Of a stretch of 64,000 bases of DNA, positions 1 to 64,000 are shown piece after piece. Position 1 is the first letter of the stretch, and every line of letters begins with the position of its first letter. The position numbers and the translations under genes are program-made. Source of the DNA: an uncultured Oscillibacter sp. (GTDB lineage Bacteria; Bacillota; Clostridia; Oscillospirales; Oscillospiraceae); the NCBI GenBank assembly GCA_947365245.1, contig CANAWG010000011.1:36452-100451 (forward strand). Direction: 5' to 3'. The notes below the pieces were generated by a model. That model saw only the letters and a list, made by a program, of their open reading frames with translations. It was not told the origin of the DNA and searched no databases.

Positions 1-436
1 TGCCCCGGTACTCCTTGAACTCCTCCGGGCTCAGCTGGCAGACGTAGGCCAGGCCCTTTTTGATGAGGCCCACCGCCTGGCGGTAGTCCTCGTCAAAGTA
101 GTCCGAGCCGTAGAAGAACCGGTCCCCCCAGTCGAAGCCCAGCCAGTGGATGTCCTCCTTGATGGCCTCCACGAACTCCTCGTCCTCCTTGGTGGGGTTG
201 GTGTCGTCCATCCGCAGGTTGCAGAGGCCGCCGTACTTCTCGGCGGTGCCGAAGTCGATGGTCAGGGCCTTGCAGTGGCCGATGTGCAGGTAGCCGTTGG
301 GCTCCGGCGGAAACCGGGTGTGGACGGTCATCCCCTCGTACTGGCCGCCGGGGGCGATGTCCTCCTCGATAAAGGCGTGGATGAAGTTGCGGCCCTCCGC
401 CGCCTCCTCCCGGGTGGTCTTGATGTCCTCTGCCAT
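1..436 (-). CDS. glnS: Glutaminyl-tRNA synthetase, N-terminal part (runs off the window)
   Basis: Charges tRNA-Gln with glutamine in the cytoplasm. Only the first 145 codons are inside the window; the gene continues beyond base 1. The start is the ATG at 434-436, preceded by GGGAGGAAA. The visible part is the start of a class I synthetase catalytic domain: the segment [13 protein letters not shown] carries the HIGH ATP-binding signature in the form typical of GlnRS/GluRS, followed by the RMDDTNP segment of the same family. The spacing and the phrase [11 protein letters not shown] favour GlnRS over GluRS. The KMSKS loop and anticodon domain are out of view. A TTGCAA-17-TATAAT promoter lies just upstream, so this gene is probably transcribed on its own. 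Family is certain; GlnRS versus a non-discriminating GluRS is very likely but not proven from the fragment. Confidence 0.9.
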
Positions 437-482
437 GTGTATTTCCTCCCTTGCGTACCGCAGGATTTTTGCATAGGGCTAT

Positions 483-511
483 ATTATATAGAATCCCGCG
501 GAAAATTGCAA
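483..511 (-). promoter_or_regulatory. Sigma-A promoter of glnS
   Basis: On the minus strand TTGCAA (506-511) and TATAAT (483-488) are separated by 17 bp, about 47 bp upstream of the glnS start codon. Confidence 0.7.
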
Positions 512-527
512 GAGGCTTGCGTCCGGT

Positions 528-1241
528 TCAGCTCATGCGCAAAATCTCCTTTTTCAGCCGGGAGATGATGCGCTTTTCCAGGCGCGAGATGTAGCTCTGG
601 GAGATGCCCAGCTGGTCCGCCACCTCCTTCTGGGTCTGCTCCCGGCCGCCCCCCAGACCGAAGCGCAGCGTGATGATCTGCTTTTCCCGGGGGGACAGGG
701 CGTCGACGGCCGCCGCCAGCAGACTCCGCTCCACGTCCTCCTCGATGGGGCGCATCACCGTGTCCTCCTCCGTCCCCAGCACGTCGGAGAGGAGCAGCTC
801 GTTGCCGTCCCAGTCGGTGTTCAGCGGCTCGTCAAAGGAGACCTCCCCCCTGCGGTTGGCGTTTTTCCGCAGGTACATCAAAATCTCGTTTTCAATGCAC
901 CGGGAGGCGTAGGTGGCCAGCTTGATGTTCTTGTCCGCCCGGTAGGTCCCCACCGCCTTGATGAGGCCGATGGTGCCGATGGAGATCAGGTCCTCGATGT
1001 TGATGCCCGTGTTCTCAAACCGGCGGGCGATGTACACCACCAGCCGCAGGTTGTGCTCGATGAGCTCCTTCCGGGCCTCCTCGTCCGTAAGACGGCCCAC
1101 CAGCTCCGCCTCCCGCTCCCGGCTCAGGGGCGGCGGCAGGGTGTCGCTGCCGCCGATGTAGTGAATCTCCCCCTCCGGCAGCAGCCCCCATCGCCGCAGC
1201 AGCCCCAGCAGAGCGGAAAGTTTTTTTCGCAGCGTTTCCAT
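528..1241 (-). CDS. sigE: Sporulation sigma factor SigE (pro-sigma-E)
   Basis: Early mother-cell sigma factor of endospore formation, 237 aa, made as an inactive precursor and processed by SpoIIGA. Visible domains: a short N-terminal pro-region (about residues 1-25, with basic and hydrophobic residues), sigma region 2 with the core-binding and -10 recognition helices ([12 protein letters not shown], then [14 protein letters not shown]), and region 4 with its helix-turn-helix near the C-terminus ([14 protein letters not shown], then [15 protein letters not shown]). The segment [19 protein letters not shown] is typical of SigE. The start is ATG at 1241 behind AAAGGAGGAGACC. It lies directly downstream of spoIIGA on the same strand, as in the spoIIG operon of Bacillus and Clostridia. 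Length and motifs are normal; identification is secure. Confidence 0.96.
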
Positions 1242-2112
1242 GGTCTCCTCCTTTTTTGACTTCGCCGCCCCACAGGGCCGCGTATCCGTCTCCCAGGGCC
1301 GTGGGCGACAGCGCCGCCGTCAATCCGGGATACCGCCTGCCGCCGATCTCCGCCCAGTCCAGCCGCACCGCCAGCAGCAGTCCGCCAGCCCCCACCGCCC
1401 GGTAGGGCAAAAGGCGGGGCCGCAGCGCCGGCGCCGCCCGCCGCAGGGGCTCCAGCGCGTCCGCCGGGGACCGCAGCGCCTCCGCCGTCACCAGACGCCG
1501 GACCTCCGGCGCCAGCAGGCCGTCCAGGGCGCCGGGGGCCGTCACCAGCACCGCCTCCCCGCCTCCGGGCTCCCGCAGGGCGCTGCCCGTGTCCCACAGG
1601 GCCGTCAGGGCGGCGGCGCGGCCGTTCAGGCCCACCCGCACCGGCAGCAGATTCCCCGCCGCGGCGTGATGGGCCGAGGCCCGGAACACCACCGCCAGCA
1701 CGAGATAGGCCGCCGCCGCCGCGATCAGCAGCACCTTGGCGTCCACGTCCGTGTAGAAGACGCCGTTCACCACCGGCACCCGGCTCCCCGCCAGCAGCCC
1801 CAGCCCCAGCACACACCCGGCCATGGCGCTGGAGACCAGAAAGAACAGCAGCGCCAGCCGGAAAAACCGCTCCTCTCCGCCGAAGGCCGCCAGGGCCAGC
1901 AGCACCCCCGCCGCCAGCTTCACCAGCGGCGCCGCCAGAAACCCAAGACCCGGCAGAAACACCGCCACGGCGTAGGCTCCCCCGGCCAGGGCCGCCAATA
2001 TGTACCGCCGCCGCCGGAGGGGAACCCCCGCCAGGCGGCCCGTCACCACCAGCAGCAGGTAGTCCATCACCGTATTCAGCACAAACACGCTGTCCACATA
2101 GACCACCGTCAC
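1015..2112 (-). CDS. spoIIGA: Sigma-E processing peptidase SpoIIGA (open frame runs into sigE)
   Basis: Membrane aspartic protease that activates pro-sigma-E at the sporulation septum. The N-terminal half (about 150 residues) is five or so hydrophobic helices; the C-terminal half contains the aspartic-protease-like motif [10 protein letters not shown], where DTGS is the catalytic signature. Start chosen as GTG at 2110-2112 behind AAAGGGGGCGGGGCT, giving the usual [14 protein letters not shown] N-terminus. The family similarity fades after [11 protein letters not shown], around base 1260. No stop codon follows there: the frame stays open 227 bp into sigE and stops only at 1015, giving 365 aa with about 75 non-homologous residues. 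None of the three frames has a stop between the end of the homology and the sigE start. The true C-terminus therefore needs checking. Function is confident; the end is not. Confidence 0.85.
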
Positions 2113-2140
2113 AGCCCCGCCCCCTTTGTCCGATGGGGCT

Positions 2141-2175
2141 ATTATAGGGCAGGCCCCCTGAAAAAAGAGGTCGAA
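2141..2175 (-). promoter_or_regulatory. Possible spoIIG-type promoter with Spo0A-like box
   Basis: Minus strand: TATAAT at 2141-2146 lies 22 to 23 bp from a TTTCGACC stretch (about 2168-2175) that resembles a Spo0A box. The B. subtilis spoIIG promoter is known for such a long spacer and for 0A boxes at the -35 region. Similarity is suggestive only. Confidence 0.35.
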
Positions 2176-2185
2176 ATCCGGGCGG

Positions 2186-2214
2186 TTGACGGCGGGGAAA
2201 AAGAGCCTTAATAT
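2186..2214 (+). promoter_or_regulatory. Sigma-A promoter of the M20 hydrolase
   Basis: TTGACG (2186-2191), 17-bp spacer, TAATAT (2209-2214), about 40 bp upstream of the start codon at 2255. It is divergent from the spoIIGA promoter region. Confidence 0.6.
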
Positions 2215-2254
2215 AGAGGGAGAATCCATTTTGCTGTGAGAGGAGTGCTTCGCC

Positions 2255-3439
2255 ATGCTGAGTGAGGAGAGAAAAGAGGAACTGATCCGCCTGACCCGGG
2301 ACCTGGTGGCCCAGAGGAGCGAGTCCGGCCATGAGGACGGGGCCGCCGGAGTGCTGGGGCGGTACCTGCGGGACAGCGGCTTTGACCAGGTGACGGTGGA
2401 CGGGCTGGGAAACGTCATCGGGAAGCTCACCGGGAGCTGCCCCGGCCCCAGGGTGCTCTTCGACGGGCACCTGGACACCGTGCCGGTGGCGAATCCCGCC
2501 GCCTGGACCCACGACCCCTACGGCTGCGAGATCGCCGACGGCCGGATGTACGGCCGGGGCACCTCGGATATGAAGGGCGCCGTGGCGGCCTTCACCGCCG
2601 CCGCCGGCTTCTTCGCCCGGGACCGGAACCGGGATTTTCCCGGGGAGATCTGCGTCGCGGGCACCGTCCACGAGGAGCGCTTTGAGGGCGTGGCCGCCCG
2701 GAGCGTCAGCCGCATCGTCCGGCCGGACTATGTAATCATCGGCGAGGCGTCCCAGTGCGATCTGAAGATCGGCCAGCGGGGCCGGGCGGAGATCGTGGTG
2801 GAGACTTTCGGCGTCCCCGCCCACTCCGCAAACCCCGACAAGGGCGTCAACGCCGTCTACGCTATATGCAGGGTGGTGGAGGCCATCCGCCGTCTGCCCT
2901 GCCCGGAACACCCGGTGCTGGGCAGGGGCATCCTGGAGCTGACGGACATCAAGTCCGCCCCCTATCCCGGCGCGTCCGTGGTGCCCTCCCGCTGCCGGGC
3001 CACCTACGACCGCCGCCTGCTGCCCGGGGAGACGGAGGAGAGCGTCCTGGCCCCCATTCAGGCGCTGCTGGACCGACTCATGGCGGAGGACCCCACTCTC
3101 CGGGCCAGGGTCTCCTACGCCCAGGGGGAGGAGACCTGCTACACCGGAACCGCCATCCGCGCCCGGCGGTTCTTCCCCGCCTGGCTGTACGATGAGGAGG
3201 AGCCCTTCGTCCAGAGCATCCTCTCGGAGCTGCGCTCCGCGGGCCCGGAGGTGCGGGTGACCCAGTACAGCTTCTGCACCAACGGCAGCCACTACGCCGG
3301 CGAGGCGGGCATTCCCACCGTGGGCCTGGGCCCCTCCCGGGAGGACCTGGCCCACACCGACGACGAGTACATCGAGCTGGAGCAGCTGTACCTGGCCTGT
3401 GAGCGCTGCCAGGCCGTCCTGCGGGCGCTCCTGCGGTGA
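2255..3439 (+). CDS. M20 family metallohydrolase, YgeY-like (selenium-metabolism-linked type)
   Basis: Cytoplasmic di-zinc amidohydrolase/dipeptidase-like enzyme, 394 aa. M20 metal-binding motifs are in order: DGHLDTV (His72, Asp74), the bridging Asp in RGTSDMKGA, the catalytic Glu pair in VHEER (about residue 132), and a C-terminal His in LAHTDDEYIE (about residue 371). A dimerisation lid domain sits between about 180 and 290. The overall sequence resembles YgeY, a hydrolase that in many bacteria accompanies selenium-dependent molybdenum hydroxylases and purine/ureide catabolism. Such hydroxylases lie 13 to 20 kb away (15.9-22.9 kb), which supports but does not prove a shared pathway. Start ATG at 2255 has a GAGAGGAGTG ribosome site. 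Substrate is unknown; a general M20 peptidase is the alternative. Confidence 0.82.
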   Translation: MLSEERKEELIRLTRDLVAQRSESGHEDGAAGVLGRYLRDSGFDQVTVDGLGNVIGKLTGSCPGPRVLFDGHLDTVPVANPAAWTHDPYGCEIADGRMYGRGTSDMKGAVAAFTAAAGFFARDRNRDFPGEICVAGTVHEERFEGVAARSVSRIVRPDYVIIGEASQCDLKIGQRGRAEIVVETFGVPAHSANPDKGVNAVYAICRVVEAIRRLPCPEHPVLGRGILELTDIKSAPYPGASVVPSRCRATYDRRLLPGETEESVLAPIQALLDRLMAEDPTLRARVSYAQGEETCYTGTAIRARRFFPAWLYDEEEPFVQSILSELRSAGPEVRVTQYSFCTNGSHYAGEAGIPTVGLGPSREDLAHTDDEYIELEQLYLACERCQAVLRALLR

Positions 3440-3522
3440 CGCGGAAATAGAGCTTCCTTTCCGGCTGCCCTAAAAGGACGGGGAACCGGTGTGTTCCCGC
3501 ATTTTCTGTGCCCTTGCATGGC

Positions 3523-3565
3523 AAAAAGCCGCCCCCGCCGGATCTCCGGCAGGGGCGGTTTTTTT
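3523..3565. terminator. Bidirectional rho-independent terminator
   Basis: A GC-rich hairpin (GCCGCCCCCGCCGG, loop ATCT, CCGGCAGGGGCGG) is flanked by AAAAA on the left and a T run on the right, so it can end both the convergent M20 hydrolase and the cysteine-rich gene. Confidence 0.8.
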
Positions 3566-3894
3566 CAGCAGTCGCAGCCGCACTCCCGGGCACACTCGAT
3601 GCTGGGCTCACCGCTGGCCATGGTCACACCGTAGCGGATAGGTACGGACACACAGAGCTGCTGCTTGAACGTCAGCGTGCAGCTGCCGCCGCAGCAGTCG
3701 GTGGCGCAGGTGACGCAGGGACTGCCCTGGCAGGTCACCGTGGGCGTTCCCATGACGGCGGTGGGGTTCAGCGTCAGCGGCGCGGCGATATCCACGCACT
3801 GGGTGGCCACTTTATTGCAGCCGGCGGGGGGACAGGACTCCTCCACCGGACAGGATTGGAGCGGCGTATGCTCATAGACTTCATTGATGCGCAA
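3565..3894 (-). CDS. Cysteine-rich small protein, function unknown
   Basis: 109 aa with about 17 cysteines, many in the patterns CPVEESCPPAGC, CQGSPCVTCATDCCGG and a C-terminal CARECGCDC. There is no signal peptide, membrane helix or recognised enzyme motif. The central part (TLTFKQQLCVSVPIRYGV) is beta-strand-like and reads like small cysteine-rich proteins that Clostridia place on spore or cell surfaces; that is a resemblance only. The gene is single, ends against a shared terminator, and is divergent from the MATE exporter at 4090. The cysteines could bind metal or form disulfides in a spore coat; nothing here decides between these. Confidence 0.65.
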   Translation of the reverse strand: MRINEVYEHTPLQSCPVEESCPPAGCNKVATQCVDIAAPLTLNPTAVMGTPTVTCQGSPCVTCATDCCGGSCTLTFKQQLCVSVPIRYGVTMASGEPSIECARECGCDC

Positions 3895-3998
3895 AGGTGC
3901 TCCCTCATTTCCCGGAGATTATATCCGGCGCTTCCCGGATACACCTCATCCTATGACGGCGGAGCCGTCCCCGTCACCGGACCGCTTTGAAAAAGTCT

Positions 3999-4027
3999 TT
4001 GCACCTCTTTCCCAATTATGTTATAAT
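3999..4027 (+). promoter_or_regulatory. Sigma-A promoter of the MATE exporter
   Basis: TTGCAC (3999-4004), 17 bp, TATAAT (4022-4027); near-consensus, about 60 bp before the start codon at 4090. Confidence 0.75.
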
Positions 4028-4089
4028 TTCGTTAAGAAAACAATGGAGCTCCGCCCCGGGGCGGCCTCCCGTACAAAAGAGAGGATTCT

Positions 4090-5430
4090 ATGGACGAAAA
4101 ACAGGAACAGAAATTCCACCAGATGACGGAGACTCCCGTCAGCACGCTGATCTGCCGCCTGGCCCTGCCCTGCATCGTCAGCATGCTGGTCACCGCCTTT
4201 TACAACATGGCCGACACCTTTTTCGTGGGGATGCTCAAGAGCAACAGCGCCACCGGCGCCGTGGGCGTGGTGTTCTCCCTGATGGCCATCATCCAGGCCG
4301 TGGGCTTCTTCTTCGGCCACGGCAGCGGCAACTTCATCTCCCGGGAGCTGGGCCGGCAGAACTTTGAGGAGGCCTCCAACATGGCGGCCACCGGCTTCTT
4401 CTCCGCCATCGCGGCGGGGGCGCTGATCTGCGCTTTGGGTCAGCTCTTTCTGGAGCCCCTGGCCACGCTTCTGGGCTCCACCCCCACCATTCTGCCCTAC
4501 ACCAAGGCCTACCTGCGGGTCATCCTCCTGGGCGCGCCCTGGATGACCTCCTCCCTGGTGCTGAACAACCAGCTGCGCTTCCAGGGCAGCGCGGCCTACG
4601 CCATGGTGGGCATCGCCAGCGGCGCAGTGCTGAATATCGCCCTGGACCCCCTCTTGATCTTCACCTTTCACCTGGGCGTGGCCGGGGCGGCCTGGGCCAC
4701 CATCATCAGCCAGTTCGTCAGCTTCTGTCTGCTGTTGATCGGCTGCTCCCGGGGCGGCAACCTGCGCATCCACATCTCCCGGGTCCAGCGGAAGTGGTCC
4801 TACTACGAGATGATCGTCAGGGGCGGCCTGCCCTCCCTGGCGAGGCAGGGTCTGGCCAGCGTGGCCACCATCTGCCTCAACCGGGCCGCCGGACCTTATG
4901 GCGACGCGGCGATCGCCGCCATGGGGGTGGTCCAGCGGATCATGATGTTCGGCGGCTCCGCCATGATCGGCTTCGGCCAGGGATTCCAGCCGGTGTGCGG
5001 CTTCAACTACGGCGCAAAGCTCTACCATCGGGTGAAAGAGGGCTTCTGGTTCTGCGTCAAGTCCTCCACCGTGTTTTTGCTGGCGGTCAGCACCCTGGGC
5101 TTCCTCTTCGCCCCTCAGCTCATCGCCCTGTTCCGGGACGACCCGGAGGTCATCGCCTGCGGCGCGGCAGCGCTGCGGTTCCAGTGTGTCACGTTCTTCA
5201 CCACCGGCTGGACCGTCATGAGCAACATGATGCTCCAGACCATCGGCAAGACCGGGCCCGCCACTTTCATGGCCATGGCCCGGCAGGGGATCTTCTTCAT
5301 CCCCCTGGTCTACATCCTCTCCCACTGCTTCGGCCTGGCGGGCGTCCAGATGACCCAGTCCGTGGCCGACTGCCTGGCGTTTCTCTGCGCCATTCCCCTC
5401 TCCCGCCGCGCCCTGAAAGAGATGGCCTGA
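4090..5430 (+). CDS. MATE family efflux transporter
   Basis: Inner-membrane multidrug/toxin exporter driven by a sodium or proton gradient, 446 aa, the usual MATE length. About 12 hydrophobic helices are arranged as two MatE repeats (roughly residues 20-215 and 235-440). The first repeat opens with the typical PVSTLICRLALPCIVSML and YNMADTFFVG; the second repeat has GLPSLARQGLASVAT and GFGQGFQPVCGFNYGAK, a hallmark of the DinF/MepA-like branch. Start ATG at 4090 follows a good promoter, with AGAGAGGATTCT as ribosome site. It is monocistronic, with a perfect hairpin behind it. Substrate cannot be read from sequence. Confidence 0.93.
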   Translation: MDEKQEQKFHQMTETPVSTLICRLALPCIVSMLVTAFYNMADTFFVGMLKSNSATGAVGVVFSLMAIIQAVGFFFGHGSGNFISRELGRQNFEEASNMAATGFFSAIAAGALICALGQLFLEPLATLLGSTPTILPYTKAYLRVILLGAPWMTSSLVLNNQLRFQGSAAYAMVGIASGAVLNIALDPLLIFTFHLGVAGAAWATIISQFVSFCLLLIGCSRGGNLRIHISRVQRKWSYYEMIVRGGLPSLARQGLASVATICLNRAAGPYGDAAIAAMGVVQRIMMFGGSAMIGFGQGFQPVCGFNYGAKLYHRVKEGFWFCVKSSTVFLLAVSTLGFLFAPQLIALFRDDPEVIACGAAALRFQCVTFFTTGWTVMSNMMLQTIGKTGPATFMAMARQGIFFIPLVYILSHCFGLAGVQMTQSVADCLAFLCAIPLSRRALKEMA

Positions 5431-5468
5431 GGAAAAAGGCACAGCGCCCCCGAATATCGGTGCGAAAG

Positions 5469-5499
5469 CAAGCGTCCCGGAGCCTCTCCGGGACGCTTG
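5469..5499 (+). terminator. Perfect hairpin behind the MATE gene
   Basis: CAAGCGTCCCGGAG, loop CCT, CTCCGGGACGCTTG: a 14-bp perfect stem 38 bp after the stop codon. It lacks a clear T run, so termination efficiency is uncertain. Confidence 0.6.
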
Positions 5500-5636
5500 T
5501 GTATTGGGCGGAGGGGGGGCCGGGTTTTTGTCACCGTTTTGTTACTCTTCCCCTTTTCCCATGCAGAATTTTCCTGTCGCGCACTGTCTATTTTCGCCGA
5601 AAGTGGGTCTCAGCGTTCTATTTTACCGGCAAAACC

Positions 5637-5665
5637 TTGACAAAAGTGGGAGTCGTGTGTATACT
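5637..5665 (+). promoter_or_regulatory. Strong sigma-A promoter of the 3D-domain gene
   Basis: TTGACA (5637-5642), 17 bp, TATACT (5660-5665). The start codon is 260 bp downstream because a palindromic repeat element (5744-5906) lies in the leader. Confidence 0.75.
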
Positions 5666-5743
5666 AAGTCCAGTTTCCCGGCTGGTAACAAAAGTTACAG
5701 TCATTTTTTACTCCCTCCGTGGAGCCCGCTGGCCGGGAATCTT

Positions 5744-5906
5744 AGAGCTTATCCGTAAATGAGGCGTGCGCAGATTGCGCCGCCAGATTTTGTGTCAGAC
5801 GAGGCGATTTTTCGCTTACTAGGCTAGCGCCCGGCAAGAAAAAACGACGAAGTATGACCCAAAATATGCAGGCAAGCTGTGTGCGCATAATTTGCAGATA
5901 AGCTCT
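5744..5906. repeat. 163-bp palindromic MITE-like element, copy 1
   Basis: The termini are AGAGCTTATC and GATAAGCTCT, and the two halves are imperfect reverse complements over nearly the whole length (for example GAGGCGATTTTTCGC against the complement of the right half). No ORF. It sits between the promoter at 5637 and the coding start at 5925, so it would be transcribed as a long leader hairpin. A related element of nearly the same length lies at 28793-28955; both share AGGCGATTT and the centre GGCAAG-AAAA-AACG. This looks like a small non-autonomous repeat family. No target duplication is clear. Confidence 0.7.
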
Positions 5907-5924
5907 CATTCAGGAGGTATGCAT

Positions 5925-6971
5925 GTGAGCACAAAGACTCTGCAACAAAACCTGTACGAATTTTGGAGACGCAGCGGCGTCAATCTCTTTACAGCGGCTG
6001 TCGTCCTTTGCACCGCCCTGGTCATCACCAACCGGGCCGCGGGCCTCTACATCGTCAGTGGTGTGGACGACGCGGCCATCGTGCTGAGCGGCGAGGGCAC
6101 CGCCCCGGAGCTGGAGAGCAGGCTGATCTACACCTCCAACGGGAGCCGCGGCTACGACGTGTGCCTGCGCCTGGGCCAGACGGTCACCGTCCGCCACGAC
6201 GGCGAGGTCTTCACCACCAAGTCCCGGCAGGAGTCCATCCTCAGGACCCTGCGCCGCCTGGACATCGTCCCCGGCCCGCTGGAGATGGTGGGCATCGACT
6301 TCACCGAGAGCGGCGTGGAGATCACGGTGTCCTCGGATCTGAGCTACTACGAGCACGTGGTGGAGGAGGTGGCTTTCGAGACCGTCCGGGTGGCCAACCC
6401 CAGGATGGAAGAGGGGAAAGAGAAGGTGGTCCAGGAGGGCGCCGACGGCGTCCGCAGCTCCGTCTATGAGGTGGTCTGGTCCAACGGCCGGGAGGTCGCC
6501 CGCCAGTTTGTGGAGGAGCTGAGCAGCACCGCTGTGGACAAGATCGTGGAGTACGGCACCGCCGCTCCCGCCAAGCCCGCCGCGGCGGCGTTCCCCTCCA
6601 ACGACTCCCCCATCGTCAACATCTCCACCAACGCCGACGGCAGCGGCGTCTTAACCCTGGCCTCCGGCGAGAAGCTGAGCTTTTCCAGCGTCAAGAACAT
6701 GACCGCCACCGCCTACACCGCCGGACACGGCGGCGCGGACCACTACACCGCCACCGGCACCACCGTCCGGGTGGGCACCGTGGCCGTGGACAAGAAAGTG
6801 ATCCCCCTGGGCACCCGGATGTATATCGTCACCAACGACGGCATCGTCTACGGCACCGCCGTGGCGGAGGACACCGGCGTCCGGGGCAGCAAGGTGGATC
6901 TCTACTTCAACACCTATGACGAGTGCATCAACTTCGGCCGCCGCAGCTGCAAGGTCTATATTCTGAAATAA
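5925..6971 (+). CDS. Cell-wall protein with DUF348, G5 and 3D domains (YabE/Rpf-like)
   Basis: Exported protein, 348 aa, likely a lytic transglycosylase-like peptidoglycan enzyme. In order: a short cytoplasmic stretch, one signal-anchor helix (about residues 18-38, NLFTAAVVLCTALVIT), a DUF348 ubiquitin-like region (about 60-145), a G5 domain (about 150-215), an alanine/proline linker, and a C-terminal 3D domain (about 260-348) with its three acidic sites in VAVDKKVIPLGT, AEDTGV and KVDLYFNT. Start chosen as GTG at 5925, 6 bp behind GGAGGT; an in-frame ATG at 5919 touches the ribosome site. Likely role in peptidoglycan turnover or spore resuscitation, as for YabE/YocH relatives. A strong terminator follows. 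Confidence 0.88.
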   Translation: MSTKTLQQNLYEFWRRSGVNLFTAAVVLCTALVITNRAAGLYIVSGVDDAAIVLSGEGTAPELESRLIYTSNGSRGYDVCLRLGQTVTVRHDGEVFTTKSRQESILRTLRRLDIVPGPLEMVGIDFTESGVEITVSSDLSYYEHVVEEVAFETVRVANPRMEEGKEKVVQEGADGVRSSVYEVVWSNGREVARQFVEELSSTAVDKIVEYGTAAPAKPAAAAFPSNDSPIVNISTNADGSGVLTLASGEKLSFSSVKNMTATAYTAGHGGADHYTATGTTVRVGTVAVDKKVIPLGTRMYIVTNDGIVYGTAVAEDTGVRGSKVDLYFNTYDECINFGRRSCKVYILK

Positions 6972-6980
6972 CGTACAGGG

Positions 6981-7014
6981 ACGCCCCGGCGCGCAGAGCG
7001 CGCCGGGGCGTTTT
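6981..7014. terminator. Rho-independent terminator
   Basis: ACGCCCCGGCGCGC, loop AGA, GCGCGCCGGGGCGT followed by TTTT. It ends the 3D-domain gene and faces the convergent HAD gene. Confidence 0.85.
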
Positions 7015-7025
7015 CTTTGACCGAT

Positions 7026-7712
7026 TCACAGCGTCTCCAGCAGGGATGGGAGCTGGTCCAGGGCGGAGATCTCATAGTCCGGCACAATGTCCGCCCGGCG
7101 GGGCTTCCCCTGGGGGTTGAACCAGCAGGTGCGGAGCCCCGCGTCCCGGCCGCCCCGGATGTCGGAGGTCAGGCTGTCCCCCACCATGACGGCGCAGTCC
7201 CTGGAAAAGCCGGGGATGGCGTCGAAGCACCTCTGGAAAAAGGCCGGGCTGGGCTTGTCCGCCCCCAGCTCCTGGGAGATGAACACCCCCTTGAACCACG
7301 GCAGAATCCCGGCGCTCTCCAGCCGCCGGTGCTGCACCGCGGCGGTGCCGTTGGAGGCCAGGTACAGCTCATACCGGGGCGCCAGGGCCGAGAGCAGCGC
7401 CTCCGCCCCGGGGACGAACCAGTGGCCCTCTCCCAGATATTCCTCGTAGCGCTCACAGATCTCCCGGGCGGAGCGGCGAAGCCCCAGCTCCTGAAAGAGG
7501 ATGTCAAACCGGCCCAGCAGCACCTGCTCCCGGGTCAGCACCCCCTCCTCCAGCAGCTCCCACTGGGCGGCGTTGATGGCGTGGTAGCGGGCCAGGACAC
7601 CGTCATCCGCCGGCGCGTCCGCCTCCGTCAGCGCCCGCCGCAGGGCCTGGGCCTCCGCCCGCTGGAAATCCAGAATCGTGTCGTCCAGATCGAGAAAAAC
7701 CGTTGTCAGCAT
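7026..7712 (-). CDS. HAD family hydrolase, YjjG-type nucleotidase
   Basis: Cytoplasmic phosphatase, 228 aa, of the haloacid dehalogenase superfamily. Motif I is FLDLDDTILDF near the N-terminus (nucleophile and acid Asp), motif II is YLASNGT, motif III includes the Lys of LGADKPSPAFF, and motif IV is MVGDSLTSDIRGG. The arrangement with a helical cap between motifs I and II and the phrase DKPSPAFFQRCFDAI match YjjG-like nucleotidases that remove phosphate from (non-canonical) nucleoside monophosphates. Start ATG at 7712 is preferred over 7730 because GGGAGGGGGGA lies 6 bp before it and it overlaps the stop of the acetyltransferase gene (ATGCTGA), implying translational coupling. Exact substrate is inference. 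Confidence 0.88.
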   Translation of the reverse strand: MLTTVFLDLDDTILDFQRAEAQALRRALTEADAPADDGVLARYHAINAAQWELLEEGVLTREQVLLGRFDILFQELGLRRSAREICERYEEYLGEGHWFVPGAEALLSALAPRYELYLASNGTAAVQHRRLESAGILPWFKGVFISQELGADKPSPAFFQRCFDAIPGFSRDCAVMVGDSLTSDIRGGRDAGLRTCWFNPQGKPRRADIVPDYEISALDQLPSLLETL

Positions 7713-8140
7713 ATCGCTCCCCCCTCCCAAACCATCGTGTACTCCGGCTCCCCGGTGTTCCCGTCCACGCCCTCTCCCCGGACCTGAAAGCCCTCCCGGC
7801 GATAGAATGCGGCGGCCCGCTCATTTTTCCGGTAGACGTTCAGGGTCAGACGGCCATGGGCGTCCCTGGCCCGGCCCAGCAGGGCCTTTCCAATGCCCCG
7901 CCCCTGGAGCTGCGGCCGGACGAAGAGCCCCTCGACGTGATCGCCATTCAGGCCGATGAAGCCCTGGATGGCGCCGCCGTCCTGCCAGACGTAGAGCTCC
8001 GCCTGGGGCAGCAGGTCCCGCACCGTCTCCAGCTGTTCCTCCCAGTACGCCCGGGGGATAAAGCCGTGGGCCTGGAGATTGGCCTCCAGCCAGATCTCTG
8101 CCGCCCGCTCCAGATCGCCGGTTTGAAATTCCCGTACCAT
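7706..8140 (-). CDS. GNAT family N-acetyltransferase
   Basis: Cytoplasmic acyl-CoA N-acyltransferase, 144 aa. The coenzyme A pyrophosphate loop is visible as LFVRPQLQGRGIGKALL (Q/RxxGxG/A motif), followed by the C-terminal segment NERAAAFYRREGFQVRGE that closes the GNAT fold. Start is ATG at 8140 behind GGGGGGACATCAC; a longer upstream reading frame has no ribosome site and overlaps the promoter. First gene of a two-gene unit with the HAD hydrolase, whose start overlaps its stop. A divergent promoter pair lies upstream. The acceptor substrate cannot be deduced. Confidence 0.88.
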   Translation of the reverse strand: MVREFQTGDLERAAEIWLEANLQAHGFIPRAYWEEQLETVRDLLPQAELYVWQDGGAIQGFIGLNGDHVEGLFVRPQLQGRGIGKALLGRARDAHGRLTLNVYRKNERAAAFYRREGFQVRGEGVDGNTGEPEYTMVWEGGAIC

Positions 8141-8168
8141 GTGATGTCCCCCCGTTCTTTTTGCCGCC

Positions 8169-8197
8169 AGTATATCAGACCGCGCCTTTTTGGTCAA
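8169..8197 (-). promoter_or_regulatory. Sigma-A promoter of the GNAT-HAD operon
   Basis: Minus strand TTGACC (8192-8197), 17 bp, TATACT (8169-8174), about 30 bp upstream of the start at 8140. Confidence 0.75.
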
Positions 8198-8203
8198 CCG
8201 GGC

Positions 8204-8232
8204 TTTGCAGAGAGTCCTTTTTCTGCTATACT
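8204..8232 (+). promoter_or_regulatory. Sigma-A promoter of rsmA
   Basis: TTTGCA (8204-8209), 17 bp, TATACT (8227-8232), 38 bp before the rsmA start. It is back to back with the GNAT promoter, only 6 bp between the -35 boxes. Confidence 0.7.
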
Positions 8233-8270
8233 GGGGGACACAACCCATTTCCCCGAAAGGCGGCGCTGCT

Positions 8271-9131
8271 ATGAACCTCTGCGACTACAACACCATCCGC
8301 GCTCTGCTGGACCGTCACGGCTTCCGCTTCTCCAAGTCCATGGGGCAGAATTTTCTCATCGACCCCCAGATCCCGGCGGACATCGCCGCGGCCTCCGGCG
8401 CGGACGCGGCCTGCGGCGTGCTGGAGATCGGCCCCGGCGTCGGCCCCCTGACGGCGGAGCTGGCAAAAAGGGCCGGAAAGGTGGTCTCCATCGAGCTGGA
8501 CAGGACGCTTCTTCCGGTGCTGGCGGAGACCATGGCCCCTTACCCCAATGTGGAGGTCATCCAGGGGGACGCGCTGCGGCTGGACCTTACTGCCCTGGCG
8601 GCGGAGAAGTTCCCGGGGCTGACGCCCATGGTCTGCGCCAACCTGCCCTACAACATCACCTCTCCCCTGCTGCAAAAGTTCGCGGAGACCCCCTGCCTCC
8701 AATCTGTGACGGTGCTGATCCAAAAGGAGGTGGCCCAGCGGCTCTCCGCCCCCCAGGGCAGCGCCGAGGGCGGGGCTTTCTCCCTCTTTTTGCAGTACCG
8801 CATGGAGGTGGAGACGCTTTTCGAGGTGAAGCGGGACAAGTTCCTCCCCGCCCCCAGGGTGGACTCCGCCGTGCTCCGGTGCGTTCGGCGAAGCCGGCCC
8901 GCGGTGGAGGTATCCGACGAGGCGTTTTTCTTCCAGGTGCTGCGGGGGGCCTTTTTGCTGCGGCGGAAGACCCTGACCAACAGCCTCTCCGCCGCCCTGC
9001 CGGGACGGGACCGGGAGGCCATCCAGGCCGCCATCCGGCGCTGCGGGCTGCCCGACGGCGTGCGGGGGGAGCGGCTGACGCTGGCGGATTTCAAAAAATT
9101 GGCAGAAGAGTTGGAGAATCCAAAAATGTAA
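8271..9131 (+). CDS. rsmA: 16S rRNA dimethyladenosine transferase RsmA (KsgA)
   Basis: Dimethylates two adjacent adenines (A1518/A1519, E. coli numbering) in the 3' hairpin of 16S rRNA during 30S maturation; cytoplasmic, 286 aa. N-terminal signature FSKSMGQNFLID, SAM-binding motif VLEIGPGVGPLT, acidic motif VVSIELDR, and catalytic motif NLPYNITSPLL (NLPY) are all present. The C-terminal small domain carries the LLRRKTLTNSL segment typical of RsmA. Start ATG at 8271 with GAAAGGCGG upstream; an ORF extension to 8190 would run across the promoter and is rejected. Monocistronic. Normal length. Confidence 0.95.
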   Translation: MNLCDYNTIRALLDRHGFRFSKSMGQNFLIDPQIPADIAAASGADAACGVLEIGPGVGPLTAELAKRAGKVVSIELDRTLLPVLAETMAPYPNVEVIQGDALRLDLTALAAEKFPGLTPMVCANLPYNITSPLLQKFAETPCLQSVTVLIQKEVAQRLSAPQGSAEGGAFSLFLQYRMEVETLFEVKRDKFLPAPRVDSAVLRCVRRSRPAVEVSDEAFFFQVLRGAFLLRRKTLTNSLSAALPGRDREAIQAAIRRCGLPDGVRGERLTLADFKKLAEELENPKM

Positions 9132-9143
9132 TCGTTTTTCCTC

Positions 9144-9172
9144 TTGCTTTTTTCCGGATGATAGGGTAATAT
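9144..9172 (+). promoter_or_regulatory. Candidate sigma-A promoter of pckA
   Basis: TTGCTT (9144-9149), 17 bp, TAATAT (9167-9172), with a leader of roughly 50 bp before the start at 9228. Confidence 0.6.
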
Positions 9173-9227
9173 ATCCATCGTATAAGAGGTAAGAACCTTT
9201 ACGAGATTTTAACAGGAGGAGTTTTTT

Positions 9228-10916
9228 ATGTCCACAAGAGCTTACTATCCCAGAACCGAGATCGGGCCCGGAAAGGTGGGCTTTTCCAAGACCCGCTCCA
9301 TTATCGAAGCGCCGTTCTACGGCAACAATGTGGTAAAGATCAACTCCCTGCGGGAGGCCTATGACCTGGCCAAGAATTCCCCCGGCACCGTGGTCACCGA
9401 CATGCCCGTCTACCGCGGCGAGGAGTTCGGCCTGGAGCCGGACGCCAAGGTGCTGCTCTTCAACGACGGCTCCATCACCGGCCGCTATGCCCCCGCCCGC
9501 CGGATCACCGGCAAGCCCGGCGTGGACACCGCCGCCCTGGACAAGATCGTTATGGACGCCGTGTACGACACCCGCTGGAAGACCATGTACCACGCCGAGG
9601 TCTTCATCGGCCTGGATCCCGAGTTCATGGTCAAGGCCCACCTCCTCATTCCCGAGGGGGAGGAGAACCTGCTCTACAACTGGATGCTGAACTTCCAGTA
9701 CCAGTCCGACGAGTACGTGAAGATGTACAAGAAGTCCCAGCCCGTAGGCGGCGGCAAGGAGCCGGACATCTACATCTTCTCCGATCCCCAGTGGACCGGC
9801 GCGCCGGGCCAGGAGGACGTATGCGATCCTAAGTGCCTTTGCTACTTCAACACCGACACCAACTGCGCCGCCATCCTGGGCATGCGCTACTTCGGCGAGC
9901 ACAAGAAAGGCACGCTGACCCTGGCCTGGGCCATCGCCAACCGCAACGGCTACGCCTCCTGCCACGGCGGCCAGAAGGAGTACACCCTGGCCGACGGCAG
10001 CAAGTACGTGGCGGCGGTCTTCGGCCTCAGCGGCTCCGGCAAGTCCACTCTGACCCACGCCAAGCACGGCGGCAAGTACCCCGCCATCAAGGTGCTCCAC
10101 GACGACGCGTTCATCATCAACTCCGACACCTGCGCCTCCATCGCCCTGGAGCCAACCTACTTCGACAAGACCGCCGACTACCCCGTGGACTCCGAGGACA
10201 ACAAGTACCTCCTCACCGCCCAGAACTGCTCCGCCACCCTGGACGAGGACGGCAAGATCGTCCTGGTCACCGAGGACGTGCGCAACGGCAACGGCCGGGC
10301 CATCAAGTCCAAGCTGTGGTCGCCCAACCGGGTGGATAAGATCGACTCCCCCGTCAACGCCATCTTCTGGATCATGAAAGACCCCACCATCCCCCCCATC
10401 GTCAAGCTCAGCGGCGCCTCTCTGGCCTCCGTCATGGGCGCGACCCTGGCCACCAAGCGCTCCAGCGCCGAGCGGCTCAAGGCCGGCGTGGATCCCAACG
10501 CCCTGGTGGTGGAGCCCTACGCCAACCCCTTCCGCACCTACCCGCTGGTGAACGACTACGAGAAGTTCAAGAAGCTGGTGGCGGAGAAGGACGTGGCCTG
10601 CTATATCATCAACACCGGCGACTTCATGGGCAAGAAGGTCCAGAAAGAGGACACCCTGGGCATCCTGGAGGCCGTTGTGGAGGGCAAGGCCCAGTTCAAG
10701 AAGTGGGGCCCCTTCGAGGACATCGAGATCCTGGAGTGGGAGGGCTTCGTGCCCGACCTGGGCGACAAGGAGTACGTGGCCCAGCTGAAGGCCCGGATGC
10801 AGGACCGCCTGAACTACGTGGAGGGCCTGCACGAGGCCGAGGGCGGCTTCAACGAGCTGCCTGACGACGCCGCCGCCGCCATCAAGAAAGTGGTGGACGA
10901 GGCCAACAGCCTGTAA
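9228..10916 (+). CDS. pckA: Phosphoenolpyruvate carboxykinase (ATP)
   Basis: Interconverts oxaloacetate plus ATP and PEP plus CO2; in gut anaerobes often run in the carboxylating direction for fermentation. 562 aa, slightly longer than the E. coli enzyme. Visible motifs: kinase-1a P-loop GLSGSGKSTLTH (about residue 265), kinase-2/metal site HDDAFIIN, and the ribose/adenine region further down. The N-terminal half is the PEPCK substrate domain with RYAPARRITGK and MYHAEVFIG. The ATP-type P-loop separates it from GTP-dependent PEPCK. Strong GGAGGAG ribosome site, own promoter, terminator behind. Codon use is highly biased to C-ending codons, as expected of an abundant protein. Confidence 0.96.
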   Translation: MSTRAYYPRTEIGPGKVGFSKTRSIIEAPFYGNNVVKINSLREAYDLAKNSPGTVVTDMPVYRGEEFGLEPDAKVLLFNDGSITGRYAPARRITGKPGVDTAALDKIVMDAVYDTRWKTMYHAEVFIGLDPEFMVKAHLLIPEGEENLLYNWMLNFQYQSDEYVKMYKKSQPVGGGKEPDIYIFSDPQWTGAPGQEDVCDPKCLCYFNTDTNCAAILGMRYFGEHKKGTLTLAWAIANRNGYASCHGGQKEYTLADGSKYVAAVFGLSGSGKSTLTHAKHGGKYPAIKVLHDDAFIINSDTCASIALEPTYFDKTADYPVDSEDNKYLLTAQNCSATLDEDGKIVLVTEDVRNGNGRAIKSKLWSPNRVDKIDSPVNAIFWIMKDPTIPPIVKLSGASLASVMGATLATKRSSAERLKAGVDPNALVVEPYANPFRTYPLVNDYEKFKKLVAEKDVACYIINTGDFMGKKVQKEDTLGILEAVVEGKAQFKKWGPFEDIEILEWEGFVPDLGDKEYVAQLKARMQDRLNYVEGLHEAEGGFNELPDDAAAAIKKVVDEANSL

Positions 10917-10936
10917 ACATCCCATCATCGCTCTGT

Positions 10937-10971
10937 ATGGAGGGCAGACCCGCGGTCTGCCCTCCATTTTC
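10937..10971. terminator. Rho-independent terminator of pckA
   Basis: TATGGAGGGCAGACC, loop CGC, GGTCTGCCCTCCATT followed by TTC. Confidence 0.8.
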
Positions 10972-10988
10972 AAAAAGGAGATCCTCTC

Positions 10989-11480
10989 ATGGAAGCCTTG
11001 AAAAAGCCCGTCTGGCGGGTCCCTCTGGTGCTGGGCTGCACCGGTCTTCTCTGCCGCGCCCTCACTTTTATCCTGGGTTTTGCCTGGGGGACAATCCAGC
11101 GACTCCGGGGCCCGGGCCCGGACGGAACCACGGTTCTCACCAGCGGCTATGTGACGGAGATTGCCGCCGTGATCTCTTTCCTCTTGTTCTGGCTGGCGGG
11201 CTGGCGTTTCATCCGGGGGCTGACCCGGCGGGAGATCTTCCTGTCCGCCACCATCATGGTGCTGTTCCAGGCTCTTCTGCTGGCATGGGAGCAGCTGTCA
11301 CAGATCATGGGCGGCTTTTCCCTCTGGGCCTACCGCCTCTATGCCCTGACGGAGGGAACCATGTGGGCGGACCAGCTGCTGATCCGTCTCTTTGATACCG
11401 TATCGGTCCCGGTGCTGATTCCCGCTCTCTTCGCGCCGTATCTCTATCTGGTCTTTGGAAACCGGAGCGCCTCCCGCTGA
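10989..11480 (+). CDS. Small integral membrane protein, unknown function
   Basis: 163 aa, with four predicted hydrophobic helices (around residues 12-32, 58-78, 85-105 and 138-157) and a short polar loop after the first. No motif of a known transporter or enzyme is recognised. The start ATG at 10989 has AAAAAGGAG 9 bp upstream and lies just behind the pckA terminator, so expression may depend on read-through or on an unseen weak promoter. The last codons lie inside a 22-bp sequence that is repeated 58 bp further on in a terminator. Confidence 0.65.
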   Translation: MEALKKPVWRVPLVLGCTGLLCRALTFILGFAWGTIQRLRGPGPDGTTVLTSGYVTEIAAVISFLLFWLAGWRFIRGLTRREIFLSATIMVLFQALLLAWEQLSQIMGGFSLWAYRLYALTEGTMWADQLLIRLFDTVSVPVLIPALFAPYLYLVFGNRSASR

Positions 11481-11542
11481 GGAGTCATTTTTTCTGCATG
11501 GCAGTTTTTTGACAAAGCCGCGGAGCGCCTCCCGCTGAGGAG
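11463..11542. repeat. 22-bp perfect direct repeat
   Basis: The 22 bases at 11463-11484 recur exactly at 11521-11542 (both begin CGGAGCGCCTCCC). The first copy encodes the C-terminus and stop of the membrane protein; the second forms the left arm of a terminator hairpin. Confidence 0.8.
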
Positions 11543-11555
11543 GCGCTCCCCTTTT
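11522..11555 (+). terminator. Rho-independent terminator
   Basis: GGAGCGCCTC, loop CCGCTGAG, GAGGCGCTCC then CCTTTT. Confidence 0.75.
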
Positions 11556-11635
11556 CACGCTTTCCGGCGAAAGCTGCATAACACCGGATCAAGAGGCCCG
11601 GATCCCTCATCAGGAGGGGCGGCAATACACCTTTC

Positions 11636-13384
11636 TCAGTGGTTGACCTCGCCGCCGGGATAGGGCCCTATGAGGCTCACCAGGGCCATCCCCTGGTCCG
11701 TATCCCGGAAATCCCCCACAAACAGGTCGCCGTTTTCCAGATAGAGATACCGCTCCTCCGGAAACTCCCCGTCCGTCTCGATGGCGGCCTCCCCGGTGCG
11801 GAACGCCGCCAGCCGGTCGTAGTACCACCGGAGGGTGTTCTCCCGGGCCACCCATGATTCCGGGCGGGCCGCCTCCGCCAGGGACAGGGGCGACCAGTCG
11901 TTCCCCAGCTCCCGCCAGGTAACATGCAGGCTGGGGATGCCGGAGCCGCCGTAGTCCTCCCCGTACCAGGCCGAGAAGAAGTTCCGCCCGTTGGTCCCGT
12001 CCGGCAGGAGGGAGAAGTGGACACCCGTCTCGCTGGCGGAGTAACAGCACGCCTCCACCCTCAACCCCGTCAGGTTGTACAGCTCCTGGAGGGCCAGATA
12101 CGCCTGCTGGCGGTGGGTGATCCGGTACTTTTTCCCATAGAGCACCTCGTCCGGGCCGCGCCCGTCGGAGAGGCCCGCCTCGGTGACAAAAGTCAGTTTC
12201 GTTCCCGCCACATCCGGCCAGTCCGCCGCGGTGAAGTCCGTCAGGGGCTGGCGGACCAGTTCCCCGTCCCCCAGGAGGTAGCGGGCCAGCACCGACTCCT
12301 GGGAGTCTGTCGCCACAAAGCCGCCCTTGTCCGCGTCAAAGCCCAGCCCCACGTTGGCAAAGCCGTCGTTGTAGGGGTCCAAGGTATACCGAAAAGCCCC
12401 CTCCTCCCCCTCTCTCGTGTCGGTGATCTCGCAGTACCAGGGGTTGTGGCCGCAGAGAGAGACAATTTCCAGCTCCCCGTCCTCGTCCACGTCGAACTCC
12501 TGGGCCTTGTTGCCCACGGCCATCAGGGCCGGGGAGCCGTCGGGCCGCTGGGTGATGTAGTAGTCCATATCCCCGGCGGAGGCCCCGATCACAATGGAGA
12601 GCTTCCAGCCGTCACGGCCCAGGACATTGGCGAATCTCTCCGCCTGGAAGCCGTCTGTGTTTACGTAGTGATTGCAGTCCGCGATACGGGTCAGGATCTT
12701 CCAGTTGAGGTCTCCGGCGCTGTCCGGCTGGGCGTACAGGAGATACAGGTCGTAAAAGGTGGTGCGGTTTTCCTCCACGGGGTTCGTCTTCACCACGCTC
12801 AGATGCAGCGTAGGCAGGCGCGTATCGCCCTCGTCCCCCAGGTAGCCGCCCCAGACCTCCTGCTCCTGGAGTTCCAGATCATCCTCCAGAAAGGGCACAC
12901 AGGCGGGGGCGTAGTCTCCGGTGGGAACGTCGCCGAAGTCGAAGTCGTGGGTCACGCCCAGAGGCAGCGTCTCCGGGAACGCCTCTGTCAAGTCGGGGAT
13001 CCCGGTTTCCGCCGCCGCCGGACCGTCCTGGGTCTCTTCGACGGGCGCCGGCACGCCGGGGTGCGCCTGATGCCGCAGCACCGCCGCCAGAGCCGCCCCC
13101 AGCACCAGGCACAGTGCCGCCAGCACCGCCGCGGCGATCCTCCAGGGCCGGGCGGCGTCACCCGGGCGCTCCGCCGCCGCGGCTTCCTCGTCCATGGCGG
13201 CCCAGGTCTCCTCCGGGAGCTCCAGCACCTCTGAAAGCCGCGCCAGCTTCCCCCGGGCGGGGCGGGAGAGGTCCATCTCCCACTTGCTCACCGCCTGGCG
13301 GCTGACCTCCAGCGACTCCGCCAGCTGCTCCTGGGTCAGTCCCCTCCGCTCTCTTGCCTGTTTGATCCGCTCTCCATAGGTCAT
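11636..13384 (-). CDS. Membrane-anchored HTH (Xre-type) protein with large C-terminal domain
   Basis: 582 aa. The N-terminal Xre-type helix-turn-helix (residues about 5-60; LTQEQLAESLEVSRQAVSKWE) would bind DNA in the cytoplasm. A single membrane helix follows (about residues 83-104, IAAAVLAALCLVLGAALAAV), then a proline/alanine linker and an extracellular domain of about 450 residues containing an acidic repeat (FDVDEDGELEI) like calcium-binding FG-GAP/EF-hand loops. The layout is that of one-protein transmembrane sensors that couple an outside signal to DNA binding. Start ATG at 13384 with GGAGGAACGGCCC; the longer frame lacks a ribosome site. Ligand and targets unknown; no partner gene adjacent. 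Confidence 0.7.
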   Translation of the reverse strand: MTYGERIKQARERRGLTQEQLAESLEVSRQAVSKWEMDLSRPARGKLARLSEVLELPEETWAAMDEEAAAAERPGDAARPWRIAAAVLAALCLVLGAALAAVLRHQAHPGVPAPVEETQDGPAAAETGIPDLTEAFPETLPLGVTHDFDFGDVPTGDYAPACVPFLEDDLELQEQEVWGGYLGDEGDTRLPTLHLSVVKTNPVEENRTTFYDLYLLYAQPDSAGDLNWKILTRIADCNHYVNTDGFQAERFANVLGRDGWKLSIVIGASAGDMDYYITQRPDGSPALMAVGNKAQEFDVDEDGELEIVSLCGHNPWYCEITDTREGEEGAFRYTLDPYNDGFANVGLGFDADKGGFVATDSQESVLARYLLGDGELVRQPLTDFTAADWPDVAGTKLTFVTEAGLSDGRGPDEVLYGKKYRITHRQQAYLALQELYNLTGLRVEACCYSASETGVHFSLLPDGTNGRNFFSAWYGEDYGGSGIPSLHVTWRELGNDWSPLSLAEAARPESWVARENTLRWYYDRLAAFRTGEAAIETDGEFPEERYLYLENGDLFVGDFRDTDQGMALVSLIGPYPGGEVNH

Positions 13385-13492
13385 GGGCCGTTCCTCCGTT
13401 TCTGATCTGCCCCCAGGATACCCCGAACATTCCCTCAAAATCAACCAACCGGGCGCAACTTTCGGCGGTTGCGCCCGGCTTTCCGGCAGATT

Positions 13493-13930
13493 TTACGTCC
13501 TGTCCGGGTATTTCTCGCACAGGCCGTCCAGCTCGGCGATCAGATCTTTCATCTCCTCTTTCGTCATCACGGCCTCCACCTGGGCGGTGTCGTCGCCGTC
13601 CATGGTGTTGGGCAGGTAGAAGGACACGTCCACCCGGAAGTCCTCCCCCTCCGCCTGGGCCGCCACCTCGAAGTAGGGGTCCACGAAGTCGCTGGCGTAG
13701 CTGTCCTTGATCCCGGCGTTCAGCACTTTCAATCCGGCGGCCAGCTCCCGCAGCTCATAGGTCAAAAGGCAGCTGTTGGAGTCCTTGACGATGACCCCCT
13801 CCTCGTTGACCCAGGTACACCGCAGCACCAGCCAGTTCTGGTCGTCGCTGTCCGCCTCGCCGGCGCCGGCGGGAAACTCGTAGTTGACGACGCGCAGCTC
13901 CAGGCTGGCGTCCTCGCTCTTGAAAAGCAT
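13493..13930 (-). CDS. Hypothetical protein, WapI-immunity-like
   Basis: 145 aa, acidic, cytoplasmic, no signal. Strand-rich sequence with a central LTYELRELAAGLKVL helix and a following FEVAAQAEGEDFRVDVSFYL strand pair, a pattern reminiscent of the WapI family immunity proteins; the match is by eye and weak. No toxin gene lies beside it. Start ATG at 13930 behind GAAGAGGAGGAGAG. It is transcribed divergently from the ModE-like regulator, and its promoter shares the same symmetrical operator, so it may be under that regulator's control. Confidence 0.5.
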   Translation of the reverse strand: MLFKSEDASLELRVVNYEFPAGAGEADSDDQNWLVLRCTWVNEEGVIVKDSNSCLLTYELRELAAGLKVLNAGIKDSYASDFVDPYFEVAAQAEGEDFRVDVSFYLPNTMDGDDTAQVEAVMTKEEMKDLIAELDGLCEKYPDRT

Positions 13931-14013
13931 GGTTCTCTCCTCCTCTTCCGTCCTTGGGGAATTCTCAAAACTCCCGGCGGCGGCGGCCCCCGGGCAAGGG
14001 TTTTCCCGGAATG

Positions 14014-14042
14014 ATTGTATCACACTTTGCCGGGTTTGCAAA
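14014..14042 (-). promoter_or_regulatory. Promoter of the WapI-like gene
   Basis: Minus strand TTTGCA (14037-14042), 17 bp, TACAAT (14014-14019). It mirrors the plus-strand promoter exactly about position 14038.5. Confidence 0.65.
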
Positions 14043-14059
14043 CCGGGGAAAGTGTGATA
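14018..14059. promoter_or_regulatory. 42-bp palindromic operator between divergent promoters
   Basis: Outer arms TATCACACTTT and AAAGTGTGATA surround a central GTTTGCAAAC; 19 of 21 base pairs are symmetrical. The centre covers both -35 boxes and the arms reach both -10 boxes. A dimeric regulator bound here would block both genes; the ModE-like protein at 14089 is the obvious candidate. Confidence 0.65.
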
Positions 14060-14063
14060 TAAT
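14035..14063 (+). promoter_or_regulatory. Promoter of the ModE-like regulator
   Basis: TTTGCA (14035-14040), 17 bp, TATAAT (14058-14063), 25 bp before the start codon. Confidence 0.75.
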
Positions 14064-14088
14064 ACAAATTCAAAAGGAGGGGACGTCC

Positions 14089-14460
14089 ATGGACAGAGAA
14101 CTGCACCTGAAGCTGACCATCCAGCTCTACACCGACGACAACCGGCGCTGCTTCGGCCCCGGCATCGCCACGCTCCTGGAGCGGGTGCGGGAGCACCATT
14201 CCCTCCGGGCGGCGGCCTCGTCCATGGAGATGGCCTATTCCAAGGCCTGGCGCATCATCCGTACCGCGGAGGAGGTCTTCGGCTGCAAGCTGCTGGACTC
14301 CACCACCGGCGGACGGAACGGCGGCGGCGCGGCCCTCACCCCGGCGGCGGAGCAGCTGCTGGCGGCGTACCGTGCCTACCAGGCCGATGTGGAGCGCTGC
14401 GCCAGGGAGAGATTTGAAACCGTCCTGGGCTTCTACCGGACTTTGGATCAGGAGCATTGA
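14089..14460 (+). CDS. ModE N-terminal-domain winged-helix regulator
   Basis: 123 aa, cytoplasmic DNA-binding protein of the ModE/LysR-type HTH class that lacks the molybdate-binding Mop domains of full ModE. The HTH is visible as HHSLRAAASSMEMAYSKAWR, followed by the wing and TTGGRNGGGAALTPAAEQLL, the hallmark of the ModE N-terminal family. Start ATG at 14089 behind AAAGGAGGGG. Preceded by a symmetrical operator that suggests autorepression. The xdh genes 2 to 9 kb away use molybdenum cofactor, so a role in molybdenum-linked control is a reasonable inference. There is no modABC transporter in the window. Confidence 0.82.
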   Translation: MDRELHLKLTIQLYTDDNRRCFGPGIATLLERVREHHSLRAAASSMEMAYSKAWRIIRTAEEVFGCKLLDSTTGGRNGGGAALTPAAEQLLAAYRAYQADVERCARERFETVLGFYRTLDQEH

Positions 14461-14500
14461 AAAAGAGTGCGGCGGACTGACGTCCGCCGCACTCTTTTTC
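14461..14500. terminator. Bidirectional terminator
   Basis: AAAAAGAGTGCGGCGGAC, loop TGAC, GTCCGCCGCACTCTTTTT; a perfect stem serving the convergent regulator and kinase genes. Confidence 0.88.
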
Positions 14501-14509
14501 AATGCTGTC

Positions 14510-15160
14510 TCAAGCCTGGGTGGGGTCCGCCTCCGTGGGGCTGGGCACGGGGTGCTCCTTGTGCTCCACCATGGCCCGGATCAGCTCCACCGTGCCGCCC
14601 AGACCCAGGTAACTGGAGTCCAGGCAGAAGTCATAGCTCTCCACCGCGCCCCACTTCTGGGAGGAGTAGTACTCATAGTAGGAGGCCCGGCGCTTGTCGG
14701 TCTTGGCGATGAGGGCCTTGGCTTTCTCCGGCGGGATGTTCTGCCGTTTGGCCACCCGTTCCACCCGCACGGCCATGGGGGCGTGGATGAACAGGCTCAG
14801 ATGGTTGGGATTGTCCGCCAGAGCGTAGTCCGCGCAGCGGCCGATCATGACGCAGGGCCCCTGCTCGGCGATGTGGCGGATGGTGTTGAACGTGGCCAGG
14901 TACACCTGCTGCTCCAGGGAGTCCCCCACGCCGCTGCCCGGCAGGGCGAACATATAGGAGTCCATGGCGATGGAGTACAGCAGGCTCTTGGGCCGCTCGT
15001 CGAAATTCTCCACGATCTTCTCGCACAGGCCGCTCTTCTTGGCGGCCTCCCGCAGAAGCTCTTTATCGTAAAAGGGGATTCCCAGTTCCTTGGCAACCCG
15101 GATTCCGATCTCCTTGCCGCCGCTGCCAAACTGCCGCCCGATGGTGATGACTGTGTTCAT
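14510..15160 (-). CDS. Cytidylate kinase-like family protein
   Basis: 216 aa, cytoplasmic. N-terminal phosphate-binding loop ITIGRQFGSGGKEIG is the variant Walker A seen in the cytidylate-kinase-like family, followed by GIPFYDKELL and a lid region with arginines (RVERVAKRQNIPP). These proteins are widespread in Clostridia; their physiological substrate is not settled, and they are distinct from the housekeeping Cmk. Start ATG at 15160 with GAGAGGAGG; the upstream extension would cover the promoter. Own promoter TTGACG-17-TATAAT, terminator behind. Confidence 0.85.
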   Translation of the reverse strand: MNTVITIGRQFGSGGKEIGIRVAKELGIPFYDKELLREAAKKSGLCEKIVENFDERPKSLLYSIAMDSYMFALPGSGVGDSLEQQVYLATFNTIRHIAEQGPCVMIGRCADYALADNPNHLSLFIHAPMAVRVERVAKRQNIPPEKAKALIAKTDKRRASYYEYYSSQKWGAVESYDFCLDSSYLGLGGTVELIRAMVEHKEHPVPSPTEADPTQA

Positions 15161-15187
15161 AGGAACGCCTCCTCTCTTGGTGATTTT

Positions 15188-15216
15188 ATTATAGCACTTT
15201 CGAGATTGAGCGTCAA
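15188..15216 (-). promoter_or_regulatory. Sigma-A promoter of the cytidylate kinase-like gene
   Basis: Minus strand TTGACG (15211-15216), 17 bp, TATAAT (15188-15193). Confidence 0.75.
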
Positions 15217-15233
15217 ATGAAATCCGGGGCAGG

Positions 15234-15267
15234 AAAGGAGCCGAGACACAGTACGTCCCGGCTCCTC
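15234..15267 (-). terminator. Terminator of the 15279-15920 gene
   Basis: On the minus strand AGGAGCCGGGAC, a 7-base loop, GTCTCGGCTCCT then TTCC. Confidence 0.55.
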
Positions 15268-15278
15268 TATTCCTATCA

Positions 15279-15920
15279 TCAAAGTATCTCAAAACCCTCC
15301 GGCATCGGACACCCTTCGCCCAGCAGCGGAAGTCCTAACAGCTGACAGAGCTTTTCCAAACGGTCATTCGCAAAGGCCTCTTCGCCATCCCATATATCCC
15401 GCACAGCGGCGGCATCCGTATTTGCAAAGAGGCGGAGCAAAATCTCCGGAAACTCCGTGCTATACAGGTCCGTGTCGTACTCCTCCATCTCCTCGAAGTT
15501 TGGCTTGGCATAGTCGCAAACCGTACTGCCGGCCGCATCGGCATAGGAGAGAAAGAGGATGTCGCTGTCAAACAGGGCCATCACCAGCACCGGAGCACCA
15601 AATTGGCGGGAGAGCTTTTTCGCCGCCCGGCTGTCGGCGATGCTCCCATCACACAGGCGCATTTCAAAGTATGGGAGCCACGGGGTGTCCCGGCGGTATG
15701 CAAGCGAGGGGGATCTCAGCGATGCGGCCTCCTGTCTCTCTGCCTCGTACATTGCCTGCAGCTGCTGGAGCAGGTCAGGCGGCAATACCGCGGACAGGCC
15801 CGTCATCAGATCGTCCTCCACATTCTCCGCCTGCTCTTTCACCGGCTCCAGCTTCTTTTTCAAAAGATCCGGCGTAAATCCGCTGTTTTGGATCCAGCAA
15901 TATGAAGCTGTGCTTCCCAT
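15279..15920 (-). CDS. Hypothetical protein, unknown function
   Basis: 213 aa, acidic, soluble, no signal or membrane segment. A helical N-terminal third (TPDLLKKKLEPVKEQAENV) is followed by an alpha/beta region. No catalytic motif is recognised. The style (acidic, aromatic-rich, about 200 aa, single gene) is like many SUKH/immunity-type proteins, but no definite similarity is seen. Start ATG at 15920 behind GAAAGGACGCG. It lies between the kinase-like gene and the xdh operon, with its own weak terminator, so a functional link to either is not indicated. Confidence 0.6.
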   Translation of the reverse strand: MGSTASYCWIQNSGFTPDLLKKKLEPVKEQAENVEDDLMTGLSAVLPPDLLQQLQAMYEAERQEAASLRSPSLAYRRDTPWLPYFEMRLCDGSIADSRAAKKLSRQFGAPVLVMALFDSDILFLSYADAAGSTVCDYAKPNFEEMEEYDTDLYSTEFPEILLRLFANTDAAAVRDIWDGEEAFANDRLEKLCQLLGLPLLGEGCPMPEGFEIL

Positions 15921-15945
15921 GTAAACGCGTCCTTTCTTTTGAGCT

Positions 15946-16458
15946 TCAGTCTTTCGGCATCTCCCTGCCCAGCCGCTTATACATGGTCTTCTTCACCGCC
16001 CGGAGGATGTTCTCGTACCCCGTGCAGCGGCACAGGTGGCCGGAGAGGTGCTTGCGGATCTCCTCGTCGGTGTACTCCCTGCCGCTCTCCAGCAGCTCCA
16101 CCGCCGACATGATGAAGCCCGGCGTGCAGAAGCCGCACTGGATGGCCGCCTCGTCGATGAACGCCTGCTGGATGTCGCTGAGCTCCCCGTCCGGGCCCAT
16201 GAGGCCCTCCAGGGTGCGGACGCGCTTGCCCTCGGCCCAGACCGCCAGGTAGATGCAGGAGTTGAAGGTCTCGCCGTCAATGAGCACGTTGCACGCGCCG
16301 CACTCCCCCACCTCGCAGCCCTTTTTCACGCTGAGGGTGTGGTAGTCGTTCCGCAGCATATCCGTGAGGCTGGCCCGGACGTCCACCGTCTTCTCCACGT
16401 CTTTTCCGTTGAGGTTGAAATGAACGGTCTGATACTGGATCTCGTGCTTCTCCATCAC
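15946..16458 (-). CDS. xdhC: Xanthine dehydrogenase, [2Fe-2S] subunit
   Basis: 170 aa electron-transfer subunit of a three-subunit molybdenum hydroxylase. The first cluster is bound by the plant-type ferredoxin motif GCEVGECGACNVLIDG plus a downstream Cys; the second by QCGFCTPG and CRCTGY, all intact. It is the last gene of xdhA-xdhB-xdhC; its ATG overlaps the xdhB stop by 4 bp (ATGA), indicating translational coupling. Electrons pass from the Mo site in XdhA through these clusters to FAD in XdhB. The gene name follows E. coli XdhABC usage, not the XdhC chaperone name. Confidence 0.93.
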   Translation of the reverse strand: MMEKHEIQYQTVHFNLNGKDVEKTVDVRASLTDMLRNDYHTLSVKKGCEVGECGACNVLIDGETFNSCIYLAVWAEGKRVRTLEGLMGPDGELSDIQQAFIDEAAIQCGFCTPGFIMSAVELLESGREYTDEEIRKHLSGHLCRCTGYENILRAVKKTMYKRLGREMPKD

Positions 16459-17336
16459 AGGTCACCTCCCGCCAGCTTCACAGATTCGATAAAGGCCCGC
16501 TTGGCGCTCTCCACGGCGATGTGGAGGCGGAAGTCCTTGGCCGCCCGCCAGGAGTCCCGGGGATTGATGTCCTCCTTCACCGCCCGGGCGAACCGCTCCG
16601 CCAGGTCCAGCGAGACCGGCTGGCCCGCCGCCAGCTGCTCGGCGTGGTGTGCCCGCAGGGGCACCGGCCCCGCCACGCCAAAGGCCACCCGGGCCCGCTC
16701 CACCGTCTTTTTATCGGCGGAGAGGCGGACATTGACGGAGGTGCCCAATGTGGCGATGTCCATGGCGCTGCGCATGGCGTATTTGATGTAGTGGCCATAG
16801 CAGTTCTCATAGCTCTCTTTGGGAATGAGAATGGCGGTCTGGAGCTCTCCCGCCCGGATGTCCACCTTGCCCGCCCGGATGTAGAACTCTCCGATGGGCT
16901 GGCGGCGGACGCCCTCCGGCCCCGTCAGCTCCACGATGGCGTCATAGGCGTGGAGGGTGGAGGCGGAGTCGGCGGAGGTGACGCCGTTGCAGGTGTTGCC
17001 GCCGATGGTGCCGATGTTGCGGATCTGGGGTCCGCCCACCTGGTCCACGGCCTCCCCCAGCACATTGATGTACTTCTGGATCAGGGGGTCCCGGGTGATG
17101 TGGGAGAAGCTGGTGAGAGAGCCGATCCGGAGGGTGCCGTCCTCCTCCATGGAGACGCCCCGGAGCTCGTCCAGGGTCTGGATGGAGATCAGCTCCGCGC
17201 CGGCCCGTTTTCCCTCCCGCATCTGCACCAGCACGTCGGATCCGCCGGCGATGATCTGGGCGTCCGGGTGGGCCAGGCGGAGGGCCACGGCGTCGGCCAC
17301 GCTCTTTGCCTGATACAGGGCTTTCATGTCATACAT
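16455..17336 (-). CDS. xdhB: Xanthine dehydrogenase, FAD-binding subunit
   Basis: 293 aa. Vanillyl-alcohol-oxidase/PCMH-type FAD domain with IIAGGSDVLVQM and IGTIGGNTCNGV for pyrophosphate and isoalloxazine contacts, then a CO-dehydrogenase flavoprotein C-terminal domain from about residue 180. Takes electrons from XdhC and passes them to NAD+ or another acceptor. Start ATG at 17336 behind AAAGGAGGG, 15 bp after the xdhA stop; its end overlaps xdhC. The context fixes its role in the complex. Whether the physiological substrate is xanthine, hypoxanthine or another heterocycle is not readable. Confidence 0.93.
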   Translation of the reverse strand: MYDMKALYQAKSVADAVALRLAHPDAQIIAGGSDVLVQMREGKRAGAELISIQTLDELRGVSMEEDGTLRIGSLTSFSHITRDPLIQKYINVLGEAVDQVGGPQIRNIGTIGGNTCNGVTSADSASTLHAYDAIVELTGPEGVRRQPIGEFYIRAGKVDIRAGELQTAILIPKESYENCYGHYIKYAMRSAMDIATLGTSVNVRLSADKKTVERARVAFGVAGPVPLRAHHAEQLAAGQPVSLDLAERFARAVKEDINPRDSWRAAKDFRLHIAVESAKRAFIESVKLAGGDL

Positions 17337-17351
17337 GTGCTTGACCCTCCT

Positions 17352-19646
17352 TTACTCTTCAATGAGCCCCGCCTCTTTGAACTTTCGGTAGAGGACGTGG
17401 GGCGTGATGGGACAGCAGTCGATGGCCACGCCGGTGGCGTTCAAAATGGCGTTGCGGATGGCCGGGGCGCCGGAGCAGGCCGGGGGCTCGCCCAACGCCT
17501 TGGTGCCGTAGGGAGACGTGGGCTCCGGGTTCTCCACAAAGGCCGCCTCCAGGGCGGGGTGGTCCATAAAGGTGGAGAGCTTGTAGTCCAGCAGGTTGTT
17601 GTTCAGGGGCTTTCCGGTCCTCTCGTCGAACTTCAGCTCCTCGGAGAGGCCGTAGCCGATGGCCATGGACATGCCGCCGTGGACCTGGGCCTCCGCCAGG
17701 GCGGGGTTGATGAGCCTGCCGCAGTCGTGGACGTTCACCATCCGCAGCAGCTTCACCTTGCACATGGGGATGTCCACCTCCACCTCGGCAAAGGAACAGC
17801 CGAAGGAGTAGGCGTTGGACTTGATCTGGGCGGTGGTCTCGGCGGTGATGTGCTGGCTGTGCTCCAGGGAGTAGAGGCTCTCCGTGGCCAGGTCCCCCAG
17901 GGACTTCAAAACACGCCCGTCGGACTTGCGGACAATCTGCCCGTCCACCAGGTCCAGGTTCGAGACCGGCATCCGGGTCTGCTCATGGGCGATGTTCAAG
18001 ATGCGCTCTCGCAGGGCCTGGGCCGTCTGCATGATCGAAAAGCCGCCGATGTAGGTCTGCCGGGAGGCGTAGGCCCCGGTTCCAAAGGGGGTGACGTCGG
18101 TATCCTGGGTGGAGACGACGTGGACGTCCTCCAGGGGGATCCCCACGGCGTCCGCCACCATCTGGGAGTAGGCGGTGTCGCAGCCCTGGCCGATCTCCGT
18201 CTCGCCGGTCTGGAACTGGAGGGAGCCGTCCTGGTTCAGCACCATGCGGCAGGAGGAAGACTCCAGGGAGATGGGCCACACGGCGGTGTTGTACCAGAAC
18301 ACCGCCAGTCCCACGCCCCGGCGGACGGGGCCGGTCTGGTCCCTGTAGGCTTCAAATTTCTTGATGTAGTCGATGGCGGCAATGCCCTTATCCATACACT
18401 GGTTGAACGTGTCGTGGTAGAGCTCGTTTTTGGAAAAGCCGTCCACATAGCCCACGGGCATCAGATTCCTCCGCCGGAACTCCAGCGGCGGCATGCCGAT
18501 CGCTTTACAGATGTCGTCGATGTGGCTCTCTCCGGCAAACATGGCCTGGGGGATGCCGTAGCCCCGCATGGCGCCGGCGGCGGGGCGGTTGGTGTACACC
18601 GTCCAGCAGTCGCACTCCACATTGGGGCAGGGGTAGAGCTGGGGGAAAGCGTTCATGCCCTTGGCGTTGACGCCGTGGCCGTGGGAGGCGTAGGCCCCCT
18701 GGTTGGAAAAGGACTCAAACTTCCGGGCAACCAGCGTCCCGTCGGGCCGGACGTAGGAGATGATGTGGGTGCGGATGGCGTGGCGGACCCGGTTGGAGAC
18801 GAAGGTCTCCTCCCGGCTGCACTCCAGCTTCACAAGCCGTCCCCCCACCTGGGTGGAGCACCAGGCGCACAGGGGCTCGTACAGCGCGTCCTGCTTGTTG
18901 CCAAAGCCGCCGCCGATGTAGGGCTTGATGATCCGCACCTTGCCCCAGGGCATCCCCAGGGCCTGGCCCACCACCCGGCGGACGATGTGAGGGATCTGGG
19001 TGGAGCTGACCACCACCATCCGCCCCGCCTCCTCATAGGCGAAGCACCCGTGGTTTTCAATGTGGCAGTGCTGGACCGTGGGGGTGTCGTACCAGCCCTC
19101 CACCTTGATAAGCCCCGGCTCCTGCCGGGCTGCCTCGTAGTCCCCCCGGCGGACGTCGGAGTGGCCCAGGATGTTGTTTTGGTACTTCTCGTGGAGCTGG
19201 GGCGCGCCGTCGGCCATGGCCTTTTGCACGTCCAGCACAAAGGGCAAAACCTCATACTCCACCTTCAGGGCCCGGACGCCCTGGGCCGCCGCCACCTCGT
19301 CCTGGGCGATGACCGCCGCCACCTCGTCGCCGTAGTAGCGGACGTGGCGGTTCAAGAGCAGCCGGTCGGCCACATCCTGATGGCTGGGGTCCGTGGACCA
19401 GGGGTGTCCCGCCGTGGGGAAGGGGCGGTCGGGCACATCGAAGCAGGTCAGGACTTTCACCACGCCGGGGACTGCCTCCGCCGCCGCGGTGTCGATGGAC
19501 TTCACATAGCCGTGGGCGATGGTGGAGTGGCAGATCTTCACCACCAGCGCCTCCTGGCCGCAGAGGTCGTCCGTGTACCTGGCCCGGCCCGCGGCCTTCT
19601 CCCGGGCGTCCACCCGCGGGACGCTCCTGCCGACGCTCTTGCTCAT
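17352..19646 (-). CDS. xdhA: Xanthine dehydrogenase, molybdenum-binding subunit
   Basis: 764 aa catalytic subunit carrying the molybdopterin cofactor. N-terminal aldehyde-oxidase hammerhead domain (about 15-130) and large Mo-binding domain. Motifs: GGGFGNKQD (dithiolene contact), GAMRGYGIPQ (Mo-pocket loop), GQGCDTAYSQM, and the C-terminal GTKALGEPPACSGAP with the catalytic Glu (GEPP). First gene of the operon, ribosome site AAAGGAGGG, divergent from the mocA-like gene. Enzymes of this layout in E. coli and Clostridia act in purine salvage or degradation. Selenium dependence is possible but cannot be inferred from this subunit. Confidence 0.94.
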   Translation of the reverse strand: MSKSVGRSVPRVDAREKAAGRARYTDDLCGQEALVVKICHSTIAHGYVKSIDTAAAEAVPGVVKVLTCFDVPDRPFPTAGHPWSTDPSHQDVADRLLLNRHVRYYGDEVAAVIAQDEVAAAQGVRALKVEYEVLPFVLDVQKAMADGAPQLHEKYQNNILGHSDVRRGDYEAARQEPGLIKVEGWYDTPTVQHCHIENHGCFAYEEAGRMVVVSSTQIPHIVRRVVGQALGMPWGKVRIIKPYIGGGFGNKQDALYEPLCAWCSTQVGGRLVKLECSREETFVSNRVRHAIRTHIISYVRPDGTLVARKFESFSNQGAYASHGHGVNAKGMNAFPQLYPCPNVECDCWTVYTNRPAAGAMRGYGIPQAMFAGESHIDDICKAIGMPPLEFRRRNLMPVGYVDGFSKNELYHDTFNQCMDKGIAAIDYIKKFEAYRDQTGPVRRGVGLAVFWYNTAVWPISLESSSCRMVLNQDGSLQFQTGETEIGQGCDTAYSQMVADAVGIPLEDVHVVSTQDTDVTPFGTGAYASRQTYIGGFSIMQTAQALRERILNIAHEQTRMPVSNLDLVDGQIVRKSDGRVLKSLGDLATESLYSLEHSQHITAETTAQIKSNAYSFGCSFAEVEVDIPMCKVKLLRMVNVHDCGRLINPALAEAQVHGGMSMAIGYGLSEELKFDERTGKPLNNNLLDYKLSTFMDHPALEAAFVENPEPTSPYGTKALGEPPACSGAPAIRNAILNATGVAIDCCPITPHVLYRKFKEAGLIEE

Positions 19647-19665
19647 AGGAAACCCTCCTTTTTGT

Positions 19666-19694
19666 TTGCGTGATTAAGGAAAATCGGATATACT
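19666..19694 (+). promoter_or_regulatory. Sigma-A promoter of the mocA-like gene
   Basis: TTGCGT (19666-19671), 17 bp, TATACT (19689-19694), about 42 bp before the start. Confidence 0.65.
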
Positions 19695-19736
19695 ATTCTT
19701 ATCTTTCAAACTCACTGGATACAGGAGATGCTTGCG

Positions 19737-20318
19737 ATGCTGAAATTGGGCTGTGTGGTGATGGCGGCGGGGAACGCCCGGCGCTTCGGGGACAACAAGC
19801 TGGCGGCCCGGCTGGAGGGCCGGAGCCTGATCCGCCGGACGCTGGAAGCGGTGCCGCCGGAGACCTTTGATACCGTTGCGGTGGTGACCCAGTATGAGGA
19901 GATTCTAAAGCTCGCCGGGGAGTTTGGCTTCACCGCCGTCCGCAACATCCACCCGGATCATGGCATCAGCCGCACCATCGCCCTGGGGCTCACGGCCCTG
20001 GGGGACTGTGATGGCGCTATGTTTCTGGTCAGCGACCAGCCCCTTTTGCGGCGGGAGAGCGTGGCGGCCCTGGCCCGCTTCTGGCGGGAGCGGCCGGACA
20101 AGCTGGCGGCCCTGGCCCACGGCGGCGTCCGGGGCAACCCCTGCGTCTTCCCCGCCCGGTTTTTCCCGGAGCTGCTGGCGCTGACGGAGGACCACGGCGG
20201 CAACACCGTCATCCGGCGGCACGAGGAGGATCTGCGGCTTCTGGAGGTGCCGGAGGCGGAGCTGACGGACGTGGACACCCCCCAGGCCCTGGCAAAACTC
20301 AAGGAGGAGATGGCCTGA
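19737..20318 (+). CDS. mocA: Molybdenum cofactor cytidylyltransferase, MocA-like
   Basis: 193 aa NTP-transferase that attaches CMP to molybdopterin to make the MCD form used by xanthine-dehydrogenase-family enzymes. N-terminal nucleotide-binding motif VVMAAGNARRFGDNKL (the MobA/MocA signature), catalytic metal region MFLVSDQPLL, and the conserved GNPCVFPARFF segment. Start taken at the second ATG (19737), 9 bp behind ACAGGAG; the first ATG abuts the ribosome site. Divergent from xdhABC and convergent with the XdhD-like gene, both of which need such a cofactor. MobA (GMP-adding) is less likely given this context and the GNP motif. Confidence 0.88.
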   Translation: MLKLGCVVMAAGNARRFGDNKLAARLEGRSLIRRTLEAVPPETFDTVAVVTQYEEILKLAGEFGFTAVRNIHPDHGISRTIALGLTALGDCDGAMFLVSDQPLLRRESVAALARFWRERPDKLAALAHGGVRGNPCVFPARFFPELLALTEDHGGNTVIRRHEEDLRLLEVPEAELTDVDTPQALAKLKEEMA

Positions 20319-20326
20319 CACGGTCC

Positions 20327-20352
20327 GCCGCCCCCAAACGGGGCGGCTTTCC
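20327..20352. terminator. Terminator between convergent genes
   Basis: GCCGCCCC, loop CAAAC, GGGGCGGC then TTTCCTCTT. Confidence 0.75.
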
Positions 20353-20354
20353 TC

Positions 20355-22904
20355 TTATTTTCTGGTGTAGGGCGTGTCCTCCAGGGGGAGGGTGGTGCGG
20401 AACTTGCCGTCGTAGCGGTAATAGGCGTCGGCGATGGCCGGGGCCGTTGGGATGGAGGTGATCTCCCCCACGCCGATGGCCCCGCAGGCCACGTTCAGCC
20501 CCGGCTTCTCCACCACGATGGCGGTGATCTCCGGGATCTGGTTGGCCCGGAAGAGGCCCAGTGTGCCGTACCTGGCGGTGGGCTTGCAGTCCACCAGCGG
20601 GTAGCGCTCCGTCAGGGCAAAGCCCATGCTCATCACAACGCCCCCCTCGATCTGCCCCTCCACGGAGAGGGGGTTCACCGCCTTGCCCACGTCGTGGGCC
20701 GCCACCATCTGCTGAATTTTTCCGTCCTCGTCCAGAATGCAGATCTGGGTGGCGTAGCCGTAGGCGATGTGGCTGACGGGGTTGGGCACGTCGGCCCCCA
20801 GGGGGTCCGTCTTCCCCAGGTACTCCCCCCGGAACTCCCGGCCGTTCAGCGTCTCCAGTCCGCCGGCTGCCAACGCCTCCCGCAGGTCCTCACAGGCCCG
20901 GCGGCAGGCCTCGCCGGTGAACAGCGTCTGCCGGGACCCGGAGGTGGTGCCGGAGTCCGGGGCAAAATAGGTGTTGGACCGCTCGTAGACCACCTGTTCC
21001 GGTTTGAGGCCCGTCTGGTCGCAGACCATCTGGGTCAGCACCGTGCCCAGGCCCTGGCCGATGCAGGAGGCCCCGGCGAAGATGTGGACCTTTCCGTCCT
21101 CCACCGTCAGCCGCACACGGCCCGTGTCCGGGATGCCCACGCCCACGCCGGCGTTCTTCATGGCGCAGGCGAGACCCACGTATTTGGCCTTGTCGTAGTA
21201 GGGCTTCACCGCCTCCAGCGTCTCCACCAGACCGGTGGAATCGTCCACGATCTGGCCGTTGGGCAGCTCCTGCCCCGGGCGGATGGCGTTGCGGTAGCGG
21301 ATCTCCCAGGGTGTGATGCCCACCAGGTCCGCCATGCGGTTTAAGAGGCTCTCGATGCAAAAGCACGTCTGGGTCACGCCGAAGCCCCGGAACGCCCCGG
21401 CGGGGGGATTGTTGGTGTAGTAGGCCCAGCCGTCAATCTCAAAGTTCTGGTAGTTGTAGGGCCCGGCGGCGTGGGTGCAGGCCCGCTCCAGCACCGGCCC
21501 GCCCAGGGAGGCGTAGGCCCCGGTGTCGGCGATGACCTCAGCGGCCACGCCCTGGATGATGCCGTTTTCGTCGCAGCCCAGGGAGAACTCCATCTCCATG
21601 GGGTGGCGCTTGGGGTGGATCAGGATGCTCTCCGCCCGGGTGAGCTTCACCTTCACCGGCCGCCCGGTCAAAACCGCCAGCAGGGCGGCGTGGTGCTGGA
21701 CGGTCACGTCCTCCTTGCCGCCGAAGCCGCCGCCCACCAGGCAGTTGCGGACCTTCACCCGCTCCGCCGGCCAGCCCAGCATGGTCATGATCTCGTGCTG
21801 GGTATCGTAGGCGCCCTGGTCGGTGGAGAGGACCATCACCCCCTCCCCGTCGGGGCAGGCCACGGCGCACTCCGGCTCCAAAAAGGCGTGCTCCGTCCAG
21901 GGGGTGTAGAACCGCTGGGTCAGCATGTACTTGCTCTTGGCGATGGCCTCCGCCGGGTTGCCCCGCTGGATGTGCTTGTGGGTCAGCAGGTTCCCCTCCC
22001 GGTGGACCAGGGGGGCGTCCGGCAACATGGCCTCCCGGGGGCTGCGGACGCAGGGAAGCTCCTCGTAGTCCACCTTCACCAGCGCCTTGGCCTGCTGGAG
22101 GATCTCCGGCGTCTCCGCCGCCACCAGGCAGACGGCGTCCCCCAGGTAGTGGGTGATGTCCCCCACGGCGATCATGGTGTCCCAGTCCTGCTTCAGGTGG
22201 CCCACCTTGTTGCTGCCCGGCACGTCCGCGGCGGTGTACACCCCCACCACGCCGGGCAAAGCCCTGGCCTCCTCCGTATGGATGGCCAGCACCCTGGCCC
22301 GGGGATATTCGCTGCGGACGGCGCTGCCGTAGATCATGCCGTCCAGGTACACGTCGTCCGGGTAGACGCCGGTGCCGGTGACCTTCTCCTCCACGTCGAT
22401 CCGGGGAACCCGGGCGCCCAGAGACCAGTCCTCCGCCGCCCGGGGGACCTCCCCGGACCGGAACAGCTCCGCCGCCAGCAAAATGGCGTCGATGATCTTT
22501 ACATACCCGGTGCAGCGGCAGATGTTGTTGCGGATGGCGAAAGCCGCCTCCTCCCGGGTGGGGTTCGGATTGTTGTCCAGCAAGGCCTTGGCGGAGATCA
22601 CCATCCCCGGGATGCAGAAGCCGCACTGGACCGCCCCGGCGTGGCCGAAAGCATACGTGTAGACCTGCCGCTCAAAATCGCTGAGGCCCTCCACGGTGAG
22701 GACCGCCTTGCCCTCCAGCTTGTCGGTCTGGGGGACGCAGGCCTTGGTGGGCTTGCCGTCAATGAGGACGGTGCAGGTGCCGCAGGCGCCCTCGCTGCAT
22801 CCGTCCTTTACAGAGGTCAGGCCCAGGGTGTCCCGCAGGTACCGCAGCAGCTTCTGGTTTTTCTCCACAGTCACGGTCTTGCCATTTACGCGAAACGTTG
22901 CCAT
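20355..22904 (-). CDS. Fused molybdenum hydroxylase, XdhD-like (selenium-dependent xanthine dehydrogenase type)
   Basis: 849 aa. A [2Fe-2S] module (residues 1-155, GCSEGACGTCTVL, QCGFCIPGM, CRCTGY) is fused to the aldehyde-oxidase hammerhead and Mo-binding domains (about 165-849; GGGFGGKED, GAFRGFGVTQ, GQGLGTVLTQM, GVGEITSIPTAP with the catalytic Glu). There is no FAD domain, so another electron acceptor partner is required; XdhB from the neighbouring operon could serve, by inference. The fusion layout matches E. coli XdhD and the selenium-dependent xanthine dehydrogenases of Clostridia, which carry labile selenium rather than selenocysteine. No selD or yqeB-type gene is in the window. Own promoter upstream with a symmetrical site. 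Confidence 0.88.
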   Translation of the reverse strand: MATFRVNGKTVTVEKNQKLLRYLRDTLGLTSVKDGCSEGACGTCTVLIDGKPTKACVPQTDKLEGKAVLTVEGLSDFERQVYTYAFGHAGAVQCGFCIPGMVISAKALLDNNPNPTREEAAFAIRNNICRCTGYVKIIDAILLAAELFRSGEVPRAAEDWSLGARVPRIDVEEKVTGTGVYPDDVYLDGMIYGSAVRSEYPRARVLAIHTEEARALPGVVGVYTAADVPGSNKVGHLKQDWDTMIAVGDITHYLGDAVCLVAAETPEILQQAKALVKVDYEELPCVRSPREAMLPDAPLVHREGNLLTHKHIQRGNPAEAIAKSKYMLTQRFYTPWTEHAFLEPECAVACPDGEGVMVLSTDQGAYDTQHEIMTMLGWPAERVKVRNCLVGGGFGGKEDVTVQHHAALLAVLTGRPVKVKLTRAESILIHPKRHPMEMEFSLGCDENGIIQGVAAEVIADTGAYASLGGPVLERACTHAAGPYNYQNFEIDGWAYYTNNPPAGAFRGFGVTQTCFCIESLLNRMADLVGITPWEIRYRNAIRPGQELPNGQIVDDSTGLVETLEAVKPYYDKAKYVGLACAMKNAGVGVGIPDTGRVRLTVEDGKVHIFAGASCIGQGLGTVLTQMVCDQTGLKPEQVVYERSNTYFAPDSGTTSGSRQTLFTGEACRRACEDLREALAAGGLETLNGREFRGEYLGKTDPLGADVPNPVSHIAYGYATQICILDEDGKIQQMVAAHDVGKAVNPLSVEGQIEGGVVMSMGFALTERYPLVDCKPTARYGTLGLFRANQIPEITAIVVEKPGLNVACGAIGVGEITSIPTAPAIADAYYRYDGKFRTTLPLEDTPYTRK

Positions 22905-22987
22905 AAAAGACTCCTTGCTCCCGTGCCCGCCCTCGGTCCCACGGTTATATGTGATTTTCAGAAAGGTCGACCTTTCCGCTTTTGTAC

Positions 22988-23016
22988 ATTATACCTGAAA
23001 GTGAGACAATGCGCAA
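22988..23016 (-). promoter_or_regulatory. Promoter of the XdhD-like gene
   Basis: Minus strand TTGCGC (23011-23016), 17 bp, TATAAT (22988-22993), about 85 bp upstream of the start at 22904. Confidence 0.65.
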
Positions 23017-23025
23017 CCTCACTTT
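22998..23025. promoter_or_regulatory. Dyad AAAGTGAG-N12-CTCACTTT over the -35 box
   Basis: Perfect 8-bp half-sites 12 bp apart enclose the -35 hexamer of the XdhD-like gene. The placement suggests a repressor site. The half-site is similar to, but in the opposite arrangement from, the operator at 14018-14059. Confidence 0.5.
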
Positions 23026-23040
23026 TGTCAATCCGTTATT

Positions 23041-23679
23041 CTATTTTAAGTCCAACGGCGGCAGCTCCCACCCCACCGCCAGAGCGCCCTTTCGAACCGA
23101 GATCCGGGCCGGCGGCGCTGTGATGTGGTTGCTGACGCCAATGGGAAAATCCGGCGTCAGCACGGCCTCTTCCAGGGGGTATTGGAAGCCGGTCTCGTCC
23201 ACGCCCTCCGCCCGGTCCCCCAGGCAGAAAGCGGAGAACAGCCCCCACCCCACCGTTCCGGGCACCTCCAGCGCCTCGTTCTCGATGACGGTCCACACGA
23301 AGTCGTCGCCGTACAGCCAGCCTCTGGCCCCTCTCCGCCGGAGGAACAGCAGCGACTGGAGGTTGGCCAGGGTGTGGTCCAGGCGCTTGCCGCCGGTGCC
23401 GCCGTAGATGTGGAACTCCCCGCAGCCCGCCTCCAGTCCCGTCCGGAGGGCCGCCAGGGTGTCGGTGTCGTCTTTCTCCACCGGCAGGCGGCGGACACGG
23501 GAGAAGTCCGCCGGAGCCTCCATGGAATCAAAGTCCCCCAGCAGGAGGTCGGGGACGATCCCCGCTTGCAGGCAGGTCTGATAACCCGCGTCGGCGGCGA
23601 TCACCAGATCCCCGGTCTCTCCGGGCCGCTGCCGCAGGCCGTAAAAGGTACCGGCAGCGAAGATAAAGCAGCGTTTCAT
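23041..23679 (-). CDS. thiN: Thiamine pyrophosphokinase
   Basis: 212 aa. Transfers pyrophosphate from ATP to thiamine to make the active cofactor. N-terminal catalytic domain with VIAADAGYQTCLQAGI and LLGDFDSM (Mg2+/ATP-binding acidic cluster), KDDTDTLAAL, and YGGTGGKRLDHTLANLQ, the thiamine pyrophosphokinase signature; C-terminal beta-rich thiamine-binding domain from about residue 140. Start ATG at 23679 behind GGGAGGG; the longer frame runs into the promoter. Thiamine salvage is consistent with the TPP-dependent enzyme at 41.4 kb but also with general metabolism. Confidence 0.92.
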   Translation of the reverse strand: MKRCFIFAAGTFYGLRQRPGETGDLVIAADAGYQTCLQAGIVPDLLLGDFDSMEAPADFSRVRRLPVEKDDTDTLAALRTGLEAGCGEFHIYGGTGGKRLDHTLANLQSLLFLRRRGARGWLYGDDFVWTVIENEALEVPGTVGWGLFSAFCLGDRAEGVDETGFQYPLEEAVLTPDFPIGVSNHITAPPARISVRKGALAVGWELPPLDLK

Positions 23680-23709
23680 GAGGCCGTTTCCCTCCCACCT
23701 TTTTTTATC

Positions 23710-23738
23710 ATTATACCATAGCTCCTCCCGCCTGGCAA
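23710..23738 (-). promoter_or_regulatory. Sigma-A promoter of thiN
   Basis: Minus strand TTGCCA (23733-23738), 17 bp, TATAAT (23710-23715). Confidence 0.75.
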
Positions 23739-23794
23739 TTCGTTTCCCGGTCTCGGTTGGACAGGAAAATTTTTTTATTTTTTCGCGGAAAGGC

Positions 23795-23824
23795 TTGACA
23801 AAAACACACCAAGTCTGGTATAGT
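23795..23824 (+). promoter_or_regulatory. Promoter of the tRNA cluster
   Basis: TTGACA (23795-23800), 18 bp, TATAGT (23819-23824), 29 bp upstream of the first tRNA. Confidence 0.75.
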
Positions 23825-23852
23825 AATTTCTGCCCGTTGGCGGGCAAGCTAT

Positions 23853-23929
23853 GGCGGCATAGCTCAGTTGGCTAGAGCATGCGGTTCATACCCGCAGTGT
23901 CCCCGGTTCAAATCCAGGTGCCGCTACCA
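23853..23929 (+). tRNA. tRNA-Met (CAT)
   Basis: Cloverleaf with acceptor GGCGGCA/TGCCGCT, D arm GCTC/GAGC, anticodon stem TGCGG/CCGCA with loop TTCATAC (anticodon CAT) and encoded CCA. The T stem CCCGG/CCAGG has one C-A mismatch. The form fits an elongator Met; a tRNA-Ile2 with modified CAT cannot be excluded. Confidence 0.92.
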
Positions 23930-23930
23930 A

Positions 23931-23961
23931 TTCCATGGAGCGCCGTCAGGCGCTTCATGGA
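23931..23961 (+). other. Hairpin between tRNA-Met and tRNA-Glu
   Basis: TTCCATGGAGCGCC, loop GTCA, GGCGCTTCATGGAA, directly behind the CCA. No T run; more likely a processing or spacer hairpin than a terminator. Confidence 0.6.
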
Positions 23962-24027
23962 AGCCCCCACTTCCCTCCTCAGGTTTTTTGAGTTGGGCGG
24001 GAGAGCGGGATGCGTTTTCCCCGGCAA

Positions 24028-24102
24028 GGCCCGTTGGTCAAGTGGTTAAGACACGGCCCTTTCACGGCTGTAACATGGGTTCGAATCCCGTACGGGTCAC
24101 CA
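24028..24102 (+). tRNA. tRNA-Glu (TTC)
   Basis: Acceptor GGCCCGT/ACGGGTC, anticodon loop CTTTCAC (TTC), T arm GGGTTCGAATCCC, encoded ACCA. Standard tRNA-Glu. Confidence 0.95.
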
Positions 24103-24140
24103 TCCCATAAGATGCCGTGACGCGCGGCGTCTTATGGGAC
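24103..24140 (+). other. Hairpin between tRNA-Glu and tRNA-Val
   Basis: TCCCATAAGATGCCG, loop TGACGCG, CGGCGTCTTATGGGA, immediately behind the CCA; a second spacer hairpin without a T run. Confidence 0.6.
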
Positions 24141-24162
24141 AGCAAAATCGAATATGGCAGAT

Positions 24163-24239
24163 GGAGGCTTAGCTCAGCTGGTTAGAGCGCATGCTTCACA
24201 CGCATGAGGCCACTGGTTCGAGTCCAGTAGTCTCCACCA
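24163..24239 (+). tRNA. tRNA-Val (CAC)
   Basis: Acceptor GGAGGCT/AGTCTCC, anticodon stem CATGC/GCATG with loop TTCACAC (CAC), T arm CTGGTTCGAGTCCAG, encoded CCA. The island with an integrase begins about 30 bp further on. Confidence 0.93.
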
Positions 24240-24242
24240 CCG

Positions 24243-24277
24243 GCCCGCCTAAACCGTGTGGTTTCGGCGGGTTTCTT
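24243..24277 (+). terminator. Terminator of the tRNA operon
   Basis: CCCGCCTAAACC, loop GTGT, GGTTTCGGCGGG then TTTCTT. Confidence 0.85.
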
Positions 24278-24408
24278 CTGCTTTTCGCAACTTTTTACTG
24301 GGGTTTATTTTTGCTATTTCAGGCAGGCCCACAATTTGATCCACACGGGGAAATGTCCGGAAAGGGCGAAAGAGTACCGGGCAGGAAAAACCTGCCCGGT
24401 ACTGCTGT
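24271..24408 (+). repeat. Island boundary repeat, copy 1 (candidate att region)
   Basis: About 135 bp matching 59567-59701 in direct orientation, by eye at roughly 80-85% identity, with a perfect core CCGGAAAGGGCGAAAGAG and the flanking GTACCGGGCAGG. Both copies follow a rho-independent hairpin and both are followed by the 3' end of a tyrosine integrase gene or its remnant. Confidence 0.65.
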
Positions 24409-24473
24409 TTTTATCCCCCTCTCACGGGTGGTAGCTGCTGATAGCAGGTCCAATTCAAAGGGAAAACATACTA

Positions 24474-24502
24474 TTGCAATGCGGCATCAATTTTTGTAAA
24501 AT
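24474..24502 (+). promoter_or_regulatory. Promoter of the 24559 gene
   Basis: TTGCAA (24474-24479), 17 bp, TAAAAT (24497-24502). Confidence 0.6.
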
Positions 24503-24558
24503 AATTCTGCCACAAATAATTTGCGACAGATTTGCTGCTTATCATGAGGTTTTATAAA

Positions 24559-25110
24559 ATGGAGAACATATTGATCGCATTGATCGGCGTGGGTGGAACT
24601 TTGCTGGGAACCCTGATCGGCTGGATTCTCAATTCTCAGTCGTATCGGATCGGAAAAACCAAAATATATGGAACTCTTGTAACGACTGTAAAAGTTCCAC
24701 CCGTCTCCATGACTGGAGGAGTGACAAAGGCCAAATGCACTGGGCCAGAATATTCCATAAATTGTGTTGCTACCAATAGCCGACAGATACCCGTTATCCT
24801 TGAAAGTTTTTGCATTGAAATGCAAACTGACCGCAATACAAAACCGATACGGCTATCAGTCTATGAACCTGAGGATGACTGTTGTACTATGGAGAATGGG
24901 CTCAAGATTTCGGCACAAATCGCATTGCGGCGACAGTATATTCTCCCCCGCACACTGCATGAGTTTTCCATGAAAATCGGTTGCTCCGATCCACAAATCC
25001 AGTTTAGCCGTTTAACTCTTATCGCCTATGATGAACGGCATAAAGCCCACAGGTTTTTGCTTTATGATGGGTTGAAATTAGAGCCGCCAAAAGATTGCCC
25101 TAAAAAGTAA
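24559..25110 (+). CDS. Hypothetical protein with N-terminal membrane anchor
   Basis: 183 aa. One N-terminal hydrophobic helix (about residues 4-24, LIALIGVGGTLLGTLIGWIL) and then a strand-rich domain of about 150 residues with seven cysteines. No motif recognised. AT-rich compared with the core genes and placed between the candidate att region and the integrase, i.e. cargo of the mobile island. Such anchored small proteins near island ends are sometimes superinfection or defence factors, but nothing here demonstrates that. Start ATG at 24559 chosen because the helix begins directly after it. Confidence 0.65.
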   Translation: MENILIALIGVGGTLLGTLIGWILNSQSYRIGKTKIYGTLVTTVKVPPVSMTGGVTKAKCTGPEYSINCVATNSRQIPVILESFCIEMQTDRNTKPIRLSVYEPEDDCCTMENGLKISAQIALRRQYILPRTLHEFSMKIGCSDPQIQFSRLTLIAYDERHKAHRFLLYDGLKLEPPKDCPKK

Positions 25111-25141
25111 CCGTTTGACTTGCAACCACTCTGAAAGTATC

Positions 25142-25183
25142 AGGGATACCGAGTGAGTGTCCCCATTCGGTATCCTTGATTTC
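25142..25183. terminator. Hairpin between convergent genes
   Basis: AGGGATACCGA, a 14-base loop, TCGGTATCCTT then GATTT; ends the 24559 gene and possibly the integrase. Confidence 0.55.
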
Positions 25184-26339
25184 ACATTTGGCTGCTGATC
25201 ACCGCTCCAATAGTGTCTGCCGCATCCTGCTTCATCTGTGTTGTAGCGTGGGCGTAGGTATTCAGCGTGAATCCCGCCGAGTAGTGTCCCAGGGCACCGG
25301 AGAGAGTCTTCACATCCACGCCGCTTTTCAAGGACAACGTTGCGAAAAGATGTCTCATATCATGGAACCGAACATGCTCTGCACCAATCGCTTTCAGGAT
25401 TTTATCGTGGGTACGGCGGAAGGCGTCCGGGTCGTACATTGTTCCGGTTTTCGGCGACGGGAACATATACGGATTACCTGGGTGCTTTTTATGCTCCTCT
25501 ATCAGAAAGTCTACCGCCTGCTGTGGAATCACCGGTGTCCGTATGGAGTTCTGCGTCTTCGGCGGACTGATTACCAATTCCCCTTTGATACGGTTGACCT
25601 GTTTTGTAACGGAGATCGTTCTGTCCTCGGCATTCAAGTCCGTCCAAAGGAGGGCCAGTAGCTCGCCTCTTCTCAAGCCCGTCGTCAGTTCCAGGTAGAA
25701 AGCCGCCAGCAGTCCCCGGCGCTCCGCCTCTGCCAGATACATACCGATCTTCTCCTGCGGCAGGATGTGCATCTCTTTTTTCTCCAGCTTCGGCAGTTTG
25801 CAGCCTTGAGCAGGGTTTGTAAGAATCAGACGTTCTGACACCGCCTGATCCAGGCAGTTGCTCAACAGCGTATGGACACCTCTGACCACTCGCGGGCTGA
25901 GGCTCTTGTCTTTCAATTCTGGGAAGCCTTTGCGTTGGACCCGCCCATTTTTCTGGAGGTTATTATAGAACCGCTGAATCTGAATGGTCGTCAACTTGTC
26001 CAGCAAGATTTTGCCAATACCTGGAACGATGTGGTTCTCAATATAGTTTGTATAGTATTCTTTTGTATTTGGTCGGATACGAGGTTCGGCGTAAACCTCA
26101 TACCACGTCCGCATCCACGCCGCCACCGTGTAGTTTCCGGTCTTGGAAATATCCAGCCGCTGGCTCTCGCTGATAGCGGATTTCAATTTTTCTTTAACCT
26201 CTGCCTGGGTCCTGCCAAGAACGTTTTTTGTAACGCGCTTGCCCGTATCTGAATCATGGCCTGCTGTGTAGCGGCCCTCCCAGCGGCCATCTTTGCGCTT
26301 TCGGATATTTCCCTCTCCGTTGGCTCGTCTTTTCGCCAT
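25182..26339 (-). CDS. int: Tyrosine-type site-specific integrase
   Basis: 385 aa recombinase that inserts and excises the island. N-terminal AP2-like arm-binding domain (about 1-60), SAM-like core-binding domain (about 65-160) and C-terminal catalytic domain. Catalytic residues visible: Arg in TTGLRRGELLAL, Lys region KTQNSIRT, HxxR in RFHDMRHLFAT, His/Trp position in LGHYSAGF, and nucleophile Tyr in LNTYAHAT. Transcribed towards the tRNA cluster and the candidate att repeat, the usual geometry of integrative elements. The DUF6809-type gene sits 6 bp upstream. A remnant of a near-identical C-terminus lies at 59729-59805. Full length and apparently intact. Confidence 0.94.
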   Translation of the reverse strand: MAKRRANGEGNIRKRKDGRWEGRYTAGHDSDTGKRVTKNVLGRTQAEVKEKLKSAISESQRLDISKTGNYTVAAWMRTWYEVYAEPRIRPNTKEYYTNYIENHIVPGIGKILLDKLTTIQIQRFYNNLQKNGRVQRKGFPELKDKSLSPRVVRGVHTLLSNCLDQAVSERLILTNPAQGCKLPKLEKKEMHILPQEKIGMYLAEAERRGLLAAFYLELTTGLRRGELLALLWTDLNAEDRTISVTKQVNRIKGELVISPPKTQNSIRTPVIPQQAVDFLIEEHKKHPGNPYMFPSPKTGTMYDPDAFRRTHDKILKAIGAEHVRFHDMRHLFATLSLKSGVDVKTLSGALGHYSAGFTLNTYAHATTQMKQDAADTIGAVISSQM

Positions 26340-26345
26340 TTGTGC

Positions 26346-26639
26346 TCACCCCCTGTCGATCAGTTCTCCGTCATCCTCATCCATGCACTCGGTCATCAGT
26401 CTAACGCCCAACCGGAAACCCAGGATGAAATATTCCCTTGCCATGGTGCTGTCAATTTCGTGCTGTGTGCTGATGAGGGTATCGAGTGTCTGCTTCTCCC
26501 CATCGTTGAGCTGCTCCGCAAGCCGAGTCTCGCAGTCGGCGGCGCGTTTCACCATATCCCGCAGTTCTGAACCGGCGGCGATTCGCTTTTCATAGGGCAC
26601 GATATTTCCGAAGTATAAATCCTCCAAAATCTTTCGCAT
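26346..26639 (-). CDS. DUF6809-type small protein of mobile elements
   Basis: 97 aa, helical, acidic C-terminus. N-terminal MRKILEDLYFGNI followed by a helical region ending in AREYFILGFRLGVRLMTE is typical of the DUF6809 family found with integrases and conjugative elements in Clostridia. Function unknown. Start ATG at 26639 behind AAAGGAGGGCGG. It forms a two-gene unit with int (6-bp gap), so it may act in integration control or simply be transcribed with it. Confidence 0.7.
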   Translation of the reverse strand: MRKILEDLYFGNIVPYEKRIAAGSELRDMVKRAADCETRLAEQLNDGEKQTLDTLISTQHEIDSTMAREYFILGFRLGVRLMTECMDEDDGELIDRG

Positions 26640-26957
26640 CTTCTCCGCCCTCCTTTCAAGCCACACATAATACCAGCGGCGCTGGTCAATAGCCAGTGAC
26701 CAAGGGCAGAGTTATCAAACTGTTATCATTTAGCTTTCAAATCGTGCCGGTTTGTTTTCTTTGTCTATTGCGGCACAATTCTGCATGGTCTTGCCTGCGG
26801 CGGGTGGTTTCTGCTCATCTATATGCTGTTTCCATTCATCAATCCTTGAAAGAACTGTGCCGCCCCGGCAATGTCCTACATTGAGACATCCCATGGAGAT
26901 GCCGCCTATAAACTTAAATATCCCAAAGGGATGTTTGTGGTGATTATCAATCGTGGT
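26640..26957. other. 318-bp stretch without a supportable gene
   Basis: Short plus-strand reading frames are present but have no ribosome site and no recognisable similarity. This may be decayed mobile-element DNA between the integrase unit and the glycan genes. Confidence 0.5.
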
Positions 26958-27698
26958 TCACGTCAGTTCCCTGGCAAAATCGCACTCATAGAGTTTGATG
27001 TCTTGCTCGGAGTCGCATTCCAGCCAGAGATCCGCAGTAGAAATAATTTGGACCGGATATCCAAGCTGAACCATGCCATTCAGGAGAGTTGTCATATCCA
27101 ATGTTTGTACAGGTTTTGGCAGGGGATGCCGGATCGTTTCATCCACCCATGCCCAACTCTCGGGCGTAAAACGCAATAAACCCATAAACTGCCCGTGAAT
27201 ATCGGCGCGGGAAGACGGGCTCAAACCGATTTCCAATAATTTCCCCTCATCGTTGGTGCGGAAAGTTTCCAGATCCTCCAGAGGATTTTCCATCCGCCGC
27301 TTCCACAGCTCCCAATAGCCCTCATAAGAGGTGATGGCCAGCGGCGCAGGACAGTCCATCAGACGCCGCATAGTGTTGGGGGAAAATACAATGTCGGAGT
27401 AGCAGACAACGCAGGGCTCTGCCTGCAGCCACTCCTGCGCCATGGTCAGGGAGACAAACATATTGGTTTTTTCCCAGTCAGGGTTATGAAAATAAGTTAC
27501 CTCCGGCACGGTAAACATATCGCTGCGATAGCCGGTGATGATACCGGTATCTGTCGGAGCTATCCCCGCTTTTTTCAGTGTTTCCAGACAACGGTCCAGC
27601 AGTGTCCGTCCCTGAAGGGTGCACATACATTTGGGGCGGTCCATCGTACGCCGGCCCAACCGCCTGCCCCGCCCGGCAGCAAGGATAATTGCTTTCAT
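26958..27698 (-). CDS. NTP transferase, candidate CTP:phosphoglutamine cytidylyltransferase (Cj1416-like)
   Basis: 246 aa sugar-nucleotidyltransferase fold. N-terminal MKAIILAAGRGRRLG is the nucleotide-binding signature; the metal region is VVCYSDIVFSP. By sequence alone it could be a LicC-type phosphocholine cytidylyltransferase. Its neighbours (glutamine kinase, class I amidotransferase, CysC-like kinase) make the homologue of C. jejuni Cj1416 more likely, which joins CMP to L-glutamine phosphate in phosphoramidate synthesis. It is the last gene of the cassette, 80 bp after the previous one. Lower GC than the core genome. Role is inference from the set of genes. Confidence 0.75.
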   Translation of the reverse strand: MKAIILAAGRGRRLGRRTMDRPKCMCTLQGRTLLDRCLETLKKAGIAPTDTGIITGYRSDMFTVPEVTYFHNPDWEKTNMFVSLTMAQEWLQAEPCVVCYSDIVFSPNTMRRLMDCPAPLAITSYEGYWELWKRRMENPLEDLETFRTNDEGKLLEIGLSPSSRADIHGQFMGLLRFTPESWAWVDETIRHPLPKPVQTLDMTTLLNGMVQLGYPVQIISTADLWLECDSEQDIKLYECDFARELT

Positions 27699-27778
27699 GA
27701 CAAGATACCCCCATAATATTCAAAATATCGTCTGCAAAATATATGATTTAAAACACCTATTATAAACAAGACGGGCGC

Positions 27779-28744
27779 TTATCTTCTTTCAAGCAGCAAG
27801 TGCTCCAGTTCACGCCATTCCCCGGCCTCGACGCCAGGAATCTCTTTGCTTTTGTCAATACAAGCATTGTAGCAATCTATAAATCTCGACAAAGTATCGT
27901 TGTCTTTTGAGATTGCGATAGAAGCTCGCACCGTGTTTTTTCCATCCCGTTCATATTGCATATTCGCCGTACAATACTTTGCATGAATTCCTTTCGCCCG
28001 CAGTCCTTCCATTAAGCTTTGCAGGGATATAACATAGACATTTTTGCCTGTTCCGTAAATCAAAACAGCTGTTTCATTATCATAAGTTAGACTCAGGCGA
28101 TTATAAATGGATAAAGTAGTTTGATCTGCAATGTTCACCAAGTCTGCTGCATCTCGCACTGCATATCGCACGCTGACGCTCAGTCCATAAAATAATGCAG
28201 AGTTCTGCATCAGACATCCATGGATGTCTGATACCATCTCAGAGATGGTCGCGGCTGTTGTAAATTCCATATTGGTATCGTTGTGAAACGCCTTCGCACC
28301 ACTATTCATCAGCTCGGATATATCGCTGCCTATATATCGAAATCCTTTGATTTTCGGCACGTTCTTGCCATCGAAAAATACGTGGTCACAGGCAATCGCC
28401 TCATCAATCCATCCCCAAAGTGAACTCCCGCATTCACAGACAACGCTGCCTTCTTCTACCGCAAGCATCCCCGCATACTTAAAGATATAGTCCATTAATT
28501 TATTATGAGCGGACCGCAGCACATAGGAATTCAGCGTTTCCACCGACTTAACCGGCTCATCGAAAAATTTTCGAAACGCAAAAAGATCTCGTGAATATCT
28601 GGCAAACATGTATAAATCATACGCAGTCTGGTCCTGCCAATAGCCCCAAATACTCTTTTCGCCTTTTACAAGATTGAGCGACCCAAATTCCAAATAGCTG
28701 ACGGATTCTGGATTTTTGCATCCATAATATTGATTCTTACTCAT
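27779..28744 (-). CDS. Unknown protein of the phosphoramidate cassette, possible methyltransferase
   Basis: 321 aa, soluble. No family assigned with certainty. A segment CECGSSLWGWIDEA followed some 25 residues later by FRYIGSDISELM could be motif I and the acidic motif of a Rossmann SAM-dependent methyltransferase. The C. jejuni pathway also needs an O-methyl step (Cj1419, Cj1420), so a methyltransferase would fit. The remainder (GLSVSVRYAVRDAADL) is not diagnostic. Lies between the amidotransferase gene and the cytidylyltransferase; a palindromic repeat element interrupts the spacing just upstream. Start ATG at 28744 has a GGAGATGCGAAT site. Confidence 0.6.
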   Translation of the reverse strand: MSKNQYYGCKNPESVSYLEFGSLNLVKGEKSIWGYWQDQTAYDLYMFARYSRDLFAFRKFFDEPVKSVETLNSYVLRSAHNKLMDYIFKYAGMLAVEEGSVVCECGSSLWGWIDEAIACDHVFFDGKNVPKIKGFRYIGSDISELMNSGAKAFHNDTNMEFTTAATISEMVSDIHGCLMQNSALFYGLSVSVRYAVRDAADLVNIADQTTLSIYNRLSLTYDNETAVLIYGTGKNVYVISLQSLMEGLRAKGIHAKYCTANMQYERDGKNTVRASIAISKDNDTLSRFIDCYNACIDKSKEIPGVEAGEWRELEHLLLERR

Positions 28745-28792
28745 ATTCGCATCTCCTATTTACTATGTATTATGCAAAACGGCGCTTCTGCT

Positions 28793-28955
28793 AGGCCTTG
28801 TTTGATAAATGGCGGAATGCCCAATGGCGAGAGATTTTTTCGCCAATCAAGGCGATTTGACGCAGCCATACTTTGTGTATGGCAAGGAAAATCAACGCGG
28901 AGTGGCGGAAAAAGATCCGCCGTTTGGGCGTTTTGACATTTTTCAAACAAGGCCT
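28793..28955. repeat. 163-bp palindromic MITE-like element, copy 2
   Basis: Termini AGGCCTTGTTTGA and TCAAACAAGGCCT are perfect inverted repeats; the inner halves are imperfect complements. Same size and similar core as the element at 5744-5906. It is inserted between two cassette genes, and its right end contributes to the TAG stop codon (28954-28956) of the amidotransferase gene. Confidence 0.75.
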
Positions 28956-29583
28956 AATCAACAGCATCCTTGCCGGATTTAAAAAACTCAGAAAATAACC
29001 ATATATCCTCTTCCGCAAAAGGATCTTCCCGCTCCGGGTGCCACATAATTCCCATAACGCTTCGCTCCCGGTGGCAAATGGCCTCAATGATCCCATCCTC
29101 TGTCCGCTCCAGCGCATACAACGGGTCTTCAATCGTACTGACCCCCCAATTGTGATAACTGTTTACAGATTTGTGGGGTAAATCTCCCGTTATTTTGTGG
29201 CGGCAGGCAACATGATTTTTTACAGGCTGGAGAGTGTTTCCAAAGTAATCCGCAATCATCTGCATACCCCGGCAAAAACCGAGTACGGGGAGGTCCCGCT
29301 GTACTGCATAATCCAGCAAAACACGCTCTGTCGCATCTCGCTCCGGAGCATTCCCGCCGTAAGCCGCCAAATCATTTCCACCGGTGAGAAGAATTCCAGC
29401 CGGGCGAACACAGCCGGCAAACTCCTCCGCAAATTCCGGCAGATTATTGACCGGTACAGGTATAAAACCACAGGCCTGCAGAAACCGCGCAATCCGCTGG
29501 TCCGCGCAGTCTCTGCGCTCATGATAGGCTGTGATAATTTCCACTCGCTGCGTATAAAGTATAATGTTATTTTGTCTCTTCAT
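28954..29583 (-). CDS. Class I glutamine amidotransferase-like hydrolase, candidate gamma-glutamyl-CDP-amidate hydrolase (Cj1417-like)
   Basis: 209 aa, cytoplasmic. The catalytic triad is visible: Cys104 in LGFCRGMQ, His182 and Glu184 in MWHPERE. The start (ILYTQRVEI, then YHERRDCADQ) and GILLTGGNDL resemble C. jejuni Cj1417, which cleaves the gamma-glutamyl group from L-glutamine-CDP to release cytidine diphosphoramidate. The alternative is a PuuD-like gamma-glutamyl-GABA hydrolase, but no polyamine genes are nearby. Start overlaps the end of the formyltransferase gene by 17 bp. The stop codon lies at the edge of the palindromic element, so the last residues may have been altered by its insertion. 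Confidence 0.82.
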   Translation of the reverse strand: MKRQNNIILYTQRVEIITAYHERRDCADQRIARFLQACGFIPVPVNNLPEFAEEFAGCVRPAGILLTGGNDLAAYGGNAPERDATERVLLDYAVQRDLPVLGFCRGMQMIADYFGNTLQPVKNHVACRHKITGDLPHKSVNSYHNWGVSTIEDPLYALERTEDGIIEAICHRERSVMGIMWHPEREDPFAEEDIWLFSEFFKSGKDAVD

Positions 29584-30289
29584 TGAAATCCACCCCTAAT
29601 ATTGCGATGTGTTTCAGAACAGGATGAATTATATAATAGGTTTCCGCACCCTGTGCGGTCTGTGGCATCTCATGGAATTCCCCATTTTGGATGTAGCTTT
29701 TCAGCGCTTTCACAAGGACTTGAGCCCGGATATACGGATCATACACATAGTCCACGAATTCTCCCCGTGGCGGCGGTGGAAATTCCTCTGATGCAATCAC
29801 ACTTCCCTCATCGATCCGCTCATTTAAGAAAATTGCGGCCGCACCCATTTTATCACAGTCAAGAAGGCTGTAATACGCGGTGGTACTGCCGCGATAAAAG
29901 GGAAGAATTCCCGCGTGAACATGGATCCACCTTTTCCCCATCCGGAACAAATGAGGTCGCAGGATTGCTCCGCCATAGCCGGAATAAAGAATATACTGTT
30001 GGGGGAATTCCTGTATTGCGCTTCTCATTTCATCGCCATTAATATCTCTGGAGGCAACCACCTTATAGGAAATCCCGTGCGTTTCCATTGTCTCAAAGAT
30101 GGACTCATCTAAATCAAAAAACTGCTGCGCATCCCATTTGCATGGTATTTCGCGGGAGATTTTAACCCCGGCTCCCTCAGACATCACAAGGCACTTTGCG
30201 GGAATCATATCATGCTGGAGCAGCGTCTGAATGTAGGCCCGGGAACGGGCCGTATCTGCCAATACACACGCGAAATCAGTCAGAACCAT
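29567..30289 (-). CDS. Formyltransferase family protein
   Basis: 240 aa with the fold of N10-formyltetrahydrofolate-dependent transferases (GART, Fmt, sugar N-formyltransferases). The segment WIHVHAGILPFYRGSTTAYYSLL corresponds to the catalytic His and substrate loop, and GAAAIFLNERIDEGSVI to the Asp-containing motif of the family. It lacks the C-terminal tRNA-binding domain of Fmt, so a sugar or small-molecule amine is the likely acceptor. Embedded in the phosphoramidate cassette with a 17-bp overlap to the next gene, it is not part of the known Campylobacter pathway; what it formylates is open. Start ATG at 30289. Confidence 0.78.
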   Translation of the reverse strand: MVLTDFACVLADTARSRAYIQTLLQHDMIPAKCLVMSEGAGVKISREIPCKWDAQQFFDLDESIFETMETHGISYKVVASRDINGDEMRSAIQEFPQQYILYSGYGGAILRPHLFRMGKRWIHVHAGILPFYRGSTTAYYSLLDCDKMGAAAIFLNERIDEGSVIASEEFPPPPRGEFVDYVYDPYIRAQVLVKALKSYIQNGEFHEMPQTAQGAETYYIIHPVLKHIAILGVDFNEETK

Positions 30290-30301
30290 CGGGATTCTCC
30301 T

Positions 30302-30874
30302 TTACAGTGCAATTTTCTTTCGGTACAACAATTCTTTTATATATTCTACTTCCCGTGTGATAAGCATTTTTACCAACAGAAGCATTTGTTCTTCTTTGAA
30401 CGGAATCAGGGACAGCAGCGTGTCATTTAATTTTAAAAGGCAGCTCAGGTATTTTAGAGAGCAGAAGCTGCCGTATGCTTTTTCAGTCACCGCTGCCAGA
30501 AGAATGTAATCCAAGATCGTACTGTAACTGCTTCCCGCAATAGGTCTGCCTGTTTGTGCATCGTATTCTGCAAACAGGCGCTTGCGCACTTCAAAACGCT
30601 GGACGTAAAAGTTGACCGCAATTCGGTCTGCTTTGCGGGGATCCGTATAAAGCTGCTTGAGAATGCTTATCAAGTGTGAGCCTGTCGCGGTTTGCCTAAA
30701 CGTCCCGGAAGAAAAAGCGTTTTCAAGCAATGAAAAAAAATCCTCCGTATTTTCCAGCAAAAACGGCTCGCGTGTTTGATAGTAGGCTTTTAGAAAATCT
30801 AAGCCGCCGTATTCTGAGTACATGTAATTTTGTGTATACTCCAAGTTGTTTTCCGTAATATATTTATACTGCAT
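30302..30874 (-). CDS. Hypothetical helical protein of the phosphoramidate cassette
   Basis: 190 aa, mostly helical, rich in Leu, Tyr and Phe; no signal peptide or known motif. Start ATG at 30874 overlaps the end of the CysC-like kinase gene by 11 bp and follows GGGAGCGG, showing tight coupling; the longer frame to 30922 is rejected. Its fixed place between kinase and formyltransferase suggests a role in the same product, but no function can be given from sequence. Confidence 0.7.
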   Translation of the reverse strand: MQYKYITENNLEYTQNYMYSEYGGLDFLKAYYQTREPFLLENTEDFFSLLENAFSSGTFRQTATGSHLISILKQLYTDPRKADRIAVNFYVQRFEVRKRLFAEYDAQTGRPIAGSSYSTILDYILLAAVTEKAYGSFCSLKYLSCLLKLNDTLLSLIPFKEEQMLLLVKMLITREVEYIKELLYRKKIAL

Positions 30875-31391
30875 ATTCCCGCTCCCGCAAATAGGAAAGT
30901 ATCCTCTCCACGCATTTATCAAGGGAAAGCTGACTGGTATCCAATGTCAGCTCCGCATCCTCCGGAACTTCATAGATATCGTTGACCCCATTCAAATGGT
31001 GCATCTGATTCTCCCTTGAAAGCCGATAGTATCCTTTTACATCCCGTTCCGCACAGATCTCGGAAGGGCATTTGACATATACCAGATAAAAATTTTCTCC
31101 AAAGAACTCCCGCATTCCCTTTCGCATTTCGTCATAGGGAGCTACAATGGAGATCAGCACATTGACTTCTTGCCGCAGGAGGTACTTGGCCACGACCTTT
31201 ACAATTTGGTTTTGTTTCATTCGTTCTTCTCTTGCATACCCGAACAGATTTCCCAGTTCACTCCGCAGGACGTCTCCGTCGATAATCTGCAAGGGCAGCG
31301 GCTTCTCTTTCAAGGCATCCGCCACCGCGCTGGCCAGAGTTGACTTCCCGCTTCCGCTGATCCCGGTAAAGCAGACCACAAATGGTTTCAC
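30864..31391 (-). CDS. CysC-like kinase, candidate CDP-phosphoramidate kinase (Cj1415-like)
   Basis: 175 aa P-loop kinase of the adenylylsulfate kinase family: Walker A GISGSGKSTLA at about residues 10-20, acidic DGDVLRSEL, and the lid with conserved Arg in GYYRLSRENQ. No sulfate-assimilation gene (cysD, cysN, cysH) is near, so APS kinase is unlikely. In C. jejuni the CysC-like Cj1415 phosphorylates the 3'-OH of cytidine diphosphoramidate; the neighbours here are the other three enzymes of that route. 12 bp behind the glutamine kinase gene and overlapping the next gene. Confidence 0.83.
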   Translation of the reverse strand: MKPFVVCFTGISGSGKSTLASAVADALKEKPLPLQIIDGDVLRSELGNLFGYAREERMKQNQIVKVVAKYLLRQEVNVLISIVAPYDEMRKGMREFFGENFYLVYVKCPSEICAERDVKGYYRLSRENQMHHLNGVNDIYEVPEDAELTLDTSQLSLDKCVERILSYLREREYAV

Positions 31392-31403
31392 TTCTATAGC
31401 CTC

Positions 31404-33770
31404 CTACTCCTCGACAATAACCTGCCGGCCCCCGCAATCAATATTGAGAATGCGGGCGTTTTCCCAAGTGGAGTAATTTTTCTCCCCAGCGCCAATCACC
31501 GCCGGAATCCCCAGCTCCGCGCACCGAATGGTCATGTGGGAATTTGCTCCCCCGAATTGGGTCACCAATCCACCGATCTGTTTCGCAAACAGAAAGTCAT
31601 ATCCCGGATCGGCGGAACGAATAAATACAATTTTCCCCTCCACATCCGCAGAAGTCAGCTTTTCTTCCTTTACAACCTCCGCCCGGATTCGGTTTAAAGT
31701 CACAAAATTTGGCTCCTCCTCCAGCAATGTAAAGCAATAGACATCCTCCGGTTTTACAATTACGCTCGGGAGCTTGAGCAGCCGGGCACATTCGTACTGC
31801 CGCCTGTTCATCTCGATATTATTTTGCAGGACGCTGCTCAAATTTCCGTAATAAAGGTCAACATACAGCTGTTTAACCACGCTGATGTCCAAATAAGCCA
31901 TATCCTCCACAGAAATGCTGTTTCGCTCTCCCAGCGCCTTAATCAAACGCAGAATTTCACTGATACACTTGGTAAAGGAAAACTTTACCGATTCCCGGGC
32001 CTCAATCGAGTCTCGAATAAACCGCAGCAGTTCTTCCGCATTGACGGACAGGCCGTGTTCCTCCAACGCCTGATTGATTGAAGCCATTTGCGCTGCTGAA
32101 AATTGGTATGGGGATTCCGCTTCCATCTCCTGCCGCATTTCCAACTGCGGGGGGAAATAATAATCTGGAGCTTCGTCATAGCGCGGAGATAAAATATCGT
32201 AAGTACCAGGTCGTATATGTCCGTATTTTTGCATAAACTCCGCTTGTGACATGTGTCCGCCGCGAAGCTTTGCCCGGTCCCTGGCGAGCTGCTTTGAGAC
32301 GGTGTTGAGGGAGCGCATAAACGCGTCATACTCGTCCTGTGTAATCAGTCCCGAACTGACGAAAGAGCGCAGAAACTGCACCGCGATAAATCCGGCCCGC
32401 GCTACCCCCGCAAAGGGAAGCGTCCCATACTTTTTACAGCACTCCAACAGCCAGTAGATTTTGTCAATCACGGAAATGCCGCTGTCCATTACCGCCTGAT
32501 ATTGAGCGGGCAGCGCCGCGGCTATTTCAATATCCCGTCTATACAGCCCTGTCTCTGGATGGATAATCTCATTGGTCAAGTTCAGCAGAGAGAATTCGAT
32601 CCGTTTCAGCTCGTTCTCATTAAAGCCATGGGCCAACAGTTTTTTCAGATTTCCGGACAGCCCGATGTAGTAGCAGGAGTAAACAATTTCAAATTCAATT
32701 TTATCATGATAAGCTGGATATTGCCGTAAAGTATCGATGTAATAATTGGCCAGCTTTTCGGCAATATACGGGTTCAAGCTCTTGGGAATAAATGAGTTGA
32801 AGGTCACCCGTGTGTCAATATACGGAATTCCGCAGAAAGACGCCATCAGAGGATGCATTGTCAAATCCAAATAGCCATAGTTATTGCGCTGGTGTGCCCA
32901 AATGCTGTCCGTTACCAGCTCCTTGTACAGACTGACTGCCAGTTTTTTGGGGCGAACGCCTAAAATTTCCGCCGGGTTCCAGTCGGGCATTACGCCGAAG
33001 CACGTGCTGTCCCCCAATAAAAAGGGGTGTGGCCGGGTGAGTTTTTCAACCTTTTTATAGAGACTGCGCAGAGGCTGTTCCAGGCTGTCTGGAGAAATGG
33101 TGCTTTTTCCTCCTGCAGCAATTGGTCTGGCCTGCAAAATATATAACTCTTGATTTTTGGTAAACGCAAATTCTATGTCCAACGCCTGAGAGCTTAACGC
33201 CTCCTCCAGCTCAAATAGAGCCGCGATCAGCGGTTTTAATGTGGAGTTCGTGATTTGTTCCGGAGTTCCCTTAAAAAGAACGACCGTTTTCAGCTGATTG
33301 GTTTTGCCGCTGGTGACAGCGGCAGTATCCTCTCCCCACGCATAATTAATGGTAAAATAGGGCGCGCCCGTATAAATGTCGCAGGTGAAGGCCACGCCGG
33401 AACACGCCACATCTTTCAGCATCGGCTGAATCAGGATTTCTTCATCCGGATTTGTACTCTGGTAGGAAGCAAAGACCTGTCTGACAGCATCTGCTAGTTC
33501 GCAGAGATTCTGAATATCCACATTTGCCACGGATTCAAACCGGCCGGCATTGGAGGTTTGAGCGGAATCCTCCTGCAGACTGGACGAGCGAACGATCACA
33601 TACCTGGCCGTCTGGGAGAAAGCGTTTTGTACCGCCCGCGCCGCTTGGAGCGGATTCTGCAAGTAATCCCCATATTTTATTATAAGGAGAGGGAGAATTC
33701 GGCTTTTTGTCAGCTTGTCCGACAAAAAGGCAAGCGTCCGTGCTTTTGTCAATGGGATTCCCGTGTGCAT
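31404..33770 (-). CDS. PEP-synthase-like kinase, candidate L-glutamine kinase (Cj1418-like)
   Basis: 788 aa, three-domain dikinase layout: N-terminal ATP-grasp of the PEP/pyruvate-binding type (about 1-220, with VRSSSLQEDSAQTSNAGRF and ILQARPIA), a long middle domain without similarity to PEP synthase (about 240-660), and a C-terminal swivelling His domain with GGANSHMTIRCAELGIPA (phosphocarrier His745). This layout is that of rifampicin phosphotransferase and of C. jejuni Cj1418, which makes L-glutamine phosphate, the first step to phosphoramidate. Rifampicin modification is less likely because the three following pathway enzymes are encoded with it. Ribosome site GGGAGGA; 47 bp after the gene upstream. 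Confidence 0.85.
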   Translation of the reverse strand: MHTGIPLTKARTLAFLSDKLTKSRILPLLIIKYGDYLQNPLQAARAVQNAFSQTARYVIVRSSSLQEDSAQTSNAGRFESVANVDIQNLCELADAVRQVFASYQSTNPDEEILIQPMLKDVACSGVAFTCDIYTGAPYFTINYAWGEDTAAVTSGKTNQLKTVVLFKGTPEQITNSTLKPLIAALFELEEALSSQALDIEFAFTKNQELYILQARPIAAGGKSTISPDSLEQPLRSLYKKVEKLTRPHPFLLGDSTCFGVMPDWNPAEILGVRPKKLAVSLYKELVTDSIWAHQRNNYGYLDLTMHPLMASFCGIPYIDTRVTFNSFIPKSLNPYIAEKLANYYIDTLRQYPAYHDKIEFEIVYSCYYIGLSGNLKKLLAHGFNENELKRIEFSLLNLTNEIIHPETGLYRRDIEIAAALPAQYQAVMDSGISVIDKIYWLLECCKKYGTLPFAGVARAGFIAVQFLRSFVSSGLITQDEYDAFMRSLNTVSKQLARDRAKLRGGHMSQAEFMQKYGHIRPGTYDILSPRYDEAPDYYFPPQLEMRQEMEAESPYQFSAAQMASINQALEEHGLSVNAEELLRFIRDSIEARESVKFSFTKCISEILRLIKALGERNSISVEDMAYLDISVVKQLYVDLYYGNLSSVLQNNIEMNRRQYECARLLKLPSVIVKPEDVYCFTLLEEEPNFVTLNRIRAEVVKEEKLTSADVEGKIVFIRSADPGYDFLFAKQIGGLVTQFGGANSHMTIRCAELGIPAVIGAGEKNYSTWENARILNIDCGGRQVIVEE

Positions 33771-33817
33771 AAGCCAATCCTCCCGTAAAAATCAGACTGT
33801 TTTGAAACCGCTATGAT

Positions 33818-35629
33818 TCAAGTTTCATCCGTAAGCCAAAGCGGTTTCCCAAGCTCCGGATGATCCCGCAAAACGCTTTCGTAAAGCTTTCTGCTGTGCT
33901 TAAATTTTTCGTATTTACGGACGTCAATGAAGTATGTCCCGCATTTGCTTTGCAGTTCCGCCCGCAAAGAGTCATCCTCCAGCGGCGTCCGCGTTTCCGT
34001 GCCATCTTCATTGATGCGAAAATACTGTTCCTCTCCCAAGGCGTTAATCACATAGAGCTGTTTTTTGTCGCGCACACAGCGGAAAGCAATTCCATTTCTG
34101 GGATACCCTTTCTTATAGAGGGCAATTGCACGATCGACCAATGTTTCTGAATAATAGTCCACGCCTTGAGAGTACACTTCATCCCGCAAAATATCCGTCA
34201 ATCTGTACGTTTCCGGCTCTATCAGCCAACGAATTAATTCCTCAAAATTTATATAGGAAAAGTACTCCTGCACATTTTGTTTGGGAACCGAGTTTCCAAG
34301 GACAAGGCAGTAAACATGCAGCCGTTCCTTGGACCATTGGGCCAAATTGGCGTAATAAATCCCGTGGTCACTGAAAAAAATCTGGAGTTTCCCTTCAAAC
34401 ACCTGATTGTATAGCATCAGGCAGTGGTCAAGATAAGCCAAACTGGCTCTGCGCTGTTCCATAAGTTGATCACTCTTTTTAAGTTCAACAGGGCGGTAAT
34501 ACTGAAACTTTACCAAATCAGGGGAGAACATGGGCTCGTGTCCCTCTGCAATAAAGTGAAATATATAGAAGCATGGTCTCGAAGATTTTAATAAAGACTG
34601 CACCCCATACCACCAAATCAAAGTGTTTGACATATAGTCTTTTATCTCCGATGTCCCATATTTCGGATCCATAGCCCAGGTGGGGGAAGACAACCACAGA
34701 ATTTCATAGTCCTTGCTTTCCAGATATTGAATGAGCGGGCTATTTTCACGGCGAATCATTTCTTCGGTTTGAGCGAACCCGTCTATAGGGAAACTTTTTT
34801 GGAAAATGGTTTTCAGCACAGAATGCGTCCAGGGTGCGGTAGTATACGCATTTGCAAAGAAAGTACCCTCATCTGTCTTGCTCCTCAGGCCCGGCATATC
34901 TTCCAGATCAAAATAGTTAACGGCGTCCGTCCAAAAAGCGAGAATATCCTTTTGTTTTCGAGCCTTGATTTTATCCTGAATGGTTTTCAACAGAATTTGC
35001 GTCTTTCTCCAAACTTCAACTAAAACCGGGTATTCTCCTGAGGACTCACCGCATTCCCTGTAAAGTTTTTCAATCAGGGAAAAATCTTTATACTCTATTG
35101 CAGCTTGCAGAAGGTTTTGCAGCATCACTTCTTTCTGTTTTGCATCCTGAGCCTCCCAATAGTTTAAATAAAAATAATTCAAAACCAATGGCAAGCCAAG
35201 CTGATAAAAGTTAAACGGTCCGCGCAGTTTGATTCCATGGTTCTCCAGGAGAACGTATGGATCAATGACCTTTCCTTTGAAAGCACTTAGTTCCTGCAAA
35301 ATATCGTCTCTGAAAAGGTAGGTTGCGAATATGACATAATCACAGGCTGCATCTGACAAGGTTTCCGCAGGAAGAATCGGGTACCCGCAAAAACTGCCTG
35401 TTCGCTGGAGATCAAATACGCCAACTACCTTTGTCCTACTGAAATCGATGGCTTCTAAGAGATACTTCGCACATGGATCTGCACATCGAATTCCTATCCT
35501 AGCGCCAGAAGGGATGGCGTCCACTTCACTTTGAATAATTCCAAGCATTTCCGAACAGAATTCCGCACAAATTTCATTTGTTCCCAAAGAATCATGAAGC
35601 TCCTGATACAGTGCAAGAATTTCATCCAT
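33818..35629 (-). CDS. Alkaline-phosphatase/sulfatase-superfamily protein, candidate phosphoramidate transferase
   Basis: 603 aa in two parts. Residues about 40-135 form a small Rossmann-like module (ARIGIRCADPCAKYLL, then CDYVIFATYLF). Residues about 225-500 look like the alkaline phosphatase superfamily: a first metal-ligand region LAFWTDAVNYFDLEDMPG (Asp235), a nucleophile region FANAYTTAPWTHS (Thr263/264 or 268), FHFIAEGHEP (His359, His364) and FFSDHG (Asp421, His422). LtaS and EptA, which transfer phosphorus-containing head groups, share this fold. As first gene of the phosphoramidate cassette, a transferase of the activated phosphoramidate onto a glycan is the natural guess; C. jejuni uses Cj1421/Cj1422 for this. 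Inference, not proof. Confidence 0.68.
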   Translation of the reverse strand: MDEILALYQELHDSLGTNEICAEFCSEMLGIIQSEVDAIPSGARIGIRCADPCAKYLLEAIDFSRTKVVGVFDLQRTGSFCGYPILPAETLSDAACDYVIFATYLFRDDILQELSAFKGKVIDPYVLLENHGIKLRGPFNFYQLGLPLVLNYFYLNYWEAQDAKQKEVMLQNLLQAAIEYKDFSLIEKLYRECGESSGEYPVLVEVWRKTQILLKTIQDKIKARKQKDILAFWTDAVNYFDLEDMPGLRSKTDEGTFFANAYTTAPWTHSVLKTIFQKSFPIDGFAQTEEMIRRENSPLIQYLESKDYEILWLSSPTWAMDPKYGTSEIKDYMSNTLIWWYGVQSLLKSSRPCFYIFHFIAEGHEPMFSPDLVKFQYYRPVELKKSDQLMEQRRASLAYLDHCLMLYNQVFEGKLQIFFSDHGIYYANLAQWSKERLHVYCLVLGNSVPKQNVQEYFSYINFEELIRWLIEPETYRLTDILRDEVYSQGVDYYSETLVDRAIALYKKGYPRNGIAFRCVRDKKQLYVINALGEEQYFRINEDGTETRTPLEDDSLRAELQSKCGTYFIDVRKYEKFKHSRKLYESVLRDHPELGKPLWLTDET

Positions 35630-35656
35630 ACTATTCGTCCTTTCTCCAACCAGTAT

Positions 35657-36140
35657 TCATGAACCGGCTTTTTCTGTGATCCTTCCGGCAATCTCCTCCA
35701 GCATCCCCCGCTCCATTCCCGGATAAACCCCGGCCCAGAATCTGCTGTTCATCACCCGGTCCGTGACCGCCAGCGTTCCGGCGAAGATAGGCCGGGTCTG
35801 GACATTATGCGCTTCCAAATGAGACACCAGTTCATCCCGGGAAACAGGACGCTCCGGGCGGACCGTCATAAAAAAGCCAAACCAGCTGGGTTTCCTCTCC
35901 GGATTGGGCTCCGGAAACAGTGGTCTTCCCTGCAGGGATTCCAGCGCACGGCGGAGAAACGCCCAGTTCTCCCGCCGCCGGGCAACGAACTCCGGCGGCT
36001 TTTCCATCTGTGCCGCTCCAACGGCTGCCTGTAAATCCGCGGTCTTCAGGCTATAGCCTAAATGGGAGCACGCATATTTATGATCATAGCCCACTGGCAG
36101 CGTTCCAAACCGGCCGGTAAAACGGCGCCCGCAGGTGTCG
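35657..36140 (-). pseudogene. rfbH: rfbH remnant (CDP-4-keto-6-deoxyglucose 3-dehydrase)
   Basis: The C-terminal part of a PLP/[2Fe-2S] 3-dehydrase: GYDHKYACSHLGYSLKTADLQ, SWFGFFMTVRPERPVSR and RFWAGVYPGM are clear RfbH signatures. The N-terminal half, including the PLP site, is missing, and the stretch between VQTRPIFAG and TDRVMNS has lost about 25 residues compared with normal RfbH. It is fused to the rfbG remnant by a deletion. Not functional. The intact enzyme would form CDP-4-keto-3,6-dideoxyglucose. Confidence 0.85.
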
Positions 36141-36955
36141 TCCTCCCCTCCGCCGCGTGCTGCTCCCGCGGCGCTGAAGTCGCGCCAAAATAGTCTTCGG
36201 TCTGACCGCGGGTCACCCCGTCCGCCCGCTGTCCGGAGAGAATCGCTTTCATCCACTCCACCGCCTTTTCCACCGCCGCCTCAGCTCTCCAGCGCGGTGT
36301 CCATCCAAGCATTTCCGCAATCCTGGTGCAGTCCAGCGTCAGGCGCGCCGCCTCACCGGGCCCGCCGTCCGGCGCGGCTGTCCACCTGGAACCGTCTCCC
36401 CAGCACCGGCAGAACAGGTCCGCCAGGGCCGGCGCGTCATACTGCGCCTTCACAATCAATAAGTAAGCGCCTAACGGCTCCAGCACATGCTGGTAGGGCC
36501 GGACGGAATACGGGCTGCGCACATAGATGGCCTCGCCCCGCCGCCGATCACGTTCCCAGCGCGGGCGGTGGAGACGGCAATGCCCCGTTCCCTGGGAAAA
36601 GAGCGGACATATACCAGCGTTGACTGTTCCCAGCACGTTTGTGGAGTAAGTTCCCGCCGGGTCCCGGTAGGATTCCCGCACCAGGGGCTGTGCCGCCAAG
36701 TGAAACACAATCTCCGGCCCGCACGCCTGAAAAGCCTGTTGCAGGTGCCCCAGATCACAAATGCCCCCGATAATGGAAGTCATCCGGTTTTCCAGGCACA
36801 GCGCCGAAAAGATCCCGCCGGAAAGGCAAAGCCGGTCACTTCGCGCCTGCGTATAGGAGCTATTCACTGAGCCAAGCGCCCTTAAAGCCGGTATGACCGG
36901 TTAAAAATACGCGTTTGTCCCGAAAAAAATCGAATAGGTCCTTTGCGTTTTTCAT
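36141..36955 (-). pseudogene. rfbG: rfbG remnant (CDP-glucose 4,6-dehydratase)
   Basis: The frame from ATG 36955 begins correctly (VFLTGHTGFKGAWLSE) but meets a TAG after about 30 codons. Further fragments appear in shifted frames: GPEIVFHLAAQPLVRESYRDP, then GTVN, SPYSVRPYQHVLEPLGAYL, and the C-terminal LGWTPRWRAEAAVEKAVEW. Several internal deletions remove the YxxxK region. The pathway partner rfbF (50619-51407) is intact, 14 kb away. Pseudogene by multiple lesions. Confidence 0.85.
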
Positions 36956-36998
36956 CTGTGCAGCTTCGTTTTAAGCCTGCAGAATCCTGACAGATTTC

Positions 36999-38192
36999 TT
37001 AAAAGGGAATATCGTAGAACTTTTTTTTCAAATCGATCCCGCCGGACCGCAGCGTCTGCCTGAGGATGCCGCAGATCCTCTCCGAGGTGTTCCCGTCCCC
37101 GTAGGGATTGACCGCCCTGGCCGCCCGCGCCCGGAAGTCCGGGGAGCAGGCGGTTTCCAGCGCCCGGAGGATGTCCTCCCTCTCCGGGCGGCAGCTGATG
37201 ACGCTCTCCGCCTGGAGCCGTCCCCGCTGCCGGTCTCCGATATTGACGGTGGGGATCCCGAAAGACGGGGCCTCCAGCAGCCCGCTGGAGGAGTTCCCCA
37301 GCACGCAGTGGGCGTATTTCAGAGCGCTCAGATACCGGCGCATTCCCAGGGAGGCCGCGACGCGGCAGTTGGGAGCCTGCCGCGCGAAAGCGTCCAGCCT
37401 AGCGTTGATCTCCGCTCCGCCGTCGTCGGCGTTGGCCTTTGTCAGCAGGAAATGCAGATCCGTCCGCTCCGCAATGGCGGCCAGAAGCTCCTCCACCTGA
37501 CGTCCGGCGGAGCCCGGCTCCAGCGTCACGGGGTGGAACGTGGTCACCACGCAGGGCTTTTCAAAGAGGGGAAAGTCCAAATCCCGCTCCAGCTGCTCCG
37601 GGGAGAGGAAGTCTGTATGCAGCGCGTTCTCCACGCCCAGCCCCCCCACGTTGAACACCCGGGCGGGATCCTCCCCCAGCTGAATCACCCGCTTCCGGTA
37701 GACCTCCGCGGCGGTGAAGTGCAGATAGCTCATCTTTGTAATGCAGTGGCGGAAGCACTCGTCCAGCGCACCCTCCGTCGTCTCGCCCCCGTGGAGGTGG
37801 GCGATGGGGATGCGGGCACTGACCGCCGCGGCGCAGACCGCAAACGTCTCGTAGCGGTCCCCCAGGGCCACCAGCAGATCGGGCCGGCGGGCCTGAAAGC
37901 AGGCGCCAAACCTCTCCACGGCCCGGGCCATCGCGCGGGATACGGCCGCCGGGGCGGCATCGCCCTCCTCCAAAATGGGGATTCTGACGCCGATCGGGAG
38001 GCCGTCCGCCTCAATCTCCCGGACCGTCATGCCGAAAGGCCGCGAGAGGTGCGTCCCCGTGACCGCAAGGGTCATGTCAAACGCCGGATCCTCCTGCAGC
38101 GCCAGCAGCAGCGGCCGCAAAATGCCGTAATCCGCCCTGGTGGTGGTCAGCACGCAGACGGAAAAGGGCTGCTCTCTTCCTAAAGTCTCCAT
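36999..38192 (-). CDS. neuC: UDP-GlcNAc (or GDP-diNAcBac) 2-epimerase, hydrolysing, NeuC/LegG type
   Basis: 397 aa, GT-B fold. Releases a 2-epimerised hexosamine from its nucleotide for condensation by NeuB. Signatures: TTTRADYGILRPLL at the N-terminus, LVALGDRYETFAVC, HLHGGETTEGALDE, TTFHPVTLEPG and LGNSSSGLLEAPSFG (UDP-binding). With ptmE and a LegC-type aminotransferase in the same region, a LegG role (GDP-linked substrate, legionaminic acid path) is more likely than sialic acid. 17 bp upstream of it on the same strand ends neuB. Ribosome site GGAGAGC before ATG 38192. Confidence 0.88.
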   Translation of the reverse strand: METLGREQPFSVCVLTTTRADYGILRPLLLALQEDPAFDMTLAVTGTHLSRPFGMTVREIEADGLPIGVRIPILEEGDAAPAAVSRAMARAVERFGACFQARRPDLLVALGDRYETFAVCAAAVSARIPIAHLHGGETTEGALDECFRHCITKMSYLHFTAAEVYRKRVIQLGEDPARVFNVGGLGVENALHTDFLSPEQLERDLDFPLFEKPCVVTTFHPVTLEPGSAGRQVEELLAAIAERTDLHFLLTKANADDGGAEINARLDAFARQAPNCRVAASLGMRRYLSALKYAHCVLGNSSSGLLEAPSFGIPTVNIGDRQRGRLQAESVISCRPEREDILRALETACSPDFRARAARAVNPYGDGNTSERICGILRQTLRSGGIDLKKKFYDIPF

Positions 38193-38209
38193 CCGGGCTC
38201 TCCTTTCCG

Positions 38210-39205
38210 TCAGAGCCGGATCAGCTCGTCCTCCGCGAAATCCCGCGGGGCGGGAGTGCCCAGCACCTCGAACCAGCGCATGGGGCTGACGCCGCCGCCG
38301 GGGCGCTTGACGGCGAGATTCTCCTCTGTAAACGCCTCGCCCCGCCGGATGGCCCGGCGGGCCACGATGCTCTTTCGGGCGATGTTCCGATTCCCGGCCT
38401 CGGAGGGACTGACGGTCTTCTCATCGCCGCCCAGGGCCGCCTCAACGTGCCGGATGGCCGCCGCCATGGCGGTGAGCTCCTCCGGCTCCAGGCTGGCCTT
38501 GTGGTCGGGTCCCTCCAGACCGCGGTCCAGGGTGAAGTGCTTTTCCACGATGACCGCCCCCAGGGCCGCCGCCGCGATGGGCACCTCAATGCCCGGCGTG
38601 TGGTCGGAATAGCCCACCTCCAGCCCAAGCCGCCGCCCCATGGACACCATGGCCCGGAGGTTGACGTCCCCGTAGGGCGTAGGGTACTCCGTGTTGCAGT
38701 GCAGCAGGGTGATCTTGGGCGTCCCGTTGGCCTTCAAAACGTCCACCGCGGACTGGACCTCCTCCAGCTCGCACATGCCGGTGGACATGACCACCGGTCT
38801 TTTCGTCCTGGCGATGGCCAGCAGGTAGGGCAGGTTCGTCACCTCCCCGGAGGGGATCTTCCAAAAAGGCATCTCCAGCGGCTCCAGAAGCGCGATGCTG
38901 GCAAGGTCAAAGGGGGTGGAGACAAAGCCGATGCCGATCTCGTCGCAGCGGCGCTTCAGCTGCCGGTAGCCCTCCGGCGGCAGCGTCAGCCGCCGCAGCA
39001 TCTCCAGCTGGCTCTCCCCTGCGGCCGCCGTCTCTTTCTGATAGCTGGCTTTCTCCGCGTACCGGGAGGCCAGCTCCGCCGGCTGGAACGTCTGGTATTT
39101 TACGATGTCCGCCCCTGCGGCCTTGGCCGCGTCCGCCATTTTCAGGGCCAGGGCCAGGCTTCCGTTGTGATTGACCCCGGCCTCCGCGATGATCTGAATC
39201 GGCAT
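38210..39205 (-). CDS. neuB: Nonulosonic acid synthase, NeuB/LegI type
   Basis: 331 aa. Condenses PEP with a 6-deoxy or N-acetyl mannosamine-type sugar to a nine-carbon sialic/legionaminic acid; cytoplasmic. TIM-barrel domain (about 1-270) with IIAEAGVNHNGSLALA, VKYQTFQP, GFVSTPFD, KIPSGEVTNLP, LLHCNTEYPTPY and YSDHTPG; C-terminal antifreeze-like SAF domain (about 275-331) with NIARKSIVARRAIRRGE. All core motifs are intact and length is normal. Operon with neuC and the neuD-like gene. Confidence 0.92.
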   Translation of the reverse strand: MPIQIIAEAGVNHNGSLALALKMADAAKAAGADIVKYQTFQPAELASRYAEKASYQKETAAAGESQLEMLRRLTLPPEGYRQLKRRCDEIGIGFVSTPFDLASIALLEPLEMPFWKIPSGEVTNLPYLLAIARTKRPVVMSTGMCELEEVQSAVDVLKANGTPKITLLHCNTEYPTPYGDVNLRAMVSMGRRLGLEVGYSDHTPGIEVPIAAAALGAVIVEKHFTLDRGLEGPDHKASLEPEELTAMAAAIRHVEAALGGDEKTVSPSEAGNRNIARKSIVARRAIRRGEAFTEENLAVKRPGGGVSPMRWFEVLGTPAPRDFAEDELIRL

Positions 39206-39216
39206 AGATTCCTCCT

Positions 39217-39876
39217 CTAATCATGTTCCATGGGATACTGTCTGCGAATCTCGGCGGGAACACCCACAGCCAAAACACATGCAGGAACAGAGGACAGCAC
39301 CGCTGCGCCGGCTCCAATGGTGGTGCGGCGGCCCACTGTGATATGGTCGGAAACTGTCGCCCCCGCACACACCCGGCAATGTTCGCCCAGCACCACGCCG
39401 CCACAGAGAACCGCCCTCGGCGATATGTGTGAAAAATCTCCAACGCTGCAATCGTGTTCCACAATGGCCCCCGTGTTGACAATGCAGCCTCTGCCGATCC
39501 GCGCATCCGCGTTTATGGCGGCTCCCGGGCAAACCAGCACACCCGGCCCCAGCTGCGCGCTGGGACTGACGACCGCCGAGGGGTGGATCAACGTGGCCAG
39601 CGCAAACCCGGCCGTCTCCAGAGACTGGGTGACTCTCTCCCGGATATCCCCGTCGCCGATCGCCACAAAGGCGCTGGAGCACAGTGCCCTCCACGCCTCC
39701 AGGGTTTTCGTATCCTGGTGGACAATTGGTATTCCGCGCCATTCTCCCACGGTTTCGCCGGCGTCGACACCAAGCATCCTCTGCCGGGGATATTGCGCCC
39801 TGGCGCAGTCGCTGGCCACCTTGGCGTGGCCTCCCGCGCCAAAAATCAGGATGTCAATTTGCTCTGAACACTTCAT
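39217..39876 (-). CDS. neuD: Sugar O/N-acyltransferase, NeuD/PglD/LegH type
   Basis: 219 aa. An N-terminal Rossmann-like nucleotide-sugar domain (IDILIFGAGGHAKVASDCA) precedes a left-handed beta-helix of hexapeptide repeats (about 100-200; ATLIHPSAVVSPSAQLGPG, HDCSVGDFSHISPRA). Transfers an acetyl group from acetyl-CoA to an amino sugar or a hydroxyl of the nonulosonic acid. His in NTGAIVEHDC is the catalytic base of PglD-like enzymes. Start taken at ATG 39876 (TGGGGTGATTGC); GTG 39909 or ATG 39897 are alternatives. First gene before neuB with an 11-bp gap. Confidence 0.85.
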   Translation of the reverse strand: MKCSEQIDILIFGAGGHAKVASDCARAQYPRQRMLGVDAGETVGEWRGIPIVHQDTKTLEAWRALCSSAFVAIGDGDIRERVTQSLETAGFALATLIHPSAVVSPSAQLGPGVLVCPGAAINADARIGRGCIVNTGAIVEHDCSVGDFSHISPRAVLCGGVVLGEHCRVCAGATVSDHITVGRRTTIGAGAAVLSSVPACVLAVGVPAEIRRQYPMEHD

Positions 39877-39937
39877 GCAATCACCCCAGATCTCCATCAG
39901 GATATCCACTCTTGGCAGCGAGCCAGTGTTTTCCCCG

Positions 39938-40558
39938 TCACATCCGCTTTAGGATCTCCGCCGCGTAGGCGTCGATATTGTCTGTGGAATTGTACTCGGG
40001 ATACCGGCACCGCGCGCACATCTCATACCGTTCCCTGTTTCCGGACAGCATATCGACCTAGAATGTCCGCAGCGTCTCCCCGTTCCATACCTCCATCAGG
40101 CTCTGCCGCGTCAAATCCCCGATCACCAGCTTGCGCTGCCAGTCCGAGCAGCACACACTCACGATCCCATCCGGGGCGGCCGTCAGACTGTAAAAGGGAA
40201 ACGGGCAGACGACTGTTTTCCGGGAGGCCTGTCCATGTATCCCGGCTTTCTGCATCGCAAAGCGGCTTTCCAGGTCCCCCCATCCGGCCCAGACGGGAAC
40301 GATGTGATCGATCCAGATTTTGGGCAGATGTCCCCAAACAGCCGGTAAAAGGTCTCCTCTTTTTCTCTCGTACCCACCGCGGCGTCGACTGTCTTTATAT
40401 AAACTTCAAGTAGCCCCCTCCGCGGACGCTCCGCGTGTAGAGGTCCTTGATGTTGAAAAGCAGCTGGTCAAAATCAATGTCCACGCCCGCCATCCCGCGG
40501 CAGCCCTCTTCGCTGATCTCCTCGATGGAGATCCGGACGCGGTCCGGCCCGCTTTTAT
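39938..40558 (-). pseudogene. Radical SAM/SPASM protein remnant
   Basis: The minus strand contains a SPASM-like tail, CPFPFYSLTAAPDGIVSVCC, then DLTRQSLMEVWNGETLRTF, an in-frame TAG, and MCARCRYPEYNSTDNIDAYA. Upstream pieces (RLFGDICPKIWIDHIVPVW and LFNIKDLYTRSVRGGGYLKF) are in different frames. The CxxxCxxC radical SAM site is absent. A relative that is intact lies at 43264-44334. Clear pseudogene. Confidence 0.8.
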
Positions 40559-41436
40559 TGGGTCAGCCGCAGCTCGTCAAGGGGAATTTCCGCTCTCCGC
40601 GTCCGATAGTACTCGTACAGCTCCGCCACCGCGTCTTGCAGGCTGTGCAGCCCGATGGGCCCCATCTCCGCCTCCAGACGGCCGCAGCTGGCGGTGTAGG
40701 CCAGGTTCCAGCCCGTCCTGGCCACTGGAACGGGCAGCGTCTTACCGGAGATCTCCAGCACCACGTCCGCGATCTCCCGGAGGGAGACCGGGCGGCCGGT
40801 GCAGACGTTATAATCGCGGAACTTCGGCGTGTGCTCCAAAAACCAGATGACGACCGGGGCCAGGTCCTCCACGTACAGATAGTCAAACATGCAGTTTTGG
40901 CGGATGCTCAGGGGCAGATCGTACATGGCCTTGCAGCAGAGGTTGGAGATGAACTTGCTCTGCCAGTACTCGTACTTCCCAAAGATGCCGAACAGCCGCA
41001 GGTTGTAGATGTTCCGGCTCTCCCGGGCGCGGAGGGCCATGATGTACTTCTCCAGCCCGTAGTAGTCCGCCGGAACGGAGCGGCCCAGCGATTCCTCCCG
41101 GATGTTCTCCATGGGAAAGCGCTTGTCGAACTCCGCGCCGGAGCCGAAGTACAGCACTTTCTCCAGCTGCCCGCTGAGCTTGTCCAGGTTGTAGAACATC
41201 TGCAAGTCGTGGAGCATGACGTCCTCCGGCCCGGTGTGCAGAAGGCTCTGAAGGGCGCAGTGGATAACGGCGTCGATCCGGCGCTCGTCCAGATACCGGG
41301 CCACACGGTCGTAGTCGCAGAGATTCAACTCCCCGCTGGAGGGGGTGAACACCTCATACCGCTCTCTCAGAGCCGGGGCCAGGTTCCGCCCCACAAAGCC
41401 GCGGGGACCCGCCCCGGTCAGCAAGATCCGCCGCAT
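40555..41436 (-). CDS. NAD-dependent epimerase/dehydratase, GDP-fucose-synthase-like
   Basis: 293 aa short-chain dehydrogenase of the extended type: NAD(P) loop RRILLTGAGPRGFVGRNL, Asp-containing ELNLCDYDRV, catalytic YYGLEKY (YxxxK). Acts on a nucleotide sugar, as epimerase or reductase; the C-terminal region with NVCTGRPVSLREIADVV is typical of substrate-binding domains. It starts 2 bp from the end of the TPP-enzyme gene, so the two form one unit, perhaps finishing a branched or keto sugar. It is short for a LegB 4,6-dehydratase. Specific reaction unknown. Confidence 0.85.
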   Translation of the reverse strand: MRRILLTGAGPRGFVGRNLAPALRERYEVFTPSSGELNLCDYDRVARYLDERRIDAVIHCALQSLLHTGPEDVMLHDLQMFYNLDKLSGQLEKVLYFGSGAEFDKRFPMENIREESLGRSVPADYYGLEKYIMALRARESRNIYNLRLFGIFGKYEYWQSKFISNLCCKAMYDLPLSIRQNCMFDYLYVEDLAPVVIWFLEHTPKFRDYNVCTGRPVSLREIADVVLEISGKTLPVPVARTGWNLAYTASCGRLEAEMGPIGLHSLQDAVAELYEYYRTRRAEIPLDELRLTQ

Positions 41437-41437
41437 A

Positions 41438-43243
41438 TCAGCTCTCCTCCCCCAGCGCCATGCGGAGCCATTTTTCCGTCTCCTCCTCCGGCAGAAACGG
41501 GTACAGGTCCTCCAGGGCCGAGGAGGACATGGTCCCGTCCGGGTTCACCCGGGAGGCGGTCCTGGGGATCTCCTCAAAGGTGCGGTCCGCGAAGACCTCG
41601 CACAGCACCGGCTCGTCGTCCGCCATGACCCGGGCCAGCACCGGCTCGATCTCGTCGTCGCCGTGGATGGCGCAGTAATTCAAATCATACAGCGCCGCCA
41701 GCTTTTCCACATTGCAGAGAAACACGCCGCTCTCCGGCGTGCTGCCGGCGTACCGGCTTTGAAAGTGGTTGTCCTGCATGACGGAGATGGAGGAGTAGCC
41801 GTTGTTGTTCATGATAAACAGCTTCACCGGCAGGCCGTAACCCCGGATCAGCGCCAGCTCCTGGAGGTTGTGCTGCAGGCTGCCGTCTCCATCCAGCGTG
41901 ATGGTTCGCCGCTTCCCGCTGGCGATGCAGGCTCCAATTGCCCCGGGTATGGCAAACCCCATGCTGCCCAGGGCCATGGCGCCGATCTCCACCTGCCCCT
42001 CCTTTCGCTCATAGGCCAGGCCGACGGCCGTACAGGAGCGGCCGGTGGGGCTTTGGACGATCACGTCCTCCGCCCTGGTGTGCCGGGACAGCGCCCGGGC
42101 AAACCGGTACATATCCGTTTTCGTCTGGGGCGTGGGCTGCGCCTCTTTCCACACAGGCCAGGCCGCCTTTGCCCGGCGGCAGAACTCCCGCCAGGCCTCC
42201 ACCGGCAGCGCCCCCATGCCGGCGGCCCGCCGGCGCAGGGCGGGGACGAACTCTCCCGCGTCACAGACGACGGTCTTGGCAAAGTCCATATGGAGCTTGG
42301 CGATCTCGCAGGCGTCGATATCCACCATGACCTTTCGGGCCCGGCAGGCGAAGTGCCCCTCGTCAAAGGCGGTCAGCGTCGGATTCAGGCGGGTCCCCAT
42401 CACCAGCAGGAAATCGCAGGTCTGCAAAATCCAGTTGGCATACCGGGGTCCGGGGCTGCCGGGATGGCCGAAGTACAGCTCATCGTCGTCGGGAAACACC
42501 ATCCCGGCCCGCCAGGTGGTCAGGGCGGGGAGCTGCAAGTCGTGGCAGAGCTGCCGCACCTGTTCACCGGCCCCGCCGAAGATCACGCCCTTGCCCGCCA
42601 GGAGCGCCGGGCGTTTGGCAGATTTCAGCATCTCCAAAATCTCGTCCAGATCCGCCTCTGAGACGGAGCCGCCGGAAACAAGCCCCTCCGCGGCGGGGTC
42701 GAACTCCACCAGTTCGCTCTCCTCCACCTGCGCGCCCTGGATGTCCAGCGGCACCTCCACCCACACGGAGCCCTTCCGTCCGTGGGTGGCCAGGTACACG
42801 GCCTTGTCCAGGTGGTATTTCACCGTGGTCTTGTCCGTGACGCTCACGGCGTACTTAGTCACCGGCTGCATCATGGCGACGATGTTGACCTCCTGGGAGC
42901 CGCACTGCCGGACGCCCCGGTCCCCCACCAGATCGGAGGTCTTGGCCTGTCCGGAGATCACCAGCACCGGCTCGGAGTCAATCCACGCGTCCACCACGCC
43001 GGTGACGGCGTTGGTGGCCCCGGGGCCGGAGGTCACCATGCACACGCCCAGGCCGTTGGTGGTCCGGGCATAAGCCCCGGCGCATATAGCGGAGGCCTGC
43101 TCGTGCAGGTTGCACCAGGGGTGGATCACCTGGCTGCGAAAAACCGAGTCCAGCAGGTGCATCATGCCGCCGCCGCCGAGGAGGAAGACGTCCTTGACGC
43201 CGTGCTCCTCCAGGCGGCGGATAATATAGTCGGATACTTTCAT
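41438..43243 (-). CDS. Thiamine-pyrophosphate-dependent enzyme, acetolactate-synthase-like
   Basis: 601 aa with the three-domain ThDP layout: N-terminal Pyr domain (FLLGGGGMMHLLDS, catalytic Glu in CNLHEQASAICAGAYAR), central Rossmann domain (about 190-330), and C-terminal PP domain with ITLDGDGSLQHNLQELA and MNNNGYSSI as the metal/ThDP motif. In surface-glycan clusters such enzymes either decarboxylate or join a C2 unit to a keto sugar (YerE-type), so sugar branching is a plausible role; amino-acid biosynthesis is unlikely here. Start ATG at 43243 behind GGAGGAAATGT. Shares an operon with the radical SAM gene and the epimerase gene. Confidence 0.88.
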   Translation of the reverse strand: MKVSDYIIRRLEEHGVKDVFLLGGGGMMHLLDSVFRSQVIHPWCNLHEQASAICAGAYARTTNGLGVCMVTSGPGATNAVTGVVDAWIDSEPVLVISGQAKTSDLVGDRGVRQCGSQEVNIVAMMQPVTKYAVSVTDKTTVKYHLDKAVYLATHGRKGSVWVEVPLDIQGAQVEESELVEFDPAAEGLVSGGSVSEADLDEILEMLKSAKRPALLAGKGVIFGGAGEQVRQLCHDLQLPALTTWRAGMVFPDDDELYFGHPGSPGPRYANWILQTCDFLLVMGTRLNPTLTAFDEGHFACRARKVMVDIDACEIAKLHMDFAKTVVCDAGEFVPALRRRAAGMGALPVEAWREFCRRAKAAWPVWKEAQPTPQTKTDMYRFARALSRHTRAEDVIVQSPTGRSCTAVGLAYERKEGQVEIGAMALGSMGFAIPGAIGACIASGKRRTITLDGDGSLQHNLQELALIRGYGLPVKLFIMNNNGYSSISVMQDNHFQSRYAGSTPESGVFLCNVEKLAALYDLNYCAIHGDDEIEPVLARVMADDEPVLCEVFADRTFEEIPRTASRVNPDGTMSSSALEDLYPFLPEEETEKWLRMALGEES

Positions 43244-43263
43244 ACATTTCCTCCATGGCTCTC

Positions 43264-44334
43264 TCAGATAAAGGGATCGTAATGCGCGGGCAGCCGGTCC
43301 ATCCAGTCGTTGATAATGGCGTTGTACGCCATGGCCCGGCAGTTCCGGCAGGCCCCGGCGATCCACTTATCATCGGAGCGCTTTTTGACCTCTTTGTGGC
43401 GCGGGCCGTTCCACATCTCCTCCAGCGTCTCCCTATGAAGGTCGCCTATGCAGAACTCCGGCCGGTCAATCTCCACAATGTTGGGGTAGACCTTCCCATC
43501 GGTGCTGACGTTCGCCAACATGCCGTACCGGTTTACCCAGCAGGCGTTTTTGAACTCCGGCAGGGTTTTGTAGCCAAAGATGCTCCTGATGTTCGTGAAA
43601 CGATCATCCAGATCCCCGTAAGCCCGGACTTCTTCCCTCAGATACGCCTCTTCCCCACCACTGAGTCCCTGGCCGTTATCCTCGTAATCCCGGACGACCT
43701 TGAACAAAGCGTAATCGAACCGGCTTCTTTTGATGATTCGCAGAAAATCACCAACCTGCTTATAATTTTTATTGGTCAGCACAATGCGGGAACCAATAAC
43801 CGGACTGCGGTCCCCATGCGCCGCCTTGATTTTGCCCGGCAGCGATAAAACCTTTTCCAGGTTTTTTGTGCCTGTAATGGCCTCAAAAACAGCTTCATCA
43901 ACCCCCGGTACAGAGACTGCAATGTAATTCAGCTTGTCCGCAATGGGAATCAGGCCCATCTCTTCAAAACAGGAGCCATTGGTAAGAATCGAGCACTCCA
44001 CGCCATTGCCGGTAAGTCTTTGAACATAATCAGCCAGTCCGGGATAGAGCGTGGGTTCCCCGCCGCCGGAAAAATATACCGCTTGAATATTCATCCGAAT
44101 AATGGAATCCAATAAGCGGTCCATGATTTCCCTGGATAAAGAGCACCGATTTTCATTCCGCTCTTTGTATGAGCAGTGGATACATCGGTGATTGCACGCC
44201 GCTGTTGGATGGATCTCCACTGCCACAGGATTGAAATCTATGCGCCCCCTGGCAATCTCCTCCAGCATTCTCCCATAGTGAAACAAAATTTTATTGGAAT
44301 TCAGCAGATCTCTTGTCAGAGCAACTTCTTTCAT
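43264..44334 (-). CDS. Radical SAM/SPASM domain protein
   Basis: 356 aa. Binds a [4Fe-4S] cluster through CNHRCIHC (CxxxCxxC) near residue 50 to cleave SAM; the GGGEPTLYPG motif follows. The C-terminal SPASM region has Cys in FKNACWVNRYG, EFCIGDL and ACRNCRA. Such enzymes in sugar clusters carry out dehydration, epimerisation or deoxygenation on nucleotide sugars. Start ATG at 44334 with AAAGTGG; 44340 is possible. A decayed relative lies at 39938-40558, so the locus once had two. 20 bp upstream of the TPP-enzyme gene. Confidence 0.87.
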   Translation of the reverse strand: MKEVALTRDLLNSNKILFHYGRMLEEIARGRIDFNPVAVEIHPTAACNHRCIHCSYKERNENRCSLSREIMDRLLDSIIRMNIQAVYFSGGGEPTLYPGLADYVQRLTGNGVECSILTNGSCFEEMGLIPIADKLNYIAVSVPGVDEAVFEAITGTKNLEKVLSLPGKIKAAHGDRSPVIGSRIVLTNKNYKQVGDFLRIIKRSRFDYALFKVVRDYEDNGQGLSGGEEAYLREEVRAYGDLDDRFTNIRSIFGYKTLPEFKNACWVNRYGMLANVSTDGKVYPNIVEIDRPEFCIGDLHRETLEEMWNGPRHKEVKKRSDDKWIAGACRNCRAMAYNAIINDWMDRLPAHYDPFI

Positions 44335-44721
44335 AATCATAACCACTTTCAGATAGTCTCTGTTCCATGTGCCGCATGCAACTCCGTCTTATCTGCTTCA
44401 TCGTTTTTCGGATTTGGTCAGCTAGAACCTCCGGGTATTGAATGGCGTCAACAGACTTGCAACAAACAGGCGGCACAGAAAGGGATGGGACGCCTTTCCA
44501 GAAAGCCGCACAAGAACTCCCCATGATGACGCCCATTCCAAATATCACACAGATGTTCTTTTCTGCTGTCACTGTACTGTGTGGCAGATTTCCAATCCGA
44601 TCAGCACGCGCCGCAAGGGTTGAGGCAGACTACAAATGGGGCCGAACGCAGGAGACAGCTTCATCCAAGCTGGCTCGTTTCCCCTTCTCTCCCGGCTTTT
44701 CCATACTGTGTATCCGCCTCC
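44335..44721. other. 387-bp stretch without a recognisable gene
   Basis: Minus-strand fragments such as ICVIFGMGVIMGSSC are open but have no known similarity or ribosome site. It may be the remains of a deleted glycan gene between the radical SAM gene and ptmE. Confidence 0.5.
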
Positions 44722-45765
44722 TTAAATCCCTAACTCTTTCATCATGGTTTTCATCTCGCTGAACTGGCCCATGTCCAGCCAGCTCTTTTCCGTAATGGGA
44801 TAGCCGCCCACTTTACGCCCAGCCGCCATCAGGCGTTTTGCCAGCTCAGGGATGTCGACACGCTCATTCCTTTTGATGAAGCCGATCACTTCGGGTTCCA
44901 TTAAATAGATACCTGTATTGACCAGGAAGCTATATTCCGGCTTTTCCCGAATCGCCCGGAGGTTTCCCCGCGCGTCCAAGTCAACGACGCCATAGGGAAC
45001 GCCCATATTCTTGGCCGCCACCACCATGGTCATGGCGTTTCCATGGGACTTGTGGTACTCGTACATGCACAGGTAATCCGTGTCCAGCAGGCAGTCGCAG
45101 TTGGAGAGGAAAAACGTGCCGTTGAGCTCTCCTTTCAAAAGCGACAGGCCGCCTCCGGTGCCTAATGGCCGCTCCTCATCCACAAAGCGGATGTTGTATG
45201 GGGGACACGTCTCATTGTAATAAGCCTTGATCATATTCCGCCTGTGATTGAGGACCAGGTATACATCCCGAACGCCATACTGCCCGAAACGGTCCAGGAT
45301 CCGGTCCAGAATCGGCGTCTCACCGATGGGAATCAGAGGCTTGGGAAGAATCTTTGTGAAAGGATACAGCCGTGTTCCCTTTCCCCCAGCCATGACCACC
45401 AGCGGAACCGGCTCCGGAAGCAGGCGGACAATGGAGGCGTCGTCACCGCGGAACAGTATTTTGATGACCTCATTTTGCTCGTTCACAACGGGAACCGCTA
45501 CCGCCCCGCTGCTCCGGATAAACTGCCGGGCCTCCTCCTCCCGGGAGAGGGGAAAGCTGATGGGCTCCGGGTTCATGGCCTGGGCCACCGGCTTGCGCAT
45601 GTCCCCGTCCCGCAGGATGTAGCGGCGCATATCACCGTCGGTAAAGCAGCCGGAGAGGCGGTCCTCCCGGAGGCAGAACACCACTTTTTTCCCGCCCTCA
45701 TCAATCGCTTTCACTGCGGCGGAGACAGACACCGTGTCCTGAATCAAGTATTGGTGAAAGGCCAT
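44722..45765 (-). CDS. ptmE: CBS-domain nucleotidyltransferase, PtmE-like (glucosamine-1-P guanylyltransferase)
   Basis: 347 aa. N-terminal pair of CBS motifs (about 5-115) for nucleotide sensing, then a sugar-phosphate nucleotidyltransferase domain (about 120-347) with PLVVMAGGKGTRLYPFTKILPKPLIP as the substrate loop and FLSNCDCLL for the metal. This fusion is characteristic of PtmE of C. jejuni, which makes GDP-glucosamine for legionaminic acid on flagellin. Neighbours legC, neuC, neuB and flagellin agree. The GDP specificity is by family, not by a residue I can test. Start ATG at 45765. Confidence 0.86.
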   Translation of the reverse strand: MAFHQYLIQDTVSVSAAVKAIDEGGKKVVFCLREDRLSGCFTDGDMRRYILRDGDMRKPVAQAMNPEPISFPLSREEEARQFIRSSGAVAVPVVNEQNEVIKILFRGDDASIVRLLPEPVPLVVMAGGKGTRLYPFTKILPKPLIPIGETPILDRILDRFGQYGVRDVYLVLNHRRNMIKAYYNETCPPYNIRFVDEERPLGTGGGLSLLKGELNGTFFLSNCDCLLDTDYLCMYEYHKSHGNAMTMVVAAKNMGVPYGVVDLDARGNLRAIREKPEYSFLVNTGIYLMEPEVIGFIKRNERVDIPELAKRLMAAGRKVGGYPITEKSWLDMGQFSEMKTMMKELGI

Positions 45766-45815
45766 GTGCGGCCCCCCTATCTATATGGTTGTAATCTGCT
45801 GAATCGCACGGAACA

Positions 45816-46865
45816 TCAGACCGCGTAAAAAAAGCTCTCAATCCCACCGTATTCAAGATGATGGCGCAGATAAAACCGGTACGCTGGAACCAATTCCCGC
45901 AGATAATTCCATACGTCCAGCAGCGCTTCTCCGCTATATGAGACGCACACTGCCAGCTTCAGACAGTTGTTTATGATCTGCTGCTTCGCTCCATGAATCG
46001 CTTTTAATTCAGAGGCGTTGATGCTCATTGTCATATACGTAATCGGTTCACAAATCGTATCGTCAATGGTCACAGCCTCAATACGGCCGCTATTCAACAA
46101 TTTCTCTTCGGCTACATGGGAGAGATTTGCGGCCCCATCGCTGTCGCTAAAGCAAAGCGTTGTCTCGCAATCCCAGGCGCCCTTTGGAATAATTTTGACC
46201 CGTCCATCCTGCTGAGCTTTTTCCACGGCCTCACTCAAAACCCGCAAGTTGTTCGGATCCGGTTCAAAGCAGTAGGCGGCTTTATAACCCGGGCAATGTC
46301 CCAAAAAATCCAGAAGCGTTTTACCGTCATAAGAACCCACCTCTGCTAAAACCTCGCCACTTGAAAGATGGCTGATATCCTCCGGATAATATTTATCTGG
46401 CGCATAGATTTCACGAAAATAGTCATACTCTCCGGATATCCGTCCCTTTATTATATTTATAAAAGCCTTTTTCGATTGTTCATCCGCCAGCTCATCATAC
46501 ATTCGGGAGAGCCCGCTCCAATGCTCTACAAGGTAGGCGCGGTATTCTTCCACGTCCGGAATCCATTCCACATAGGGAGTCGTTTTAAAAAGGAAGATAT
46601 TTTCCGCCGGAAAGTGCCGCTCCAGCATCTCGCGGATCTCCTTTTCCACCGAGGGAGAGGAGATCACAAACCAGCTCTCCGGGTCCAGGTTCGTGAGAAG
46701 GAAGTCCCCAAACCGGAGGATGGGAATTCCCTCGCAGCTTCTCTGCCGAAAGGTATTTAAAATTGCCAGGATTTTAACTCCATGCTTTCGCAGGAACCGA
46801 ACCGTGTGCAGCTTCTGTACGCCTGCGCCGTACAAATAGATAGCTTTGCCCGGGTTTGAGCCCAT
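45816..46865 (-). CDS. FkbM family methyltransferase (apparent N-terminal frameshift)
   Basis: 349 aa from ATG 46865. N-terminal Rossmann-like part (AIYLYGAGVQKLHTVRFLRKHG) resembles the small sensor modules of glycan-modifying enzymes; the C-terminal FkbM SAM-methyltransferase domain (about 160-349) has LAEVGSYDGKTLLDFL as motif I and CFEPDPNNLRVL as the acidic motif. Probably O-methylates a sugar. A better start exists at ATG 46933 (AAGGAGAAATTC) in another frame, whose product MVLSDKILQFVQQEK flows naturally into this protein if one base is shifted near 46850-46865. Either a real frameshift or a sequencing error. Confidence 0.78.
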   Translation of the reverse strand: MGSNPGKAIYLYGAGVQKLHTVRFLRKHGVKILAILNTFRQRSCEGIPILRFGDFLLTNLDPESWFVISSPSVEKEIREMLERHFPAENIFLFKTTPYVEWIPDVEEYRAYLVEHWSGLSRMYDELADEQSKKAFINIIKGRISGEYDYFREIYAPDKYYPEDISHLSSGEVLAEVGSYDGKTLLDFLGHCPGYKAAYCFEPDPNNLRVLSEAVEKAQQDGRVKIIPKGAWDCETTLCFSDSDGAANLSHVAEEKLLNSGRIEAVTIDDTICEPITYMTMSINASELKAIHGAKQQIINNCLKLAVCVSYSGEALLDVWNYLRELVPAYRFYLRHHLEYGGIESFFYAV

Positions 46866-46980
46866 TTTGCAAACTCCATGCTGATATTTTTCTCTTGCTG
46901 AACGAATTGCAGAATCTTGTCTGATAACACCATGAATTTCTCCTTGAAACCAAAGATTTATGGACGTTCCTGAGACCGGC

Positions 46981-48156
46981 TCAGGAATCAGGCGCAAACT
47001 CCAGCAGCGCCTCACAAACCCGGTCCAGCTGTGCCCCTGTCAGATTCGTGCCACAGGGAATGTTGATCACACGGCCATAAAACTCCTCCGCATTTTTGCA
47101 ATCCATGGCTCTGTATTTCCGAAAGGGCGTCTGGGTGTGATTCAGCTTCCAGATCGGCCTGGCCTGGATTTGACGGTTATTCAAATATCGCAACAGACGG
47201 TCCCGCTTCGCGCCGTCCGCCTCCCGGAGGGCGAAAGAGTAAAACCAGTGGTTGGAGCCCTCTCCGCTTCCAAAGGGCAGCAGCGCCCCATAGCCGCAGC
47301 CTGCCAGCTTCTCCTGATAGAGGGCGTAATTCCGGCGCTTGATCTCCAGAAAGCCGTCCAGCTCCTCCAGCTGGGCAAGGCCCAGGGCCGCCTGCAGGTT
47401 GGTCATGCGGTAGTTGTATCCCCACTCCTCGTGGACGAAGTACACGGCGTCGTCCTTGGCCTGCTGGGAGAGGTAGCGTATATGCTCCACCGCCGCCGCG
47501 TCGGAGGAGACCACCATGCCCCCTCCGCCGGTGGTGATGATTTTGTTGCCGTTGAAGGAGAGAACCCCGGCGTGGCCCGCAGTGCCGGTGGACAGGCCCT
47601 TGTACCGGCCCCGGCTGAACACGCCGCCCAGGGATTCGGTGGCGTCCTCGATCACAGCCAGATGGTATTGCTCTGCCAGGTCCATCAGGCGGTCCATATC
47701 GCAGTGGTCGCCGAAGACGTGGACCGGAATCATGGCTTTCACGGTTTTACCAGAGGCGATTTCCACCGTTCTGCCGTTTTCCGGGCGGCATTCGTGTTCC
47801 AGGTACGCCGCCACCTGCTCTGCGTCGATGCACATATGGTCGTCGCAGTCGAAGAACACCGGCTCCGCGGACTGGTACAGCACGGCGTTGACGGTGGCGA
47901 TGAACGTCAGCGTGGGCACCAGCACCAGATCCCCCGCCGTGACGCCGAAGTGCCGCAGGCAGAGATGGAGCCCCGCCGTGCCGGACTGGCAGGCACAGGC
48001 CTGGGGGACAGACAGCCGGGATGCCATTTGTTCCTCAAAGCGGCTGATAAACGCTCCGGCGGTGGAAACCCACTCCGTGTCAACGGCCTCGTTGACATAC
48101 TTTTTTTCGTTTCCCCGGAAGTTTGGAGTTGATAGCGGAATCCATCTAGTTTCCAT
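46981..48156 (-). CDS. legC: DegT/DnrJ/EryC1/StrS aminotransferase, LegC type
   Basis: 391 aa PLP enzyme that adds an amino group to C4 of a 4-keto-6-deoxy nucleotide sugar. The catalytic Lys lies in LSFNGNKIITTGGGGM, the PLP phosphate loop in QSGTAGLHLCLR, and the Asp contact in AVIEDATESLGG. The start WIPLSTPNFRGNEKKYVNEAV and VDTEWVSTAGAF are typical of the LegC family. Start ATG at 48156 behind AAGAGG. Function in legionaminic acid synthesis fits with ptmE, neuC and neuB. Confidence 0.9.
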   Translation of the reverse strand: METRWIPLSTPNFRGNEKKYVNEAVDTEWVSTAGAFISRFEEQMASRLSVPQACACQSGTAGLHLCLRHFGVTAGDLVLVPTLTFIATVNAVLYQSAEPVFFDCDDHMCIDAEQVAAYLEHECRPENGRTVEIASGKTVKAMIPVHVFGDHCDMDRLMDLAEQYHLAVIEDATESLGGVFSRGRYKGLSTGTAGHAGVLSFNGNKIITTGGGGMVVSSDAAAVEHIRYLSQQAKDDAVYFVHEEWGYNYRMTNLQAALGLAQLEELDGFLEIKRRNYALYQEKLAGCGYGALLPFGSGEGSNHWFYSFALREADGAKRDRLLRYLNNRQIQARPIWKLNHTQTPFRKYRAMDCKNAEEFYGRVINIPCGTNLTGAQLDRVCEALLEFAPDS

Positions 48157-48203
48157 ATAAAACCTCTTGTGCACAGCGGAAACGTAATTTTGAAGTTATA
48201 ACG

Positions 48204-48902
48204 CTACTCTATTTCCACATTGAAATATATTTGTGCTTTACAACGCTCCGCTTTTCTGTTGCGTACGACGATTTCTCCGCTGGGCGTACGTTCTACAACT
48301 TTATCATCCGGTATTGCTTGGTTGTAAACCACAGCGTCTACACCAATCGATACCCGGTCCCCTATTGGTTCCTGACCAATAATTTTCGCGCCCGCACCCA
48401 AAAACAGCCCTTTCCCTAATTTGGGAAGACAGTCGGGTCCTTGCTCCGTTCCCGTGTTGATGGTCACATTCTGTGAAATTACCAGAAAATCGCTATATCC
48501 GGCATTTCCGATGATACTCCCAACTGGATGGGCAAGAAGAAATACATCTGGCAATTTGCATTTGTAAGAAAAGAAGCATCCATTCAAGGCTTTATTTAAA
48601 CCAATTAATTTATCACAGATTGGTTTGTTCTGTGACAGGGTCCATAGTGAATTTGCAAAATAGTATAAAAACTGGCTATATTGATCCGAATGCAGATGGG
48701 AAAAAGATGCTGTGCCGCGACCATTGGAATAGCCTCTGAGCGTTGTGCGGGAAAAACTGTACTCCAGACGTTCCAGCGCAGCGCTAAACGCCTGATCCAC
48801 ATCATCCCCCCGCATCGCATACTGGTCGGGATAATAATGCTCTAACTGTTTTGCTACATAGCATTGCAGTTCATTATAAGGCAGCGATAAATGCATACTC
48901 AT
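48204..48902 (-). CDS. Hexapeptide-repeat acyltransferase, serine-acetyltransferase-like
   Basis: 232 aa. Helical N-terminal half without strong similarity, then a left-handed beta-helix (about 120-200: FLLAHPVGSIIGNAGYSDF, GLFLGAGAKIIGQEPIGDRVSIG) as in CysE-like transferases. Probably acetylates a sugar of the flagellar glycan. No cysK is nearby, so a role in cysteine synthesis is unlikely. Low GC compared with neighbours on both sides. Starts 2 bp after the end of the glycosyltransferase gene, so the two are coupled. Confidence 0.75.
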   Translation of the reverse strand: MSMHLSLPYNELQCYVAKQLEHYYPDQYAMRGDDVDQAFSAALERLEYSFSRTTLRGYSNGRGTASFSHLHSDQYSQFLYYFANSLWTLSQNKPICDKLIGLNKALNGCFFSYKCKLPDVFLLAHPVGSIIGNAGYSDFLVISQNVTINTGTEQGPDCLPKLGKGLFLGAGAKIIGQEPIGDRVSIGVDAVVYNQAIPDDKVVERTPSGEIVVRNRKAERCKAQIYFNVEIE

Positions 48903-48904
48903 AG

Positions 48905-50581
48905 TTATACTTTTCCCTCAAAATCTTCTTGACTGAACAAAAACCAGCCGTTCCCCAGCAGTTTCCCTCCGGACGTTCCCCGGATCAGCTTCTGGGTCTG
49001 CTTTGTTTGCTTTATGAGCAGCTTTCCATCAGGGGTAAGGCTTTTGCGGCAGCAATTCAGCAGCATACTAAATTTATATTGAGGCAGAAAGGGATCTTCC
49101 CATACAACATACTGAAACGTGCGCGTATGTAAAACCTGTTTAAAATCTTTAATAGACGATATTTTTTCCGTCTGATCCCCTACTCCCTGCAAATCGGCAA
49201 GATATCTTCCGTCGTCTATGAGAAAACTCAACCGACAGTCTGTGTTATGGCAATATTCCTTGATTTGCTCTTTGATTTTTAACGCATTACTTCCCAACCC
49301 GCAGTTAATTCCCAGCACTTCGACATGCCCTTGGTGATCCCCAACCATACGCTCCATAAATACCGGATCATAGCAGGACCCGGTTCCCCAGGGATCTACC
49401 CCAAACGCTTTCCGGAATTCTTCACGGCCTTCTGTGTAATATATTTGCTCATTGTGCTGCCGAACTTCATTTTTCAGTGTTACGGAGCCATAGTGATGGC
49501 AGTAAGCATCTTTGGCCAGCATCAGCTTATAACCCTGCCGGCGCCATAAAAGGGAAATCCGGTCATCTGGAAAAGACATGGCATATACCGGGTGACTGGT
49601 ATGAAACGCGCCGCTGATGCAAAGCCCCTTAGAGGAACAAAACAAGCTGTTCCTCATCATTTGGATAGGATTGCATAAACGAACTCTTTGCTCCCAGCGG
49701 AATGGATCCGAATGGTTATTTTTAAAAGCGAATTCCGCCAATTCTCCCAAAGAGGAATACTCTGCCGGAATTGTCTGTAGATTACTGATGTTTGGCGTTG
49801 TGGGCACAACCGCCGCAATCTTAGGATTAGACCGCATACAAGCCAGCATATTTTCTATCGCGTGAGGGGTCACCACAACGTCATTGCTAATCATCAGCAT
49901 AAATTCGCCCTCTACGATTCGATAGACCGCTCCCGCCCCTCCGCCATTGACCGCTATATCCAACTGCTTGTCCGGATGGACACTCTCAAAATATTCTTTT
50001 GTCCCGTCACTGGAGCCGTGATTTACTAAAATCAATTCATAGCTCAGACCCGCCGGAAGGTTGGCAAGCAAACTCTCTACACAAATCTTTGTATAGTCAA
50101 GTTTATTATATGCCTGAACAAAAATGGAAACCTCATATTTAAAGCTCCCTCGCTCCAGGGCTTCGTCAATGTATTCATTTTTAAACAGCAGATTTTTTTC
50201 CTTAGTATAATACTCCGACAGATGTTCCGGGTGATTCACCAGATACTGGAAGAAATAGTACATCGCATAGCCCTGCTGCAACAGGGGCAATAACTCAAAC
50301 TCAATTTTACTCAGACAGGACATCCGATCAGCCTCATAGAGTGTCTTTATTCGCCGGATAGAATCCAAAACCGACTCACAGACAGGATGTAACTTTTTAT
50401 TTCCGTCTGTTTCCGCCATTTCCACCGACCATAGAACCTGCCTCAATCCAAGGGACATATCCGCACAAAGCTGGCCGAACTCCTGCGTATTTTCTAGTTC
50501 CGCACTGGTATATAATTCCTGACAGGCCTCCTGCATGGTTTTCAGAAGTTCCAAAATATGAAGAACAACCTGATCGTCCAT
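48905..50581 (-). CDS. Family 2 glycosyltransferase, large
   Basis: 558 aa. A helical N-terminal region of about 150 residues precedes a GT-A domain (about 155-400): EVSIFVQAYNKLDYTKICVES, LVNHGSSDGTKEY and the DxD-like ISNDVV. The C-terminal 150 residues (GHVEVLGINCGLG) resemble a methyltransferase-like Rossmann domain. Adds a sugar to a flagellar or surface glycan in the cytoplasm. Start ATG at 50581 behind GAGGAGAGAT; the longer frame is spurious. AT-rich relative to rfbF, suggesting separate acquisition. Confidence 0.82.
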   Translation of the reverse strand: MDDQVVLHILELLKTMQEACQELYTSAELENTQEFGQLCADMSLGLRQVLWSVEMAETDGNKKLHPVCESVLDSIRRIKTLYEADRMSCLSKIEFELLPLLQQGYAMYYFFQYLVNHPEHLSEYYTKEKNLLFKNEYIDEALERGSFKYEVSIFVQAYNKLDYTKICVESLLANLPAGLSYELILVNHGSSDGTKEYFESVHPDKQLDIAVNGGGAGAVYRIVEGEFMLMISNDVVVTPHAIENMLACMRSNPKIAAVVPTTPNISNLQTIPAEYSSLGELAEFAFKNNHSDPFRWEQRVRLCNPIQMMRNSLFCSSKGLCISGAFHTSHPVYAMSFPDDRISLLWRRQGYKLMLAKDAYCHHYGSVTLKNEVRQHNEQIYYTEGREEFRKAFGVDPWGTGSCYDPVFMERMVGDHQGHVEVLGINCGLGSNALKIKEQIKEYCHNTDCRLSFLIDDGRYLADLQGVGDQTEKISSIKDFKQVLHTRTFQYVVWEDPFLPQYKFSMLLNCCRKSLTPDGKLLIKQTKQTQKLIRGTSGGKLLGNGWFLFSQEDFEGKV

Positions 50582-50618
50582 ATCTCTCCTCACCCCTTTA
50601 CTCCCCGGCGAATATCCC

Positions 50619-51407
50619 TCAGAATTCCTCCCACAGTTTCCAGGGCGCACGTCCGCCGCTCCAAAGGCTCTCCAACAAGCCCCGGTCTCTCTGGGTGTCC
50701 ATGCACTGCCAGAAGCCGGGGTGCTTGTAGATGCCCAGCTTTCCTTCTCCCGCCAATGTCTCCAAAGGCTTCCGCTCCAGAATACAGCCCTCCTCCGGGC
50801 TGAGATAATCAAACACCTCCGGCTCCATCACCATGAAGCCGCCGTTGATCCAGCCGCCGTCCTCTTTCGCTTTCTCCCGAAAGCCCGAGACGGTGGTCCC
50901 CGCCTCGTCCAGGTCCAGCACGCCGAACCGGCCTCCCGGCTGGATTCCCGTCAGCGTTACGGTCTTGCCCGACGCTCGGTGCTGGGCCAAAAGCGCGTTC
51001 AGGTCCACATCGCTCACCCCGTCGCCGTAGGTCAGCATAAAGGGCTCGTCCCCGATGTAGCACTGGACCCGCTTGATTCGCCCGCCGGTCTGGGTCTTGA
51101 GGCCGGTGTCCACCAGCGTCACCCGCCAGGGCTCCGCCACATTCGTGTGAACGGTCATACGGTTCTCCGCGGAAAAGTCGAAAGTCACGTCGGAGCGGTG
51201 GAGGTAGTAGTCAGCGAAGTACTCCTTGATCAGGTGCCCCTTGTAGCCGCAGCAGATGACGAAGTCGTGGAAATCGAAGCTGGAGTAGTATTTCATGATA
51301 TGCCATAAAATCGGCTGCCCGCCGATCTCAATCATGGGCTTGGGCTTGAGATGGCTCTCCTCGCTGATGCGGGTGCCAAGGCCCCCGGCCAAAATCACGA
51401 CTTTCAT
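50619..51407 (-). CDS. rfbF: Glucose-1-phosphate cytidylyltransferase
   Basis: 262 aa. Makes CDP-glucose from glucose-1-phosphate and CTP, the entry to CDP-3,6-dideoxyhexoses. N-terminal VVILAGGLGTRISEESHLKPKPM and ILWHIMKYYSSFDFHDFVIC are classic RfbF; YGDGVSDVDL holds the metal-binding Asp. Full length and intact, although the next two enzymes of the path (rfbG, rfbH at 35.7-36.9 kb) are pseudogenes. Start overlaps the end of the glycosyltransferase gene at 51404 by 4 bp. Confidence 0.93.
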   Translation of the reverse strand: MKVVILAGGLGTRISEESHLKPKPMIEIGGQPILWHIMKYYSSFDFHDFVICCGYKGHLIKEYFADYYLHRSDVTFDFSAENRMTVHTNVAEPWRVTLVDTGLKTQTGGRIKRVQCYIGDEPFMLTYGDGVSDVDLNALLAQHRASGKTVTLTGIQPGGRFGVLDLDEAGTTVSGFREKAKEDGGWINGGFMVMEPEVFDYLSPEEGCILERKPLETLAGEGKLGIYKHPGFWQCMDTQRDRGLLESLWSGGRAPWKLWEEF

Positions 51408-53521
51408 GTGTAATCCCCTTCAATGAGATACGCTACCCGCCGGTAAGCCGGGCTCTGTTTGATCGCCGCCACCGCCGGGTCCTTTGGGTCATAGGCCGCC
51501 AGCATGGTCCGCACCTGCTCCGCCAGGGCCAGCAGCTCGGGACTCGGCGGCGGGGCCTGGAGCTCCGGCGTGTGCTCCGTCAAAAACTCCACCATGGACC
51601 TCATCTCCGGGGCCGTCTCCAGCCCGGCGCGCAGCAGCCGGACATAGCCCGCCGCGTCGCCCGCGTCCAGGGCGGCGAACGCTCGGGCGCAGTGCCACCC
51701 GAAGCGGTGCATGGGCGGCAGGAGGAAGAGCCCCTCCTCCGTCAGCGCACCCGGCGCATAGCACAGGGGCAGAAACGCCCGCTCCACCTCCGCAAACCGG
51801 CGGGCCAGCTCCATGCCCTGTTCCGCATCTTTCCACTTGCATTCCCGCGCCGCCGCCAGCGCCAGTCCCCGGGCCCAGCAGAGGGTCCGCGGGTCCTCCA
51901 CGTCCTCGGGGAGCAGGCCGGCGCAGTCGCCGCAGGCGGCCAGCCGCGCGGCCAGCAGGTCCATGGTCTCCACATCCATTCGCTTTCCGGGCAGGGGAAA
52001 GCGCACGCCCTGCCGCAGGGCGTGGTCCAGCGCCTCCGGCGGGAGGAGCGTCCAGTCCTCCACCGCGGCAAGAAGCGCCTCCAGCCGGGCGGCGTCCTCC
52101 GTCTCCAGCATGGCCGCGGCGGCGCCGGGCTCGCATGTTCCGCACAGGGGCAGCAGCAGCGTATAGGCGTGCCGGGAAAGGCCCGTCTCCCGCTCCGCCG
52201 CGCGCTTGGCGTCGGAAAAGGCCGGGAACACGGCCTCGCAGAAGGCCCGCTTCCGCTCCCCGGCCGCCCGCTCGTCCGGGACCGGGGCGGAGAGCCCCGC
52301 CCAAACGGCGGTGACCAGGGCGTCCGTCTCCAGGTTGGCGCTCGTCCGCAGGTTCATCAGCGCCTGGGCCAGCGCCTCTGTCATGCCCGAATCCAGAGCG
52401 GAGAAGTCCAGCCCCTCCAGCAGCGCCCGGGCCTCCTCCGGCCGCTCCAGGTTGCGGTACACATCCGCCAGGGTAATCCGCACGATCTGCTCGCTCCGGG
52501 GAGAGTCCATCTGGAGCACGCTGCGCAGCCGGGCCAGAGGGTCCAGCCGTCCCGCCCGGTCCTCCGCCAGGGCCTCCAAATAGCCCTCGCCCCGGCGGAC
52601 GGCCTCCTCCGGCTCATTCCGCCTCCGGAAATGGAGGAACGCCTGGAACGCCACGTCGATGCGGGTGAAGGCGGAGTCTGGGAACCAGGCCTCCGCCTTT
52701 TGGATCCACTCCTCCAGCTCCGGCAGGGTTCCCACCGCGGCGTTGGTCACGGCGTAGCGGAGAATGGGCGGGCCCAGCGTCTCCCAATGGGGCGCCCGCT
52801 TCTCCACCAGCTCCACCGCCCGGCGGAGGATGTCCGGGTAGTCCGGCTCCTCCCGGCCGCTCTCCAGCATCTGGAGATACACCTGCAAATTGTCCGGGGC
52901 CTCCTCCAGCTCCTTGCGCAGCATCGCCATGTTCCGGGCCTCTTTTTTCCGGCCCGCCTCTCCATCCAGGTTCATCACCACATAGCCGTCGTGGTGCAGA
53001 ACCGTCTGCCGCAAAAGCGTGCGCGCCCCCCCTCTGTCGGGCCACCGCCACTGCTCGTGAATGCTCCCCTCGTAGCGGGGGCGCTTGGCCATGCAGGCCA
53101 GACGGGTCGTGAAAGAGTCCTGATACGGCCCTTTCGGATCGTAGGTACCGTAGTTCCGGATCACCACCACGCCCATGGTATAGGGGTCTCCGTTCCAATC
53201 GCGCAGGAAGCCCGCCAGCTGGGATACGTCCTCGTCCAGCCACTCGTCCGAATCCAGCGTCAGGCACCAGTCCCCGGCGCAGCGGTCCAGAACCGCGTTC
53301 CGGGCGGCGGCGAAGTCGTCGATCCAGGGGAAGTCAAACACGATATCCGCGTATTTTTCCGCCACCGCGCGGCTGCCGTCCGCGGAACCGGTGTCCGCCA
53401 TCACCACCTGGCAGGGGACCGCCTGACGCAGGGGCTCCAGGGACCGCAGGCACCGCTCCAGACAGCGGATATCATCCCGAAAGATCATGGCCACGGACAG
53501 CAGAGGTCTCTTTTCCATCAT
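51404..53521 (-). CDS. Glycosyltransferase with long TPR-like C-terminus, beside flagellin
   Basis: 705 aa. GT2 domain in the first 230 residues (LSVAMIFRDDIRCLERCL, MADTGSADGSRAVAE, LTLDSDEW as the DxD motif), followed by about 450 residues of helical, leucine/alanine-rich repeats like tetratricopeptides. Directly downstream of flagellin on the same strand, it is a good candidate for the enzyme that glycosylates flagellin, with the repeats binding the protein substrate. Start ATG at 53521 behind GGAGGAAAG. High GC, like flagellin and unlike the phosphoramidate genes, so it is likely older at this site. Confidence 0.82.
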   Translation of the reverse strand: MMEKRPLLSVAMIFRDDIRCLERCLRSLEPLRQAVPCQVVMADTGSADGSRAVAEKYADIVFDFPWIDDFAAARNAVLDRCAGDWCLTLDSDEWLDEDVSQLAGFLRDWNGDPYTMGVVVIRNYGTYDPKGPYQDSFTTRLACMAKRPRYEGSIHEQWRWPDRGGARTLLRQTVLHHDGYVVMNLDGEAGRKKEARNMAMLRKELEEAPDNLQVYLQMLESGREEPDYPDILRRAVELVEKRAPHWETLGPPILRYAVTNAAVGTLPELEEWIQKAEAWFPDSAFTRIDVAFQAFLHFRRRNEPEEAVRRGEGYLEALAEDRAGRLDPLARLRSVLQMDSPRSEQIVRITLADVYRNLERPEEARALLEGLDFSALDSGMTEALAQALMNLRTSANLETDALVTAVWAGLSAPVPDERAAGERKRAFCEAVFPAFSDAKRAAERETGLSRHAYTLLLPLCGTCEPGAAAAMLETEDAARLEALLAAVEDWTLLPPEALDHALRQGVRFPLPGKRMDVETMDLLAARLAACGDCAGLLPEDVEDPRTLCWARGLALAAARECKWKDAEQGMELARRFAEVERAFLPLCYAPGALTEEGLFLLPPMHRFGWHCARAFAALDAGDAAGYVRLLRAGLETAPEMRSMVEFLTEHTPELQAPPPSPELLALAEQVRTMLAAYDPKDPAVAAIKQSPAYRRVAYLIEGDYT

Positions 53522-53588
53522 GCACGCTCTCTTTCCTCCGCGCCCTTTGGAAAACCGCCGCCGCTCCGGCGGCTTTCCATGGGACACG

Positions 53589-53624
53589 GAAACGGGAGCG
53601 GGCTTTTGCCCGCCCCCGTTTTGA
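53589..53624. terminator. Hairpin behind flagellin
   Basis: AAACGGGAGCGGGC, loop TTTT, GCCCGCCCCCGTTTT; between flagellin and the glycosyltransferase, with a short T run in either direction. Confidence 0.65.
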
Positions 53625-53774
53625 TTGGGTCTATGCGGTTTGTTCCAAGAACCGCGTCCCCGTCCCTCTCCGACGCAAACCAACGAAGTGTTTGCGGAGG
53701 AAAATGAGGAGCAAGGGAGTGTGCGCAGTTTTCGCCGTCAGGCGGAAACGAAGCAAAGCGGACTTTGCGACGAA

Positions 53775-55469
53775 TTAGCCCAGCAGCTGCAGCACGCCCT
53801 GAGGAACAGCGTTGGCCTGGGCCAGCATGGCCTGGGCGGACTGGATCAGGATGTTGTTCTTGGTGTAGGCCATCATCTCCTCGGCGACGTCGGTGTCGCG
53901 GATGGTGGACTCGGCGTCCTGGATGTTCTCCGCCATGACGCTCAGGTTCTTCTGGGTGTGCTCCAGACGGTTCTGGTAGGCGCCCAGGTCACCGCGGACG
54001 GAGGACACGTTGTTGATGGCGTTGCGGATGGTCTCGATGGCGCCGGAGGCGCTCTCGGGATTGCTGATGTCCAGACCGGCAATGCCCAGGGCCTTGGTGT
54101 GCATGTCGCCCACGTAGACCTTCATCTGGTTGAAAGGATCGGCGGTGTCGCCGATCTGCAGCTGCAGGCCGCCGCCGGCGATCTTGGAGGTGCCGGCCTT
54201 CAGGGCGATGCTGACGCCGGTGGTACCGCCGGTCGCGGTAGCGTCTTCGGCAAAGGTGTTCGTCGCGCCCTCGGTGGTAACGCCGAGGGTGGCTTCCAGA
54301 CCGGTCTCCATGCCGATCTTGTGGGCGGCGTCCAGCAGATCATCAGCGGTGGCGCCATTCCAGGCGTTGCTGGTCACATCCAGGAAATGCTCCACGCCGG
54401 CGGCCTTCAGCTCGGCCTTCATGTCATCGTCCAGCTTGGTGCGGTCCACGACGGCGAACTTCTTGCCGTTGAGCGTGAACGTGGCCCGGTCCAGCTTGTT
54501 GGTGCCGTCGTTCGCGGGGGTGGCATCGGAGCCCTCGTAAATCTTCAGGCTGGTGATGTCAAGAGCCTGATAGGCGTCCGAGCCGACAGCGGCAACAATA
54601 CCGTTGTTTTTAACGGTGCCATTGATATCGAGATTGATGGCCTTGACCTGCATGGTGCCAGCGCCGGCCTCTTTTGCGGTGAACACCAGCTTGTTGGTAT
54701 CAACGGTCACGTCAAAGTTGTTAGCAACATCCTTGTTCTTCTTCAGCGCGTCCGCAATCGCCTGAACACCGGTAGCCTGATCAGAAACCGTGTAGGTGTT
54801 GCCGTCGGCATCCGCAAACTCGTTGGTGTTGGCGGTCTTGGTCAGCTCAACGGTAATCTCCTTGGTGGCCTTGCCATCGGCGTCGGTCAGGCTGACGGTG
54901 AACGAAGCCTTCTGCCCAGCAGTCAAAGTGTTGAAAGCATCAATGGCGGCGTTGCTCGTATAGGTGCCCTTGGTGGCGTCGATCTCAAAGGTGTTGATGC
55001 CGTCGATCTTGCCCACGGAGGAGGCGGTGGAGCCGCCCACCTTGGACAGGGAGCCGTCCAGCAGCTTGATGCCGTTGAAGTTGGAGCTGTCGGCGATACG
55101 GTCAATTTCGGTCTTCAGGGCGTCGACCTCTTTCTGAAGGTTGGCGCGGTCGACCTCGTTGTCGTAGGTGCCGTTGGCGGACTGGGTGGCCAGGTAGTCC
55201 ATGCGGTTGAGCATGTCCTGGATCTCCTGCATGGCGCCCTCGGCGGTCTTCACCAGGGAGATGCCGTCCTTGACGTTCTTCTGGGCGGCGTTCAGACCGG
55301 TGATCTGGGCGCGCATCTTCTCGGAAATGGCCAGACCGGCGGCGTCGTCGCCGGCGCGGTTGATCTTGTAGCCGGAGCTCAGCTTCTCCAGGTTCTTCGC
55401 CAGAGCGCTGGTGTTGGTGTTGTAGTTCCGGTAGGCGTTCATAGCCATGATGTTATGCTGAATCCTCAT
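53775..55469 (-). CDS. fliC: Flagellin
   Basis: 564 aa, major filament protein, exported by the flagellar type III system. The N-terminal D0/D1 domain (about 1-150: MRIQHNIMAMNAYRN, SSGYKINRAGDDAAGLAISEKM) and C-terminal D1/D0 (about 465-564, ending VPQGVLQLLG) are conserved. The central 300 residues (D2/D3) are variable and Thr/Ser/Ala-rich, offering many O-glycosylation sites, in keeping with the glycan genes downstream. Start ATG at 55469; the ribosome site GGAGG is in the loop of a hairpin that touches the start codon. No sigma-D promoter is visible in the 150 bp to csrA, so co-transcription with csrA is possible. Confidence 0.96.
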   Translation of the reverse strand: MRIQHNIMAMNAYRNYNTNTSALAKNLEKLSSGYKINRAGDDAAGLAISEKMRAQITGLNAAQKNVKDGISLVKTAEGAMQEIQDMLNRMDYLATQSANGTYDNEVDRANLQKEVDALKTEIDRIADSSNFNGIKLLDGSLSKVGGSTASSVGKIDGINTFEIDATKGTYTSNAAIDAFNTLTAGQKASFTVSLTDADGKATKEITVELTKTANTNEFADADGNTYTVSDQATGVQAIADALKKNKDVANNFDVTVDTNKLVFTAKEAGAGTMQVKAINLDINGTVKNNGIVAAVGSDAYQALDITSLKIYEGSDATPANDGTNKLDRATFTLNGKKFAVVDRTKLDDDMKAELKAAGVEHFLDVTSNAWNGATADDLLDAAHKIGMETGLEATLGVTTEGATNTFAEDATATGGTTGVSIALKAGTSKIAGGGLQLQIGDTADPFNQMKVYVGDMHTKALGIAGLDISNPESASGAIETIRNAINNVSSVRGDLGAYQNRLEHTQKNLSVMAENIQDAESTIRDTDVAEEMMAYTKNNILIQSAQAMLAQANAVPQGVLQLLG

Positions 55470-55488
55470 TTTATAGTCCTCCTATAAA
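55470..55488 (-). promoter_or_regulatory. Ribosome-site hairpin, candidate CsrA operator on flagellin mRNA
   Basis: On the mRNA strand TTTATAG, loop GAGGA, CTATAAA, with ATG immediately after. A perfect 7-bp stem presents GGA in the loop and holds the Shine-Dalgarno, the classic geometry of CsrA sites such as BS2 on B. subtilis hag. csrA is the next gene upstream. Confidence 0.75.
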
Positions 55489-55619
55489 TAAAATGATTGC
55501 CAGGGAAAATCCGGCGCTTTGGGCATCCTGTCCCTCAGCTTGTGCAGAGTGCCTTTCAGGCCGCCATTCGCGCGTAACGGACAGCCTTTCCGGCACGGTA
55601 CAATATTTCTCCCGGCTCG

Positions 55620-56006
55620 TCAGCCGGTTGAAATCTCTCTGTTTTGGGGCCCCTCGGCCACGGTGGGCAAAAACCCCGGCGGAAACAGGCTGTCCAACTG
55701 CCTGCGCAGGGTGCGGACCTCATCGCTCTCGCCGTCCATCTGACTGAGCAGAGACCGCATGGCGGATACCGTCTGGGTCTTCCCCCGGTTCCAGCTGATC
55801 TCCTGCCGGTGGCGGCGGGGGGCGTCAAGCACACAGTCGGGGCGTTCCCCGCCGGTCCGCTCCAGAACCTTTCCCCGTACAATGGGAACCTCCCTGGGGG
55901 CCTGGATCATCAGCTTGCAGCGGTCGCCGGAGACGTTGTCCAGCTGTACCACCACATTCTCGCCGATGGTCATGTAATCTCCTGTTTTCAGCTGTAGGGA
56001 CAGCAT
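55620..56006 (-). CDS. csrA: CsrA-like RNA-binding regulator with extended C-terminus
   Basis: 128 aa. Residues 1-50 are a CsrA domain: MLSLQLKTGDYMTIGENVVV, then MIQAPREVPIVRGKVLER, with the RNA-contact residues Leu4 and Arg44 in place. Usual CsrA is 60-75 aa; here about 75 extra residues follow, first basic (APRRHRQE) then helical (MDGESDEVRTLRRQLDSL). In B. subtilis CsrA blocks flagellin translation and is relieved by FliW; no fliW is in the window, so the tail may replace or bind such a partner (inference). Start ATG at 56006 behind AAAGGAGTTGCC. Between the dead-TnpB locus and flagellin, same strand. Confidence 0.86.
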   Translation of the reverse strand: MLSLQLKTGDYMTIGENVVVQLDNVSGDRCKLMIQAPREVPIVRGKVLERTGGERPDCVLDAPRRHRQEISWNRGKTQTVSAMRSLLSQMDGESDEVRTLRRQLDSLFPPGFLPTVAEGPQNREISTG

Positions 56007-56226
56007 GGCAACTCCTTTCGCCACTTGCTCATCGTCATAATATTTTGGACGCCCCGGAGGGCTTCGGCCGCGGCCCCAGAGGGAGGCGGCCTCTCGTTTC
56101 CTACTCGACGGTCTGGAAAACGCTGAGCAAAACGGAACATCCTCTATTCTGCTTTGCTCAACGCTTCCCATAACCGGAATCATAGGCTTTCCCCGGCGTC
56201 CTCACCGGTATAGCTGGGCTTATGCT
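56007..56226 (-). ncRNA. Candidate omega/guide RNA of the dead TnpB
   Basis: 220 bp between the tnpB-like stop and csrA, no ORF. Directly after the stop the strand reads GGTGAGGACGCCGGGGAAAG, which matches the conserved opening of omega RNAs at the right end of clostridial IS605-type elements. Then come GAAGCG, an inverted-repeat region (GAGCAAAGCAGA and complementary GCTCAGCG) and GAGTAGGAAACGAGAGG, again like the family's scaffold end. The guide would follow the last hairpin; a boundary after GGGGCGTCCAA (about 56047) is my best guess but not certain. Confidence 0.55.
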
Positions 56227-57378
56227 TTAAGCGGCTTCCCGCTTTTGCATCCTTTGATATTGGGCCAATCCCTCGGTCTTGATGTTTTTCGCGGCGTTGA
56301 CCTCCCGGTCATGGACCGCGCCGCACTTGGGGCAGGTCCAGCGATGATTTTTGCAGCTGACGGCGGCGTCCAGAACCATCCCGCAGGCGGAACAGGTCCG
56401 GCTGGTGGGGGTATAGCGGTCCACTTCGATCAGCGCCTTGCCCTGCCGCGCCAGTTTGTAGCGGAGGCACTTCCGGAAAGCTCCGTAGCCCTCCCTCATG
56501 CCGTTTCCAAAGTTGAACTTCTGAGACAGGTCCGCCAGGTCGTCGTTCCTCACGCACACGGCGTCCCAGGCGTTGGCTATCCGCCGGGATTCCTGGTGAA
56601 TGAAGTCGCGCCGCTGGTTGACGGTGTGCTCGTGAAGCAGGCGGTACTTCTGAACTGTTTTCTCATAATTCCTGGAGCCGGGCTGCATCCGGCAGAGCTG
56701 CCGCTGAATTTTAGCCAGCTTCTCCTGGGACTGTCTGAGCCATTGGGGCGGGTCTGCCAGTGCGCCGTTGTCCGCCGCGTAGAAATGCCGCATGGAGTAT
56801 TTCAGCCCCAGTGTGGTCTCCGGCGTGGGAACGACAGGTTCCGGCTCTTTCACGGTGTACTCATATAAAATGTAGGCGTAGTATTTGCCGGTCCTGGTCC
56901 GGTCCACCGTCACCCGTTTCAGCTTCCAGCCGCTGCGGGGGCGGCGGGGGAACTTCGCCCGGACGATTCCGGCCTTGGTCATGCGGAGGCCGTCTCTGGT
57001 GATGTAGATGGTCGGACCGGACGTAAACTCGTGGTTGCTGGCGGTGAAAGAATCCCGGTCGTCCTTTTTGCGCTTGAAATTGGGATAGCCGAAGCACTCC
57101 GGATTTTTGAAGAACACGCGGAACGCCTGGGAGAGCTTGTTGTGCTCCTGGATCAACGCCTGGTTGTCTACCTCGGTGAGGAACGGGGCCTCTTTCTTGT
57201 ACTTGGCCGGGGTAGGGATGAAGTGGGCGTCGGTTTCGATATAAAACCTCTGCTGATCGACCAGCATCCGGTTCCAGATGTAGCGGCAGCAGCCGAAAGT
57301 CTTTTCAAACAGCTCCGCCTGGGCCTCGTTTGGATAGAGGCGGGCCTTGAGGGTGGTGAACCGTTTGATGTCCGCCAT
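56227..57378 (-). CDS. tldR: Nuclease-dead TnpB, TldR-type candidate RNA-guided regulator
   Basis: 383 aa, full-length TnpB: N-terminal WED/REC-like domain (about 1-185, FGCCRYIWNRML), RuvC domain and zinc ribbon (Cys329, 332, 349, 352 all kept). In active clostridial TnpBs the RuvC residues are Asp in LGLDxSM, Glu in CIEDLD and Asp in DRDxNAA. Here they read LGLKYSM (Lys193), CVRNDD (Arg277) and DREVNAA (Glu359): all three are replaced while the surrounding residues are conserved. No tnpA is present. This is the pattern of TldRs, TnpB-derived RNA-guided repressors known beside flagellin genes in Enterobacteriaceae. Here it is beside csrA and flagellin. Start ATG at 57378 behind GGGGAGGGGCGG. 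Target not identified. Confidence 0.85.
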   Translation of the reverse strand: MADIKRFTTLKARLYPNEAQAELFEKTFGCCRYIWNRMLVDQQRFYIETDAHFIPTPAKYKKEAPFLTEVDNQALIQEHNKLSQAFRVFFKNPECFGYPNFKRKKDDRDSFTASNHEFTSGPTIYITRDGLRMTKAGIVRAKFPRRPRSGWKLKRVTVDRTRTGKYYAYILYEYTVKEPEPVVPTPETTLGLKYSMRHFYAADNGALADPPQWLRQSQEKLAKIQRQLCRMQPGSRNYEKTVQKYRLLHEHTVNQRRDFIHQESRRIANAWDAVCVRNDDLADLSQKFNFGNGMREGYGAFRKCLRYKLARQGKALIEVDRYTPTSRTCSACGMVLDAAVSCKNHRWTCPKCGAVHDREVNAAKNIKTEGLAQYQRMQKREAA

Positions 57379-57424
57379 ATCCGCCCCTCCCCTGCGCTGA
57401 AATTTCCGGTTGAGGAGAAACAAT

Positions 57425-57456
57425 CTGTCCGAAGTTGCGTACAACTCCGTCCAGGC
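57425..57456. repeat. 32-bp repeat A with inner palindrome
   Basis: Begins CTGTCCGAAGTTGCG and ends ACAACTCCGTCCAGGC; near-identical to the repeat at 57539-57570, same orientation. The inner part is a near-palindrome. Lies in the leader of the dead tnpB. Confidence 0.8.
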
Positions 57457-57489
57457 GCTTCCAGTTTTCTCAACTGTTTTCATTACTAC

Positions 57490-57497
57490 TTATCGGC
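57490..57497 (-). promoter_or_regulatory. Possible sigma-D (sigma-28) -10 element
   Basis: GCCGATAA on the minus strand equals the sigma-28 -10 consensus, 112 bp upstream of the dead tnpB start and between the two 32-bp repeats. The -35 position (TTAT at 15 bp) is a poor match to TAAA, so this is tentative. Confidence 0.35.
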
Positions 57498-57538
57498 GGC
57501 ATTTCACCGAAAATAATAGCCTGAATAAAAAAATTTTT

Positions 57539-57570
57539 CTGTCCGGAGTTGTACACAACTCCGTCCAGGC
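57539..57570. repeat. 32-bp repeat B with inner palindrome
   Basis: CTGTCCGGAGTTGT then ACACAACTCCGTCCAGGC; 28-29 of 32 positions match repeat A, 114 bp away. The symmetrical core GGAGTTGT-AC-ACAACTCC looks like a binding site for a serine recombinase dimer or a repressor. It ends 3 bp from the recombinase stop codon. Confidence 0.8.
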
Positions 57571-57573
57571 TTT

Positions 57574-58179
57574 TTATATGCACCGGACGGCCGCTTCCGC
57601 CCGCAGAGAGGCGTCATAAAAGGTGGACTTGGGCATTCCACAGGCATCCGCGGCTTCCCGCAGCGTCATTTGTTTCGCCCTCCACGCCTGGTGCAATGCT
57701 TCAAAATCTTTCGGCGGAGCCTGGGCCTCCGGCCCAAAATGGACGCCCCTGGCCTTTGCCGCAGCAATGCCCTCCATCTGCCGCCGGCGGATGTTCTCCC
57801 GCTCGGTCTGCGCGACGTAGCTGAGAAGCTGGAGAACGATGTCGGCAACCAGCACCCCGGTGAGGTCCCGGCCTTGTCGGGTATCCAACAGCGGCATATC
57901 CAGCACTACGATATCGATTCGCTTTTCTTTCGTTAGCAGCCGCCACTGCTTCAATATTTCATCGTAGTTTCGCCCCAGCCGGTCGATGCTCTTGATTACG
58001 AGGGTGTCCCCGGCTTTGAGTTTGCGGACCAGCTTCCGGTACCCAGGACGCTCAAAATCCTTGCCGCTTTGCTTATCCACTACGGTGTTGCTGTCTTTTA
58101 CGCCGAATTCCCGCATAGCAATCATTTGCCGGTCCTCATTCTGCTCCTTGGTAGAGACTCGAACATATCCGTATTCCAT
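57574..58179 (-). CDS. Small serine recombinase (resolvase/invertase)
   Basis: 201 aa. Catalytic N-terminal domain with YGYVRVSTKEQNEDRQ (nucleophile Ser9), the conserved arginines in RPGYRKLVRKLK and SIDRLGRN, and a helical E-region; C-terminal helix-turn-helix (MTLREAADACGMPKSTFYD). Size and layout fit Hin/Gin invertases and Tn3-type resolvases. Two 32-bp palindromic repeats directly behind the gene could be its sites. Next to a flagellin locus, control of flagellin by inversion is imaginable, but the two repeats are in direct orientation, which favours resolution. Start ATG at 58179 behind AAAGGAGGAGCG. Confidence 0.9.
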   Translation of the reverse strand: MEYGYVRVSTKEQNEDRQMIAMREFGVKDSNTVVDKQSGKDFERPGYRKLVRKLKAGDTLVIKSIDRLGRNYDEILKQWRLLTKEKRIDIVVLDMPLLDTRQGRDLTGVLVADIVLQLLSYVAQTERENIRRRQMEGIAAAKARGVHFGPEAQAPPKDFEALHQAWRAKQMTLREAADACGMPKSTFYDASLRAEAAVRCI

Positions 58180-58261
58180 AAGCGCTCCTCCTTTTCCTGA
58201 TAGCCTCATTTTAAAGGAGCCATGAGCCTCCGCAATTTGAAATTATCACAGAGGAGATAAA

Positions 58262-58294
58262 AGCGGCTGTTCCTTTGATAAAGGAACAGCCGCT
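58262..58294 (-). terminator. Perfect hairpin, minus-strand terminator
   Basis: AGCGGCTGTTCCTT, small loop, AAGGAACAGCCGCT; on the minus strand followed by TTTTATC. Apart from this and the promoter noted at 58475, the stretch 58180-58539 holds nothing I can name. Confidence 0.6.
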
Positions 58295-58474
58295 CTGTAT
58301 ATACTCTATCGGATTTCCCTTGGCGCGTCATGTCACCACTTTCTTCCAAGCACCGGATCAGCAGGAAGAGCATAAGTCCAGAAAATTATTGGCATAATAT
58401 ACTTTCTGAGCCCCTTTTTCGCCGTTCCTTGTTTATAGCGGCGCAATTTTGAGCGACAATTATGATCTTCCAAC

Positions 58475-58503
58475 TTTCCATTTTCTTCTATTTGTGATAT
58501 ACT
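58475..58503 (+). promoter_or_regulatory. Weak sigma-A promoter before the nucleotidyltransferase remnant
   Basis: TTTCCA (58475-58480), 17 bp, TATACT (58498-58503). Confidence 0.4.
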
Positions 58504-58539
58504 TTGCTAAAAGCATAGATCAAAGAAAGAGATGATCGC

Positions 58540-58959
58540 ATGTCTTATTACAGCATCGATGAACTGCGCCGCATTATTGCGCCAATTGCCAGTGCTCATG
58601 GCGTGGAAAGCGTTTCGGTATTCGGCTCCTATTCCAAAGGCAACGCCACAGCGGACAGCGGCATAGACTTAAAAATTGAAAAAGGCCAGATTTGTCGGTC
58701 GGGCGATGGATTTATACTAAGGCAAGCGTCCTCCGTATCAATTTTTGACAACGTTTCGCAACTTAAAAGATATTGGAATAAGAATATTTCTCCACTCCCC
58801 TCCATAGTTAAAAATCAGCTTTCACGAATTGCAGATCCGGCGCTATCCGGCGCTAAATGTTCAGCTTTTCTTTGTTGGTCAAGACAAGAAGGATACATCA
58901 AACATTGCCAATCACGGTTTTTCAATCACGGTTTTTATAATAAGCAAGATTTGCATTAA
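58540..58959 (+). pseudogene. Nucleotidyltransferase (MNT-like) remnant
   Basis: The first 45 codons encode an intact MNT-type start: VSVFGSYSKGNATADSGIDL is the GSxxxGxxxxxSDxD signature with the Ser-Asp altered to Ser-Gly. After GQIC the family similarity stops, and the rest of the frame reads unrelated sequence, so a frameshift or deletion is likely. Intact relatives are antitoxin-like partners of HepT. The fragment joins other defence and mobile debris. Confidence 0.65.
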
Positions 58960-59028
58960 ATGCTTTATGCATACGCTGGTTTGGAAAGGGAACAACTTCC
59001 GCAGGAAAAGATTGATGAGATAAAATGA
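58960..59028 (+). pseudogene. 3' end of a small gene coupled to an SMC-like ATPase gene
   Basis: The last 22 codons of a gene (MLYAYAGLEREQLPQEKIDE) end in an ATGA overlap with the next frame at 59025, the mark of a translationally coupled pair. The body of the gene is missing. The arrangement resembles the middle component of three-component ABC/SMC-type defence systems; this is a tentative reading. Confidence 0.4.
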
Positions 59029-59437
59029 ATGAATTCTACCGGCAAATTGATCCAAACGGAAATATTGTATATACAAGCCTATTTACTCAGCGGAATGAGG
59101 TATATTCTGGAAGCGAAGCAACAATTTTCCACTTGGTAAAATTGTTCGCCTTGCAATTTGTTTTACGACATAATTTCCCAATAATAATTGATTCTTTCCG
59201 TGCGGAGGACCTGTCCACCGATAAAGAAAACACTGTACTTGAAATATCAAAGTCTACTGGTAATCAAGTAATATTGACGACGACACTGAAACGCGAAGAG
59301 ATAGGAAATATGATACGCTGACTGATGTGAATCATATAAATTATCAGGCTCATACTCCAAGTAAAATTCTTAACAATACTTATGTAGAAAATTTTGTAGC
59401 GTTGTTAGCAAACCTTTCGATTGAGATCAAGCAGTAA
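59025..59437 (+). pseudogene. C-terminal remnant of an SMC/Rad50-like defence ATPase
   Basis: YSGSEATIFHLVKLFAL is like an ABC signature/D-loop region, FPIIIDSFRAEDLSTDKE is a Walker B with following D-loop, and VILTTTLKREEIG the switch segment. The frame is lost at about 59310 but resumes as YDTLTDVNHINYQ to a TAA at 59435. A whole enzyme would be about 600 aa, so most is gone. Such ATPases occur in phage-defence operons; here it is only a relic. Confidence 0.65.
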
Positions 59438-59540
59438 CCTAAATTGGCGGTGGTATCTCCGAATGCCGTGAAATTTTTAGAAGCTGTTGCGACATAACGG
59501 CTGCGAGCCTGCATCTTTTTTGTCAACGAAAGACATGAGG

Positions 59541-59570
59541 CCGTCGGAATCGTTTGATTCCGACGGTTTT
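59541..59570 (+). terminator. Hairpin before boundary repeat copy 2
   Basis: CCGTCGGAATC, loop GTTT, GATTCCGACGG then TTTT. Confidence 0.75.
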
Positions 59571-59701
59571 CTCTTGTTTATGCAACTTTTTCGTGGGATT
59601 TATTTTTGTCTCTTCAGCCGGACCCACAAGTTGACCCACACGGGGAAACGTCCGGAAAGGGCGAAAGAGTACCGGGCAGGAAAATCCTGCCCAATGCTGT
59701 A
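59567..59701 (+). repeat. Island boundary repeat, copy 2 (candidate att region)
   Basis: Direct-orientation counterpart of 24271-24408: the two share CCCACACGGGGAAA-like, CCGGAAAGGGCGAAAGAG and GTACCGGGCAGG stretches. It is followed 27 bp later by an integrase 3' remnant, just as copy 1 precedes the intact integrase. Confidence 0.65.
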
Positions 59702-59728
59702 ATTTAGAGCTTTCTTGCCCTTTCACAT

Positions 59729-59805
59729 TTAACTGCCGATCACCGCTCCGATGGTGTCTGCCGCCTCCTGCTCCATCCGCGTTGCGGCGTGGGTAGAGGT
59801 GTTCC
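59729..59805 (-). pseudogene. Tyrosine integrase C-terminal remnant
   Basis: The last 25 codons on the minus strand (THAATRMEQEAADTIGAVIG) match the end of the integrase at 25182 with few changes; everything upstream, including the catalytic Tyr codon, is lost or replaced. Confidence 0.8.
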
Positions 59806-59995
59806 TTGCCCAACCGATAGGCCGCACAGTCATTTCTGTTGCGGGCAGCGTACTCCAGCCGCTGCACACCCAATCCCGGATCATGAATCTCCGGATCATC
59901 GGGGAGAAGCAGCACACCTAACCCATACCGTGCCGCAGCCACACCCTGGCGAGCAGCTCGGTCGAACCCAGTCACAGCCTCCATATTGCCTGGGA
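59806..59995 (-). pseudogene. Sel1-like repeat fragment, probably from a mobilisation protein
   Basis: AARQGVAAARYGLGVLLL and YAARNRNDCAAYRLGKE are Sel1-type repeats, as at the C-terminus of some relaxases of clostridial conjugative elements. It joins directly to the integrase remnant and has no start. Confidence 0.5.
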
Positions 59996-59999
59996 TTAA

Positions 60000-60400
60000 G
60001 CAGCGTTCACATAAGGGCATCAATAATGAGAGCAAAATAGACAAGATCAAATCCAGTTTGTCATAGCGGTGAAAATACGACGAAAACGCTTGATACGGCG
60101 AAAAGCCTCTCAACCTGATTACGCTGTTTGTACAGCTCTTTATCACAGTCCCAAGGATCTTTGCGATTGCTTTTTGGCGGAACAATAGATATATCCAAGT
60201 TCCACTGCCACAGCTCTCGTCTCATCCCCTTCGCAGGCCCGATCCATCAAAAGGTAAACCGGATGATCCGCTGGACCGAGCTGCCGCAAAAGAGCACAAC
60301 CCTCGGGACCATCTCCACAGTTTCCGGCAGACAGCGAAAAGATTATCCCATTTCGATCAGATGCGGCGACCATACGAATATCCGTCTGAGATTCGGAAAA
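60000..60400 (-). pseudogene. IS5-family transposase remnant
   Basis: The minus strand encodes SLSAGNCGDGPEGCALLRQLG and YLLMDRACEGDETRAVAVELG, the DDE domain of IS5-type transposases, then a frameshifted C-terminus (NRKDPWDCDKELYKQRNQVE, FHRYDKLD). Several frame breaks and no N-terminus. Confidence 0.75.
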
Positions 60401-60469
60401 TTTTTGAGCAAGGTAATGCTGTTTTTAGTGGCGGCGTGCCTTGCTCTTGTCTGTTTCAGCAAAAAATCT

Positions 60470-61075
60470 TAACATTATGAATGTTGATGCCGCTTTCATC
60501 CGGGAATACCAGGTTATCCGCGCCGCTCCCTGACATATGTTTTTCGCTCTTACCGGCCGCTTCTGACACCGGAGACATTCCTGTCCTGAAACGTGGAGAG
60601 ACTTCTTGTTGTAAATGTATCCAAACATTCGGTTGTTTCCTTTGCGTTATGCGCTTTATTCCAAGCCTCAATCCGTAATTTACGCGCCTCATTCTGCAGC
60701 ACACGCTTACCCCTTGACCCCATTTTAGGACCCATGTCAAATTGGTATGATAGTTCCGAGAATTGCTATATTACCAACCCTGTCCAATGGTGACATCACC
60801 GTCATGGACAACATGCGGTCCCACCGCGCAAAAGCAGTAAAACAGATCTTGGATGCATCCAAGATCAGATACCCTTATCTGCCGCCTTACAGCCCGGATC
60901 TCAACCCGATCGAAAAATGTGGTCAACGCTTAAGGCGTATCTGCGAAAAATGAAAGTCCGTGTGCTGCCGAGGCTGCCAAAAGCAGACGAAGAGGTCTTT
61001 TCAGCAGTCGTCGTCTCAGATCGTTTCGGCTGGTTCCGTTCATGCAGCTATGTGGGGTAATTTATTGGATTGCTA
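60470..61075. pseudogene. IS630-family transposase fragments in opposite orientations
   Basis: At 60470-60560 the minus strand reads LVFPDESGINIHN, the first DDE motif region of IS630 transposases; at 60790-61075 the plus strand reads DITVMDNMRSHRAKAVKQIL and YPYLPPYSPDLNPIEK, the later motifs, with a frameshift after IEK. The pieces are on opposite strands, so the element was rearranged. Confidence 0.7.
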
Positions 61076-61264
61076 TAATCATGAAAAAGTACGTGGGCGA
61101 GACAGAAAGTCCCCAGGATGGCTCTTCCTCGGGGCGAGGGAAAAACACCGCGGCCCGCCGTTTTGCGAAGTGGACACCCTGTTTGGAAAGCGGACACCAG
61201 CCAGGGCCGGCCCGCCGCCGTAAAACGGCAAAGCCGGAAAAATTCTGTCCGGCGCTCTCCCGCC

Positions 61265-62098
61265 CTATTTCAAATGCGCTCTGCGGTACTCCAAGGGGCT
61301 GACCCCCTCCACCCGGCGGAAGCACTGGGAAAAGTAGCTGGGGGAGGAAAATCCCAGCATCTGGGCGATGATGGACATGGGGTGGTCGGTCTCCCGCAAA
61401 AGGAAACGGCTCTCCTCCACCCGACGGGAGATGAGGTAGTTAATGGGCGAGGTGCCAAACTCCCGGCGGAAAGCGTGGGCCAGGTAATACTTGTTCACAT
61501 GGGCCAGCTGGGCAAGCTGGTCCAGACTCAGGTTTTCCTTGAAGTGGTTGTCGATGTACCGCCGCACCAGGCCGCACTCCCGGCTGGTTCTGGAGTCAGA
61601 GGGCTCCAGCTCCAGGGACAGCTCCTCCTGCCGGCCCAGGCGGACCAGCACCACCTCCAGCAGATGGCGGCACACCTCCTCATAGCCGGACGGCCCCTCC
61701 CGGGCCTCCTGAAGCATCAGCTCCAGACAGCCCATCAGCTCCCGCCAGCCGCTGTGCAGGTGGAGCATGGTATAGCCCTTGGCTCCGCCCATGGCCTCCA
61801 GTCCCTCTACCCCCAGAACGATATATTCCAGCGGGCTGTCCATCTGACTCAGCTCGGTGTGGAGCACATGGGCGTTGACCACCACCAGGTCATGGATGGA
61901 CACGGGGAATTCCTCATGCCGGGTGCGGAATCTGCCGTGGCCGTCGGTGATAAAGAACATCTCGGCGCAGCCGTGGGTGTGGAGATTGGAGTTCCACTCC
62001 TCAGAATACTGTGTTTTGGAGATGTAGCTCAGCCGCGGGCCGCCGCGATCGGACGGCGGCTCCGCCGTCCGGGAAAAGCTGTGCTGATAGCTGCTCAT
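61265..62098 (-). CDS. AraC family transcriptional regulator
   Basis: 277 aa. N-terminal cupin-like sensor domain (about 15-145; LHTHGCAEMFFITDGHGRF is the metal/sugar-binding cupin motif), then two helix-turn-helix motifs at the C-terminus (NLSLDQLAQLAHVNKYYLAHAFR and SIIAQMLGFSSPSYFSQCFR), ending with the AraC signature. Start ATG at 62098 behind AGAGGGCG. Divergent from the sugar-binding lipoprotein gene, whose transporter it probably controls in response to a sugar. Promoter TTGCAC-17-TATAAT upstream. Confidence 0.92.
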   Translation of the reverse strand: MSSYQHSFSRTAEPPSDRGGPRLSYISKTQYSEEWNSNLHTHGCAEMFFITDGHGRFRTRHEEFPVSIHDLVVVNAHVLHTELSQMDSPLEYIVLGVEGLEAMGGAKGYTMLHLHSGWRELMGCLELMLQEAREGPSGYEEVCRHLLEVVLVRLGRQEELSLELEPSDSRTSRECGLVRRYIDNHFKENLSLDQLAQLAHVNKYYLAHAFRREFGTSPINYLISRRVEESRFLLRETDHPMSIIAQMLGFSSPSYFSQCFRRVEGVSPLEYRRAHLK

Positions 62099-62158
62099 CA
62101 AATCGCCCTCTTCGCTGCGCAATTTTGTAAAAATCGATCTGCGGTGCGTCTTGCTGCT

Positions 62159-62187
62159 ATTATAAACCCCGCCGCATATTTGTGCAA
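62159..62187 (-). promoter_or_regulatory. Sigma-A promoter of the AraC regulator
   Basis: Minus strand TTGCAC (62182-62187), 17 bp, TATAAT (62159-62164). Confidence 0.75.
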
Positions 62188-62455
62188 CTTCTAAATATTT
62201 TCTCTCTTCTTTCCCACACTTTTGTGGGCTGTGACAAATCCGATCTGGACTCTGCCGGCAGAAAGCTGTCCATTATTTACAAAATCAAGTTAATTATTCT
62301 GTTTATATAAACAAAAATGTCAAAAAAGCAATATCTCTAAAGACAAGCGCAAGAACAGGGCTGTTCCCTCCGCCAGGGGGCATATATACTATGCACATAA
62401 GGCCGTTGATCCGGCTAAACCGCATTTGTCTATATTTTTTAGGAGGTTTAAAACG

Positions 62456-63844
62456 ATGAAAAAGATGCTCAGCCTGCTTCTTGTGTCAGTCATGGCTCTG
62501 TCCCTGCTGGCCGGCTGCGGCGGCGCGCCCCAGCAGCCCAGCCAGCCCGACACCCCGCCCGCCAGCAGCTCCAGCCAGGACGAGACCAACACCCCCGAGA
62601 CCCCCGCGGGCCCTATCAAGGTGGCGGCTCTGGCCTCCGCCTATGAGGAGGCCTACCCCGGCATGTGGAAAGAGGTCTGCGACGCTTTCACCGCCGAGAC
62701 CGGCATTGAGGTGGAGCTCATCGTGGACAAGGCCCTGGAGGACGTCATCGGCCCCTCCATGCAGGGCGGCGACTTCCCCGACGTGATTCACCTGGCCACC
62801 GGCCGCGACAAAAAGCTCACCGAGCAGTTTATCAAGGACAAGAACATTGCCGAGATTACCGACGTGCTGTCCATGACCGTGCCCGGCGAGAGCGCCAAGG
62901 TCTCCGACAAGATTGTCCCCGGCTTTACCGACACCTCCATCACCAACCCCTACGGCGACGGCAAGACCTATCTGGCTCCCATGTTCTACTCCCCCTGCGG
63001 CCTGTTCTACAACGCCGGCCTCTTCGCGGAGAAAGGCTGGACCGTCCCCACCACCTGGGACGAGATGTGGGCCCTGGGCGACAAGGCCGCCGCTGAGGGC
63101 ATCGCCCTGTTTACCTATCCCACCACCGGCTACTTCGACACCTTCTTCCCCACCCTGCTCTACTCCGCGGGCGGCCCTGACTTCTTCAATAAGGCCATGA
63201 ACTACGCCGAGGGCGTGTGGGACACCCCCGAGGCCAAGGAGTGCTTCGACGTGATGACCAAGCTGGCCGGCTACACCGCCAAGGTGACCGTCGCCCAGGC
63301 CAACGACCAGGACTTCACCCAGAACCAGCAGCTGATTCTGGACAACAAGGCCCTGTTCATCCCCAACGGCACCTGGCTGGTACCCGAGATGGCCGAGGCG
63401 CCCCGGGCCGACGGCTTCCAGTGGGGCATGTGCGCCCTGCCCGGCGGCGGAAGCGGCACCAGCGCCAGCTACTGCTGGATGGAGCAGGCCTGGATCCCCG
63501 CTCAGGCCCCCAACCTGGACGCCGCCAAACAGTTCGTCGCTTTCCTGTACAGCGACAAGGCCGCCGGCATCTTCGCCAAGGGCGGCGCCGCCCAGCCCAT
63601 CACCGGCATTACCGACAGCATGGAGGGCGACAACAAGATCTTCTACTCCATCTATGACAACGGCGCCTCCGCCGTCATGGGCGGCTTCGCCGCCTACGCC
63701 TCCGTCCCCGGCCTGGGCAGCGTGCGCGAGGTCTTCTTCGACCCCTTCAACAACCTGGTGAACGGCTCTTTGACCGCGGACCAGTGGGTGGAGAACATCA
63801 AGGCCGCCAGCGACCAGATGCGCGCCAATCTGCTGTCCGAGTAA
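62456..63844 (+). CDS. Carbohydrate ABC transporter substrate-binding lipoprotein, NgcE-like
   Basis: 462 aa. Lipoprotein signal (residues 1-19, MALSLLAGC with lipidated Cys) and a Ser/Pro/Gln linker, then a type I extracellular solute-binding fold. Segments KTYLAPMFYSPCGLFYNAGL, EKGWTVPTTWDEMWALG and TGYFDTFFPTLLYSAGG are typical of the GlcNAc/chitobiose-binding NgcE group of family 1 binding proteins. Anchored outside the membrane, it hands sugar to permeases expected just downstream, beyond the window. Start ATG at 62456 behind AGGAGG. Divergent AraC gene is the likely regulator. Sugar specificity is inferred. Confidence 0.9.
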   Translation: MKKMLSLLLVSVMALSLLAGCGGAPQQPSQPDTPPASSSSQDETNTPETPAGPIKVAALASAYEEAYPGMWKEVCDAFTAETGIEVELIVDKALEDVIGPSMQGGDFPDVIHLATGRDKKLTEQFIKDKNIAEITDVLSMTVPGESAKVSDKIVPGFTDTSITNPYGDGKTYLAPMFYSPCGLFYNAGLFAEKGWTVPTTWDEMWALGDKAAAEGIALFTYPTTGYFDTFFPTLLYSAGGPDFFNKAMNYAEGVWDTPEAKECFDVMTKLAGYTAKVTVAQANDQDFTQNQQLILDNKALFIPNGTWLVPEMAEAPRADGFQWGMCALPGGGSGTSASYCWMEQAWIPAQAPNLDAAKQFVAFLYSDKAAGIFAKGGAAQPITGITDSMEGDNKIFYSIYDNGASAVMGGFAAYASVPGLGSVREVFFDPFNNLVNGSLTADQWVENIKAASDQMRANLLSE

Positions 63845-63880
63845 TCATTCCCGCCTAAACCTTTCAATTGTTCGTAACGC

Positions 63881-63923
63881 AGGCGGCGGTGAGCGAAAAC
63901 CGCTCACCGCCGCCTCTCAATTT
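63881..63923 (+). terminator. Hairpin behind the binding-protein gene
   Basis: AGGCGGCGGTGAGCG, loop AAAAC, CGCTCACCGCCGCCT, a perfect 15-bp stem, then a weak T-containing tail. It could attenuate expression between the binding protein and the permease genes. Confidence 0.65.
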
Positions 63924-63987
63924 AAGAGATATAAGAGAGAATACAATAGCAGCCCAAGCCCCCTCCCGTTTTTTTTCCTTTGCGGAG

Positions 63988-63999
63988 CCCCCCCCCCCC
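63988..63999. other. Poly-C run at the window end
   Basis: Twelve consecutive C after a T-rich stretch; may be a true homopolymer or an assembly edge. Confidence 0.5.
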
Positions 64000-64000
64000 A

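Follow-up and report, generated by a model that had tools for sequence, protein, structure and literature searches.

A csrA- and fliC-linked nuclease-dead TnpB of an uncultured Oscillibacter as a predicted RNA-guided repressor of a second flagellin gene

Results

We describe a locus of an uncultured Oscillibacter in which a nuclease-dead TnpB (TldR) and a guide RNA would together form an RNA-guided repressor that silences a second, unlinked flagellin gene while the flagellin gene linked to the locus is expressed. Based on the comparative sequence analysis presented here, we assign this reading a probability of roughly 0.87. The locus lies in a window of 64,000 nucleotides, which is the whole stretch of DNA that was analysed (contig C11:36452-100451) and comes from a 95%-complete genome of 2.82 Mb. 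On the minus strand, the order is a serine invertase gene, two hix-like sites with a -10 box, tldR, the scaffold plus guide (56029-56210), csrA, and fliC (Table 1). The original prediction had placed csrA and then fliC downstream of tldR on the same strand, as we also find; the upstream invertase gene, the segment that the inverted sites enclose, and a guide RNA located between tldR and csrA go beyond it.

Table 1. Features of the tldR locus, in window coordinates.
Feature	Position	Strand	Remarks
hin-type serine invertase gene	57574..58179	-	Pfam Resolvase; PHROG DNA invertase
hix-like recombination site, invertase side	57539..57568	-	core GT
FliA/sigma-D type -10 box (presumed type), GCCGATAA	57490..57497	-	between the sites, pointing toward tldR; -35 weak
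hix-like recombination site, tldR side	57425..57454	-	core AC, inverted relative to the other site
tldR, nuclease-dead TnpB	56227..57378	-	K193/R277/E359; zinc-ribbon Cys 329/332/349/352 intact
guide-RNA (omegaRNA-like) scaffold, putative	56045..56210	-	folding z, compensatory changes, model R1
16-nt guide (predicted), AATATTATGACGATGA	56029..56044	-	15/16 match to second flagellin gene, codons 6-11
csrA, CsrA domain plus C-terminal extension	55620..56006	-	
flagellin leader hairpin	55603..55635	-	common to cis and trans flagellin genes
fliC, linked (cis) flagellin gene	53775..55469	-	
target-equivalent site in cis fliC, AACATCATGGCTATGA	55439..55454	-	12/16 match to guide; 5' triplet CAT, not CAC

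The guide and its match in the genome

The 16 nucleotides that follow the scaffold find their match at C2:192422-192437, inside a second flagellin gene. This gene, whose start is at C2:192407, lacks an adjoining tldR and shows, by eye, a FliA-type promoter of its own about 0.2 kb upstream. When the 17-mer around the guide was searched in its own genome with at most two mismatches, the only non-self match was the one in this gene, and the chance expectation for a 16-mer with at most one mismatch is 0.01-0.06. With at most three mismatches, there were four matches including the guide itself, against three for the same pattern read backwards, which served as the control; as this count is not above the control, the weight of the result lies in the location of the match.

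The guide corresponds to the sense strand of the unlinked flagellin over the codons given in Table 1, and therefore would pair with the template DNA strand, antisense action on that mRNA being impossible. The equivalent site in the cis fliC differs from the guide at positions 3, 6, 10, and 12, and the differences at 3, 6, and 12 are synonymous, leaving the encoded protein unchanged. A third flagellin match in the genome (C37:4922-5342) is fragmentary and split over two frames, and is perhaps a pseudogene.

Linked and unlinked flagellins across loci

The comparison was made over 32 loci, the window included, from 26 genomes; all are of the type that carries K/R/E at the three catalytic positions, and each was required to have at least one further flagellin start. 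We left out loci in which no second flagellin start was found (L002, L016, L023, and G191/L085), loci at a contig end (L017 and G303 C69/L088), duplicates of loci that were kept (L083, L084, L086, L087, L089-L091, L093, L099, L103, L104, and L111), and the loci of a second dead subclade, whose guides have another register. As targets we counted neither the flagellin start on C60 of G016, which contains a stop codon, nor divergent flagellins outside the site patterns.

With the best unlinked site picked among up to five, a choice that favours the unlinked class, the seed (positions 1-9) had fewer mismatches to the unlinked than to the linked flagellin in 26 of the 32 loci, as many in 6, and more in none. 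A perfect 9-nt seed was present for 23 unlinked and 3 linked flagellins, the best unlinked site still carrying a seed mismatch in 9 loci, and position 6 was mismatched in 29 linked flagellins vs 2 of the best unlinked ones. Compared with the average over the unlinked sites, the linked seed was worse in 24 loci, equal in 6, and better in 2. Linked seed mismatches add up to 56, compared to a mean of 34.2 (sd 4.5) under a null in which the “linked” flagellin was drawn at random within each genome, and 0 of 100000 draws were as high; the loci share ancestry, so these counts are not independent. The 5' triplet CAC was found in 29 of the best unlinked and 12 of the linked sites, and guide position 10 was mismatched in 30 of the 32 loci, in linked and best unlinked flagellins alike.

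Exceptions were also seen. Both K/R/E-type loci of G141 lack any found flagellin that matches the seed. For L015 (G014), a broken tldR had been considered from a TGA reported for L099; the stop (7119) lies only just ahead of the end of the match (7131), so this idea was dropped and G014/L015 was kept as a real seed exception. The flagellins of G011 encode NILAMN, not NIMAMN, and the guide there reads TTTTG, as does the target (TTTTG, with the Leu codon); the guides track this Met-to-Leu codon change and, partly, the wobble bases of the flagellins. In the second subclade, the guides begin about eight bases earlier within the same flagellin region, and the best unlinked flagellin had fewer mismatches in four of five loci and as many in one, a count that covers some of G016's flagellins only and has G125/L107 and G306/L112 outside it.

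A feedback in which TldR acts on its own linked flagellin too, by repression or tuning, could draw on the three linked flagellins with a perfect seed and on the 12 of 16 bases that the linked site of the window still shares with the guide. We consider such feedback unlikely, given the mismatch of nearly all linked flagellins at position 6 and the E. coli TldR assay published by Walker et al. 2026 (PMC13418256), where mutating nt 1-6 of the guide seed led to de-repression of FliC. For the repression of the unlinked flagellin that we propose, we somewhat favour a self/non-self address written in the wobble bases: the linked flagellin would be hidden by synonymous bases at positions 3, 6, and 12 (often CAT for CAC), and the guide would track its unlinked target through an amino-acid change. 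Under the same scheme, the mismatch at position 10 may tune how strongly a reversible block acts, and the two dead subclades would address the same codons in two registers.

The guide RNA scaffold

The fold of scaffold plus guide has a predicted energy of -86.3 kcal/mol, whereas shuffled sequences average -61.8 (z = -5.5) and 0 of 200 were as stable. In the scaffold alignment of 17 loci there are 39 consensus pairs, with compensatory changes in 17, and the covariance model built on it (R1) gives the window 118.9 bits, the window being among the 17 sequences used to build it. The 16 nt after the scaffold are conserved with slight variation in the window and in 21 of the 22 loci on genome contigs; L017, the remaining locus, is cut before that point. 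The 3' end of the scaffold is mostly GTCCA or GTTCA and resembles, by eye, the RNA behind the intact tnpB gene of L108. The long stem-loop of the window RNA could be a substrate of RNase III.

The RNA sits directly ahead of csrA, a position that would suit a structured leader controlling csrA and fliC in cis, with TldR only binding RNA and having no DNA target. This explanation seems quite unlikely to us: three loci with no csrA match (L020-L022) retain both scaffold and guide, the 16 nt fit the unlinked flagellins better than the linked ones, and the scaffold end is like that behind the intact tnpB of L108.

The search with R1 over 20 genomes, in which 150 of the 799-2006 first-look candidates per genome were scored, revealed one guide RNA in the genome of the window. 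Three candidates for orphan guide RNAs (G016 C77, G016 C110, and G005 C40) were rejected because these strong hits adjoin tldR genes of the second subclade, and the search thus yielded no orphans; weak hits on the opposite strand at the same places were attributed to the long hairpin being read in reverse. Hits below 30 bits occurred in G310 and G273, of the same genus, where the fetched stretch has no tldR match. A strict guide-RNA pattern, narrow enough to miss known loci and matching 15 genomes in a set of 20, matched 6 of 300 family genomes.

With Rfam, at the gathering score, the whole window gave three tRNAs only. A hairpin of the form TTTCA-CCGG-loop-CCGG-TGAAATA precedes the linked flagellin genes in most of the loci inspected, and the unlinked flagellin of the genome under study (L063, C2) as well. 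The fold z-scores of both of its flagellin leaders are unremarkable (-0.59 and -0.63), so CsrA sites there are no more than suggested.

The nuclease-dead TnpB

Read from the ATG at 57378, the tldR frame encodes 383 aa with 0 internal stops, and it stays open to an upstream ATG at 57483, which corresponds to 418 aa. The Pfam domains HTH_OrfB_IS605, OrfB_IS605, and Cas12f1-like_TNB were each found above their cut-off. In the phmmer alignment with the ISDra2 TnpB (8h1j), K193, R277, and E359 face the Asp, Glu, and Asp of its three RuvC motifs; therefore, no intact triad is concealed by misalignment. Among 121 aligned proteins, which are the query and the best 120 of 1584 hits, the triad is K/R/E in 119, Q/R/E in one, and K/R/D in one, so the replacement residues are conserved in their own right; Arg at position 277 and the four zinc-ribbon cysteines are retained in all 121. 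Both the replacement of Asp/Glu/Asp by Lys193, Arg277, and Glu359 and the retention of the cysteines, as claimed in the original prediction, are thus confirmed.

A second dead subclade, at about 52% identity, most commonly has N/R/E (73 of 119 new hits). Its other triads include N/R/D, H/R/E, and K/R/E (n=4), the Glu is kept in three hits, and three more were scored D/K/- with no third position. In the intact comparison set of 120 proteins, 105 have DED and 15 DEN. Of the loci fetched, L108 has the fully intact protein closest to the query; it carries D/E/D, comes from the same family, and is 44% identical. A single branch (SH-aLRT 100) parts 75 not-intact from 35 intact proteins in a tree of 110 sampled proteins, built by a quick method with rows from three separate searches, so that intermediates were possibly missed. 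The dN/dS of tldR against the nearest locus, L002, is 0.17, by which measure the gene is under purifying selection. Because of this value and of the one branch that divides dead from intact proteins, we regard the loss of the triad as no random decay. In the family genomes, a TGA lies within the matched span at 2 of 24 places and, in the one inspected, close to the C-terminus.

The AlphaFold2 model of TldR has a TnpB-like fold (mean pLDDT 86, pTM 0.59; residues 285-295 below 50), and its top PDB match in Foldseek is again TnpB 8h1j (E 4.3e-27, TM-score 0.66 by query). The only PF07282 match (TnpB zinc-ribbon domain) in the genome is TldR itself, and the one Y1 transposase domain of the tnpA type is on a different contig. 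The D/E/D triad of active IS200/IS605 TnpB is absent from TldR in the alignments, and there is neither an adjoining tnpA nor several genomic copies.

The original prediction, which proposed a tree and a structure prediction among its checks, saw in tldR a full-length gene, with no decay and no tnpA beside it, that was exapted rather than degraded, and this view is supported. Two findings had been named there as refuting: an intact Asp/Glu/Asp elsewhere in the protein, which we looked for in the alignment to the solved TnpB and did not find, and random degradation of the relatives, most of which have full-length frames with the dead residues retained. Guides of TnpB elements derive from the insertion flank. 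A degenerate IS605 tnpB whose nuclease was lost through drift, with the flagellin-like 16 nt as a leftover of such a flank, would accord with this origin and with a tnpA that is not the neighbouring gene, but it is disfavoured, and we hold it to be extremely improbable in view of the retained K/R/E, the low dN/dS, a scaffold that covaries, and guides that track the Met-to-Leu change and, partly, wobble bases.

The invertible promoter segment

The two hix-like sites, which are 114 bp apart and inverted relative to each other, enclose a -10 box that we take, from its consensus, to be of the FliA/sigma-D type. The promoter orientation in the window is predicted to be ON for tldR. Inversion is observed between two paralogous loci on one contig of G012 (L013, whose invertase is a gene end only, and L017), in which the 95-bp inter-site segment lies in opposite orientations, with 92 of 95 bases identical once inverted and with colinear flanks; the assembly of the genome of the window shows one orientation.

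Distribution and neighbourhood of the locus

Among named relatives of the locus, L002, also from an uncultured Oscillibacter, is the closest, with 91% identity. Of the 22 loci on genome contigs, some of which are cut by contig ends, 21 have a downstream fliC on the same strand and the remaining one, L017, stops at the contig edge; csrA occurs in 18 and is absent from 4, and an invertase match is found in 12, of which 11 have it on the same strand, and not in the other 10. The survey of 400 genomes of the family gave 18 with a match at E <= 1e-90, including the genome of the window and the one carrying the intact L108, spread over 12 of 106 genera; none of the 8 further genomes listed for its genus, that of the window, had a match at this threshold. 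Six second-subclade loci from this survey have invertase, csrA, or fliC adjoining, in varying combinations. For tldR matches only, the 32 loci on viral contigs include one close relative (L175, 76%), the others being at most 39% identical, and 0 of 360 matching phage records reached 60% identity.

In L002, the terminal hairpin of the guide RNA carries an insertion (L002:1388-1537), which is a dispersed repeat some 80-120 nt long. Another copy lies right behind fliC in the window (53691-53773), and related copies lie right behind tldR in L007 and L015. Such insertions could be a route to expansion of the guide-RNA hairpin.

By eye, the region upstream of the invertase (58540-60953) contains a short nucleotidyltransferase-like ORF and small ORFs resembling transposase remnants, and downstream of fliC (43264-53683) there is a run of glycosyltransferase-, nucleotidyltransferase-, and aminotransferase-like genes, which perhaps serves flagellin glycosylation.

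Discussion

In the mechanism that we propose, a Hin-type invertase would flip the short segment holding the FliA-type promoter, so that in one orientation tldR, the guide, csrA, and the linked fliC would be made together, and in the other they would not. TldR would bind the scaffold, the guide would pair with the template strand of the unlinked flagellin gene just past its start codon, and the bound complex would block RNA polymerase there, with CsrA possibly contributing translational control. In the Hin/FljBA system of Salmonella, an invertible promoter drives one flagellin and a repressor of the other. The locus in the window would be an analogue of hin-fljBA in which the repressor is a predicted RNA-guided protein; Hin is also named as a parallel in the main text of PMC13418256.

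The locus belongs to the TldR systems associated with csrA that Walker et al. 2026 (PMC13418256) described, a kind already published, and the comparison that follows refers to the main text of that article. These TldRs have a dead RuvC and are linked to csrA and fliC, their guides aim at alternative flagellin ORFs, and relatives bind such ORFs in ChIP-seq. Most csrA-TldR loci have hin upstream, with short inversions that carry a FliA promoter, one of the tested homologues is from Oscillibacter, and a dual guide RNA split by RNase III is described for one Oscillibacter TldR. The locus in the window shares the dead, conserved triad, the linkage to csrA and fliC, the downstream guide to an alternative flagellin ORF (here as predicted from sequence), and the upstream hin with its FliA-promoter segment, the inversion itself being seen in G012. 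We found no difference in kind from the systems in that text, whose example strain has four csrA-tldR loci, compared to one locus and one full unlinked flagellin gene here. The original prediction of a clostridial TldR that regulates flagellin is supported, the more so since a downstream scaffold and guide match another flagellin gene; as a new counterpart of the known TldRs, it was anticipated by PMC13418256.

The fliCP-associated TldR of Enterobacter (Wiegand et al. 2024, as described in PMC13418256) is prophage-borne and targets a promoter. Likened through that description, both systems combine a dead TnpB and a linked flagellin with the repression of another flagellin by a guide RNA, which here is predicted. 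The likeness to such flagellin repressors that had been drawn from the sequence holds for the flagellin match of the guide and not for its place, which is the start of the coding region and no promoter, in a setting with csrA and an invertase. With the ISDra2 TnpB (8h1j, 8bf8), TldR shares the predicted fold and the scaffold-plus-guide at the 3' end of the gene, whereas the catalytic triad that is intact in IS200/IS605 TnpB is replaced here at all three residues, and tnpA is not beside the gene.

In the main text of PMC13418256, we did not find stated the synonymous self-avoidance of the linked flagellin, the position-10 mismatch, or the shifted register of the second subclade, and the word “synonymous” is absent from it. 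Our analysis adds an annotated locus, with its in-genome target located, to a class of natural RNA-guided repressors that was published recently, and the comparison of 32 loci yields a testable rule for how such a locus would spare its own flagellin, namely by synonymous bases opposite positions 3 and 6 of the guide. If this is true, an RNA guide would exert selection on synonymous sites of flagellin genes in gut bacteria.
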